From Flavobacteriaceae bacterium (lineage in GTDB: Bacteria > Bacteroidota > Bacteroidia > Flavobacteriales > Flavobacteriaceae): a DNA stretch of 47,206 nucleotides. The notes under the pieces were generated by a model. That model was not told where the DNA came from and searched no databases. It saw only the letters and a program-made list of their open reading frames with translations. Made by a program: the position numbers and the translations under genes. The DNA lies in the NCBI GenBank assembly GCA_029248185.1, contig JAQWJV010000036.1, forward strand, positions 1 to 47,206, given 5' to 3'. Shown piece by piece: positions 1 through 47,206 of this stretch (its first letter is position 1; each line of letters starts with the position of its first letter).

Positions 1-564
1 ACTGAGGGGATTATTAATAACCTAAAAGAGGTTGTGAAAACTAACTGTGTTGATTTGATCATAATAGACTCATATGCAGATCTTTTTACTGGTTCAATGA
101 ACAATTCAAACGAGGTTAGATCCTTTCTTAATATGTATAACAACATTGCCAATGAGTTTGGAGTTACAGTTATTTTCTTACATCATACAAATAAAGCTTC
201 TGCTGGTATGACACCAAATAAGAATAGCATACTTGGATCTCAAGGTTTTGAGGCTAAGATGAGGAGTGTTCTGATGCTAACAAAGGATGATAGTGATGAG
301 TCTCTAAGGCACTTGTGTGTTATAAAGAATAATTATATTCCAGAGTCCTCCAAGTCTATGAGTTATGTGTTGAGGTTTAATGAGTATTTATCTTTTGAAA
401 ATACTGGTGATCAAGTTCCATTAAATGAGTTAGCTTCAGAGGAATGGATTCCAATGGCAATGCAGATGAAAGACAACGGTAAGTCTTATCGTCAGATTAG
501 TGACGAGTTGTCTGAAAAAGGACATCAAGTCTCTAAATCGTCTATCCAAAGAAAGTTGCTCTAA
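1..564 (+). CDS. RepA-like AAA ATPase (AAA_25 type), 5' end outside window
   Basis: The reading frame is open from base 1, so the gene begins upstream and only about 187 C-terminal residues are visible. A hydrophobic strand ending in Asp (VDLIIIDSYADLF) is a Walker B motif. It is followed about 35 residues later by VIFLHHTNK, the histidine-containing strand typical of RecA-fold RepA/DnaB-type ATPases of plasmids and integrated elements. The last 30 residues (GKSYRQISDELSEKGHQVSK) look like a helix-turn-helix of resolvase type, so the protein may bind DNA itself. The Walker A motif lies outside the window. A GTG at 34 could start a shorter ORF, but it falls inside the conserved domain and is not the true start. 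Likely a replication or mobilisation protein of an integrated element rather than part of the PUL. The family is fairly sure; the exact role is inferred. Confidence 0.7.
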   Translation, partial: TEGIINNLKEVVKTNCVDLIIIDSYADLFTGSMNNSNEVRSFLNMYNNIANEFGVTVIFLHHTNKASAGMTPNKNSILGSQGFEAKMRSVLMLTKDDSDESLRHLCVIKNNYIPESSKSMSYVLRFNEYLSFENTGDQVPLNELASEEWIPMAMQMKDNGKSYRQISDELSEKGHQVSKSSIQRKLL

Positions 565-571
565 ATTATAC

Positions 572-610
572 TGTCCCTGTCCCATCCCTAAGGATTGGGA
601 CATTGGGACA
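572..610 (+). terminator. Hairpin after the AAA ATPase gene
   Basis: Eight bases after the stop codon, TGTCCC-TGTCCCATCC and GGATTGGGACA-TT-GGGACA form a long, nearly perfect stem with a four-base loop and two small bulges. It is GC-rich for this region. No clean T-run follows, so intrinsic termination is plausible but not certain. The arms also contain the unit TGTCCC twice in tandem. Confidence 0.45.
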
Positions 611-804
611 TATAAAACCCTAAAAACTTTCATGCCTATCTGATTACCTGACGGTGGGGTGGGTTTTGTAGAATGGTTTTTCTGTGATGGTTAGGGCTCT
701 TGATATTATATATAACCCAACCTTTTCTTACATAAGACTCACCAATAAATTACTATCAAAAAATTTAATTTGTAACTATTATACTTTTTAATATTTTAGA
801 TTAA

Positions 805-1383
805 ATATAAAATTCAATAAAAAGAGCTTTATTACCCATAACTTTAGTTTTCCTGTTATCTATATTCAATTATTCTTGTTCATCAGATGATGATGACTCA
901 ACTCCACCAAGTGTTATTCAAACTCCAACAGGTTAGCCTGAGCCTGACGCTACTCAATATACTCTAACAGTTACTGCTGGAGGAGGAGGGACAGTCTCTA
1001 CAGAGGGAGGAACATATGATGAAGGAACAGAAGTTACTATTACAGCTACTCCTGATGAAGATTATCACTTCATCGGATTTGAAGGAATCGAAGGATATGA
1101 AAATACAATTACAGTAAATATCAACGGGAACAAGACTATTGAGCCAATATTTATAAAAAAAGATAATGGAAGTAAACTAAGAAATAATTCAAAATATGAT
1201 GAGAGTGAACTTGATTATTTAGCTTCTGAAAATTTTATTGTATGGTGGGATAGAGTAAATACTTATTATTCTGATAGGAGTTTTGTTGCAAAAGCAATTA
1301 CTATTTTAAATAACGTTGAACAAGTTTTAACATTATGTGTACCGAAAGCGATAAGTAAGTACAGGAATTTTGAAACCCAGTAA
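805..1383 (+). pseudogene. Decayed lipoprotein gene with InlB-like B-repeat domain
   Basis: One frame encodes a convincing lipoprotein signal (KRALLPITLVFLLSIFNYSC, then SSDDDD). After it come a divergent InlB B-repeat-like domain (YTLTVTAGGGGTVS...GTEVTITATPDEDYHF...NTITVNINGNKTIEPIF) and a tail of about 70 residues. The gene is broken in at least two ways. The expected start reads ATA TAA at 805-810 where an ATG AAA would fit. A TAG at 934-936 interrupts the frame between the lipobox region and the repeat domain. The frame closes at 1381-1383. Such lipoproteins are common secreted proteins in flavobacteria. No functional full-length product seems possible from this copy, although residues 937-1383 remain open. 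Stop read-through or a sequencing error at either site are the alternatives. Confidence 0.65.
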
Positions 1384-1429
1384 AAAAAGGGCTTTACAGA
1401 GGTTGAGCTGTCGCTTGTGCTACAACAAT

Positions 1430-1822
1430 ATGAAATATAATAATGTAATAGAGTACTCAAATGCAATAGCGGGGATGTTTGATTGGAATCACACCACATT
1501 CATTCGCACCTACAGATACATTACCTCATCGGTAGCAGCTAAGTGGGGTCAAAAAATTGCAAACCGCAGAAATGTGAAAGCAGTTTATGTTTCAGTTGAG
1601 CGTGATGCAGCAAAAATGAACCACCTGCATCTTGCAATAGCATCTACTCCAGATACAAATCTCAAAAAACGGATTGCATCTGCTGTAAACATTAGAGAAA
1701 ATAGCATTGGAAACATCGAACCAATACGAGGCAAAAAACAAACACTACAATACATCAGCAAACAGCTGACCCGTCAGGAACGGTACATTGACGCGTACCA
1801 CGATTTATTTATTTTTTCCTAG
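1430..1822 (+). CDS. Small HUH-replicase-like protein or fragment
   Basis: The protein has 130 residues from ATG 1430; a TTG at 1370 would add 20 residues that overlap the broken lipoprotein gene. Two features resemble rolling-circle initiators of the HUH class. HLHLAI, in the segment VYVSVERDAAKMNHLHLAI, gives the His-hydrophobic-His metal site on a strand after an acidic residue. YISK, about 45 residues later, fits the YxxK pattern that carries the nicking tyrosine and a lysine. The usual N-terminal strand (motif I) is not clear, and the frame stops abruptly within a stretch of palindromes (1818-1834), so this may be a truncated gene. It sits next to a RepA-like ATPase, which supports a mobile-element origin. 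No RBS is evident. It could be an unrelated hypothetical protein; the motif reading is suggestive only. Confidence 0.4.
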   Translation: MKYNNVIEYSNAIAGMFDWNHTTFIRTYRYITSSVAAKWGQKIANRRNVKAVYVSVERDAAKMNHLHLAIASTPDTNLKKRIASAVNIRENSIGNIEPIRGKKQTLQYISKQLTRQERYIDAYHDLFIFS

Positions 1823-1918
1823 GGTACCGAATTCCTAAAATGATTGTTTTATTTATTATAAGGTTGATTTGCGCAACAAAATGGTTAGTACAAGAAAAGA
1901 TTTAATTTATGATAAATC

Positions 1919-1926
1919 TACATTTG
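1919..1926 (+). promoter_or_regulatory. Candidate -7 element upstream of susC
   Basis: TACATTTG matches the Bacteroidota -7 consensus TAnnTTTG and lies 23 bases before the susC start. A matching -33 TTTG at the usual spacing is not seen, and the implied leader would be very short. A second weaker candidate, TTGATTTG, lies at 1864-1871 with TTG 17 bases upstream of it. Confidence 0.3.
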
Positions 1927-1949
1927 TTCCAAAGTAAAAACCAAAAAAA

Positions 1950-4900
1950 ATGAAAAACATTAATTTAAGAAGAAAAATATTTTTTCTTTCAATTCTATTG
2001 CTAATTAATGCTGAGTCACTTTTTTCAAATGTGAATTCAGATAATGACAATTATTCAAACTTTATTCAACAGCCAATCAAAGGGGTTGTAACAGATTCTG
2101 AGGGTCTTCCCTTACCAGGGGTGTCCATTGTTGTTAAAGGAACATCGAATGGTGTACAAACTGATTTTGATGGTAATTTTTCGATTGAAGCACAATCGGA
2201 AGATATATTGGTGTTTTCTTACATTGGAATGGAAACCTTGTCGGTTGAAGTTTCTGATGCTTCAGACTCCATCAATATTTCGATGCAGGAATCGGCCAGC
2301 GAGTTAGATGAAGTTGTAATAATTGGGTATGGATCACAGAAAAAATCAGATCTTACCGGTTCGATTAGTTCACTTGACGGTGGTGATATTGCCAAATTTA
2401 ATGTTGGTAATGCATCCCAAGCCTTAATGGGTAAGATGGCAGGTGTTCGTATTGAGTCAAATGGAGGTGGACCTGGTGCAAGTTCAAACATCGTCATTAG
2501 AGGAGTATCGACCTTTACAAATACCAATCCACTCTTTGTAATCGATGGATTATTTACCGATAGCATGGATTTTTTAAATCCAGCGGATATCGAATCTGTT
2601 CAGATATTAAAGGACGCTTCTGCTGCAGCCATTTATGGTTCTAGAGCAGCCAACGGTGTTGTTATTATTAAGACAAAATCAGGTGAAGGTGCCAATGGTG
2701 TTTTTGTCGATTTCGAAAGCAGTGTTGGAACCCAGAGTCTCATCAAAAAGCTTGATTGGACGTCGGGACCTGAGTATGCTAAATTTAGAAATGAGATTGC
2801 TGATCTTAATGGTCGAGACAGATTGCCTGGATTTAATGAATTGTATGACGGTACAACAAGTACTATTGTCGAGGACTATGCCATATCAGATGCTCCTGTG
2901 TATAATTCTTCATTTAGAGTGTATGGTGGTAGCGACAAAATAAGATTTAATGTTTCGGCAAACCTTTACGATCAGGAAGGAATTGTTAAAGCATCAGAAT
3001 ACAAACGTAAATCGATACGGGCTAATTTTACCGTAGAAAACAAAAAGTTTAAACTCTCTCAAAATTTTGCAATCACAAATACTTTTGAGCGACCCAATAC
3101 GATTTGGAACTTAGGAAATAATATTCTTCCTACGATACCCTTTTATGATTCAAATAATGATGGTGGCTATGGTGCCGCTGCCCTACTTATTCACGGTACT
3201 GACGGAGTGAATCATCTGGGTAAATCGATGCTTTGGGACAGACATTATGAGAGAAACAATTTGTTTGAAGGGATTAATATGGAATATGAGATAACTGATA
3301 ATCTTGTTGCAAAAGTCAATACCGGTCTAACCTATACTTCTGCAAAAAACAATACGTTTATCCCCACCTTTTTTATGTCTCCTAACTTAGATGCCAATTT
3401 GTCTAAAGCTGAGGCTAGAGAATATACTACCGAGGCTTATAGTTTATTGGCTGAGGCAACTTTGGATTACAGCTTGCAAATTGACAATCATGATTTGAAT
3501 GCTCTTGTTGGTTCAACGATCCAACAAAACACTACTAAAGTTAAAGGAGTAATCGCATCTGGATTCCCCAGTAATTTGATTAATCAAATTAGTGCTGCTG
3601 AACAGATCCAAATCGGAGTAGGTGATAAGTATGTAAGTAGCCTCGAGTCTGTTTTTGCTAGGTTGAATTACAACTATGACGGTAAGTACTTTTTGAGCGG
3701 AACCATTCGTAGAGACGGATCATCTAGATTCTCAAGTGATAATCGTTATGGTGTGTTTCCATCAGCAGCATTTGGATGGATTATCTCTAAAGAAAAGTTT
3801 CTTGAAAACAACAAGACCATCAGCAACCTTAAGTTGAGAGTGAGTTATGGAGAATTGGGTTCGCAAGAAATTGTGGATTATGCCTATATCCCTGTACTTA
3901 ATTTGAACAGTGATGGTGTCTTTGGTTCTGGTCAAGGAAGAAGCCCAGGTATTTCACAAACCGTTTTTGCAAATCCGAATTTGGTTTGGGAAACTACTAA
4001 AACTACCAATATTGGTGTAGATGTTGGATTATTCAATAACCGATTGACCTTAACTGCAGACTTGTATGATAAAGTTTCCGAGGATATTTTGGTTGAATTA
4101 AACATTCCACCTTCATCTGGAACCAATAGACCTGTAGCCCAAAATGCAGCTTCTATTAGCAACAAAGGATTTGAATTGGCCGCAAATTACAGAGGAGAGG
4201 TAAAAGGATTGTCCTTTAGCATTGCACCCAACATCAACTTCTTGAAAAACGAAGTGCTAGGGTTGGGGACAAATGTATCCCCCATTACAGGTGGTGCATT
4301 TATGGGAATCAATGCTACTAAAACCGATATAGGAACTTCTGTAGGAAGTTATTATGGATACGAAGTGATAGGGATCTATCAAAATGACCAGGAAATTGCG
4401 AGTGATGGTGCAAAAGCAGATCCCAACGCTCAGCCTGGTGATTTCAGGTATGCAGACACCAATCGAGATGGAACTTTAACTGCGGATGATCAAACAAATT
4501 TGGGAAGCTACATTCCCGATATGGAATATGGTATTACCCTTAATTTGGAATACAAGAACTTCGATGCCAATCTCTTTTTCAACGGAGTCTCTGGTGTGGA
4601 AATCTTTAATTTTGCAAAAACCAAAAATCTTTTTGGTTATGGTGGAAATAATATTATTAAAGATGCATTGAACTACTGGAGACCTGACAATACTGACACG
4701 AACATACCACGTCTTTCTGGAGGTGCAGGAAACAACCGAGCTTCTTCATTTATGGTGGAAAGTGGTGACTATTTCAGATTAAGAAATATTCAGGTGGGTT
4801 ACACATTACCAAAAGAAACTATCGAAAGTATAGGATTGAGAAATTGTAGAGTTTACCTCTCGGCTCAAAACCTATTCACCATCACGGACTATTCTGGTTA

Positions 4901-5039
4901 TTATCCTGAAATCGGAAGAGGTCAAGCTGATGAAGAAAGGGTTGTGGATAATAACAATACACTGTTTTATGCAGGAACAGATCAGTCAACTTATCCGACT
5001 CCAAGACAATTTTTACTTGGACTGCAATTAGGCTTTTAA
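1950..5039 (+). CDS. SusC-family TonB-dependent outer-membrane glycan transporter
   Basis: A 1029-residue protein, the normal length for SusC. Its parts in order: a signal peptide (about 1-26); a carboxypeptidase-D regulatory-like domain (about 40-115, KGVVTDSEGLPLPGVSIVVKG); the TonB-box/linker ELDEVVIIGYGSQKKSDLTGSIS; the plug (about 130-250, with VIRGVSTF and VDGLF); then a 22-strand-type barrel ending in aromatic LLGLQLGF. SusC proteins import oligosaccharides across the outer membrane with TonB energy, working as a pair with the SusD lipoprotein. That gene follows 26 bases downstream, so the two are almost certainly co-transcribed. Specificity cannot be read from the sequence; the neighbours suggest a sulfated fucose/rhamnose-containing glycan. 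Its N-terminal extension is the ordinary carboxypeptidase-like type, not the anti-sigma-interacting STN domain, which fits control by the HTCS in this locus. Confidence 0.95.
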   Translation: MKNINLRRKIFFLSILLLINAESLFSNVNSDNDNYSNFIQQPIKGVVTDSEGLPLPGVSIVVKGTSNGVQTDFDGNFSIEAQSEDILVFSYIGMETLSVEVSDASDSINISMQESASELDEVVIIGYGSQKKSDLTGSISSLDGGDIAKFNVGNASQALMGKMAGVRIESNGGGPGASSNIVIRGVSTFTNTNPLFVIDGLFTDSMDFLNPADIESVQILKDASAAAIYGSRAANGVVIIKTKSGEGANGVFVDFESSVGTQSLIKKLDWTSGPEYAKFRNEIADLNGRDRLPGFNELYDGTTSTIVEDYAISDAPVYNSSFRVYGGSDKIRFNVSANLYDQEGIVKASEYKRKSIRANFTVENKKFKLSQNFAITNTFERPNTIWNLGNNILPTIPFYDSNNDGGYGAAALLIHGTDGVNHLGKSMLWDRHYERNNLFEGINMEYEITDNLVAKVNTGLTYTSAKNNTFIPTFFMSPNLDANLSKAEAREYTTEAYSLLAEATLDYSLQIDNHDLNALVGSTIQQNTTKVKGVIASGFPSNLINQISAAEQIQIGVGDKYVSSLESVFARLNYNYDGKYFLSGTIRRDGSSRFSSDNRYGVFPSAAFGWIISKEKFLENNKTISNLKLRVSYGELGSQEIVDYAYIPVLNLNSDGVFGSGQGRSPGISQTVFANPNLVWETTKTTNIGVDVGLFNNRLTLTADLYDKVSEDILVELNIPPSSGTNRPVAQNAASISNKGFELAANYRGEVKGLSFSIAPNINFLKNEVLGLGTNVSPITGGAFMGINATKTDIGTSVGSYYGYEVIGIYQNDQEIASDGAKADPNAQPGDFRYADTNRDGTLTADDQTNLGSYIPDMEYGITLNLEYKNFDANLFFNGVSGVEIFNFAKTKNLFGYGGNNIIKDALNYWRPDNTDTNIPRLSGGAGNNRASSFMVESGDYFRLRNIQVGYTLPKETIESIGLRNCRVYLSAQNLFTITDYSGYYPEIGRGQADEERVVDNNNTLFYAGTDQSTYPTPRQFLLGLQLGF

Positions 5040-5065
5040 TTATTAAAAATTCAAAATCAATTAAA

Positions 5066-6565
5066 ATGAAAAAATATCTAACACTAGTATTATCCTTCTT
5101 ATTTCTTTTAGGATGTGAGGATGATTTTTTGGATGAGTCAAATCCAAATACAATGACACCTGACCAATTTTGGCAATCCGAAGCAGATGCTTTGAGTGCC
5201 ATTGTTGGAGCATACAGTCCGCTATCTAACATTTTTTGTCATGGTAGAATTTTTACAGGGATAACACAAGTACTTTCCGATGCTGTAAGACAACAAGGGG
5301 ACTTTTCATACAGGGCCTCCATTTTTAACCTTCAACCGGCTCAAGGAAACTCACATAGAAATGGTTGGGAGGAATATTGGAAAGTTATATTTAGAGCAAA
5401 TAACGTCCTGGAATTTGTTCCAAATATTGAAATGGACAATTCAAATAAAGATAACATTCTTGGAGAGGCACTCTTCTTGAGGGGTTATGCCTATTTCAAC
5501 TTGGTTCATTATTTTCAAAATATTCCATTGGTAACTTCACCTGCAAAATCATTGGAGGAAACCCAGCAACCTCAAGTTGAACCCAGTTTGGTTTACGACC
5601 AAATTAAAGCCGACTTGACATCAGCAATTTCGAAACTTCCTAATACTTGGAGTGATGATAATAAAGGAAGGGTAACTTCAGGAAGTGCTGCTGGTCTGTT
5701 AGGAAAAATTCATTTGGTTCTAGGAGAATATTCAAATGCTGCTACCGAGCTAAAGAAAGTTATTGATGGAACCTACGGAACTTACGAATTAGATCCTGAC
5801 TACTCCAACAACTTTAAAGAGTCGGGAGATAACAATATCGAATCTTTATTCGAGATTCAATTTGACAACACAGGGGCTTGGACAGCTGGATGGGGAGCAG
5901 ACGTTCCCTCGACTGCACGCTATTATTCTTATGTAAACGACTTGTCTAGAACTGCAGTTAACTCATGGGTTTTAGATTTATTTCTTGAAGAGGCTACTAT
6001 AGATGGTGAAATAGACCCAAGGGCTTATTCAACCATTGTATGGGACTATCCTGGAGCGAAGTATTACGGTGTAGATTTTACTGAAAAATACTCCAATGAG
6101 CTTAAAGATAACGCTAAGCATTCTGTGAGTGCTAAATACTCATTTCCAAACGTAAATGCCAAAACTCCTGCGATGAATACCGAAGCAGTCAATAAAAAGA
6201 TTATTCGATATGCCGATGTATTGTTGATGTATGCTGAGGCTGAGAACGAAGCTAACGGACCCACTAACGGTGCATACAATGCAATTAATGAAGTTAGAAA
6301 TCGTGCTAAAATGGCGGACTTAACTCCTGGATTAACAAAGGACCAGTTTAGGGAAAAAGTCAGAAGAGAGCGCGTTTTGGAATTAACCTTAGAGGATATG
6401 AGACAAATTGACCTAATGAGATGGGGGCAATATCCAAAGCGAATTATCGACAATCCAGATTTTAGAAATGGTGAACTTTTCTATGTCCAAGGAAGAGAGT
6501 ATTTCCCAATACCTCAAGTTGAAGTAGATACAAACCCGAACATTGTTCAAAACCCTGGATATTAA
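5066..6565 (+). CDS. SusD/RagB-family glycan-binding lipoprotein
   Basis: A 499-residue protein. A type II signal peptide ends in FLLGC (residues 1-17) followed by acidic EDDFLDES, the surface-export-type context usual in these proteins. The body has the SusD pattern: helix-rich TPR-like segments such as ALFLRGYAYFNLVHYFQNIPLV, the GSAAGLLGKIHLVLGEY segment, and the C-terminal RRERVLELTLEDMRQIDLMRWG...YFPIPQVEVDTNPNIVQNPGY signature. SusD caps the SusC barrel and captures glycan at the cell surface. It is transcribed directly behind susC and followed by two strong hairpins, so susCD is probably expressed as a high-level unit separate from the genes after it. Confidence 0.95.
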   Translation: MKKYLTLVLSFLFLLGCEDDFLDESNPNTMTPDQFWQSEADALSAIVGAYSPLSNIFCHGRIFTGITQVLSDAVRQQGDFSYRASIFNLQPAQGNSHRNGWEEYWKVIFRANNVLEFVPNIEMDNSNKDNILGEALFLRGYAYFNLVHYFQNIPLVTSPAKSLEETQQPQVEPSLVYDQIKADLTSAISKLPNTWSDDNKGRVTSGSAAGLLGKIHLVLGEYSNAATELKKVIDGTYGTYELDPDYSNNFKESGDNNIESLFEIQFDNTGAWTAGWGADVPSTARYYSYVNDLSRTAVNSWVLDLFLEEATIDGEIDPRAYSTIVWDYPGAKYYGVDFTEKYSNELKDNAKHSVSAKYSFPNVNAKTPAMNTEAVNKKIIRYADVLLMYAEAENEANGPTNGAYNAINEVRNRAKMADLTPGLTKDQFREKVRRERVLELTLEDMRQIDLMRWGQYPKRIIDNPDFRNGELFYVQGREYFPIPQVEVDTNPNIVQNPGY

Positions 6566-6579
6566 TTGTTTATTAAGTT

Positions 6580-6613
6580 AAATTAGGGGTGCTGCGCCAC
6601 CTCTAATTTTTTT
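6580..6613 (+). terminator. Rho-independent terminator-like hairpin after susD
   Basis: A 12-bp stem pairs AAATTAGGGGTG (6580-6591) with CACCTCTAATTT (6598-6609), with one G-U pair and a six-base loop. It is followed by a T-run. It lies 14 bases after the susD stop and probably terminates or attenuates susCD transcription. Confidence 0.75.
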
Positions 6614-6631
6614 ATTATTTTTTGTTTAGTT

Positions 6632-6663
6632 AAATTAGAAGGGGTCTATCCCCTTCTAATTTT
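6632..6663 (+). terminator. Second hairpin in the susD-6679 gap
   Basis: A perfect 13-bp stem pairs AAATTAGAAGGGG (6632-6644) with CCCCTTCTAATTT (6650-6662) around a TCTAT loop. The T-run is short. Its 5' arm is nearly the same as that of the previous hairpin (both begin GTTAAATTAG), so the two look like a duplicated element. It could be a back-up terminator or an mRNA 3'-end stabiliser ahead of the next gene. Confidence 0.65.
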
Positions 6664-6678
6664 ATAGTATTATGTCAT

Positions 6679-9600
6679 ATGGTTAAAAAAAATATTTTTA
6701 AACTCATCTTCCCCCTATTAATTATATTATTTAGCTCTTGCTCTAATACTACAAAAGACCAAGAGGATTCTGTTGACTTTACAAAAATAGATTCAACACT
6801 TAGTGGGATTGATTTTGCCAATAACATCCAAGAAAGTGATTCTTTAAATTACTTTTTATTCCCATACATCTATATGGGAGCTGGGGTTTCGATTGGAGAT
6901 TTTAATAATGATGGTTTGTCAGATGTGTTTTTTGCCGCAAATATGTCCTCAAATAAGCTTTATCTGAATCAGGGAGAGATGAAATTTTTAGATATTTCTG
7001 AAAAGGCGGGTATAGCAGGAGACAATAGGTGGTACACAGGGGTTTCGATTGTAGATGTCAATCAGGACGATTATTTGGATATATATGTAAGTGTGTCAGG
7101 TACGGGAAATCAAAACAACAATCAATTGTTCATCAACAACGGAGACCTAACGTTTACTGAAGCCGCAAATGAATATGGGATTGATGACCCCTCAAATTCT
7201 ATTCAATCAACTTTTTTTGATTATGACAATGATGGAGACTTGGATTTGTTTGTCGCCAATTATCCTAACATACCGCTAAGTCAGGGAAACCAATTTTACC
7301 ATCAGAAAATGATAGAGAATGATCTGGAAAATAGTGGACATTTATATCGCAATAATGGTAATGGAAATTTTGAGGATGTTACCGAAAAAGCCAAACTCAA
7401 AAGATTTGGTTTGACATTAGGCATTGTTTCATCAGACATTAATAATGATGGTTATGTAGATTTGTATCTTTCCAATGATTTCAATGTTCCGGATTATTTC
7501 TTCATCAACAATGGAGACGGTACTTACAGGGAGGTAGTCGATGAAGCTACCGGACATACCTCGATGTTTGGAATGGGAATTGATACCTCAGACATAAATA
7601 ATGACGGTCTAAAAGACTTGATCCAAGCCGAAATGCTCCCGAAAGACTACAAACGTGCCAGAATAAATATGGCAAGTATGAACCCAAAAAGTTTTCAGGA
7701 GGGTGTTGACTTGGGATTTCATTATCAATACATGCAAAACAGCTTGCAATTAAATATGGGGATTGATGAAAACAATAACCCTGTAATGAGTGAAATTTCA
7801 CGATATGCCGGAGTTCATGCTACAGATTGGAGTTGGTCCACCATGTTTTTAGATATGAACAATGATGGCAAAGAAGATCTCTTCGTTACCAATGGAATGA
7901 AAAGGGATGTCAATGACAACGACATCAATAATAAAACAACGGCCACTACTTTTCGTGAGACCTATAATCTACAAATCTCAGACTACCCAAGTGTACCGAT
8001 TAACAACTTTGCATTTTTGAATACTGGAAATTCAAAATTTAAAGATATAACCAATAAATCAGGATTCGATAACCCTAATTTTTCTCAAGGAATGTCCTAT
8101 GGAGATTTGGATAACGATGGAGATCTGGATATCGTGATCAATAATTTAGATGGTGTAGCTAATGTCTATCGAAATGAATTGAATGACAGCGGTTTTGTAC
8201 GCTTTACATTCGATGGCCCAGTTAATAACGCCCTAGGATTGGGAACCCATGTATCTCTATACCACAAAGACAGCCTGATCCAGAAAAAAGAGTTTATACT
8301 AACCAGAGGCTATTTGTCAAGTGTTGAACCCGTGTTGCACTTTGGCCTAAACAAAAAGTTATCAAACAAATCATTAAGTGCTCGCATACAATGGCCTGAT
8401 GGAAAAATTCAAGAATTAAAAACGCTTGAATTTAATCAACACATTACCGTAAAATACGCTCCCGATCAAATCGATAACAAAACCATAACCGGCAAATCCT
8501 TTAAATCGAATTCCATAGTAATGAGCCCTGATTTTATACATCAGGAAGATCTTTATGATGATTATAAACTCGAACCACTTCTCCCATACCGTTATTCCAG
8601 ACTAGGCCCCAGCCTTTCTGTTGCGGATGTCAATGGCGATGGTCTTGATGATTTTTTTGTTGGCAATGCCACGGGTTATAAGGGGACGCTTTACATTCAG
8701 CAACAAGATCAATCTTTTGTTGAACGTTCTGGACCTTGGCTGGAAGATTATATGCAAGAAGATTTGGGATCCATTTTTTTTGATTTTGACGGTGATGGAG
8801 ACCAGGACTTATACGTAGCTTCCGGAGGATCCACGAATAGTGATTCTTCGGATCGTTTGTATATCAATACCTCGAAAGGCTATGTAAAAAGCAATTGGTC
8901 TCCTAATGGTGCTGTTTCAACTAAAGCCATAGCCATAAGTGATTACAACAAAGACGGATATCCAGATTTGTTTGTAGGAAACCGTAATATTCCTGGCAAG
9001 TATCCCTACTCAGAAAACAGTTACCTACTCGATAATAATGGTAAAAAAAATAATTCTTTAGCATTTACGGATGTAACGAACAGTAAGGCTCCTGATTTTT
9101 CCACATTGGGTATGATTACTGATGCCATTTGGCTTGATTTTGATGGGGATGGATGGGAAGATTTATTTCTATGTGGGGAATGGATGCCCATCACTTATTT
9201 TAAAAACGAAAGAGGTAGGCTTGTCAAAACAGAAATTGACGGCTTTGAGAACACCAAGGGTTGGTGGAATACCATGAAGTTCGTTGATGTGGATGGTGAT
9301 GGTGATCAAGATCTCATCGCAGGAAACTTAGGCTTAAATCATAAGTATAAATCAGATAGTTCATCTCGTTTTGAAGTCCATGCCTCTGATTTTGATGAAA
9401 ACGGTTCTATGGATATTGTATTGAATTACAATAAAGATGGACTTCAACTGCCTCTAAGAGGAAGAGAGTGTTCCTCTCAACAAATTCCAATTATTGCAAA
9501 AAGATTTAAAACCTATCGCGAATTTGCCGATGCCAGTCTTAACGATATCTATGGGAAAAGTCAATTGAATAAGGCGAAAAAATACGATATAGATACCTTT

Positions 9601-9957
9601 GGTCATCACTGGTTCGAAAATCTAAATGGTAAAGGTTTTATACCCCACACGCTTCCTAAATTGGCGCAACTATCATCTATTAACACCATCGAAGTGGTCG
9701 ATTTCAACAAGGACACTTACCCCGACATCATAGTTCACGGTAATTTGTATGATTTTGAGCCGGAAACCCCCAGAAACGACGCCGGATTGGGACTTTTACT
9801 AATGGGTTCTGTTGGCGGTTTTACACCTGTTCCACCCGCAGATAGCAAACTGTTTCTGCGAAAAAATATCAGGGATTCAGAGGTCATAACCATTGGTGAA
9901 AATCAAATGATCATTTTTTCAGAAAATGATGGAAAATTGAGTTTTGTTCAGTGGTAA
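6679..9957 (+). CDS. Large FG-GAP/VCBS-repeat and ASPIC/UnbV-domain lipoprotein
   Basis: A 1092-residue protein with a lipoprotein signal ending in LFSSC (residues 1-20). It contains many calcium-binding FG-GAP/VCBS blades with the DxNxDGxxD pattern (for example DFNNDGLSD near 75, DYDNDGDLD near 185, DVDGDGDQD near 875). These are grouped into two propeller-like halves, about 65-500 and 640-1090. Between them, at about 505-590, an ASPIC/UnbV-like domain is recognisable from GLGTHVSLYHKDSLIQKKEF...RGYLSSVEP...LHFGLN...IQWPDGKIQ. Proteins of this design are frequent beside susCD in marine Bacteroidota, but the function is not established; surface glycan binding is the usual guess. It starts 113 bases after susD, beyond two hairpins, so expression may be lower than susCD. 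A separate promoter was not found. Confidence 0.88.
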   Translation: MVKKNIFKLIFPLLIILFSSCSNTTKDQEDSVDFTKIDSTLSGIDFANNIQESDSLNYFLFPYIYMGAGVSIGDFNNDGLSDVFFAANMSSNKLYLNQGEMKFLDISEKAGIAGDNRWYTGVSIVDVNQDDYLDIYVSVSGTGNQNNNQLFINNGDLTFTEAANEYGIDDPSNSIQSTFFDYDNDGDLDLFVANYPNIPLSQGNQFYHQKMIENDLENSGHLYRNNGNGNFEDVTEKAKLKRFGLTLGIVSSDINNDGYVDLYLSNDFNVPDYFFINNGDGTYREVVDEATGHTSMFGMGIDTSDINNDGLKDLIQAEMLPKDYKRARINMASMNPKSFQEGVDLGFHYQYMQNSLQLNMGIDENNNPVMSEISRYAGVHATDWSWSTMFLDMNNDGKEDLFVTNGMKRDVNDNDINNKTTATTFRETYNLQISDYPSVPINNFAFLNTGNSKFKDITNKSGFDNPNFSQGMSYGDLDNDGDLDIVINNLDGVANVYRNELNDSGFVRFTFDGPVNNALGLGTHVSLYHKDSLIQKKEFILTRGYLSSVEPVLHFGLNKKLSNKSLSARIQWPDGKIQELKTLEFNQHITVKYAPDQIDNKTITGKSFKSNSIVMSPDFIHQEDLYDDYKLEPLLPYRYSRLGPSLSVADVNGDGLDDFFVGNATGYKGTLYIQQQDQSFVERSGPWLEDYMQEDLGSIFFDFDGDGDQDLYVASGGSTNSDSSDRLYINTSKGYVKSNWSPNGAVSTKAIAISDYNKDGYPDLFVGNRNIPGKYPYSENSYLLDNNGKKNNSLAFTDVTNSKAPDFSTLGMITDAIWLDFDGDGWEDLFLCGEWMPITYFKNERGRLVKTEIDGFENTKGWWNTMKFVDVDGDGDQDLIAGNLGLNHKYKSDSSSRFEVHASDFDENGSMDIVLNYNKDGLQLPLRGRECSSQQIPIIAKRFKTYREFADASLNDIYGKSQLNKAKKYDIDTFGHHWFENLNGKGFIPHTLPKLAQLSSINTIEVVDFNKDTYPDIIVHGNLYDFEPETPRNDAGLGLLLMGSVGGFTPVPPADSKLFLRKNIRDSEVITIGENQMIIFSENDGKLSFVQW

Positions 9958-10065
9958 TTTCAAAGTTAGCGAAGGGTTGTTTTTAAAATCCATTGACCTA
10001 TAATTTATATGAAAAATTGTTTTAAACAGTAAAAAATGATGGCTATAGCATACAATCAATCTGCA

Positions 10066-11850
10066 ATGAAGAATTTTAAACTCACTGTTCTATTATCCTT
10101 TATGACACTATATGCACATGGACAAAAAAAGGATTTGCCAAATGTAATCGTTGTAATTACTGATGATCAAGGCTACGGCGATATAGGAGCTCACGGGAAT
10201 GATGTAATCAAAACACCTGCTCTAGATCAGTTTCATGACAATTCAGTTCGTTTAATGGATTTTCATGTCAGCCCAACCTGTGCCCCCACAAGAGCTGCTC
10301 TATTAACAGGGAAGTATGCCAACCGTACAGGGGTATGGCACACCATTGGAGGAGTATCGATTCTAAGGGAGGATGAAAAAACCTTAGCAGATATACTGAA
10401 AGAAAACGGCTATAAAACTGGGCTTTTTGGCAAATGGCATTTAGGGGATAATTTCCCTTCACGACCTCAGGATAAAGGCTTTGATACAGCAGTTTATCAC
10501 GGTGGTGGGGGTGTTGGACAAACCCCTGATTACTGGGGTAATGACTATTTCGATGACACCTATTTTGTCAATGGAACGCCTACAAAATTCAATGGATATT
10601 GTACTGATGTTTGGTTTGATCAAGCAACAAAGTTTATCGAGGAAAATAAAAAAGAACCTTTTTTCTGTTACATTTCTACCAATGCTCCCCACTCTCCTTT
10701 AAATGTCCCCCAAGAATACTATGATTTGTACAAAGAATTAGACATTCCTGAATTTCAGAAAAGATTTTATGGTATGATAACCAATATTGACGACAACTTT
10801 GGCAGATTGGTAAAGCACCTAAAAAAAAGAAAATTGTATGATAATACGATTCTGATTTTTATGACCGATAATGGTACGGCTTGGGGATACAAAACATACA
10901 ATGGGAAACAATATGGGTTTAATGATTCCATGAGAGGAACCAAAGGCAGTGAATACGAAGGTGGCCACAGGGTTCCATTTTTTATATCCCATCCTGACAG
11001 TAGAATAGATGGTGGGAAAAACGTGGAAGATCTCACGGCTCATATTGATGTCGTCCCGACTGTAGCATCTATTTGTGGTATTGAATTGAACCATTCAAAT
11101 TATGATGGATTAGATTTAAGTTCTTTATTTAGAGGAAACCCAACAGATCTAGATCGAGAGTATATTATTACGGATTCTCAGCGTGTACAAGCACCGATTA
11201 AATGGAGGAAAAGTGCTGTCATGTCAGGTTCTTACCGACTGATCAATGGAAAAGAACTTTATAATATTAAGAATGACCCTAGTCAGAATAATGATATTTC
11301 AATTTCGCATCCAGAAAAGGTTCAAAATTTGAGGGCTCACTATGACCAATGGTGGACGTCCATTTCCTCAAAATTCAATTTATTTCCTGTCATTAAAGTT
11401 GGTTCATCGCATGATAATCCAACGGTCTTAACCTGTCACGACTACCATACAGAAGATTCTAAAAACCCATGGAACCAAAATCTTATTCGTCGCGCTGACA
11501 AGAACCCTGCAAACGGTAGTTTTACCATAGAGTTTGTCGAGAGTGGCAATTATCATATTGAGTTGAGTCGCTGGCCTTTTGAATCTTCATTAGCCATTAA
11601 TTCTGGATTATCGAACGGTAGTCCTTCAACATTGATTAATGAGTCCGTTTCAGATGGAAATCCTAAGGACTTTAAATCTGCCATATTACAAGTGGGTGCA
11701 TGGAAAGAAGAAAAAGCCATACGACCCACAGATAATTCAATAAAATTTACAGGATATTTTACCAAAGGAAAAACCGATTTGATTTCCTCTTTTAAAAAAA
11801 CAGACGATACAATTTGGGGAGCTTATTATATTAGAATTACTCGAATCTAA
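10066..11850 (+). CDS. S1-family sulfatase (formylglycine-dependent), secreted
   Basis: A 594-residue protein from ATG 10066. This start is chosen over ATG 10036 because it gives a clean signal peptide (KNFKLTVLLSFMTLYAHGQ); the longer form adds ten residues with no signal character. The type I sulfatase signature is intact: metal-binding TDDQGYGDIG near the N-terminus, and CAPTR (Cys about 72) with following ALLTGKYANRTG, where the Cys becomes formylglycine. GKWHLGD and TDNGTAWGY supply further active-site residues. The C-terminal 130 residues form an added beta-rich domain. The enzyme removes sulfate esters from carbohydrate, probably in the periplasm. The formylglycine-generating enzyme is not in the window. 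It precedes the GH31 gene by 61 bases and is likely co-transcribed with it. Confidence 0.92.
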   Translation: MKNFKLTVLLSFMTLYAHGQKKDLPNVIVVITDDQGYGDIGAHGNDVIKTPALDQFHDNSVRLMDFHVSPTCAPTRAALLTGKYANRTGVWHTIGGVSILREDEKTLADILKENGYKTGLFGKWHLGDNFPSRPQDKGFDTAVYHGGGGVGQTPDYWGNDYFDDTYFVNGTPTKFNGYCTDVWFDQATKFIEENKKEPFFCYISTNAPHSPLNVPQEYYDLYKELDIPEFQKRFYGMITNIDDNFGRLVKHLKKRKLYDNTILIFMTDNGTAWGYKTYNGKQYGFNDSMRGTKGSEYEGGHRVPFFISHPDSRIDGGKNVEDLTAHIDVVPTVASICGIELNHSNYDGLDLSSLFRGNPTDLDREYIITDSQRVQAPIKWRKSAVMSGSYRLINGKELYNIKNDPSQNNDISISHPEKVQNLRAHYDQWWTSISSKFNLFPVIKVGSSHDNPTVLTCHDYHTEDSKNPWNQNLIRRADKNPANGSFTIEFVESGNYHIELSRWPFESSLAINSGLSNGSPSTLINESVSDGNPKDFKSAILQVGAWKEEKAIRPTDNSIKFTGYFTKGKTDLISSFKKTDDTIWGAYYIRITRI

Positions 11851-11911
11851 TGTCAAGTCGAAATATAATAAGGTTTTAGAAATCATCTATTACTATAATT
11901 AAATTATAAAA

Positions 11912-14065
11912 ATGAAAATAATTAGCAACAATTTTGTGTTATTGATTTTTTTTAGCACAACAATTTTCGCTTTTTCTCAAACACAAGGCACATTAATCTC
12001 AGACATGAACACCTTGAGATGGGAAAAGGTATTGCCAGGTGTTTGGAAAGCCTCTTTTGGAGAATCTGGACTAAACCCATTTGACTATAGTGCCCCATCA
12101 AAAACTAATGCGATTAAAAATCTTGGCGAAGCTCCTTTTCCTTTTGATGTAGATTCCACATTTTATCAGTTAACCAATGAACGAGCAACAATTAGGTTAC
12201 CCCTTTCTAAGACTGAAAGTATTTACGGAATGGGACTCGAATTCAATGGTCTAAACAGAAGAGGTAATGTATATACCCTTAAAGTTGATCATTATGGAGG
12301 AACAATGGGTTATACCCATGCCCCAATCCCATTTTATGTCTCCAGTGAGGGTTATGGTGTTTTAATTAACTCTTCAAAACGCATAAAAATTTATGTCGGT
12401 ACTGCCAACAGAAAGGATGGTAAACAAACAAAGCCAATAGACAGGACAACCAATCCCAGAGATTGGGAGGCACGTCCAGCCGCCGATGCAATAGAAGCTA
12501 GTGTTCAAGGAAGTGGACTGGAAATTTATATTTTTGGTGGAATCACTCCCCTCGAATCCGTCCAACGATACAATCTTTTTTGTGGTGGTGGTATCTTACC
12601 TCCAAAATGGGGTTTGGGCTTTTGGCATAGAACTCCCACAGCCTATTCTGATGAAGATATCTATCAAGAAATTAAAGAATTTGAAGAGAACAGATTTCCT
12701 TTACACGTAATTGGCTTGGAGCCGGGATGGCAAAATTTTGCATACCCCTGTTCATACGATTGGTCCGAAGAACGCTTCCCCAATCCCAAAGAATTTTTGA
12801 GAAATTTGAAAAACCAGGACATAGAGGTTAACCTTTGGGAGAATCCTTATGTAGCTCCAACTTCTTCCTTGGCCGACAAAATAAAGCCCTACGTTGGAAG
12901 TCACACCGTTTGGCATGGAACAGTCCCTGACTATTCTATTCCTGAAGCCCGAAAAATTCTTATGAGTCATCACCAAAAAGAGCATATTGACCTTGGAATT
13001 AGTGGATATAAAATAGATGAAGTTGATGGCTATGACTTTTGGTTGTGGCCCGACCATGCAAGCTTTCCCTCGGGAAATGACCCCGTTGAAATCCGTCAGT
13101 TGTATGGATTGATGATTCAAAAGGAAATAACCGACCATTTCAAGCAGCAAAACAAAAGAACTTATGGCCTCGTTCGTTCGTCATATATTGGTTCGCCCAG
13201 CCAAAATTTTGTGATCTATAGTGACTACTATGGCCACAAGGGCTATGTTACCGCATTATCTAACTCATCTTTAGCAGGAGTTTTGTGGACTCCTGAAATA
13301 CGAGATGCAAAATCTCCCGAAGAATGGGTCCGCAGGTTTCAATCTGTATGCTATTCTCCTATGTTACTTCTGAACGCATGGGCATCAAAAACAAAACCTT
13401 GGGATTTTGAAGGTGTCACAGACATTATTCGAGAAAACGTAGAAACTCGATTAAAGCTGTTGCCCTATTTATATACCGCTTTTTACAATTATAACCAGCA
13501 AGGCATACCCCCTTTTAGAGCAATGGTTTTAGAGAAAGGATACCTTGGTACTGAATCGTTATCTGATGGTGCATTGGACGATGTAAAAAATCCCTACGCC
13601 GAAAAAACCAAACTTGAAGTTACCGATCAATACATGATGGGACCTTCAATTTTAGTTGCTCCTTTTTTCACTGGCCAAACAAAACGTGATGTAATACTTC
13701 CCAAAGGTAACTGGTACGATTTCTATACTGGAGAATTGGTTGGGAATGGCAATACCATTACGGTGGCTGCCAAATTGGAGCAAATCCCCCTATTTGTAAA
13801 AGACGGTGGGATAATACCCATGTTAGCATCGACAGATATTTTTGATGAACAAAACTTGGAAGTTCGACATTATGGTCAAAAACAGAACCACTATTTGCTT
13901 TACAACGACGATGGGGTTTCGTATAATTTTGAAGGTGGAGACTTCAGCCTAATTCAACTCCAGGCATTCCAAGACAAAAATGGAAAACTAAAGGGTAAAG
14001 TAAAAAATTCTAATAGTAAAGACTACAGATACAATAGTATTAATTGGATATGGATGACTTATTAA
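11912..14065 (+). CDS. GH31-family alpha-glycosidase, secreted
   Basis: A 717-residue protein with a signal peptide ending FAFSQ. An N-terminal beta-sandwich (about 25-220, including SIYGMGLEFNGLNRRG) leads into the (beta/alpha)8 barrel starting at GGGILPPKWGLGFWHR. The catalytic nucleophile candidate is Asp369 in GISGYKIDEVDGYD, and an acid/base candidate is Asp465 in LAGVLWTPEIRDAKSPEEW. A C-terminal beta domain follows (DQYMMGPSILVAPFF...LPKGNWYDFYTGE). GH31 includes alpha-glucosidases, alpha-xylosidases, alpha-galactosidases and sulfoquinovosidases. The KIDEVDG variant differs from the classic WxDMNE motif, so the sugar specificity is open. In this locus it would remove an alpha-linked side sugar. 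Confidence 0.88.
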   Translation: MKIISNNFVLLIFFSTTIFAFSQTQGTLISDMNTLRWEKVLPGVWKASFGESGLNPFDYSAPSKTNAIKNLGEAPFPFDVDSTFYQLTNERATIRLPLSKTESIYGMGLEFNGLNRRGNVYTLKVDHYGGTMGYTHAPIPFYVSSEGYGVLINSSKRIKIYVGTANRKDGKQTKPIDRTTNPRDWEARPAADAIEASVQGSGLEIYIFGGITPLESVQRYNLFCGGGILPPKWGLGFWHRTPTAYSDEDIYQEIKEFEENRFPLHVIGLEPGWQNFAYPCSYDWSEERFPNPKEFLRNLKNQDIEVNLWENPYVAPTSSLADKIKPYVGSHTVWHGTVPDYSIPEARKILMSHHQKEHIDLGISGYKIDEVDGYDFWLWPDHASFPSGNDPVEIRQLYGLMIQKEITDHFKQQNKRTYGLVRSSYIGSPSQNFVIYSDYYGHKGYVTALSNSSLAGVLWTPEIRDAKSPEEWVRRFQSVCYSPMLLLNAWASKTKPWDFEGVTDIIRENVETRLKLLPYLYTAFYNYNQQGIPPFRAMVLEKGYLGTESLSDGALDDVKNPYAEKTKLEVTDQYMMGPSILVAPFFTGQTKRDVILPKGNWYDFYTGELVGNGNTITVAAKLEQIPLFVKDGGIIPMLASTDIFDEQNLEVRHYGQKQNHYLLYNDDGVSYNFEGGDFSLIQLQAFQDKNGKLKGKVKNSNSKDYRYNSINWIWMTY

Positions 14066-14253
14066 AACTCTAAAAAACATTTCCTCTCGAGTTGGCTTAA
14101 AAATCACATACCAATGATCCACATTGTAATGATAAAAATACTCAGTAAATGAGTAAAAAGCCCATTGGAGTGGCTCTATTTTTTAAATGTGATAAGTGAC
14201 AAATTTAACACCAACTGAACCCTCCTAAGCCTTAGGAAATATTTTTAACGCAT

Positions 14254-14485
14254 ATGAATTTGAATAAAACAAACCCTGATCTATTTGAGAGAATTATATT
14301 TTTTTGCTTGATCCTAGTATTATGCAGCTATAATGGAAATGCTAAAGAAGCAGACTCATGGAAATGATTTCTGGCAAACTGAATACAACGCCTCGTAGGG
14401 CACTTGGGATATTACATACAATGTGAATCTCGACTCAGAGAAAGATAAAAGACAGAAAACAGAATTTAAATTTACGATAGAATAG
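14254..14485 (+). pseudogene. Decayed secreted-protein gene remnant in the 14.07-14.56 kb gap
   Basis: This is the only gene-like material in the 492-base gap between the GH31 and esterase genes. ATG 14254 opens a 37-codon frame with a hydrophobic signal-like segment (RIIFFCLILVLCSYNGNAKEADSWK) ending at TGA 14365. A different frame, from about 14357 to TAG 14483, continues with a protein-like sequence (NDFWQTEYNAS, stop at 14396, GTWDITYNVNLDSEKDKR), so one frameshift and one nonsense change would explain both pieces. The original function is not recognisable. The rest of the gap, 14066-14253, has only short hairpins (ACTCA/TGAGT near 14141) and a T-run near 14182. Confidence 0.45.
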
Positions 14486-14557
14486 GGATAGATTTTTACA
14501 CTTTGACCTTAGCATAAACAATGCATCAAAAAGTATGTTTACTCAATAAAAGAAAAT

Positions 14558-16438
14558 ATGGGGTTATTAAAAAAAACATTTACTTATGCTATCATGCTCT
14601 TACTTTCAATTTCGTGTCAAAGAAAAGAAAATAGAGAGACCTTAAAACCCATAAATGAACTTGGAGGAGTTCCGCATTCATTTGAATCCTTGTGGTCCAA
14701 TATTGATACACGTAAAGAACCCCTTGATGTAGAAATCATTAAAGAATGGGAAGAAGATGGTGTGGTAATGAAAGTGCTGCGTTACAGAGTTGGCGTTTTC
14801 AGAGGAGTAAAAGCAATGATGGCTGCAATTTATGGTTATCCCAAAAATCAAAATAAAGCACCGGCTTTAGTTCAGATTCACGGAGGTGGCCAATATGCCG
14901 ATTACAGGGCTGTACTGACAAATGGTAAGAGAGGGTATGCTACTATTTCTTTGGCGTGGGCAGGAAGAATTAATGCTCCCGATTATTTTGTTGACAAAAA
15001 AGGAGTTGCACTGTTCTGGAATGATTCCATTAATCATCCCAACTATAAAATCACAACCGACTGGGGAGTTTTGGATGGCTATCATGCTCCGTGCAGGAAT
15101 TTGGAGAATAATTTTAATAGCATAAATCCAAGGTCATGGACTTTTGACTCGGTTCCGTCTCCTCGGAATAATAGCTGGTTTCTTTGTGCACTTGGAGCGC
15201 GACGGGCGATTACTTTTCTGGAAAAGCAAGCAGAAGTAGATCCTAATAAAATAGGAGTATACGGCCATTCTATGGGAGGGAAGTTAACAGTAATGACAGC
15301 AACCGATTCGCGAATAAAAGCCGCGGCTCCTTCCTGTGGCGGAATTAGTAATAATTACTCAGATTATGAATTATACAGACGGACGCTTGCTGATGATGTA
15401 TATTTAGAACAGATTAAATGTCCCATTATTTTTCTAAATCCATCTAACGATTTTCATGGGAAAATTGATGACCTTCTGCCTGCTATAGCTTTAACCAAGA
15501 CCAAAGAATGGAGAATAAGCTCTTCGGCACATTCCGATCATCAGGATTTACCAGAATTTGAAGTAAGTGGTCTTCTTTGGTTCGACCAATATTTAAAAGG
15601 CGAATTTGCATTTCCAAAAACCCCAAAAACAAAGATTGCCCTAAACGATCCAAAAAGAATTCCCATTTACAGCTTAAGCCCTGACGAATCCAGTGAAATT
15701 CAAGAAATTGACATCTATTTCACACAGCAGGGTAGGGAGGGTAAAACAACGGATAGATCTGCAACTAGTCGTTTTTGGCATCATACAAAAGCGATAAAAA
15801 GGGACAAGCAATGGATTGCAGAAATCCCATTCTATTCATTAGAGAAGCCTCTTTCGGTGTTTTCTACCGTAAGATATGCTTTGGACAATTCTGTAAAAGG
15901 GGCTGGTTATTATTACAGGGAATACGAAACCAATTCATTTGTACTTACTTCAAAAATGACTACCATTTCCTCGGAACAATTGCAATCTGCTGATCTCAAA
16001 CCATCCATTAAAAAAAACAACTTGATTGAAGCTTTTGATGAAAATTGGCAAAAGGAATGGTTTACTTATTCTATTGAAGGATGGGGACGAAGGACAAATA
16101 AGCTAAGCTGCGATATATGGAAGGCCTCTCACAGTAACGCAAAAATATACATCGAAATTTTTTCAGGAAAACCGAATAAATTAGTGATTGGGATAGACGA
16201 TTATGCCGTTGAGTTGGAACACAATGGAGATAAATGGCAGAAATACACCCTAACAAGAGATGATTTTAAAGACGCAACCGGAAATAGTATTGAAAGTTGG
16301 GTTTCAGTAAAAGAGCTCAGGATTTTAGAACAAGACAACATAAGCTCTTTGCGAGAGGGGGAAAAAGTTTCAAAAAAACTTGGGCAAAAGTGGAAGGGTG
16401 AAAAACCACTGTTCAGATATTTAAAATGGATGGACTGA
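14558..16438 (+). CDS. Alpha/beta-hydrolase lipoprotein, acetylxylan-esterase-like
   Basis: A 626-residue protein with a lipoprotein signal ending LLSISC (residue 20). The hydrolase fold is clear: an oxyanion region in ALVQIHGGGQYADY, the nucleophile elbow GVYGHSMGGK with Ser about 238, an acid in LNPSNDFHG, and the His in SSSAHSDHQD. This matches the prolyl-oligopeptidase/acetyl-esterase-like group. A C-terminal region of about 230 residues is beta-rich and may be a carbohydrate-binding or accessory domain. In a PUL such proteins usually remove acyl groups (acetyl or other esters) from the glycan before sulfatases and glycosidases act; the substrate here is inferred. It ends only five bases from the converging 16444-18603 gene on the other strand, so the two transcripts probably overlap. 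Confidence 0.75.
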   Translation: MGLLKKTFTYAIMLLLSISCQRKENRETLKPINELGGVPHSFESLWSNIDTRKEPLDVEIIKEWEEDGVVMKVLRYRVGVFRGVKAMMAAIYGYPKNQNKAPALVQIHGGGQYADYRAVLTNGKRGYATISLAWAGRINAPDYFVDKKGVALFWNDSINHPNYKITTDWGVLDGYHAPCRNLENNFNSINPRSWTFDSVPSPRNNSWFLCALGARRAITFLEKQAEVDPNKIGVYGHSMGGKLTVMTATDSRIKAAAPSCGGISNNYSDYELYRRTLADDVYLEQIKCPIIFLNPSNDFHGKIDDLLPAIALTKTKEWRISSSAHSDHQDLPEFEVSGLLWFDQYLKGEFAFPKTPKTKIALNDPKRIPIYSLSPDESSEIQEIDIYFTQQGREGKTTDRSATSRFWHHTKAIKRDKQWIAEIPFYSLEKPLSVFSTVRYALDNSVKGAGYYYREYETNSFVLTSKMTTISSEQLQSADLKPSIKKNNLIEAFDENWQKEWFTYSIEGWGRRTNKLSCDIWKASHSNAKIYIEIFSGKPNKLVIGIDDYAVELEHNGDKWQKYTLTRDDFKDATGNSIESWVSVKELRILEQDNISSLREGEKVSKKLGQKWKGEKPLFRYLKWMD

Positions 16439-16443
16439 GAAAA

Positions 16444-18603
16444 TCAGTTCAAGTTTTTGTCGTAGATAGAGATGTTTCTTGAGCCAGGTGTTTTGTCCTG
16501 TGTTTCAAAACTCTTGAGTTTGGATAAAGCAGCTTCGACTGAATCCTCGGGAGCAAAGCAAACGTTATTTTTACAAATATATATAAGGGTTTCGTTTTCA
16601 GAATAACGGTCTTTTAAAAAGGGTAATTCACTTGGCACGCTGCTTTGCTGAAATAAAATATTGGTAAAATATTCTTTTTGGATTTCTCTAGAAAATTCTC
16701 TCGCTTTTGGACCGATCACAATTATTTCATATCTGGTGTAAGCATACTTTACATAAAGTGAAGCCCAATGGCTATAGTAGCTTATGCCATTTTCAATATC
16801 GGACTGAATTGTTTCTAACATACTTTGAACCCTATTCAGATAATCTTCTCGGCCTAACAGTTGTCCAAGATCAAAAAGAGTATGGGCTATTACCGCATTT
16901 GAAGACGGTATTGTCACATCATTTAAATCAAAAACCTTAGAGAGCAGTGGGTTTTTCATTTTATAGGTAAAGAATGAATTTTCCTTTACTTGGAATTTAT
17001 CTATAATAATGTCAGAAATTTTTTCACTCCAATCTAAATAATATTTTTCCCCCGTAGATTTGTACAACTCCAAAGCTGCTGCGGATAAAAGAGCATAATC
17101 TTCTAAAAACCCAACGACTTTGGGCATATTGTTTTGATAGGTGTGATATAGAATATCATTTTTAAAAAGGTTCTCTACCAAAAAAGAAAAAGTTTTTTCT
17201 GCCTCTGAGAGCCACTTTTCTTCACCAAACGCCTGTGATGCCTTATTGAGCCCCAAAAGGGTAAGAGCATTCCAAGAGGTAATGATTTTGCTGTCAACCA
17301 AGGGAAAATCTCGCTTAGATATAATTTGTTTTATGTTATATTCCCAAAGCTCCTTAAGCTTTTTCCATCTCTTTTCGGTTATTTTTTTGTTGACAGTGAA
17401 TTGACTCTCGGGGTAGATTTTTTTCAAATTATAGAGATCCTCCATAATGGGTTTTTCAAAGTCTATACCATAATAATCTAGGAAAAGTTGAAGATCATCT
17501 TCGGCAATTGTCTCAATCTCATTTTTATTAAAAGTGTAATAACGCCCCTCTCCAGAACTATTATCTGCATCGATTGCAGCAAAAAAGCCCGCATTGTCTG
17601 CTGACATTCTATTTTTTAAAAAAGAAATGGTTTCATATACAATATCTTTATAGATGGGTTTAGGGTTTTCTTTGTAAGCATCTGCAAACGTTCCAATGTT
17701 TTGAGCGTTGTCATACAGCATTTTTTCGAAATGAGGAACATTCCAATAGGGATCGACACTGTAACGAAAAAAACCTCCTTCGAGTGCATCATAAATTCCA
17801 CCACTTGAAATTTTATCTAAAGTTAGATCAAGGTGTTTTTCTAATAATGAATCTTCAGTCGTGGTTTTAAAGACTCTTAAAAAATCCAATTTGACGGGAT
17901 TAATAAATTTTTGATCTTGAATTTCACCTCCGTAATCGAAATCCAGATTTTGTTTCCAATCTTCAACGAGATCGACAAGAAAAGAATTATTAAAAGGCTT
18001 AGTTTCTTCAGGAGGAACAATAATATTAACTGATTGAATGCCCTCAGCAATTTTTTCTGCTAATTCCGAAAGTTGCTTTGAATCACTTTCATAACGCTTT
18101 TGAATTTTTTCTAAAATTCCAATCCATTGCTTTTTGGTATGGTAGGTTCCTGCATAAATTGGCTTCCCATTGGGTAAACATATTGCATTTAATGGCCACC
18201 CACCTCCACCAGTGAGCAATTGAACTGCAGTCATATATACTTTGTCTACATCCGGATTTTCCTCTCGATCAACTTTGATGCTAACAAATTTTTCATTCAT
18301 CAAATCTGCTACACTTTTGTCTTCAAAAGTTTCCTTCTCCATGACATGACACCAATGGCAACTTGAATAACCTATACTTACTATTACTAACTTATTGGTC
18401 CCATTTTCCTCCTGATATAACTTTTCGTCCCAAGGTTGCCAGTTTACAGGATTTTGCGCATGTTGAAGTAGATAAGAACTTGTTTGTGATGCTAAATTAT
18501 TTTGTTTGAGAAGGGATTTTTTGTTGGAGGTACAAGAAATTGATAAGATAAATAAACAACAAGCATAGAGTTGATGACATCGATACAAGTGTTTTTTATT
18601 CAT
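16444..18603 (-). CDS. DUF255 thioredoxin-fold lipoprotein (YyaL/SSP411-like)
   Basis: A 719-residue protein from the start at 18603, chosen because it gives a lipoprotein signal (YACCLFILSISC); a start at 18642 only adds a hydrophilic leader. The N-terminal domain shows the DUF255 hallmark SSYLLQHAQNPVNW, then IGYSSCHWCHVMEKETFED with a CxxC-type pair in a thioredoxin fold, then GGGGWPLNAICLPNGKP. The remainder is an alpha/alpha-barrel-like region (GGIYDALEGGFFRYSVDPYWNVPHFEKMLYDNAQ). This family, including human SPATA20, has no settled biochemical function; a link to sugar epimerase folds is structural only. It is last in the minus-strand group, 76 bases after the hydroxyacid dehydrogenase gene. 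A lipoprotein form inside a sugar locus is unusual and suggests an envelope role. Confidence 0.85.
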   Translation of the reverse strand: MNKKHLYRCHQLYACCLFILSISCTSNKKSLLKQNNLASQTSSYLLQHAQNPVNWQPWDEKLYQEENGTNKLVIVSIGYSSCHWCHVMEKETFEDKSVADLMNEKFVSIKVDREENPDVDKVYMTAVQLLTGGGGWPLNAICLPNGKPIYAGTYHTKKQWIGILEKIQKRYESDSKQLSELAEKIAEGIQSVNIIVPPEETKPFNNSFLVDLVEDWKQNLDFDYGGEIQDQKFINPVKLDFLRVFKTTTEDSLLEKHLDLTLDKISSGGIYDALEGGFFRYSVDPYWNVPHFEKMLYDNAQNIGTFADAYKENPKPIYKDIVYETISFLKNRMSADNAGFFAAIDADNSSGEGRYYTFNKNEIETIAEDDLQLFLDYYGIDFEKPIMEDLYNLKKIYPESQFTVNKKITEKRWKKLKELWEYNIKQIISKRDFPLVDSKIITSWNALTLLGLNKASQAFGEEKWLSEAEKTFSFLVENLFKNDILYHTYQNNMPKVVGFLEDYALLSAAALELYKSTGEKYYLDWSEKISDIIIDKFQVKENSFFTYKMKNPLLSKVFDLNDVTIPSSNAVIAHTLFDLGQLLGREDYLNRVQSMLETIQSDIENGISYYSHWASLYVKYAYTRYEIIVIGPKAREFSREIQKEYFTNILFQQSSVPSELPFLKDRYSENETLIYICKNNVCFAPEDSVEAALSKLKSFETQDKTPGSRNISIYDKNLN

Positions 18604-18679
18604 TGTTTTTCTGTAAAACCTACCATCAAAATAAAGTGGCAATGAAAAGTTTGTCTAAGATAAAAACTTACGGGTGATT

Positions 18680-19840
18680 TCAACTATCCATTAAATTGTT
18701 TTGAAGATCTGACACTTTAGCACAACTCAACTGCTCCATAACTTGAAGCAGTTGAGTTTTCAGCATAGAAATGGTATGATTACCCCCTTTTTTTCCTAGC
18801 GCAGAAACACCATACATAAAAGTACGTCCTAAAAAACTGAAATCTGCACCATGAGCCATTACTCTGGCTACGTCTGCACCACCTCTGATGCCACTATCCA
18901 TCATAATAGTAATTTTGTCCTTGTATGAAGGCACAATTGTTTTCAAGGAATCAATAGTAGCTTGACCTACATCAACTTGTCTTCCTCCGTGATTGGAAAC
19001 TATCACTCCATCCAATCCTAGTTGGCATGCCTTTTCGACATCATGGATTGATTCGGCACCTTTGAGAACTAATTTTCCTTTCCATAAATCACGGATCCTT
19101 TTTATTTTATCCTCATTCAAACGACCGGAAAAAGTAGCGTCCATAAATTTAGCCAATTGATTGAGGTTCAAGTTTTTGGGCATATACGGCTTTAATATCT
19201 CGAAGTTTGGCTGACCATTTATTAGCGTATTTACCGCCCAATGTGGTCTTTTCATTGCATTAACAATATTGTTAAGAGTTATTTTTGGTGGCATGGACAG
19301 TCCATTTCGAATATCTCTAGGGCGATAGCCAAATGAAGGTACATCTGCCAAAATAACCAATACGGGGCATTCTGCAACTTCTGCTCGACGCAAAATGTCT
19401 TTCGTTACCTTTTCTTCTGCCGGGTGATAAAGCTGAAACCAAGCACGTCCTTCGGTGATTTCGGCAATGGTCTCAATACTAGAAGTTGTTACGGTACTTA
19501 AAACAAAAGGAATGTTATGCTCAAAAGCCGCTTTGGCGAGTATTTCGGGGGACTTTGGCCACATTAACCCTTGCAAGCCTACCGGAGAAATGCCAAAAGG
19601 AGCGTCGTACTCGTGCCCAAAAAGAGTGGTTTTAAGATTGGGTAATTGATAATCAACTAAATATTTTGGTTTGAGTTCTACCTCTCTAATCCTTGCTGTG
19701 TTTTTATAAAGATTAACATCATCGTTACAACCGCCATCTAAATATTCAAATGCGAATTTCGGGATTTTACTTTCGGCTTTAGCACGCAAATCAGGAACCG
19801 AGGGATAACGGCTGTCGATAAAGTGAATGTTTTTTTTCAT
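18680..19840 (-). CDS. lldD: FMN-dependent L-lactate/2-hydroxyacid dehydrogenase
   Basis: A 386-residue protein of the LldD/glycolate-oxidase family, normal length, with no signal peptide. Recognisable parts are FAFEYLDGGCND near the N-terminus (the FMN-side Tyr), PFGISPVGLQGLMWP, WFQLYHPAEE, and the catalytic loop VSNHGGRQVD carrying the proton-abstracting His. The phosphate site follows: MMDSGIRGGADVARVMAHGADFSFLGRTFMYG. These enzymes oxidise L-2-hydroxyacids, typically L-lactate to pyruvate, passing electrons to quinone or oxygen. The gene starts six bases after the FucP-type transporter stop, so it is translationally linked to it. The divergent operon makes L-lactaldehyde and then L-lactate, so L-lactate is the obvious substrate; this is inference from context. 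Confidence 0.85.
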   Translation of the reverse strand: MKKNIHFIDSRYPSVPDLRAKAESKIPKFAFEYLDGGCNDDVNLYKNTARIREVELKPKYLVDYQLPNLKTTLFGHEYDAPFGISPVGLQGLMWPKSPEILAKAAFEHNIPFVLSTVTTSSIETIAEITEGRAWFQLYHPAEEKVTKDILRRAEVAECPVLVILADVPSFGYRPRDIRNGLSMPPKITLNNIVNAMKRPHWAVNTLINGQPNFEILKPYMPKNLNLNQLAKFMDATFSGRLNEDKIKRIRDLWKGKLVLKGAESIHDVEKACQLGLDGVIVSNHGGRQVDVGQATIDSLKTIVPSYKDKITIMMDSGIRGGADVARVMAHGADFSFLGRTFMYGVSALGKKGGNHTISMLKTQLLQVMEQLSCAKVSDLQNNLMDS

Positions 19841-19846
19841 AAAGAC

Positions 19847-21142
19847 TTAATGGTTACGTTTATTAGAAGCTCTGAATCCATAAGTGGCTACCACACAAAA
19901 ACAGATAAAAGGAAGTAAGAATGATACATTTACTGCTGCAAAAGAACCAATGCTCTGCATATCGATGATCAAACCCTGAAGCGGGGGCATTAGTGCGCCT
20001 CCGACAATCGCCATGACCAAACCTGCTGCCCCCAGCGAAGCGTCTTGTCCAAGACCGTCCAAAGCAACACCATAGATGGTGGGAAACATAAGTGACATAA
20101 AAGCAGATGCTCCAACCAGTAGATACAATCCTATAATGCCTTCAATCAATATAACGCCTAAAATGGTAATCGCAGCACCCAAACCAAACAGGGCCAGTAA
20201 TTTTCTTGAGTTTACATATTTCATTAGAAAAGTACTTAGAAATCGACTCGAAAGAAAAATTCCCATTGCAAAAATATTATAGTTTTGAGCGGTTGTTTTT
20301 GAAACACCTAAGTTGTCAGCATATTGAATGATAAAAGTCCAACACATAATTTGTGCCCCCACATAAAACATCTGAGCTATAACACCTTCTATATAGTTTG
20401 GATTGCCAATCAATCGATAAAATGATTCGAGAGCATTGGACTTTGATTCATTGTTTCCACTCTTTGGCATTTTGGTCATAGAAATGACGACTAACATTCC
20501 AATAACTACAAAACCCAAAATTACATAAGGATCTCGAATAATTGCCAAATCATTTGTTTTGATAGCCGCTTTTTCAACGGCATCTAAAGTAGAAAAAATT
20601 AAATTCCCCGCAGCATCCCTTTTATCAGAGTCCAAATTAGAAAGGATGAATTTTGAAGCTACAAACATTCCTAAAAGGGAACCTACAGGATTAAAAGCCT
20701 GCGACAGATTCAGCCTTCGTGTAGCGGTTTCCGAATCACCCATTGAAAGTATAAAAGGGTTGGCTGTAGTTTCCAAAAATGCCAGTCCAAAGGTTAGTAT
20801 GTAAAGGGATAATAGAAAAAATCCAAATTCTTCAAATTGAGCCGCAGGATAGAAAAGAAGTGCCCCAATAGCATAGAGAACCAACCCAAAGAGTATGCCT
20901 TTCTTGTAGCTGTACCTTCTAACAAATAATGCAGCTGGTATTGCCATTGTTGCATATCCCCCGTAAAATGCTAATTGAACCAACGCAGCTTTGGCAGTTG
21001 AGATTTCCATAACAGTACCAAAGGCCGCAACCATTGGATTTGTTATGTCGTTTGCAAAACCCCACAATGCAAAAAGTGATGTGATTAAAATAAAAGGAAC
21101 AACTACATCCTTAGAAACAACTGGTGTCGTAATATCTTTCAT
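19847..21142 (-). CDS. fucP: FucP-type MFS sugar/proton symporter
   Basis: A 431-residue, 12-helix inner-membrane protein. ATG 21142 is preferred over 21178 because the longer start would lie inside the candidate promoter element at 21176-21183, and the 12 extra residues are hydrophilic. The family hallmarks are visible: FALWGFANDITNPMVAAFG in helix 1, YGGYATMAIPAALFVRRYSYKKGI, LAFLETTANPFI in helix 4, and RRLNLSQAFNPVGSLLG in helix 5. FucP of E. coli imports L-fucose with protons, and relatives carry other deoxy- and hexoses. Its place across from fucI and next to lldD supports uptake of the liberated deoxyhexose. It probably starts a transcript that continues through lldD. Confidence 0.88.
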   Translation of the reverse strand: MKDITTPVVSKDVVVPFILITSLFALWGFANDITNPMVAAFGTVMEISTAKAALVQLAFYGGYATMAIPAALFVRRYSYKKGILFGLVLYAIGALLFYPAAQFEEFGFFLLSLYILTFGLAFLETTANPFILSMGDSETATRRLNLSQAFNPVGSLLGMFVASKFILSNLDSDKRDAAGNLIFSTLDAVEKAAIKTNDLAIIRDPYVILGFVVIGMLVVISMTKMPKSGNNESKSNALESFYRLIGNPNYIEGVIAQMFYVGAQIMCWTFIIQYADNLGVSKTTAQNYNIFAMGIFLSSRFLSTFLMKYVNSRKLLALFGLGAAITILGVILIEGIIGLYLLVGASAFMSLMFPTIYGVALDGLGQDASLGAAGLVMAIVGGALMPPLQGLIIDMQSIGSFAAVNVSFLLPFICFCVVATYGFRASNKRNH

Positions 21143-21175
21143 AGATACTCTCGGTTTATAATCAAGTACTAACTT

Positions 21176-21183
21176 CAAATTTA
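21176..21183 (-). promoter_or_regulatory. Candidate -7 element for the fucP transcript
   Basis: On the minus strand the sequence reads TAAATTTG, a match to the Bacteroidota TAnnTTTG -7 element, 33 bases before the chosen fucP start. No TTTG is seen at the expected -33 distance. The same octamer occurs twice in the divergent control region at 22222-22266. Confidence 0.35.
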
Positions 21184-21298
21184 GGGAATCAACACACTAA
21201 ATGGTTTATTAAATATTACCCATTATGTGTAAAATACAAACATTGTTCAAAATAAAATTTTAAATAATAAATTAGTCAAACAAAAAATAATGCACATA

Positions 21299-22198
21299 TT
21301 AGAAAAGAATTCTTGTGCGGTATGATCCTGGAGAAACCCCTGTGATGGCGGTAAAAACTCTAGTAAAATGATAGCGATCAGAAAAGCCCAAAAGCGCCGC
21401 CATTTCCTCAATTGTTTTGTCAGTGTACTCAAAGAGTTCACAGGCATATGCTACTTTTCTTTTTTGTAAAAAATGATGAGGAGTAACTCCCATATTTTCT
21501 TTAAAAAGTCTTGAGAATGAATTGGGTGCCATATTGATTACCTCTGCCAATTCAGTATTACTGTTTTTCTTGCCAATATTGTTTTCAATAAAGCGAATTA
21601 CTTTGAGCACCCGAGAATCAGTATTTACTGACTTCCATAGTTCAGGCCCTATGCTAGATAAAACTTCCATCACAAAAGATTGAATCCTAAGGCTTGAAGT
21701 CATTTTAAAAGCCGTGTTGTTTTTCTTTAGTTGATGTGTTAAATATTCTAGTTTTTTTTGGAAAACGTTGTTAATCTGAATTTTAAATATTCCTGGAAAT
21801 ACATTATCAAAAGGAATGCCCAAATTAAAGTGAAGAAAAAAATGAATTAAGGATTCTGACTCCAACTCGTTTTCTTCATCTGAAACAATCAAATGACGAC
21901 CGGACACATGTATGCCCGTTTTGTAACGAATTCTTTTTTTATAATGCGATGAAAAGGAGGTAAAAGGAGAGATGATATACATGTGATCAGGATCCATTTC
22001 AATTTCATCTTCAAGATGGGTTAAAACGCCTCCCATATTTCTATTCCAATAGATACGCCAAAAAGGAAAAACCATATCATGGCAGTCCCACAAATCTAGT
22101 AGCCAATACCTACAGCACAATACCTTCATGTTGATATCTACAAAAGATTGTTTTTGTGACGAGGGATCGCCTGTGCTGATATTTTGATGAAGCTTCAT
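21299..22198 (-). CDS. AraC-family transcriptional regulator
   Basis: A 299-residue protein from ATG 22198; a start at 22243 would lie upstream of the candidate promoter at 22222-22229, so the shorter form is preferred. The N-terminal half (about 1-190) is a cupin-like sensor region (GIHVSGRHLIVS, FFLHFNLGIPFDNV). The C-terminal 100 residues hold two helix-turn-helix motifs of AraC/XylS type: NTELAEVINMAPNSFSRLFKENMGVTPHHFLQKRKVAYACELF and then IEEMAALLGFSDRYHFTRVFTAITGVSPGSYR. It is divergent from the rhaD-fucI operon and 156 bases ahead of fucP. It most likely activates these genes in response to the deoxyhexose or an intermediate, as RhaR/RhaS and AraC do; the ligand is inferred. Confidence 0.9.
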   Translation of the reverse strand: MKLHQNISTGDPSSQKQSFVDINMKVLCCRYWLLDLWDCHDMVFPFWRIYWNRNMGGVLTHLEDEIEMDPDHMYIISPFTSFSSHYKKRIRYKTGIHVSGRHLIVSDEENELESESLIHFFLHFNLGIPFDNVFPGIFKIQINNVFQKKLEYLTHQLKKNNTAFKMTSSLRIQSFVMEVLSSIGPELWKSVNTDSRVLKVIRFIENNIGKKNSNTELAEVINMAPNSFSRLFKENMGVTPHHFLQKRKVAYACELFEYTDKTIEEMAALLGFSDRYHFTRVFTAITGVSPGSYRTRILF

Positions 22199-22221
22199 GA
22201 GTCTAATGTTTAATTTAGATA

Positions 22222-22229
22222 CAAATTTA
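22222..22229 (-). promoter_or_regulatory. Candidate -7 element of the AraC-type gene
   Basis: The minus strand reads TAAATTTG, 23 bases before ATG 22198. It is an exact inverted copy of the element at 22259-22266 that faces the catabolic operon, so the two divergent genes appear to have mirror-image promoters. On its own strand the nearest upstream TTTG (22255-22258) is 25 bases away, longer than the usual 19-base spacing. Confidence 0.4.
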
Positions 22230-22258
22230 GTTGTTTTTAGCATTTAATTTATTGCAAA

Positions 22259-22266
22259 TAAATTTG
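22259..22266 (+). promoter_or_regulatory. Candidate -7 element of the rhaD-fucI operon
   Basis: TAAATTTG matches the TAnnTTTG consensus and lies 30 bases before the rhaD start. The best upstream TTG (22231-22233) is 25 bases away rather than about 19, so an activator may be needed. Confidence 0.45.
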
Positions 22267-22286
22267 AATTTTGTGTAATATTCAAA
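22263..22286. promoter_or_regulatory. Candidate operator: 7-bp inverted repeat upstream of rhaD
   Basis: TTTGAAT (22263-22269) and ATTCAAA (22280-22286) form a perfect inverted repeat with a 10-base spacer. It overlaps the -7 element and the predicted transcription start. A second inverted repeat, CAAAT-AA-ATTTG, lies at 22255-22266. The position suggests control of the operon by the divergent AraC-type protein or by a repressor. Confidence 0.4.
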
Positions 22287-22296
22287 CATTTAATAT

Positions 22297-23097
22297 ATGA
22301 AGGATGTTCACATTCCTAATGCTGTTAAATTGGTGCTTGAACAAGCTAGTGAAATTGCTGGTTATTTGTGGGAGCGCGAGTGGATTGAGCGCAATGGAGG
22401 CAACCTTTCTGTTGACCTGACAGATCATTTTAAAGAGGTATCATTACCACCAGACCTCAGCTATATCGACAAAGAGTTTCCCAAAGAAGCAGCAAATCTT
22501 TATTTGTACATAACAGGAGCCAGTTGCTATTTGAGAAGATTGATTGACAAGATTGATCAGGCTTCTTGTATCATGCACATCAATAAAAATGCTGACGGAT
22601 ATGCCATCATTTGGGGGGGGGAAATGCAAGATTTTGTGCCCACCTCCGAATTGGCTTCTCATTTGACGATTCATCTTTTTAATAAATCTCAAAATTCTCC
22701 AAATAAAGTTGTGCTTCATGCACATCCTTCAGAATTGATTGTACTAAGTCATCATAAAATATTTCAAGACGAACAAAAACTCAATCAATCCATATGGAAA
22801 ATGTGTCCAGAAGTTAGAGTGTATGTGCCTCGAGGAATTCATTGCACCCCTTATGCCATTACACAGTCAGATGACTTAGCCCTAATGACAATAGATGCAT
22901 TTAAAACCAGAGATGTAGCACTATGGGAAAAACACGGAGCCACTATAACTGCACCAACAATTGAAAAAGCTTGGGACTTTATGGACGTTGCCAACAAAGG
23001 AGCAAAGTTATTGTTGATGGCTTGGTCTGCAGGATTTGAGCCCGAAGGAATCTCGGATAAGGAATTAAAATCACTTGAAAAACTATTTAACTTATAA
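22297..23097 (+). CDS. rhaD: RhaD-type class II aldolase (L-rhamnulose-/L-fuculose-1-phosphate)
   Basis: A 266-residue protein that aligns along its whole length with E. coli RhaD as I recall it. Shared landmarks are the phosphate-binding ERNGGNLS near residue 32, TGASCYLR, and YAIIWGGEMQDFVPTSEL with Glu118. Then come zinc ligands His141 and His143 in VLHAHPSEL, and His213 in LWEKHGATI. These correspond to E. coli Glu117, His141, His143 and His212. It cleaves a ketohexose-1-phosphate to DHAP and L-lactaldehyde in the cytoplasm. It is first in the operon, with fucI beginning four bases after its stop. An uninterrupted run of nine G (22613-22621) encodes WGG in the active-site region. Because the partner isomerase is FucI, the natural substrate could be L-fuculose-1-phosphate. 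Confidence 0.88.
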   Translation: MKDVHIPNAVKLVLEQASEIAGYLWEREWIERNGGNLSVDLTDHFKEVSLPPDLSYIDKEFPKEAANLYLYITGASCYLRRLIDKIDQASCIMHINKNADGYAIIWGGEMQDFVPTSELASHLTIHLFNKSQNSPNKVVLHAHPSELIVLSHHKIFQDEQKLNQSIWKMCPEVRVYVPRGIHCTPYAITQSDDLALMTIDAFKTRDVALWEKHGATITAPTIEKAWDFMDVANKGAKLLLMAWSAGFEPEGISDKELKSLEKLFNL

Positions 23098-23100
23098 AAT

Positions 23101-24885
23101 ATGAATAGACTGGTAGGTAGATTACCCAAGGTTGGAATACGCCCAGTAATTGATGGGCGAGAAGCAGGAGTTAGAGAATCCCTTGAGCAACAATGTATGG
23201 ACATGGCCAAAGCTGCCGCAAAGCTCATCGAAACACATTTAAGATTTCCAAGCGGAGAACAAATTGAATGTGTGATTGCCGACTCCACCATAGGAGGTGT
23301 GGTTGATGCTGCACAATGCGCAGATAAATTTCAAAAGGAGGGAGTAGGAGTCTCTCTTACCGTCACTCCTTGTTGGTGTTATGGAACTGAAGTGATGGAC
23401 ACCGATCTACTAATTCCTAAAGCAGTTTGGGGGTTTAATGGAACAGAACGTCCGGGTGCGGTTTATTTAGCTGCTGCTCTGGCAGGATACTCCCAAAAAG
23501 GATTGCCTGCATTTGGAATTTATGGCAAAGAAGTTCAAGACTCCGATGACCTGAGCATTCCAAATGATGTTAAGGAAAAAATACTTCGATTCACAAAGGC
23601 AGCCCTTGCCGTTGCTCAAATGAAGGGGAAATCATATTTATCCATTGGATACAGCTCTATGGGAATTGCGGGCTCTATGGTGGACGTCAATTTTTTACAG
23701 GATTACTTGGGAATTCGTGCAGAATTCGTAGAGTCTGTTGAGCTGTTGCGACGGATGGAAGAGGGGATATTCGATAAAGAAGAGTTCGACAGAGCCATGA
23801 TATGGACCAAGAAATACTGCAAAGAAGGAAAAGACTACAATGACGAATCTCGTCAAAAAAACCAAGATCAGAAAAATAATGAGTGGGAGACCGTTGTGAA
23901 AATGACGTTGATATGTCGCGATTTGATGTCGGGCAATCCTAAGCTGAAAGAAATGGGATTTGGAGAAGAGGCCAAAGGAAGAAACGCAATAATAGGGGGG
24001 TTTCAGGGTCAAAGACAATGGACTGATTATCAGCCCAATGCAGACTTTACGGAAGCGATTTTAAACTCTTCGTTTGACTGGAACGGGATTCGACAAGCTT
24101 ATGTGTTTGCCACTGAAAATGATTGTCTCAATGCGATATCTATGCTATTTGGTCACTTACTGACCGGAAAGGCCCAGCTTTTTTCTGATGTCCGAACCTA
24201 TTGGAGTCCAAATTCAGTAGAGAGAGTTAGTGGTGAAAAGTTGTCTGGAATTGCCAAGGATGGTATTATTCATCTTATCAACTCAGGCTCTACATCTTTA
24301 GATGCTACTGCACAACAAGAGGATAAAGAGGGCCTGCCCACCATGAAACCTTTTTGGGAGATTTCAGAAGAGGAAGCAGCGCGATGTTTGGAGCATACGC
24401 TGTGGCCTCCTGCTATAAACGAATATTTTAGAGGGGGTGGATTTTCATCTCAATTCAAAACCAGAGGATCCATGCCCATGACCATGTCCAGAATCAATTT
24501 AGTAAAAGGCATTGGCCCCGTTTTACAATTGGTAGAAGGATGGAGCGTTGAACTTCCCGAGACTATTCACAAAATTTTAGATGAGCGCACCAATCCTACT
24601 TGGCCAACAACATGGTTTGTCCCTCGAACTATAGGTAAAGGCTTTTTTAGGGATGTGTATACGGTAATGTCCAAATGGGGAGCCAATCACGGCGCAATTT
24701 CACATGGTCACATCGGTGCCGATTTGATTTCCTTGGCCGCTATGCTTCGTATTCCTGTCAATATGCACAATGTTCCTGATGAAGATATTTTTAGACCAAG
24801 TGCTTGGTCTGCGTTTGGGGAAAATCTCGAAGGAGCAGATTATCAAGCCTGTAAAAACTATGGATCTCTATACGGATTCAAATAA
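23101..24885 (+). CDS. fucI: L-fucose isomerase
   Basis: A 594-residue protein, very similar throughout to the 591-residue E. coli FucI. Landmarks are [20 protein letters not shown] at the N-terminus, [41 protein letters not shown], and [30 protein letters not shown]. The metal and catalytic residues Glu339 (ATENDC), Asp363 (SDVRTYWSP) and His537 (SHGHIGADL) are present. It converts L-fucose to L-fuculose using Mn2+, and the family also accepts D-arabinose. It sits between two aldolase genes, with a four-base step from rhaD and 18 bases to the bifunctional gene. No L-rhamnose isomerase gene is in the window, so L-fucose is the best-supported entry sugar. Confidence 0.96.
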
Positions 24886-24903
24886 ATTAATAATCAGATT
24901 ATA

Positions 24904-27006
24904 ATGAAAAAGAAAACAGAATTTCAATTTGTAAATTACTTGTGGGACGAACAGAAAGCAAATGCTCTTGGCGACAATCAGGTAGAGCTCTTCTTGTACC
25001 GCTCAAATATTTTGGGAGCCGATTTGCGAATTACCAATTATGGAGGTGGAAACACCAGTTGTAAAACCATTGAAAAAGACCCTCTTACAGGAAACGAAGT
25101 TGAGGTTATGTGGATCAAAGGATCTGGAGGAGATATAGGGACTTTAAAAAGAGATGGTATTGCCGGTTTATACACAGAAAGATTACTAGATCTCAAAAAG
25201 GTATACCGAGGATTGGAACACGAAGATGAGATGGTAGGCCTTTTCAATCATTGTATCTACGATCTTGACAGTAAGGCACCTTCTATTGACACGCCCTTGC
25301 ATGGATTACTTCCATTCAAACACATCGATCACTTGCATCCGGATGCTTTAATTGCGGTTGCTGCGGCAAAGGATGGGGAACAGATTACCAAAGAAATTTG
25401 GGGAGACACCATGGGCTGGGTTCCTTGGCAAAGGCCTGGTTTTGATTTGGCCTTACAACTAGAGAAGTGTTTGGCTGAAAATCCGGGAATTAGAGGGATT
25501 GTATTGGGAAGTCATGGCTTATTTACGTGGGGAGATACTTCATATGAATGTTATATCAACAGCTTGGAAGTTATCGAAGCGGCATCCCAGTATATTGATG
25601 ATAAGATTAAAGAAAATGGTTCTGTATTTGGGGGTGCAATTAAAGAAAGTCTCTCTCCCAAAGATCGAAAAAAACAAGCCGCAGTAATCGCTCCTATTTT
25701 ACGCGGATTGTGCTCCTCCGAACAACGTATGGTTGGACATTTTGACGATCAAGAAGCTGTACTTGAATTTATAAACAGTAAAGATTTGGATCAGCTCGCT
25801 CCTATGGGAACCTCCTGTCCAGATCACTTCTTACGTACCAAAATATCGCCATTAGTCTTGCCTTTGAGTGCAGAAATGGATTTGACAGATAGTGATGAAA
25901 TACGCAAGCTGTTGTTTCCCTTATTTGAGGCATATAGAAAAGACTACAACGATTATTACGAAACACATAAACACCCCAATAGTCCAGCTGTAAGAGACAG
26001 CAACCCTGTAATCATTCTTTTTCCGGGCTTGGGCTTGTTTAGTTTTGCCAAAAACAAGCAAACCGCCAGAGTAGCTGCTGAGTTTTACGTAAATGCAATT
26101 AATGTTATGCGAGGTGCTGAGGCCATTTCAAGCTATACCTCACTTCCTCGTCAAGAAGCTTTTGATATTGAATACTGGTTGCTTGAAGAGGCCAAACTAC
26201 AGCGAATGCCCAAAGAGAAACCACTATCGAGACAAGTTGCTTTGGTGACCGGAGCTGGAGGTGGAATTGGACGTGCTATTGCAGACAAACTTATCGCAGA
26301 AGGGGCTGTAGTCATTTTTTCAGATATTTCTGATGATTTTTTGGCAGAAGCTACTGTCAACTACTCTACTGATCAAGCCATTTCAGTAAACTGCAACGTT
26401 ACTGATGATGAGGAAATTGACAATATGTTAAATCAATCCTGTTTAGCTTTTGGTGGTGTAGACATCATTGTTCATAGTGCAGGACTGGCCATATCAAAGT
26501 CTATTGAAAATACAAGCGATAATGATTGGGAATTAATACAGGGTGTGCTGGTAAAAGGTCAATTTAAATTGGCAAAGAGGGCTTCAAAAACTTTCAATAA
26601 ACAAAAACTAGGGGGAAATATCGTCAATATAGCAAGTAAAAACGGGCTTGTTTCGGGCCCTAATAATGTAGGGTATGGAACTGCAAAAGCAGCTCAAATT
26701 CACATGTCTCGTTTGTTGGCGGCTGAATTAGCGGCTGATGATGTACGGGTTAATACAGTCAATCCAGACGGCGTCATTGTTGGGAGTAAAATATGGGAAG
26801 GCGATTGGGCAGAAGGTCGCGCCAAAGCTTATGGTATTACCGTAGAAGAACTTCCTGCTTACTACGCAAAGCGAAATTTATTGAATAAAATCATAACACC
26901 AACTGACATTGCCAATGGAGTGTTTGTGTTTTTGGGTGTTTTGGATAAATGTACGGGTAACATTCTAAATGTTGATGGAGGAGTCGCCAATGCTTTTGTC
27001 CGTTAA
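24904..27006 (+). CDS. Bifunctional class II aldolase / short-chain dehydrogenase
   Basis: A 700-residue two-domain protein, the usual length of the RhaD-ADH family (the type represented by B. subtilis YuxG). The N-terminal 430 residues form an aldolase-II domain: NYGGGNTSCKT, GSGGDIGTLKRDG, TPLHGLLPFKHIDHLHPDALIA, and VLGSHGLFTWGDTSYECY. The C-terminal part is an SDR: the nucleotide-binding TGAGGGIG at 449-456, an Asp in SDISDD that favours NAD+, and the catalytic Tyr591 and Lys595 in YGTAK. The expected reactions are cleavage of the deoxyketose-1-phosphate to DHAP and L-lactaldehyde, then oxidation of L-lactaldehyde to L-lactate. It duplicates the aldolase activity of the first gene of the operon, which is odd. 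An alternative is a non-phosphorylated substrate or reduction rather than oxidation. Confidence 0.9.
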   Translation: MKKKTEFQFVNYLWDEQKANALGDNQVELFLYRSNILGADLRITNYGGGNTSCKTIEKDPLTGNEVEVMWIKGSGGDIGTLKRDGIAGLYTERLLDLKKVYRGLEHEDEMVGLFNHCIYDLDSKAPSIDTPLHGLLPFKHIDHLHPDALIAVAAAKDGEQITKEIWGDTMGWVPWQRPGFDLALQLEKCLAENPGIRGIVLGSHGLFTWGDTSYECYINSLEVIEAASQYIDDKIKENGSVFGGAIKESLSPKDRKKQAAVIAPILRGLCSSEQRMVGHFDDQEAVLEFINSKDLDQLAPMGTSCPDHFLRTKISPLVLPLSAEMDLTDSDEIRKLLFPLFEAYRKDYNDYYETHKHPNSPAVRDSNPVIILFPGLGLFSFAKNKQTARVAAEFYVNAINVMRGAEAISSYTSLPRQEAFDIEYWLLEEAKLQRMPKEKPLSRQVALVTGAGGGIGRAIADKLIAEGAVVIFSDISDDFLAEATVNYSTDQAISVNCNVTDDEEIDNMLNQSCLAFGGVDIIVHSAGLAISKSIENTSDNDWELIQGVLVKGQFKLAKRASKTFNKQKLGGNIVNIASKNGLVSGPNNVGYGTAKAAQIHMSRLLAAELAADDVRVNTVNPDGVIVGSKIWEGDWAEGRAKAYGITVEELPAYYAKRNLLNKIITPTDIANGVFVFLGVLDKCTGNILNVDGGVANAFVR

Positions 27007-27031
27007 ATTGATCATTCCAAAGCATTGACTC

Positions 27032-28342
27032 ATGACAGATTGTATCACCGTAATTGATATCGGGAAGACCAACAAAAAAATACTGTTGTTTGACAATTTC
27101 TACAATGTTATTTACCGTAAATCCATTCGCTTTCAGGAGCTGGTCGATGACGACGGATTTCCTTGTGATGATATTGATGCCATTGAAAAGTGGATTTTTG
27201 ACGAAATAAAAAATGTCCAAGAACAAGGGATTTATAACATCAAAGCCATCAATTTTTCTACCCATGGTGCAACGCTTGTTTATTTAGATAAAGAGGGGAA
27301 TCGTTGTGCCCCGGTCTACAATTACTTGAAGTCGCTTGATAAGATTGATTTTGACCCTTTTTACAAGAATTATGGTGGTGTTGATGATTTTTCACGTAAT
27401 ACCGCTTCCCCCGCCTATGGGATGCTCAACAGTGGTATGCAGATATATTGGCTGAAGCATGTAAAACCCAAATATTGGGAAAAGGTAGCTACTATTTTAC
27501 ATTATCCTCAATATTTGAGTTACTTATTCACTCATAAAATTTCTGCGGACTATACTTCCATTGGTGCTCATACGGCCCTTTGGGATTTTGATCAAATGGA
27601 TTATCACCCTTGGATAAAAGACCAGCAAATCAAACTTCCAGCCCCAGAAGATGGATCAAAAGCCACTATGGCAAACTTTAATGGACAAGAGATTGCTTTT
27701 GGAGCAGGACTTCATGACAGTTCCTCCTCTATCGTTCCTCTTTTACGTAGAAGTGATAAAAAGTTTGTGCTGCTCTCTACAGGAACTTGGATCATATGCA
27801 TGAATCCTTTTAGTAAAGAAAAGCTTACTTTGGAGCAGCTCAACAAAAACTGTCTTTGTTTTATGACCCCAAACAAAGATCAGGTTAAATCCTCAATGCG
27901 TTTTTTAGGCCATGCACACGAGCTTTATACAGAAGCTTTGAGTGCTCATTTTTCAAAAGACTTAGACACACACACAAGTTTGGATACAGATTTGGACTTG
28001 ATCCAAAACTCCCTCAAAAACACTAAAAAAATATTGCTCCCTCCAATCGTGGATGGAGATTTCAAAGTGGATATAAAGGGATTGAGTATTTTTTCATCTT
28101 ATGAGGAGGCCTATTGTCAGCTCATGGCCGAGATCAGCATCAAAGTAGCTGATGGCATAAAACTAGTTTTAGACGATGACAATAACATAAAACATCTCTA
28201 TTTATCGGGGGGATTTAATAAGAATAAATGGTTTGTTTGTTTTATCGAATTATTAATGCCTAATTTCATACTCGAACTCTCTGATATTAAAAACGAAAGT
28301 GCTTTGGGCGCAGCACTAATGATGGACTCCTATTTCAATTAA
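27032..28342 (+). CDS. FGGY-family carbohydrate kinase (probable L-fuculose/L-rhamnulose kinase)
   Basis: A 436-residue protein, slightly short for the family (about 450-500). The first ATP-binding motif is TVIDIGKTNKKILLFD. FSTHGATLVYLDKEGN matches the second part of the N-terminal sugar-binding domain, and GAGLHDSSSSIVPLL and LLSTGTWIICMNPF lead into the C-terminal domain. LYLSGGFNKNKWF and ESALGAALMM are the adenosine and phosphate motifs. Kinases of this type phosphorylate C1 of ketoses in the cytoplasm. Between the isomerase/aldolase genes and the regulator it supplies the step from deoxyketose to deoxyketose-1-phosphate. It starts 26 bases after the bifunctional gene. Whether it prefers fuculose or rhamnulose cannot be told. 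Confidence 0.85.
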   Translation: MTDCITVIDIGKTNKKILLFDNFYNVIYRKSIRFQELVDDDGFPCDDIDAIEKWIFDEIKNVQEQGIYNIKAINFSTHGATLVYLDKEGNRCAPVYNYLKSLDKIDFDPFYKNYGGVDDFSRNTASPAYGMLNSGMQIYWLKHVKPKYWEKVATILHYPQYLSYLFTHKISADYTSIGAHTALWDFDQMDYHPWIKDQQIKLPAPEDGSKATMANFNGQEIAFGAGLHDSSSSIVPLLRRSDKKFVLLSTGTWIICMNPFSKEKLTLEQLNKNCLCFMTPNKDQVKSSMRFLGHAHELYTEALSAHFSKDLDTHTSLDTDLDLIQNSLKNTKKILLPPIVDGDFKVDIKGLSIFSSYEEAYCQLMAEISIKVADGIKLVLDDDNNIKHLYLSGGFNKNKWFVCFIELLMPNFILELSDIKNESALGAALMMDSYFN

Positions 28343-28389
28343 TTTTAAACTTATATGATGATTTTACAATGAGTTATTATATTAAAACA

Positions 28390-31300
28390 ATGAAATACGG
28401 TTATCCTCTAGTTTTATTTTTTTTAAGTTTTATTTTCTCTCTGTCGTCAATAGGACAAAATTTTCAAAAAATATCAAATAAGGAAGGATTCAACCAAAAC
28501 ACAGTCTTCGAAATTGTTCAGGACCATTACGGTTTTTTATGGTTTGCTACTCCCAATGGATTAATCAGTTTTGATGGTAATCAGTACACGACATACACCG
28601 GAGGGCCAAACCAACAAAACAGTATTTCTGATAATTATATATCTGCCCTTTTCGTAGATACAGAAGGATTAATTTGGATTGGAAATCGAACGGGATTAGA
28701 CGTATACGCGCCTTCCAGAGAGCGTTTTGTTAGAGCTCCCATTCCAGGTCAATCTAATGTAAACCATATTGCAGATGATCCATCCGGTAGGACTTGGGTT
28801 AGTTCTGAAAAGAGGATTTTCTTAATTGAAGCATCTGCAACGAAAAACCTTCAAATAAAAATTGCCAAAACTGTTTCATTGGAATTACCAAGTGAGACAA
28901 GATTGAGTGGTTTTCTTTTTACCAAAGAAAAATTATTATTGGCAACGAACAATGGCCTGTTTGAAGTTGATTATTCCGAGGCAGAAACAAAAATATTTAC
29001 CCAGAGTTTGAGGCGTATCCAATCGTTTAAAGATATGGACATCTTTACGATCAAAGAATTTGAAACTGGATATTGGATTGGCACTGACCATGGAATTTTC
29101 TTTGGACAAATACAACAAAACGATTTTCAGGTTATAAAACATTATAAAAAGGCTGATTTTGAAATTCAAGATCGATTTCCATTTGCGGTTTTTTCAATTT
29201 TTCTGGATAATTCCGGAAGTCAATGGTTTGGTACACAACATCATGGTCTTATCAAATATGATTTAAAAAATGATGTGTTTACAAAATTTCAATATGATCC
29301 AAAAAACTCCAACGGAATTAGTAGCACTTTCATCTATAGTGTTTTTCAAGACAACTTTGATGTAATTTGGTTGGGAACAGCACAGGGTGGTATTAATAAA
29401 TTGGATTTACATCAAAAACCATTTTTCAATTACCAAAGCAACCCTTTTATCAAAAATGCTCTATCGGGCAATTTAATTACTTCGATTTTGGAGGACTCGA
29501 ATGGCTATCTGTGGGTTTCAAATTATAACAATTCTCTGGATCGGAGTAAAACCAGAATCGATAAAAATAAACTCAATGAAATTGAATTCGAAAGTCTTAA
29601 AGATATATTACCTACAGATGAAGATGATGTAATTCGACAAATTTATGAAGACGATAGAGGAATTGTCTGGATAGGAACCGATAAGACAATACTTTACTAT
29701 AATCGTAAAAAGGATAGTTTCACTAAAGCAAATTTTTATAAAGACGGTAAAAGAATTGAATTAGGAAATTGTTACACCATTCAGCAAGTAGATGATAAGA
29801 GAATGTTTTTCGGCGGAAATCAAATGGTGTTGGTCTCTATTAATAGAGATGAAATCGATAAAGCAGAGAATAACTTCAAAGTGCTTTCTAATTTAAAATT
29901 AATTCAAGATCGTTTTTTTTGTTCGCTAAAACTCGAGGATAAGCTTTTGGTAGGATCTGAAAAAGGGCTGGTTTCGGTCAGTTTTGAAAATGACTTTCTT
30001 GAGGTAATCGATATAAAAACAGCCCAACCAGAGAAGAAAAATAAATTGGTTCATGATAATATTTTTTCACTACTCTCAGATCGAAGTGATACACTGTGGA
30101 TTGGCACCTTTGGCGGTGGGCTTCATAAAGCATTAATAAACAATAAAGGGGATGTTGAAATAATAGAATATTTCAATAAATCCAATCTCCTCCCTGATGA
30201 TGCTATTTATGGTATTCTGGAATCTGAAGATGAATTTTTGTGGATAACAACAGACATGGGTATTAGCAGACTCAATAAAAAATCTAATACTTCGAGCTCC
30301 TACGATGTAAGGGATGGGTTGCTTCAAAACAATTTCAGACAAAATGCCTATCATAAAGGAAAATCGGGAACCTTTTATGTAGGTGGACTTAATGGCTTGA
30401 CCATATTCGATCCAAAAAAATTAACGGATAATATTAATCCACCAAATACAATAGTCACCAAACTCTATCTGAATAACAAAGAAGTTTCTGCTGACAACAA
30501 CCAAAAAAAATCGGTACTGAAAAATTCCATACTAGATACCGATAGAATTGAAATAAGTGAAAATATACGGTCAATTGGTTTTTATGTGGTCGTTCAACAA
30601 AACTCCAATCCGTTTAAAAATAAATTTGCATATAAGCTAGAGGGATTAAATAGCGACTGGATTTATACGCAAATCGAATCTTCTTTGGTTAACTATACAA
30701 ACTTAAATCCAGGTCAATATTATTTTATTACAAAAGCTGAAAATTCTGACGGAGTATGGAGTGAAGAAAAGGTCAATTTAGAGATCATAGTAAACCCAGC
30801 TTGGTATAATACATGGTGGAGTTATTTATTAGTCATATCCTTAATTATTTCTTTTTTTGCTGGTGTCTCTGTTTATTTTATACAAATGGAGAAAATCAAA
30901 AACAATCTCAAATTTGAAACCCTTGACAAAGAGCGAATGAAGGAAATAAACCTAAATAAGCTGAAATTCTTTACCGATATTTCTCATGAATTTAGGACTC
31001 CCTTATCTCTTATCTCTGGCCCGATAGAAAAACTTCTGGAAGGATCAGAAAATTTAAAAAACTCCAAATATCTCCAGATCATAGAAAAAAATACCAAACG
31101 TCTTCTGTTTTTAGTGGATCAGTTGGTCAATTTTAGGGCGGCAGAACAAGGGGTTCTTCCTTCTGAAATGAGACGATTGAAAATTGTAGATTTCATTAGT
31201 AATGTTTTTGACGCTTTTGAAAATTATGCCGAACAGTTAGAGATCAATTTTTCCTATATTGTAAAAGAGGATGATGATGATGTCGTGATGGATGTAAATA

Positions 31301-32514
31301 AAACCGAACGGATTTTATTCAACTTTCTTTCCAATGCATTCAAGCATACTCCAAAATACGGTAGTGTAACTCTAAGTGCTGAAACCCTCAAGTATTCGGA
31401 AGGTAATCACATTCAGTTTAAGGTTGTAAACACTGGAGAAGGTATACAAGCAGACCAAATTGAAAGAATATTCCAGAGATTTTATCAAGTATCAAAAAAT
31501 AAAAATACCAATATTGTGGGAGGCTTGGGCTTGGCTTATTGTAAAACCCTCGCAGATCATTTAGGGGGAAAAATTGAAGTTGAAAGTGAACCAAAAAAAG
31601 AAACTGCATTTACAGTTACCATCCCCTACTCCATAGACGCCAACATGCCTCTTACCATTTTAGAATTGGAATCTAAGTCTTTTATAAAAGAATGGATTCC
31701 AATGATTGACGACCCAAATTACAATACTGATTTAATTGAGCAAACTGAAATTAAAGCCGATCGGCCAAAAATTTTGTTGGTTGAAGATGAAAAAGACATG
31801 CAAGATTTCATAAAGAAGTTCCTTTCAGAAAAGTATTTGATTGAAATCGCAAACTCAGGGACAGAGGCTTTCAACAAGGTAATCCATTTTCAACCAGAAC
31901 TTATTATATCAGACGTCATGATGAACGGAATGAATGGGTTTGAACTGTGTAAAAAACTCAAGTCCGATTTCAGAACCAATCATCTACCCATTATTTTCAT
32001 AACAGCCCTAACAGAGAATGATGATTTGATTAAGGGTCTAGAATTAGGAGCCGATGATTATATAGGTAAACCTTTTTCGCCTAAACACTTGGAGTTAAGG
32101 ATTGAAAAATTTCTAAAAAAAATTAAGCTAAGCCGAACTCATTACTCAAAATCAAGCCATCTACCTGAGGGTTCTAGTTTACTTACAAAACAGAATGAAA
32201 AACTCCTCAGATCAATTAACAAGGTAATTGAAGAAAATCTTTCTAATTCGAATTTTGGCGTTGAAAAATTATCAAGTGAAATGCAAATCAGTGCTTCCCA
32301 TTTTTATCGCAAATTAAAAGGAATAACCGGGCAGTCTCCCAATACCTATATTAGAAACTACAGGTTGAACAAGGCTATGGCGTTTTTTTATTCCAACGAA
32401 GTATCCAGTGTGAAAGAGGCTATGTATATGGTTGGTATAGAATCTAAGTCTTATTTCACCACGGCCTTCAAGAAATTATACGGTAAAAATCCTTCAGAAT
32501 TTATTCAGAGATAG
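28390..32514 (+). CDS. Hybrid two-component system sensor-regulator (HTCS)
   Basis: A 1374-residue protein from ATG 28390, chosen over 28369 because it gives a clean signal peptide (KYGYPLVLFFLSFIFSLSSIGQ). Order of parts: periplasmic two-component propeller repeats (about 30-680, with repeated blades such as DNYISALFVDTEGLIWIGNRTGL), a Y_Y_Y domain (about 720-800), and a membrane helix (WWSYLLVISLIISFFAGVSVYF). The kinase follows, with phospho-acceptor His866 in ISHEFRTP and ATP-binding NFLSNAFKH and GGLGLAY; then a receiver with Asp1175 in IISDVMM, and a C-terminal AraC-type DNA-binding domain. HTCS proteins sense a specific oligosaccharide in the periplasm and activate their own PUL. It lies 26-47 bases after the kinase gene and ahead of GH29, in the centre of the locus. 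Confidence 0.95.
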   Translation: MKYGYPLVLFFLSFIFSLSSIGQNFQKISNKEGFNQNTVFEIVQDHYGFLWFATPNGLISFDGNQYTTYTGGPNQQNSISDNYISALFVDTEGLIWIGNRTGLDVYAPSRERFVRAPIPGQSNVNHIADDPSGRTWVSSEKRIFLIEASATKNLQIKIAKTVSLELPSETRLSGFLFTKEKLLLATNNGLFEVDYSEAETKIFTQSLRRIQSFKDMDIFTIKEFETGYWIGTDHGIFFGQIQQNDFQVIKHYKKADFEIQDRFPFAVFSIFLDNSGSQWFGTQHHGLIKYDLKNDVFTKFQYDPKNSNGISSTFIYSVFQDNFDVIWLGTAQGGINKLDLHQKPFFNYQSNPFIKNALSGNLITSILEDSNGYLWVSNYNNSLDRSKTRIDKNKLNEIEFESLKDILPTDEDDVIRQIYEDDRGIVWIGTDKTILYYNRKKDSFTKANFYKDGKRIELGNCYTIQQVDDKRMFFGGNQMVLVSINRDEIDKAENNFKVLSNLKLIQDRFFCSLKLEDKLLVGSEKGLVSVSFENDFLEVIDIKTAQPEKKNKLVHDNIFSLLSDRSDTLWIGTFGGGLHKALINNKGDVEIIEYFNKSNLLPDDAIYGILESEDEFLWITTDMGISRLNKKSNTSSSYDVRDGLLQNNFRQNAYHKGKSGTFYVGGLNGLTIFDPKKLTDNINPPNTIVTKLYLNNKEVSADNNQKKSVLKNSILDTDRIEISENIRSIGFYVVVQQNSNPFKNKFAYKLEGLNSDWIYTQIESSLVNYTNLNPGQYYFITKAENSDGVWSEEKVNLEIIVNPAWYNTWWSYLLVISLIISFFAGVSVYFIQMEKIKNNLKFETLDKERMKEINLNKLKFFTDISHEFRTPLSLISGPIEKLLEGSENLKNSKYLQIIEKNTKRLLFLVDQLVNFRAAEQGVLPSEMRRLKIVDFISNVFDAFENYAEQLEINFSYIVKEDDDDVVMDVNKTERILFNFLSNAFKHTPKYGSVTLSAETLKYSEGNHIQFKVVNTGEGIQADQIERIFQRFYQVSKNKNTNIVGGLGLAYCKTLADHLGGKIEVESEPKKETAFTVTIPYSIDANMPLTILELESKSFIKEWIPMIDDPNYNTDLIEQTEIKADRPKILLVEDEKDMQDFIKKFLSEKYLIEIANSGTEAFNKVIHFQPELIISDVMMNGMNGFELCKKLKSDFRTNHLPIIFITALTENDDLIKGLELGADDYIGKPFSPKHLELRIEKFLKKIKLSRTHYSKSSHLPEGSSLLTKQNEKLLRSINKVIEENLSNSNFGVEKLSSEMQISASHFYRKLKGITGQSPNTYIRNYRLNKAMAFFYSNEVSSVKEAMYMVGIESKSYFTTAFKKLYGKNPSEFIQR

Positions 32515-32593
32515 TCATTTTTGGATACAAAATGATTGATTAGAGAAATTGGCATTAAAAGCTAAATCCTATAATTGTGACAAATTTTTAACA

Positions 32594-34399
32594 ATGAAAT
32601 TTCTCTCTTACTGTATAATTTTATCTTCAGTTCTTTGCTTTGGCCAAAAGCAAAACTCAAAAAGCGCTCAAAGCGTAAAAAAGGAAACTCTTGAAATGGA
32701 TAATATGTGGGGGAAGCAAATTGTCCTTGACCAAGGTTTACTTGAGGAGAGATCCCAACTTTTTAAGAACAGTAAATTTGCTATGTTTATCCATTGGGGA
32801 CTTTACTCAAACCTAGGGGGTGTATGGAAGGACAAAACTTATTACGGAATAGGGGAATGGATAATGAATCCCAGACTTGGCAATATTCCTGCTGACGAAT
32901 ATATGGAAAAAGCAATCGAATTCAATCCCACAAAATTCGATGCTAAAGCCGTGGCTAAGTTAGCAAAGGATGCCGGGATGAAATACATTATCATAACCAG
33001 TAAGCATCATGAAGGTTTTGCCATGTTTGACTCAAAAGCCAGTGCTTTCAATATTGTAGATGCCACCCCATTTAAAAGAGATCCAATGAAGGAATTATCA
33101 CAAGCTTGTAAGGAAATTGGCTTGGGCTTTGGTTTTTATTACTCACACAATCAAGATTGGACATCACCGGGAGCTACAGGAGGACCCATGCTCGACGAAA
33201 ACAATAAAAAGGCGAGTTTTGAAAATTATTTTTATAATAAATGCCTCCCGCAGGTAAAAGAGATTTGCTCAAATTATGGGAATCTTGATTTCGTATGGTT
33301 TGACACTCCCGGAAACATGGAGGGCAAATTTATCATGGAACTTGTTAAAACCGTGAGAGAGTTACAACCAAAAGCCATGTTATGTAGCAGGGTCGGTTTT
33401 GGATTGGGTGATTATATATCACAAGGAGATATGGAGGTTCCACTCTCCAACATTGATGGCTTGTGGGAGACCTGTGATACCAACAACGACTCGTGGTCAT
33501 ATGCTTGGTACGACGAAAATTTCAAAAGTTCAAAAGAAATCCTTCAAAGATTAGTTTCAACTGTTGCTCGTGGAGGTAGTTATTTGTTCAATATTGGATT
33601 AAAAGGAACAGGAGAAATACCTGAGCTTGGACAGCTATTTTTAGAAAAAACAGGCAAATGGATTAAGAAATATCCTTTTGTCATCTATGGAGCAGGCAGG
33701 TCTCCATGGGGTAAAGCCCTTCCTTGGGGTGACGTAACTACACAGAAGGATAAATTATATTTAAATATTTATGATTGGCCTAAGGATGGGAAGATTTATC
33801 TGCCAGGTTTCGATGGTAAAATTGTTTCAGTAAAATTATTGAAAGAAAATAAATCTGTAGATGTTCCTCATGTAAAAGAAAAAGATTGGACCGTTTTTTC
33901 CTTGCCGGGAACCCAATCTGACTATCCCATTTCAGTGGTTGAAGTAGCTCTAGCCAGCGATCAGTTCACTGTGGATAAAACTATTGGAATTATTCCCAAT
34001 CATGAAAATTTACTCCATGTTGAGCATTCCGAAGAATCTAATGTTGAGAAGAAAGAAATCAAATGGATGGAAAAGTTTGGTGAATGGAAACACGTAAACC
34101 AAGCGAGCAATTGGGAACCAGATGGAAAAGTAAGTTGGGAAATTAACGTCAAAAAGCCAGGATTTTACCACCTCGGGCTATCTTTTAAAGGAAATGGTAG
34201 ATTGGTTTGGCGCGTCCAAACTAAAGAAGGAAAGTTAGTTCAGAATCAGCATGAAGCTACCAATAAATATGCGCTATATGATTTGGGATTGATCGAATTT
34301 AAAAAACCCGGCATGAACACTATATCCGTTTCGCTGATTGAAGGGGACACTAAATCTGCAAGTCTTAAAGCGATTGAATTAACATCAATTGAGTTCTAG
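32594..34399 (+). CDS. GH29 alpha-L-fucosidase, secreted
   Basis: A 601-residue protein from ATG 32594, which yields a signal peptide (KFLSYCIILSSVLCFGQ); the upstream TTG at 32549 does not. GH29 landmarks are AMFIHWGLYSNLGGVW, the substrate-binding TSKHHEGFAMFDSKAS, GLGFGFYYSHNQDW, and the nucleophile Asp237 in GNLDFVWFDTPG. The catalytic domain (about 30-380) is followed by two beta-rich regions, the last (about 490-600) resembling a carbohydrate-binding sandwich. It hydrolyses terminal alpha-L-fucose outside the cytoplasm. The gene lies directly behind the HTCS gene and close to the fucose catabolic operon, and is the strongest enzymatic evidence that fucose is a component of the target glycan. 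Confidence 0.93.
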   Translation: MKFLSYCIILSSVLCFGQKQNSKSAQSVKKETLEMDNMWGKQIVLDQGLLEERSQLFKNSKFAMFIHWGLYSNLGGVWKDKTYYGIGEWIMNPRLGNIPADEYMEKAIEFNPTKFDAKAVAKLAKDAGMKYIIITSKHHEGFAMFDSKASAFNIVDATPFKRDPMKELSQACKEIGLGFGFYYSHNQDWTSPGATGGPMLDENNKKASFENYFYNKCLPQVKEICSNYGNLDFVWFDTPGNMEGKFIMELVKTVRELQPKAMLCSRVGFGLGDYISQGDMEVPLSNIDGLWETCDTNNDSWSYAWYDENFKSSKEILQRLVSTVARGGSYLFNIGLKGTGEIPELGQLFLEKTGKWIKKYPFVIYGAGRSPWGKALPWGDVTTQKDKLYLNIYDWPKDGKIYLPGFDGKIVSVKLLKENKSVDVPHVKEKDWTVFSLPGTQSDYPISVVEVALASDQFTVDKTIGIIPNHENLLHVEHSEESNVEKKEIKWMEKFGEWKHVNQASNWEPDGKVSWEINVKKPGFYHLGLSFKGNGRLVWRVQTKEGKLVQNQHEATNKYALYDLGLIEFKKPGMNTISVSLIEGDTKSASLKAIELTSIEF

Positions 34400-34468
34400 T
34401 CTATGTTTATCTAAAACGATTCATAGGAATCATATAACCTGAAAAAGGTAATTTAACCTTCAAATGAA

Positions 34469-35503
34469 ATGAAAAGAAAATACAGTTTAACATTGATTGT
34501 TTTTATTATTTCCATTTTATTCATTCAGGCTCAAAATACAATCGTACCCAATTGGAAAATCAATCCAGAAAAGGAGTTAAATCCCAATACATCTTGGTTG
34601 AGAGAAGCCAAATGGGGACTTTTTGCGCATTACATGGCTCACAGACCAAGTGCTCCAATTCCAGAGGACATGACTCCTGCCAAATGGAATGAAAAGGTAA
34701 ATTCATTTGAAATTAAATCTTTTGCAAATCAATTGACCGATCTAAGTGTGCCCTATTTTTTCATTACGATAGGACAGGGAGGAGGCTATTATTGTTCCCC
34801 TAATAAAACTTATGAAAAACACTTTGGTCCATCTGAAGGTAAATTGTCTAAGAGGGATCTTATAGCAAATCTTGGAACCGAATTGAAATCAAGGGGTATT
34901 CGCTTATGTGTTTATTTACCTGCACTTGGTCGCAGAGATGGTAAAGAGATTCAACAAAAATATCGGGAAGTGATTAAAGAATGGTCAATGCGTTGGGGAG
35001 ATTTGATCTCTGCTTGGTGGATCGATGGCGCTGTCTATGACTCACCAGACGTTTTCAAGGCATATACAGAGGCCTTTAAAAGTGGAAATCCAAATGCGAT
35101 TGTTGCTTATAATGTTGGACCTGTTGGGATGAATCGGAAGCAATTGGTTCCTGTAACCGAATATGAAGATTATATGGCGGGAGAGTGTGATTATGTTCTC
35201 CCAACCAGTGCAAATATTCCACGGGACCTCGGCGTGCATTTTACTGTAAGCGGAGATGGGAAATATTACATTGGACCCAATATTTCCGGTAATCAGTTGC
35301 ATTTCCTAAACTTCCTCGGCGAGTGGTGGGGGACGGGAAATCCAAGATTTCCAAATGAATTGGTATCTGCTTGGACTCAACATGTTATCGATAACAAGGG
35401 TGCTGTCTCATGGGATTTACCTCTTCAAGATAACGGCATAATTCCTGAGAATTACTTCAACCAAGTAAAGGAACTTAGTAAAAGAATTAATGGTTCAAAA
35501 TAA
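34469..35503 (+). CDS. Short GH29-like secreted protein (putative alpha-L-fucosidase-related)
   Basis: A 344-residue protein with a signal peptide (LTLIVFIISILFIQAQ). It consists of one TIM-barrel-like domain only. WLREAKWGLFAHYMAH corresponds to the start of a GH29 barrel (AMFIHWG), YFFITIGQGGGYYCSPN to the KHHEGF strand, and DLISAWWIDGAVYDSP to the nucleophile strand (FVWFDTP) with Asp in the right place. The general match places it in GH29 or a close relative of clan GH-R. It lacks the HHEGF histidines, and the C-terminal beta domains of its neighbour are missing, so specificity may differ or activity may be lost. It starts 69 bases after the GH29 gene. The family call is moderately sure; function is open. 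Confidence 0.6.
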   Translation: MKRKYSLTLIVFIISILFIQAQNTIVPNWKINPEKELNPNTSWLREAKWGLFAHYMAHRPSAPIPEDMTPAKWNEKVNSFEIKSFANQLTDLSVPYFFITIGQGGGYYCSPNKTYEKHFGPSEGKLSKRDLIANLGTELKSRGIRLCVYLPALGRRDGKEIQQKYREVIKEWSMRWGDLISAWWIDGAVYDSPDVFKAYTEAFKSGNPNAIVAYNVGPVGMNRKQLVPVTEYEDYMAGECDYVLPTSANIPRDLGVHFTVSGDGKYYIGPNISGNQLHFLNFLGEWWGTGNPRFPNELVSAWTQHVIDNKGAVSWDLPLQDNGIIPENYFNQVKELSKRINGSK

Positions 35504-35538
35504 GTTGACATTCTATTCAAATCATCTATTTTAGTTTT

Positions 35539-35604
35539 ATGAAAGAAACTAATTTACAACCAAATAAGAATGAAGAATTAGGTTTTAAGGCCATCTTGAC
35601 TTAA
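35539..35604 (+). pseudogene. Possible gene-start remnant in the 35.50-35.94 kb gap
   Basis: The 437-base gap between the GH29-like and sulfatase genes has no intact gene. ATG 35539 opens 21 codons (KETNLQPNKNEELGFKAILT) to TAA 35602. The same frame then reads WGLLPFLNF before TGA, which looks like the first membrane helix of a lost transporter-type gene. The assignment is weak. The rest of the gap holds the hairpin at 35715-35735 and a weak one near 35894. Confidence 0.25.
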
Positions 35605-35714
35605 TGGGGTCTGCTTCCATTTCTTAACTTTTGACAGTTCGTATCCCTAAAGGTCAAGCATGAGTGTCATCACTTGTAAACAGAGCCTTTATTACTAACC
35701 AATGACATCAACTC

Positions 35715-35735
35715 TATAGCCCAATATGGGCTATA
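35715..35735. terminator. Perfect 9-bp hairpin in the gap before the second sulfatase
   Basis: TATAGCCCA, ATA, TGGGCTATA form a perfect stem with a three-base loop, followed by an A-rich then GTGGGGTTTTTAAA stretch. It may terminate the upstream transcript or be a protein-binding palindrome. No T-run follows directly on the plus strand. Confidence 0.4.
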
Positions 35736-35940
35736 AAAATAAAAAAGTGGGGTTTTTAAAGCGAGGGTAATCTTTCATAGGGAAGAATAGAGTATAGGAG
35801 AAGCTAATAATTGTAAATAACAATACTTCTCAATCCCAATTTGAATCTCCATTCAATAGGAGGCCATTGATATTTTAGTGGTGGAAGGCCTATAGTGGTT
35901 AGCCACTCTACAAGAAAAAAATATAATGTATTGAAAAATC

Positions 35941-37380
35941 ATGAAAAGTAATCATCTAAATATTCGGACTGTTTTAAAGTTATTTATTTATGGATTTTTG
36001 TTGCTTTCGGTTAGCAATTGTTCTTTAAAAAAGGAAGATAGCAATCAAAAGAAAAACAAGGATAACCGCCCAAATATCATCTTTATTTTTGCTGACGACT
36101 GGGGATGGGGCGATTTGAGTTGTCATGGCCATCCTTATGTCAAGACGCCTAATATAGACCGTCTTGCAAAAGAAGGAACGGACTTTCTAAGATTTACAAC
36201 CGCTAGCGGTGTTTGCTCTCCAAGCAGAACTGCGGTTATGACCGGACAATTTCCAGCCCGACACAATATCGATGGTCATTTTGCTTGGGTATCGGATAAT
36301 GCAAGAAGGAATATGCCTGATTGGTTAGATCACGAAACCACCCTCTTGCCCAGGATTTTACAACGTAATGGATATACAACAGCTCATTTCGGTAAGTGGC
36401 ATCTTTCTAATAATATGATTCCAGATTCTCCCTTGCCCAGCAAGTATGGTTATGATACTTACGGTGCTTTTAACTGTTCCGGAGAGCAAATCCCAGTCCA
36501 TGAAGATGCCAATAGTGCCATTTCGTTTATTAAGAAAAGTCACAGCGAAAAAAAACCTTTCTTTATTAATCTATGGATTCATGAACCTCACACCCCCCAC
36601 CATGTAATTCCTAAATACCAATGGCGCTTTCCAAACCTTAAAGAACCTGACAATATTTATGCTTCGATTTTATCTCATGCAGATGATAGAATTGGACAGG
36701 TATTGGATGAACTGGATCGTCTGAAATTGACGGAAAACACATTGGTGATATTTAGTTCAGACAATGGTCCGGCCAGATCAAGCAGCAATCGGAAAAAATT
36801 GAGCCTAATGTTTGACTCGGCAACTGGTGCGGGTTTTGGTCTTGAGGCTTCCAAAGGCATTACTGGAGGAAGGAAAGGCTATAAAGCAGCCCTATTTGAG
36901 GGGGGAATAGGTGTTCCATTTATCGCTCGCTGGCCGGGAAAAATCAAGGCTGGAATGATTGACAATTCCTCGCTGATGTCGGCAGTAGATTTGCTTCCTA
37001 CTTTCTGTGAAATCGCTGGTGCCAAACTTCCAGAATCATATAAACCCGATGGGATAAGTCAAGTTAAAACACTTAAGGGAAAAAAATACCCCGTAAGAAC
37101 CAAACCCCTATTCTGGAAAATGAATGCCAATTGGCCTGCGCCAAAAAACAAGCCGGATCATTGGGTATCATATGCTGTTCTTGATCAAAATTGGAAACTC
37201 CTTGCCAGCGAAGATTTTAGTCATCATGAGCTTTATGACATTACTAATGATGTTTATGAAAAAAATGATCTAAAACAGGCTCATCCTGATGTTGTAGTAA
37301 AACTATTAAATAAAATACGTGAATGGAAAAATGGTCTTCCTGAAAAACCAGACAAAAAATTATTTTCTGGTACTAGATAA
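35941..37380 (+). CDS. S1-family sulfatase lipoprotein
   Basis: A 479-residue protein with a lipoprotein signal (FLLLSVSNC). The sulfatase fold is clear: metal site FIFADDWGWGDLSCHGHP, signature CSPSR with formylglycine Cys about 92 followed by TAVMTGQFPARHNI, GKWHLSNN, WIHEPHTPHH, and SSDNGPARSS. It is shorter than the 10066 sulfatase and differs in the signature (CSPSR against CAPTR), so the two probably belong to different S1 subfamilies and act on different sulfate positions. The next gene starts seven bases after its stop, so the sulfatase and the GH106-like protein are tightly coupled. A separate upstream promoter is likely because of the 437-base gap, but none was identified. Confidence 0.92.
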   Translation: MKSNHLNIRTVLKLFIYGFLLLSVSNCSLKKEDSNQKKNKDNRPNIIFIFADDWGWGDLSCHGHPYVKTPNIDRLAKEGTDFLRFTTASGVCSPSRTAVMTGQFPARHNIDGHFAWVSDNARRNMPDWLDHETTLLPRILQRNGYTTAHFGKWHLSNNMIPDSPLPSKYGYDTYGAFNCSGEQIPVHEDANSAISFIKKSHSEKKPFFINLWIHEPHTPHHVIPKYQWRFPNLKEPDNIYASILSHADDRIGQVLDELDRLKLTENTLVIFSSDNGPARSSSNRKKLSLMFDSATGAGFGLEASKGITGGRKGYKAALFEGGIGVPFIARWPGKIKAGMIDNSSLMSAVDLLPTFCEIAGAKLPESYKPDGISQVKTLKGKKYPVRTKPLFWKMNANWPAPKNKPDHWVSYAVLDQNWKLLASEDFSHHELYDITNDVYEKNDLKQAHPDVVVKLLNKIREWKNGLPEKPDKKLFSGTR

Positions 37381-37387
37381 TAATTTT

Positions 37388-40300
37388 ATGATGAAAAGAC
37401 ATCTTATTTCATTAGTAATTGGGATTTCTTTTACTGCCTTAAATTCAAATTTATTGGTCGCTCAAAAATCGGGGGAAGAAATTTCTGGATATGAATTAGT
37501 GGAGTTAAGCAATCCCGATAATCTTTCTAAAACTGATATTAATGCGCCGGGTTTTCCCACACGTGCAGTTGATTTAGACGTTCTACCGGGTTTTCAAAAT
37601 CCGCCTAATGGTTATGGTGAGGTTCCCTTTTGGTGGTGGACAGGTGATCCACTGAACAAAGATCGTCTGCTATGGCAAATAGAAGAGCTACACAAGAAGG
37701 GGGTAAACGGCATGCAGGTTAACTATTCTCACACAAAAGAGAAAGGATGGCCAACAGATAAAGCTGATCCTGAGCTATTCTCTGAGGAATGGTGGGACAT
37801 TTGGGAATTCGTAGTACAAGAGTGTAGCAAACGAGATATGGGCATTGGATTGAGTGGCTATACCATTGATTGGCCCAAACCCAACATGGAAGCCAGTAAT
37901 CTATTCAGTCGTATCATCTACTCAATACCCGAAATCAATGGACGAACTATTGAAATTGATACAATACTAAGTGTTAAATCAAGTGACAAAGTTTCAATCA
38001 CAATTTCAGATAAAAGTATCGGTGTTTGGGCTTATCCTATTCGAAATAGGTCATTGAATTTTGGAGGTATTGATTTACAAAAATTCGTTACAAACTCTAA
38101 TCTAAATTGGACTGCTGAAGAGGGAGAATGGGAGATATATGTTTTTAGTGCTGTTAGCCATCCTGGAACCATCAACCCCATACACCCCCTTGCCGGAAGC
38201 ACTGTAATCAATAAATTCTTTGAGCAATTCCAACACAATACGGTAGATAAAACATCTAAAGGATTAAACTATTTTTTCCAAGATGAATTAAAGTTTGGAG
38301 TAGGGGATCGTATCTGGACAAACGATTTTAACGATCAGTTTAGAAAATATAAAGGATATGAGGTGTTTGAGGTTCTTCCAGCACTTTATACGGACATGGG
38401 TCAGATAACCGCCAAGGCTCGTCTTGATTTTATGGATGTTAAAATACATCTTTCGGAAGAACGGTATTTTAAACCAATATTTGATTGGCACTGGTCAAGG
38501 GGGATGATTTATGGATGCGATCCCAGCAGCAGAGGGAAAAAACCAGAAGAGTATGGTGATTATTTTAGAGGTACAAGATGGTACACCGCTCCTGGGCATG
38601 ATACCCCCGGAGGAAATGCCGATCTAATAAAAGGCAAGGTATCGAGTTCCATTGCCAATCTCTATAAACGTCCCCGTGTTTGGTTAGAAGGTTATCACAG
38701 TTTGGGATGGGGTGCTACTCCCGAAAGACTAATGTATGCTACAAGTGAAAATTACCTTTACGGCTGTAATCTTCTCAACCTACATGGTTTGTATTATTCC
38801 ACACATGGTAGTTTTTGGGAGTGGGCTCCTCCGAGTTACCATTTCAGAATGCCCTATTGGGATCATTTGGATGTTTTCCTAAAATATTTCGAGAGACTTT
38901 CTTATTTATTGAGCCAAGGAGTTTTGCAATCCGATATTGCAATCCTGTATCCGGTAAGCCCCTTGCAAGCCGAAATGAAATCTCCAACAGAAACCAGCTT
39001 GTATCGCAATCAAAGTGTATTGCAGAATAAGCAAGGTGTATTAAAGGTTAATTCTAAAGAATTCACAAAAACAGCTTTTGAATCCGGGACCGAATTATTC
39101 AATAGTGGATATGACTTTGTTTTTATCGATCATCAATCACTAATCCGAGCCGAAATAGATCAAAATCAATTTACTGTCTCAGATGCGACATATAAAGTAC
39201 TTGTCTTGCCGTCAATGAAATCAATGCGATGGTCAACCGTTCAGCAAGCCCTAAAATTTTACAGAAGTGGAGGGATTGTTATTGCTGTTGAGTCCCTTCC
39301 CCAAGCGAGTGATCGTATTGGTAACGATGATCCAGAACTCGATAAGGCAATAAAGGAGATTTTTGGCGTATCAACCAATGAAATCAATTCAGGAATCAGT
39401 CTTAAAAAGCAAGGCAATAAAGCAGGTGGTATTGGCTTATTCGTAAAAGATGCCCATCAATTAAAAAATGAAATTAGTAAGCTTTTAACCCAGCATGTAA
39501 GTTCAGATGAATCCGTTAGAGCCATGCATCGGAAAATAGGAAAGCGTGATGTATATATGGTTATGGGTAGTGGCAAAGATGTCAGCTGTGATTTTCTGTC
39601 CAAAGGGAAGGTTGAACAATGGGATCCTTGGACTGGAAAAGTCACTCCCCTATATCAGTCAACTGAAACCAACTTAGGAACCAATATTAGATTGTCATTC
39701 GAAGAAAACCAGTCTCAAATCATTGTTTTTTCTCCGGGTGAGATTCCGGTAAAAGTTATTTCTACTCAACTGGATGAAATCGCCAATATTGAGAAAAATA
39801 AATGCAATATAACAGTTACCGGATACACCCGCGTTCCTGGTTTAAGTGAAACAACCCTCAATGTCAATGGCGAATTGATCAAGGTCTCAGTTTATGCATC
39901 TCCTCCCCCCACTCCACTTCGGCTAGATGGTGATTGGGAATTTGAATTAAAACCTACAATGAACAATAGCTGGGGTGACTTTCGACTTCCAGTTTTTGAA
40001 AAAATCATTGGCGCTGAAGCTCGTTTTTTTAGTTATGCAGAGGAAACATCTGACCCTGTAGGTTGGGAGTTAGCGGATATTGATGATTCAAAATGGGAAC
40101 GAGTAACATATGGATTTGGTCAGAAGTTCTGGAAACTTGGTCCTCTCCCAAGCGGATGTGATTTATCGGGATTGGAGCAAGAATTATCTACAACTTACCA
40201 GATTGATCCAACCAATCCAGTAATCGTCAATGGTAAAACATACAACTGGGAACCGTATGACTATTCGTGGAGAATGGGTATCGAAGGTGATCCCGGAGAC

Positions 40301-41323
40301 CAAAAGGGTTATCATGGATTGAAAAAGCGCTTAACAAGCGATTTTATATTGTTTAAAAAACAAAAAGAAACAGATAGTATGGGTATAAATTATCTATGGA
40401 CTTCTGCTTATACTCATAAGAAAACAAAAGTTCAACCCCATATAGGGAATCTAAAACCCTCGGTTATTTATCTAAACAGTAAAAAAGTACCTATTCTCTC
40501 CTCAGAATTAAAGCTTAAAGCTGGAAACAATCCTTTACTTTTAAGATATGACACACTAGGGCGTACCCACTTTGTGCTTGAAAAATCGGATGCTGAAGGA
40601 AGCGATAAAAGAACTCCTTTATCCATGAAATGGTGGGATATGGAGGGAAGAATCAATTTTGATGTAAAACCTGAATCAACTGCTCATTATGGGTGGTATC
40701 GTTTTACGGCACCTCCCGGATTGCAGTCCATGACAATCAGAGCAATGGGACAGTTAGAAGTATGGGTCAACGGCAAGTCTCAGGTTGTAAAAACTGTAAA
40801 AGAAGATTTTCCTGCTAAATATCAAGTAGATCTTTCGGAATCAATCAAGAAAAAATCCAAAGTTGCAGTTCGCATCAAGCAGGCTCAGGGGTTTTTTGGC
40901 GGTTCTGTTTTACCGGAACCTATTTTGCTCAACTGTACAGCAGGGGCCATTCAATTGGGCGATTGGTCAAAGGGTTCGGTGCTCGAAAATTATTCAGGCG
41001 GAGCTTGGTATCGTAAGAACATCCAATTGTCAAATAAGCAGGCAAACAGTAAGGTAATCATTGATTTGGGAAAAGAAGTCGTGGCTTCAGCAGAAGTGAA
41101 GATCAATGGGGTCTCTGCTGGCATTTTAGTTTCAGCACCATGGACGTTGGACATCTCAAAACTCGTGAAATCAGGAGATAATAGTATCGAAATTCTCGTT
41201 TATAACACACTATCAAATCACTTCAAAACCATTCCCACCAAATACAACACAAACAAAGAGCAAAAGTCAGGATTAATAGGTCCGGTACAAATAGAATTTT
41301 TAACAATAGTCGAACTCAAGTAA
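37388..41323 (+). CDS. GH106-like protein (putative alpha-L-rhamnosidase), secreted
   Basis: A 1311-residue protein from ATG 37388; the frame extends back to 37319, inside the sulfatase gene, but the signal peptide (KRHLISLVIGISFTALNSNLLVAQ) begins here. The N-terminal catalytic region has the GH106-type opening PPNGYGEVPFWWWTGDPLNKDRLLWQIEELHKKGVNGMQVNYSH. It continues with GLSGYTIDWP, YFFQDELKFG, and WLEGYHSLGWGATPERLMYATSENYLYGCNLLNLHG, whose glutamates are catalytic candidates. The C-terminal 350 residues contain beta-sandwich domains including a sugar-binding-like segment (GGAWYRKNIQLSNKQ...VKINGVSAGILVSAPWTLDISKLVKSGDN). GH106 enzymes release alpha-L-rhamnose. At about 1300 residues it is longer than many relatives. 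The family match is fairly good, but specificity could extend to other deoxy-sugars. Confidence 0.7.
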   Translation: MMKRHLISLVIGISFTALNSNLLVAQKSGEEISGYELVELSNPDNLSKTDINAPGFPTRAVDLDVLPGFQNPPNGYGEVPFWWWTGDPLNKDRLLWQIEELHKKGVNGMQVNYSHTKEKGWPTDKADPELFSEEWWDIWEFVVQECSKRDMGIGLSGYTIDWPKPNMEASNLFSRIIYSIPEINGRTIEIDTILSVKSSDKVSITISDKSIGVWAYPIRNRSLNFGGIDLQKFVTNSNLNWTAEEGEWEIYVFSAVSHPGTINPIHPLAGSTVINKFFEQFQHNTVDKTSKGLNYFFQDELKFGVGDRIWTNDFNDQFRKYKGYEVFEVLPALYTDMGQITAKARLDFMDVKIHLSEERYFKPIFDWHWSRGMIYGCDPSSRGKKPEEYGDYFRGTRWYTAPGHDTPGGNADLIKGKVSSSIANLYKRPRVWLEGYHSLGWGATPERLMYATSENYLYGCNLLNLHGLYYSTHGSFWEWAPPSYHFRMPYWDHLDVFLKYFERLSYLLSQGVLQSDIAILYPVSPLQAEMKSPTETSLYRNQSVLQNKQGVLKVNSKEFTKTAFESGTELFNSGYDFVFIDHQSLIRAEIDQNQFTVSDATYKVLVLPSMKSMRWSTVQQALKFYRSGGIVIAVESLPQASDRIGNDDPELDKAIKEIFGVSTNEINSGISLKKQGNKAGGIGLFVKDAHQLKNEISKLLTQHVSSDESVRAMHRKIGKRDVYMVMGSGKDVSCDFLSKGKVEQWDPWTGKVTPLYQSTETNLGTNIRLSFEENQSQIIVFSPGEIPVKVISTQLDEIANIEKNKCNITVTGYTRVPGLSETTLNVNGELIKVSVYASPPPTPLRLDGDWEFELKPTMNNSWGDFRLPVFEKIIGAEARFFSYAEETSDPVGWELADIDDSKWERVTYGFGQKFWKLGPLPSGCDLSGLEQELSTTYQIDPTNPVIVNGKTYNWEPYDYSWRMGIEGDPGDQKGYHGLKKRLTSDFILFKKQKETDSMGINYLWTSAYTHKKTKVQPHIGNLKPSVIYLNSKKVPILSSELKLKAGNNPLLLRYDTLGRTHFVLEKSDAEGSDKRTPLSMKWWDMEGRINFDVKPESTAHYGWYRFTAPPGLQSMTIRAMGQLEVWVNGKSQVVKTVKEDFPAKYQVDLSESIKKKSKVAVRIKQAQGFFGGSVLPEPILLNCTAGAIQLGDWSKGSVLENYSGGAWYRKNIQLSNKQANSKVIIDLGKEVVASAEVKINGVSAGILVSAPWTLDISKLVKSGDNSIEILVYNTLSNHFKTIPTKYNTNKEQKSGLIGPVQIEFLTIVELK

Positions 41324-41346
41324 GAACTTAAATCACAGAAAATCCT

Positions 41347-43692
41347 ATGAAATTTATAAAAGCATTTTTATTCGCAGGAATAACCCTATGTTCATCCTGC
41401 AATGGATTTCCCGAGATTGATACAGCTGTCAACTACATAAATCCATTTATTGGTGCAAGTACCAATGTAGCAGACGCTGGTGCATTTCACGGTTTGGGCA
41501 AGACCTTTCCCGGGGCAACAACTCCATTTGGTCTCGTTCAAGTGAGTCCAAATACAATAACTGGTGGTGACAATGGTTCTGGTTATAGTTACGAACATAC
41601 AACCATTGAAGGTTTTGCCTTTACACAAATGAGTGGTATCGGTTGGTACGGTGATCTGGGTAATTTTTTGGTGATGCCAACAACCGGTGAATTGAAAACT
41701 TCTTCTGGTAGAATAAGCAATCCAGAAGAAGGTTATCGGTCGAGATATTCGAAAGAAGATGAAGTTGCAAAGGCGGGTTATTATGCTACAACGCTTACTG
41801 ATTATGGAATAAAAGTGGAAGCTACGGCAGCTGCTCATAGTGGGATACTACGATTTACCTTTCCCGAAAATAAGCAATCACGCATTCAGATTGACTTAGC
41901 TAGACGAGTGGGGGGTACCTCAACAGAACAGTATATAAAAGTTATTAACGAAAACACCATTCAGGGTTGGATGAAATGCACTCCTGATGGCGGTGGATGG
42001 GGCAATGGAGAAGGTAATCCCAATTATACGGTCTTCTTTTATGCGCAATTCAGCAAACCACTGAAAAATTATGGAGTCTGGAGTGGCGATATTCCAGAGG
42101 ACTGGTCTCGAAAACGTCAGAGCATTGAGAGCGATAAGTTTAGAGAACTGGTGGCCAATGCGAATTTGGAAAAAAAATTCAAAGAAAAACAAGGTAAACA
42201 TCTTGGATTTTTCACAGAATTTGAAACATCTGAAAAGGAGGAGGTACTGCTAAAATCAGGAATTTCATTTGTGAGTATGGAAGGAGCCAAAAACAATCTT
42301 TTCTCGGAAATACAAAATTTTGACTTTGATAAGGTAAATAGTAATGCTGTAAAATTGTGGAATGTTGCTATGAGTAAAATAAAGGTGGAAGGAGGTCATG
42401 AAGAAGATAAATATATTTTCTATACAGCACTTTATCATACCATGATTGATCCGCGAAGTTTTACAGATGTTAATGGGAGTTATCCCGGCGGTGACAAACA
42501 AATTCGCAAATCAGACAAGTTCACCAAACGCACTATTTTTAGTGGATGGGATGTATTTAGAAGTCAGTTCCCTCTCCAAACCATTATCAATCCTGAGATT
42601 GTCAATGATATGATAAACTCACTCATAGAGTTGGCTGATAAAACGAAAAGGGGCTATTTCGAACGATGGGAGTTCCTCAATAGCTATAGTGGCTGTATGC
42701 TTGGAAATCCAGCCATATCTGTTATGGTTGATGCTTTCAACAAAAATATTCGTGGTTTTAATATTGAAAAGGGCTATGAAATTGCTAAGATGACAAGTGA
42801 GATGTTTGGTAATGAACAGTTGGGTTTTAATACATACAAAGGAGCGATATCCTCAACCTTGGAACTCTCCTACACAGAGTGGTGTATGTCTCTTTTAGCA
42901 GACAGTCTGGGTTATAAAGATGATGCAGAAAAATACCGTAGGCTCTCTAAAAGTTATGCTAATGTTTTTGATCGAGAAAAGGGATGGTTTCGGCCCAAAA
43001 GCGAAGATGGCAGCTGGGTAGAACCCTGGCCTGAAAGAGGTCGGCTAACTCAGGATTATGGCTCTAGGGAAAGCAACCCCTATCAACAAGGATGGTTCGT
43101 ACCCCACGATATCGAGGGTTTGTCCGAGCTTCTTGGAGGAAAAGAAACTGCCTTGGCTGATTTGAATAATCTCTTTGAAAATGTACCTAAAGACATGATG
43201 TGGAACGACTATTACAATCATGCTAATGAACCCGTACATCATATTCCTTTTCTTTTTAACCGCCTTGGAGCACCTTGGCAGACTCAATACTGGACACGAC
43301 AGATTTGTAAAAGAGCTTATCGTAACACTGTAAAAGGCCTCGTAGGAAATGAAGATGTTGGGCAAATGTCAGCATGGTATGTTTTAGCAGCTAGTGGTAT
43401 TCATCCTATTGCACCAGGTGAAAATCGTTATGAGATTACCAGCCCCGTTTTTAATAGGATTGAAATTAAACTGGATCCAAAATATGCCAAAGGGCAAACT
43501 TTCACAATCCTTGCTCATAACAATTCAGATGAAAATGTCTATATCCAATCGGCTAAATTAAATGGGGAAAACTGGAATAATTCCTCGATTACTCATGATC
43601 AACTCGCTGCCGGTGGTCTCCTTGAACTTGAAATGGGGAAACAACCAAATAAAGACTGGGGTTCTGAACTTAAAGAAAAAACCTATCAATAG
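41347..43692 (+). CDS. GH92 alpha-mannosidase-family protein, secreted
   Basis: A 781-residue lipoprotein (TLCSSC at about 18), normal length for GH92. The N-terminal domain starts with the family opening VNYINPFIGAS...GLGKTFPGATTPFGLVQVSPNT and SGYSYEHTTIEGFAFTQMSG. The (alpha/alpha)6 domain includes FYTALYHTMIDPR, FSGWDVFRSQFPLQTIINPE, FERWEFLNSYSGCMLGNPA, and GNEDVGQMSAWYVLAASGIHPIAPGENRYEITSP near the end. GH92 enzymes are calcium-dependent exo-alpha-mannosidases using inversion. It starts 23 bases after the GH106-like gene. Its presence implies alpha-mannose in the target glycan, or in a glycoprotein glycan attacked by the same locus. Confidence 0.92.
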   Translation: MKFIKAFLFAGITLCSSCNGFPEIDTAVNYINPFIGASTNVADAGAFHGLGKTFPGATTPFGLVQVSPNTITGGDNGSGYSYEHTTIEGFAFTQMSGIGWYGDLGNFLVMPTTGELKTSSGRISNPEEGYRSRYSKEDEVAKAGYYATTLTDYGIKVEATAAAHSGILRFTFPENKQSRIQIDLARRVGGTSTEQYIKVINENTIQGWMKCTPDGGGWGNGEGNPNYTVFFYAQFSKPLKNYGVWSGDIPEDWSRKRQSIESDKFRELVANANLEKKFKEKQGKHLGFFTEFETSEKEEVLLKSGISFVSMEGAKNNLFSEIQNFDFDKVNSNAVKLWNVAMSKIKVEGGHEEDKYIFYTALYHTMIDPRSFTDVNGSYPGGDKQIRKSDKFTKRTIFSGWDVFRSQFPLQTIINPEIVNDMINSLIELADKTKRGYFERWEFLNSYSGCMLGNPAISVMVDAFNKNIRGFNIEKGYEIAKMTSEMFGNEQLGFNTYKGAISSTLELSYTEWCMSLLADSLGYKDDAEKYRRLSKSYANVFDREKGWFRPKSEDGSWVEPWPERGRLTQDYGSRESNPYQQGWFVPHDIEGLSELLGGKETALADLNNLFENVPKDMMWNDYYNHANEPVHHIPFLFNRLGAPWQTQYWTRQICKRAYRNTVKGLVGNEDVGQMSAWYVLAASGIHPIAPGENRYEITSPVFNRIEIKLDPKYAKGQTFTILAHNNSDENVYIQSAKLNGENWNNSSITHDQLAAGGLLELEMGKQPNKDWGSELKEKTYQ

Positions 43693-43783
43693 TCTTCAAA
43701 TGCTTAAAATATAAACATCAAAAAAAGGTAATAAAACATAGATCGAGGGAATATTAAATTCAAATAATTCAAAAAGATATATC

Positions 43784-46324
43784 ATGAGTAAATTAATGAA
43801 AACTACGAAAACAATCCTTATTATTACAGCAGTCATGTTTTTTTTAGGGTGTAATAAATCTTATAAAATGACCGGAATTCATTCTGTTGCAAATTCCAAA
43901 AACGGCCAAATTACCTCTGTCTCTGGAACACGTAAAATAAGTGGGATATACCCACACTTAACTACTTATTCTCATGGCAGAGAAAATGGCTCTTATGGTT
44001 TTGGGAATGAATGTGGTATTGGAGCTCTGGCAGTTTGGAATGATAAACTCTATATGCTTAATTACGCCGCACACCAACCTAAAGGGAGTGAGCATAAGTT
44101 ATATATTATTGATGAAGATAAAAACATGCAGATTTTTGAAGGAAGTATTGGTGGTACCCCAGCTGCCAGAATGATACATCAAGAATCTAATCAGTTATTA
44201 ATAGGGCCTTATGTTATTGATAGTATAGGTAAGGTTAGGGTAATCCCCTATTCCAATATGGAAGGACGATTAACCGCTATAGCTCGCCATTTAAAAGATC
44301 CAGAGAACATGGTTTACTATTACGATATGGAAGGCATACTCTATGAGGTTAATGTTCATACGTTGAAGGTGAAAAAATTATTTGAAGACCCCTTACCAGG
44401 ATGGCACGGAAAAGGAGGATATACTAGTCAAGGAAAGTTAGTAGTTTCTAATAATGGAGAGCATGCCAGTGAAGGTAAGGTTACACATGATAACGATGAT
44501 TGGGAAGCAGAACACTACCAATGGGAAGATAAATGGAAAGTTGATAAAGAGGATGTTTTTGGATTAGAAAACCTAGGTATTCTTGCTGAATTTGATGGAG
44601 ATAATTTTAAAATAGTAGAAAGAAGACAATATACTGATGTAACCACAAAGCATGGGATTTATGCTATTCCAAACGATCAATCTCCACTTTGGTCAATGGG
44701 TTGGGACAAAAAATCTGTTAGACTAAAAGTTTTAGATAAAGGAAAATGGTATACATATTTGTTGCCAAAGGCTACCTATAATAATGATCCACCTCATGGT
44801 TGGTTCACAGAATGGCCACGTATAAGATCAGTTGGAAACGGTAAAATGATGATGGATATGCATGGTATGTTTTATGATTTCCCTCAAACTTTTTCGGCTA
44901 ATAATTCCGCTGGAATAAAACCTATGGGTTCTCATTTACGGTATATACCAGATTTTTTAAATTGGAACGACCAAATCGTTTTAGCAACAGACGAAACAAG
45001 TATTCAAGGTAATCCTTTATCAGGGCAACCTCAATCTAATCTTTGGTTTGGATCTTATGATGAACTTTCAAACTGGGGTCCAGCTTCTGGATATGGTGCT
45101 ATTTGGTTAAAAGAGGATGTGAAGGCTAATACACATTCCAGTGCTTATTTAATGGCTGGATTTGACAATCGTATGGTGCACTTTAAAAATCATGGAGATA
45201 TTTCTGTTAAAATCACTATGGAAATTGATGTTAATGGAGATAACAATTGGAAAGCATACAAATCTATATCTTTAGAAAAAGAAGCGTATGCTTATCATCT
45301 ATTTGATCAAGGGCTAAAGGCTAATTGGATAAGGTTGGTTTCAGATTCAAATTCAAAGTTAACTGCAACCTTTCATTTTACCGATTCAAATTTAAAAAAC
45401 AGATTTGATGGTGAAATACTTTTTTCTGCTTTGGCTGATATAGAATATGACGGAGAAGTAAGTCACGCTAAACTATATAGTAATAAGACTAATTTTAACC
45501 TTAGTGTAATTGCTGGATCTATTGAAAATGGTCAATTCAACAGAACCAAAGATATTGAGTTTAAAAAATTAGATTTTAACTATCAAGAAGGCATTACGGA
45601 CACCACAGCTTTAGAAGCTTTAAAAGTGAAAGATCTCTGGTCCGAGGACGAGGCATCAATTATATTAAAACTAAAACACTCACAATTACGATTACCCAGA
45701 ATAAATAGCACATATTCCACTAAGTTGCCTTCAGGAACTACCCGTCTAGTACGTGAAGTTGAATCTGAACGTGAATTAGCCAATATTGCAGGAACTTTTT
45801 ATGAATTACCCTTATTTAAAGTAGGACAAGAACCACTTTATAAAATGATGCGTCCAGTTTCAACTCATGGCAAACAGATATCTGATTTTAACACATGGAA
45901 TGGTTTATTGGTTTTAAGCGGTGTAAAAAAATATTCTATTGATTCAGAACACATTTACACTTCAGAAGATAGTGAAACCAGTTTATGGTTTGGAGGTATT
46001 GATGATATCTGGGATTTTGGAAAGCCAGTGGGAGAAGGTGGTCCATGGAAAAACACACAAGTAAAAGCTAATGAGTTATCCGACAAGTACTTAATGACAG
46101 GCTATGATAAAAAAACACTTATGCTAAAGGCTGACAAAGACACAAAAGTAACTTTATTAATACATGTGAACCATTATTTAGAGGAACCAATGGAATACAA
46201 AACGTTTAATTTGAAAACAGGTGAAACGGTGGAATATGAATTTCCAAATGGATTTAGTGCGCATTGGGTCCAAGTAAAAGCAAATAAAGATTGTTCTGCA
46301 ACCGCATGGTTCGTTTATGAATAA
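43784..46324 (+). CDS. Unrecognised secreted lipoprotein with tandem internal duplication
   Basis: An 846-residue protein with a lipoprotein signal (FFLGC at about 23). I do not recognise the family. The N-terminal 300 residues look like beta-propeller blades (IGALAVWNDKLYMLNY, SEHKLYIIDEDKNMQIF, PENMVYYYDMEGILYEVN). The second part is a duplication. Residues about 300-532 and about 614-846 align, sharing LKV/LKL, LPK/LPR, G(M/T)FY(D/E)(F/L)P, DF..WN, LWFG..D(E/D)(L/I).(N/D)(W/F)G, VKAN, YLM(A/T)G(F/Y)D, a beta stretch, and an aromatic end (ATFHF / ATAWF). A linker of about 80 residues (533-613) may echo the propeller part. It is the last intact gene of the degradative block, 91 bases after GH92. 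It could be a new glycan hydrolase/lyase with a propeller fold or a surface glycan-binding protein. Confidence 0.8.
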   Translation: MSKLMKTTKTILIITAVMFFLGCNKSYKMTGIHSVANSKNGQITSVSGTRKISGIYPHLTTYSHGRENGSYGFGNECGIGALAVWNDKLYMLNYAAHQPKGSEHKLYIIDEDKNMQIFEGSIGGTPAARMIHQESNQLLIGPYVIDSIGKVRVIPYSNMEGRLTAIARHLKDPENMVYYYDMEGILYEVNVHTLKVKKLFEDPLPGWHGKGGYTSQGKLVVSNNGEHASEGKVTHDNDDWEAEHYQWEDKWKVDKEDVFGLENLGILAEFDGDNFKIVERRQYTDVTTKHGIYAIPNDQSPLWSMGWDKKSVRLKVLDKGKWYTYLLPKATYNNDPPHGWFTEWPRIRSVGNGKMMMDMHGMFYDFPQTFSANNSAGIKPMGSHLRYIPDFLNWNDQIVLATDETSIQGNPLSGQPQSNLWFGSYDELSNWGPASGYGAIWLKEDVKANTHSSAYLMAGFDNRMVHFKNHGDISVKITMEIDVNGDNNWKAYKSISLEKEAYAYHLFDQGLKANWIRLVSDSNSKLTATFHFTDSNLKNRFDGEILFSALADIEYDGEVSHAKLYSNKTNFNLSVIAGSIENGQFNRTKDIEFKKLDFNYQEGITDTTALEALKVKDLWSEDEASIILKLKHSQLRLPRINSTYSTKLPSGTTRLVREVESERELANIAGTFYELPLFKVGQEPLYKMMRPVSTHGKQISDFNTWNGLLVLSGVKKYSIDSEHIYTSEDSETSLWFGGIDDIWDFGKPVGEGGPWKNTQVKANELSDKYLMTGYDKKTLMLKADKDTKVTLLIHVNHYLEEPMEYKTFNLKTGETVEYEFPNGFSAHWVQVKANKDCSATAWFVYE

Positions 46325-46395
46325 CATTAAAATTTTATTATAAAAAAACTGAAATTAATACTATTTGTAAGTCTCAAACTTATTTATACAAATGG

Positions 46396-47034
46396 CTAAT
46401 TAATGATGAACTTTAAATACTTAAAAAATGAGGTTTGATAGGTATAATAAATTAGTAAATCTCGAGACAAAGAATTACTTGAGCTATGCCATTCACCCCA
46501 ATATCCTATCACGCCAATTTGAAATGTGTAAATTCTTGGGTCAGAGTCATATCTAATGGAAAGCGCATTGATTGCTTCTTTAGCCTCGGATAAATATTTT
46601 TCATTATTGAAATTAGTTATTTATTTCCCATTTTCGTCTCTTAATCTTTCAACACCAATTTGATCATATAGCCAATCTGGACCACCATCTGAAATCTCAT
46701 TATCTCCATGCCAATCAGTATAAAGTCTTAAAATCAGATGCCTGCCAGCACTCCCAGGTCTATTAATAACTTCTTCTATATAGTCATAGTTGAAACTAAC
46801 ATTTGTTGGCTCAAAATCTTTCCATTTAATGTATTGAAACCCGACTGAAGCATAATCGTAATCTTTCCACCAACCTGTATTCCATCCTTTCATGGGATTT
46901 TTGTAAGGACCATTATTTTTTGGATATGTATACTCTACAATTTTTGATGCGATTTCTAGCGAAGTAGAGTCATCATTTTTTTTACAAGTAGATAGAACTA
47001 ATAGAATAGATAGAATTAGAAGAAATCTTCTCAT
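46396..47034 (-). pseudogene. Broken DUF4832-like (GH-A clan-type) lipoprotein gene
   Basis: From ATG 47034 the minus strand encodes a lipoprotein signal (MRRFLLILSILLVLSTC) and then the start of a DUF4874/DUF4832-type TIM barrel: YKNPMKGWNTGWW, YIKWKDFEPTNVSFNYDYIEEVI, HLILRLYTDWHGDNE. A TAA at 46621-46623 follows residue 137. The same frame continues without shift into IRYDSDPRIYTFQIGVIGYWGEWHSS, a typical conserved strand of the family, so the stop is a nonsense change inside a once-longer gene. The family-like sequence ends soon after, and the frame closes at 46396, long before the roughly 450-550 residues expected, so the 3' part is also deleted or replaced. Perfect 11-bp direct repeats (ATGGCTAATTA) lie at 46392-46402 and 47042-47052, at both ends of the remnant. 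Confidence 0.6.
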
Positions 47035-47206
47035 CTGATTGATGGCTAATTATAAACAAGTTACTGAATTTACTAATTAATCTAATACAACTCCACAAGG
47101 TTGGGACCAATCCAAATTCATTATAAACCACTATCATCATTGATCTAACAAGGCCTTTACTCATGTCTTTAAATGGGGGGTGTTTGTTTAGGGGTGTGGG
47201 AGTTTT
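47035..47206. other. Right-edge non-coding sequence
   Basis: AT-rich sequence beyond the broken lipoprotein gene. It holds one copy of an 11-bp direct repeat (47042-47052) and an 11-bp inverted partner (47068-47078) of a sequence at 46450-46460. No convincing gene is seen. A 60-codon minus-strand frame here overlaps the pseudogene in another register and has no family character. Confidence 0.4.

Follow-up and report, generated by a model that had tools for sequence, protein, structure and literature searches.

A lipoprotein of an undescribed family with a predicted, partly duplicated beta-propeller and a putative role in the breakdown of sulfated fucose-containing glycans

Introduction

Little is known of the enzymes that open fucose-rich algal glycans, which are a candidate carbon sink. 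The window analysed here (47,206 nucleotides, contig JAQWJV010000036.1 of a Flavobacteriaceae bacterium) carries a locus of a kind that is already well known, in which a run of glycan-degrading genes is followed by a gene for a large lipoprotein of an undescribed family. What does this protein do, and what does its internal duplication say about how it works? An earlier note, made from the sequence alone, had proposed an undescribed depolymerase, possibly a lyase, or a two-site surface glycan-binding protein.

Results

The locus and its neighbouring enzymes

The window encodes SusC and SusD, FG-GAP/ASPIC proteins, two sulfatases, a GH31 enzyme, an esterase-like protein, L-fucose catabolism, a hybrid sensor and GH29, GH106 and GH92 enzymes. 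The parts of the locus around the target gene are the following.

1950 to 9957, + strand: SusC-like, SusD-like and FG-GAP/ASPIC proteins of the target's locus
22297 to 28342, + strand: L-fucose catabolism (class II aldolase, L-fucose isomerase, aldolase/short-chain dehydrogenase, FGGY kinase)
32549 to 43692, + strand: same-strand run upstream of the target (GH29, GH107-like, sulfatase, GH106, GH92)
34469 to 35503, + strand: GH29/GH107-like protein within the target's gene run, a candidate endo-fucanase or fucosidase missed by Pfam

With its sulfatases, GH29, GH106 and GH92 enzymes and L-fucose catabolism, the locus is degradative, as the earlier note had it, and its content points to sulfated fucose-type glycans. 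The further claim that no endo-enzyme was visible is doubtful. The reading frame at 34469-35503 had no Pfam match; compared with PDB sequences it matched an alpha-L-fucosidase (E 2e-8) and, distantly and over residues 165-320, GH107 endo-alpha-1,4-fucoidanases (E 3e-6 to 5e-6). On account of the GH107 match an endo-acting candidate is present in the locus, and we regard this protein as a candidate endo-acting enzyme. The genome of the window (G000, 89% complete) contained no match to PF07470 (GH88/105) and no CstA-like match.

An unrecognised protein family

The target itself divides into the following features.

43784 to 46324, + strand: target open reading frame, 846 residues, unrecognised family with no usable family or PDB sequence match
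43784 to 43852, + strand: signal peptide and lipobox FLGC (residues 1-23), followed by NKSYK, without the acidic surface-export signal
44015 to 45121, + strand: predicted beta-propeller, residues 78-446, read as seven blades (model strand order, Foldseek, conservation)
44681 to 45379, + strand: first copy of the duplicated module, residues 300-532, blades 5-7 and beta-sandwich (sequence and profile comparison)
45143 to 45382, + strand: putative beta-sandwich behind the propeller, residues 454-533, an interpretation of model strands
45419 to 45643, + strand: connecting stretch with predicted strands, residues 546-620 (model, conservation)
45623 to 46321, + strand: second copy, residues 614-846, about three blades with a sandwich and a separate invariant set (sequence and profile comparison, conservation)

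The reading of this gene as an unrecognised lipoprotein of 846 residues is borne out: the coordinates are exact, the lipobox ends at residue 23, and Pfam, NCBIfam and PDB sequences gave no usable match. The target hit no family in Pfam-A or NCBIfam and no PDB sequence at E<=1. Twenty family members searched against Pfam found only six scattered families, the best at E 0.053 in two members. A 20-sequence family profile, whose reach for remote lyases is uncalibrated, had just two hits in the whole set of PDB sequences, Nup37 at E 0.049 and a carboxypeptidase at E 0.41, and a 15-sequence profile of residues 32-535 returned the same Nup37 chain at E 0.0099 over 56 positions. Pfam-A, NCBIfam and PDB sequences thus gave no whole-protein match to a characterised family; such a match is what the earlier note had named as fatal to its reading.

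Relatives were found in 18 loci by contig search, in Flavobacteriia, Bacteroidales, Planctomycetaceae, one Chthoniobacteraceae MAG and one Kiritimatiellae MAG. They occur in Flavobacterium algicola and Mariniflexile sp. AS56, and a Spirosoma plasmid carries a further one under the annotation 'hypothetical protein'. The family is thinly spread: with the window's own genome included in every count, it was present in 3 of 100 relatives, in 10 of 299 genomes of the bacterial family (one of them, G264, with a remnant only) and in 5 of 395 genomes of the phylum. Among same-genus genomes, most of them incomplete, the target family was absent from all 37 searched and the L-fucose isomerase of this locus from all 24 searched; given both absences, the locus looks acquired. 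Sixty-four stretches from viral contigs fitted a search pattern, with no relative among them. No paper naming the family was found; the search extended to the accessible parts of PMC11036162, PMC12786026, PMC10778895, PMC8377490, PMC8406133, PMC5080379 and PMC8238504, and supplements and most subscription papers lay outside its scope. As far as sequences can tell, this is a real, old protein family, unnamed in any library searched and with an unusual half duplication.

The duplicated module and the predicted fold

The proposed duplication of residues 300-532 as 614-846 was confirmed by three comparisons. BLASTP aligned residues 300-614 with 614-846 over 240 columns, with 29% identity and an E value of 3e-23. 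Smith-Waterman alignment of 300-600 with 601-846 scored 221, compared with 35 +/- 5 (maximum 58) in 500 shuffles. In hhalign, the family profiles of the two copies paired 300-532 with 616-845 at probability 99.9 and E 9e-31. The motifs named in the earlier note are present in order in both copies. A relation of the preceding part to either copy was not detected, by sequence (residues 24-300) or by profile (34-300).

AlphaFold2 gave a mean pLDDT of 83.4 and a pTM of 0.85 for the full length (20 sequences), and a pLDDT of 78.9 and a pTM of 0.82 for residues 32-535 (15 sequences). The strand order was read as seven blades at 78-446, a sandwich at 454-533, more strands at 559-602, about three blades at 619-760 and a second sandwich at 768-845. 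A set of three blades is too small to close into a propeller by itself. In a Foldseek search, the model of residues 32-535 matched 565 PDB chains at E<=0.001, and the top 50 lists were dominated by proteins whose titles we take to denote known propellers. The best-fitting among the 50 matches listed were generic propellers without a common function (Bub3, TMt 0.57; YncE, 0.55; WDR91, about 0.5). BtuG1 was the second match; a GH43-type arabinofuranosidase/xylosidase (9no3) and an endo-arabinanase (8ic1) appeared at TM-scores of about 0.1-0.3 only, and no lyase was named among the top 50. Among viral models the matches, for the most part to phage proteins without a name and to stabilisation proteins of the P22 Gp10 type, had TM-scores up to about 0.4 and were set aside as fold-level likeness only. 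The structure prediction and fold search suggested by the earlier note thus both point to a beta-propeller: in the predicted architecture a seven-bladed propeller ends in a beta-sandwich and leads on to an incomplete second copy, the blade count being a reading of strand order. The earlier picture of a propeller-like N-terminal half followed by a duplicated module keeps its propeller but loses its domain boundary. As the propeller at 78-446 takes in most of the first module, the duplicated unit in these models is blades 5-7 plus the beta-sandwich, a part of the propeller rather than a separate domain.

Two single-unit relatives of 485-486 residues (L001:15490-16950 and L050:9221-10678; loci are numbered with L, genomes with G) consist of the N-terminal part and one module only, and the duplication is kept in all 26 full-length relatives aligned. 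In a module tree of these 28 proteins, unrooted and built without an outgroup from outside the family, the 26 first copies formed one clade (support 94), and first copies together with the short forms were split from all 26 second copies with support 100. The short forms branch between first and second copies. Their mean identity was 0.38 to first copies and 0.35-0.36 to second copies, and that between the two copies within one protein 0.26. This intermediate placement of the single-unit relatives makes it look as if the module, blades 5-7 with the sandwich, was duplicated just once and long ago, which is the simplest reading. If so, the short form would resemble the ancestor, in a tree that has no outside root.

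Conservation and a putative pocket

The 26 full-length relatives share 124 invariant positions: 48 at 50-299, 35 at 300-454, six at 455-539, none at 540-619, 29 at 620-764 and six at 765-845. Residues 50-454 thus hold 83 of the 124, 55 of which are also kept in both short forms, and the two sandwiches together hold 12. The invariant histidines are 97, 132, 208, 360 and 695, the tyrosines 56, 94, 213 and 845, and the arginines 129, 162, 168, 346, 348, 517, 636, 654, 657, 663 and 690. By strand order, E76, H97, R162, E183, H208, K210, N223, N224, E343, R346, H360 and D390 would lie on one face, and the short forms keep all 12; the other invariant polar residues H132, R168, Q216 and D308 would lie on the opposite side. 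On the model, the 12-residue face looks like an active or binding site. The second copy has an invariant set of its own, including R654, R657, E658, E662, R663, R690, H695, D740 and D741, and this difference suggests that it has a different, maintained role.

In the propeller lyases of families PL24, PL25 and PL42, a catalytic His pair and a Tyr-Arg pair lie on the anterior face, according to PMC8377490. From residue numbers given there we derived a spacing proxy (His 20-21 apart, Tyr-Arg 16 apart). These spacings were not found among the invariant residues of the target family; the nearest pair, H338 and H360, is 22 apart, and of these two H338 is not invariant (conserved to at least 95%) and is absent from the L001 short form.

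Cellular location

In Bacteroidota, acidic residues after the lipobox cysteine direct lipoproteins to the surface (PMC5080379). The target reads CNKSYK here, and an acidic export signal is not present at positions +2 to +6; the SusD of the same locus reads CEDDFL. Among 14 lipobox proteins of the family read by eye, window included, the net charge at +2 to +6 was at least 0 in 13 and -1 in L006, compared with a negative charge in 11 of 12 SusD proteins and zero in one. Seven relatives (L012, L013, L014, L042, L045, L048 and L049) have by eye an ordinary signal peptide without a lipobox, in a classification that leaves out the five full-length relatives L015-L018 and L052. From these sequences we infer that the target faces the periplasm.

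Gene context of the relatives

Gene context was counted over 25 distinct loci within limited flanks, L005 and L042 being two target genes of one genome. L039, L040, L041, L043 and L044 were left out because their contigs have the same lengths as those of L011, L004, L005, L002 and L003; also left out were L052, L051 (a target remnant) and the short loci L019-L038, which are the window itself or places covered by longer loci. Within the flanks, sulfatase homologues occurred in 13 loci and in none of the other 12, GH29 homologues in six (none in 19), SusC or SusD in 11 (none in 14, including all four non-Bacteroidota loci) and an FG-GAP/ASPIC protein in four. With 8 to 88 sulfatases per genome in the 14 genomes that hold the target or a remnant, a sulfatase adjoining the target is not strong evidence alone. 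The gene lies directly behind or adjoins SusC/SusD in L001, L002, L003, L004, L005, L046, L047, L049 and Spirosoma.

In Mariniflexile sp. AS56 (L008) the gene is near relatives of the window's FucI (84% identity), kinase (57%), aldolase (55%), AraC (59%) and sulfatase (72%), and the F. algicola locus adds GH97, GH95, GH43, GH2 and an esterase-like protein. PMC12786026 describes fucoidan-linked GH141 genes in Mariniflexile sp. AS56 and in F. algicola, which it names as a fucoidan degrader. Seven nearby genes scanned in L015, L016 and L017 (Planctomycetaceae, Chthoniobacteraceae) comprised a transposase, a cytochrome b561/ethylbenzene-dehydrogenase type protein and an MFS protein; efflux pump parts; and VWA/BatA and a UDP-sugar dehydrogenase, with no CAZyme and neither of the two partner genes described next.

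In L001, L002, L003, L011 and the distant L047 an FAD oxidoreductase (PF12831) comes after the target gene; that of L011 has by eye a signal-peptide-like start. The next gene in L001, L002 and L003 (Euzebyella, Kriegella) and in L011 (Snuella) encodes a conserved 370-residue family with no Pfam match above chance and no Pfam FMN-binding domain. A Dxx(A/S/T)GAT stretch is kept in all six of its homologues, in an alignment that held two further unrelated rows. It resembles the ApbE flavinylation motif, which has Ser or Thr there; the strict motif fits three of the six homologues, and the other three have Ala. PMC8238504 gives background on flavinylation. A CstA-like transporter was found in 9 of the 14 genomes, all chosen for holding the target or a remnant. 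In seven of the nine a copy lies within about 10 kb of the target gene or remnant, in five of these seven as the sole copy; in G039 and G703 CstA lies elsewhere. The association is seen with close relatives as well as with a distant one and a short form. No FAD oxidoreductase, 370-residue protein, CstA or GH88 occurs in the window. The six genes of the L047 cluster encode SusC, SusD, the target homologue (about 40% identity), the FAD oxidoreductase, an esterase-like protein and GH88; no other depolymerase was recognised in it, and genes beyond the cluster were judged from their first 50 residues.

Discussion

We put the chance at about one in two that the target represents an undescribed, periplasm-facing family of glycan-active enzymes for sulfated, fucose-containing oligosaccharides, a reading in which catalysis is deduced from sequence conservation and gene context. 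SusC/SusD would bring in sulfated, L-fucose-containing oligosaccharides, which the lipoprotein, facing the periplasm, would cut or trim. The putative active site would be a pocket at the centre of the first propeller, on one of its faces, lined by the residues invariant in long and short forms, and the second copy may line one side of the groove that takes the substrate or offer a further binding site. Hydrolysis is favoured over beta-elimination in this organism, as its genome shows no GH88/105. Several observations speak against an enzyme. No characterised enzyme family matches by sequence, many of the generic propellers that fitted best among the Foldseek matches listed are non-enzymes, BtuG1, which partners a transporter as a surface lipoprotein, ranks second for residues 32-535, and the conserved pocket could also be a binding site. 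The position directly after SusD is often held by glycan-binding proteins, and in several loci the target gene has it.

Four other readings were weighed. A polysaccharide lyase of the PL24, PL25 and PL42 type, in which His, Tyr and Arg of the anterior face take the proton of a uronic acid and cut by beta-elimination, would suit a propeller with these residues invariant on one predicted face. It would also suit the distant L047 cluster, which ends in GH88 without another recognised depolymerase. GH88/105 lies within 8 kb of the target in three (G703, G170 and G552) of the 13 genomes whose target, long or short, is intact, a count uncontrolled for the clustering of CAZymes in PULs. There is, however, none so close in 9 of the 12 genomes other than the window's, and none anywhere in the window's own. 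The absence of the His and Tyr-Arg spacings used as a proxy, of a sequence match to a PDB lyase and of any lyase in the Foldseek top 50 also argues against this mechanism, and the proposed lyase-type depolymerase now appears possible but rather unlikely. As unlikely we regard a non-catalytic periplasmic propeller, such as a scaffold or the ligand-binding partner of another enzyme of the locus. It would agree with the generic protein-binding propellers that fit best, and the FAD oxidoreductase and 370-residue protein after the gene in L001, L002, L003 and L011 could be its partners. Yet no constant partner was found, L015, L016 and L017 having neither CAZyme nor those proteins, and conservation falls mostly on polar residues and is densest in the propeller.

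The two-site surface glycan-binding protein of the earlier note, or a lipoprotein capping SusC, the two copies providing two binding sites, would explain the adjoining SusC/SusD genes of L001-L005, L046, L047, L049 and Spirosoma, and BtuG1, a propeller lipoprotein complexed with BtuB, is the second-ranked Foldseek match of residues 32-535. The charge after the lipobox, opposite in tendency to that of the SusD proteins, the relatives without a lipobox cysteine and the 14 loci with no SusC/D in their flanks make this reading quite unlikely. Very improbable, finally, is a redox-first opening of periplasmic sulfated glycans, in which a secreted FAD oxidoreductase and an electron carrier with covalently bound flavin would oxidise the sugar, the propeller cleave the activated glycoside and CstA take up the small acid. 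In its favour is the gene order: Euzebyella, Kriegella and Snuella have target, FAD oxidoreductase, 370-residue protein and CstA grouped together, the distant L047 homologue too is followed by the FAD gene, and CstA also adjoins a short-form relative; against it stand the window's locus, which has none of these partners, and the 370-residue family, without an FMN-binding domain and with Ala in three of six.

In summary, the duplication, the predicted propeller, the lack of a characterised family and the degradative locus of the first reading stand, its missing endo-enzyme is doubtful, its surface binding is weakened, and its lyase has lost support but is still possible. To judge from sequence and model, the target is probably a new sugar-processing enzyme, of putative activity, inside the cell envelope. 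A conserved protein of such loci that crosses phyla and has neither a Pfam/NCBIfam model nor a solved sequence relative is a direct target for assays. The old, fixed duplication, a full propeller with a half copy and surviving single-unit relatives, offers a clean test case for the gain of a second functional surface in propellers.

Comparison with known systems

GH107 endo-alpha-1,4-fucoidanases and GH29 fucosidases, which have a barrel fold, likely share with the target their substrate class, fucose-containing sulfated glycans; the similarity to them belongs to the neighbour at 34469-35503, whereas the target has no sequence relation to them and another predicted fold. GH43-type enzymes and other propeller glycosidases resemble the target at the low Foldseek scores given above and have no sequence relation to it; GH43-type propellers are five-bladed. 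SusE/SusF-type proteins and BtuG are, like the target, lipoproteins often encoded next to SusC/SusD, and BtuG1 shares the propeller fold, but the target lacks the surface export signal and some relatives lack the lipobox or SusC/D. The family profile had no sequence match in the PDB to members of PL24/PL25/PL42 or GH145. With the ulvan and rhamnose-glucuronate lyases of PL24, PL25 and PL42 the target model has in common the seven-bladed propeller, its own blades counted by strand order, and conserved His, Tyr and Arg on one predicted face; it differs from them in having no detectable sequence relation and in carrying an extra sandwich and a partial second copy.

Species range and gene content of the locus

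Three features of the window are relevant here:
6679-9957, + strand: FG-GAP/ASPIC lipoprotein, 1092 aa, after SusD
34469-35503, + strand: GH29/GH107-like protein, 344 aa
46621-47034, - strand: ORF of 137 aa whose start resembles that of a lipoprotein, shortly downstream of the 846-aa lipoprotein

The 846-aa lipoprotein and the L-fucose isomerase of the locus were not found in the same-genus genomes searched (0/37 and 0/24, respectively). The locus (1-47206) therefore appears to be specific to the source species. The DNA further along the strand of the 137-aa ORF looks, by eye, like a candidate remainder of an interrupted gene. The 344-aa protein was not recognized by Pfam; its residues 165-320 resemble GH107 endofucoidanases, and on sequence grounds it may be a new endo-fucanase.

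Relatives of the 846-aa lipoprotein and their neighbors

Among other loci with relatives of the 846-aa lipoprotein, L045 encodes a 1199-aa form (7664-11263), in which extra regions of about 350 and 85 aa precede and follow the matching part, respectively. In four loci (L001, L002, L003 and L011), the cluster closes with a homologue of the FG-GAP/ASPIC lipoprotein (about 40% identity). A CstA-like transporter recurs close to family members, including a single-unit short-form member, in these four loci and in L004, L042, L050 and L051, with 67-82% identity to the L011 copy. L051 (genome G264) retains a remnant of the lipoprotein gene containing stops (about 7000-7265), with an intact cluster of FAD oxidoreductase, 370-aa protein and CstA downstream. 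The family of this ~370-aa protein adjoins the FAD oxidoreductase in L001, L002, L003, L011 (for example 14315-15427) and L051, and another pair of this kind lies at 188-3315 in L002. The family has no real match in Pfam and conserves a Dxx(A/S/T)GAT stretch. Judged from sequence, the two proteins could possibly form a covalently flavinylated redox pair within PULs.
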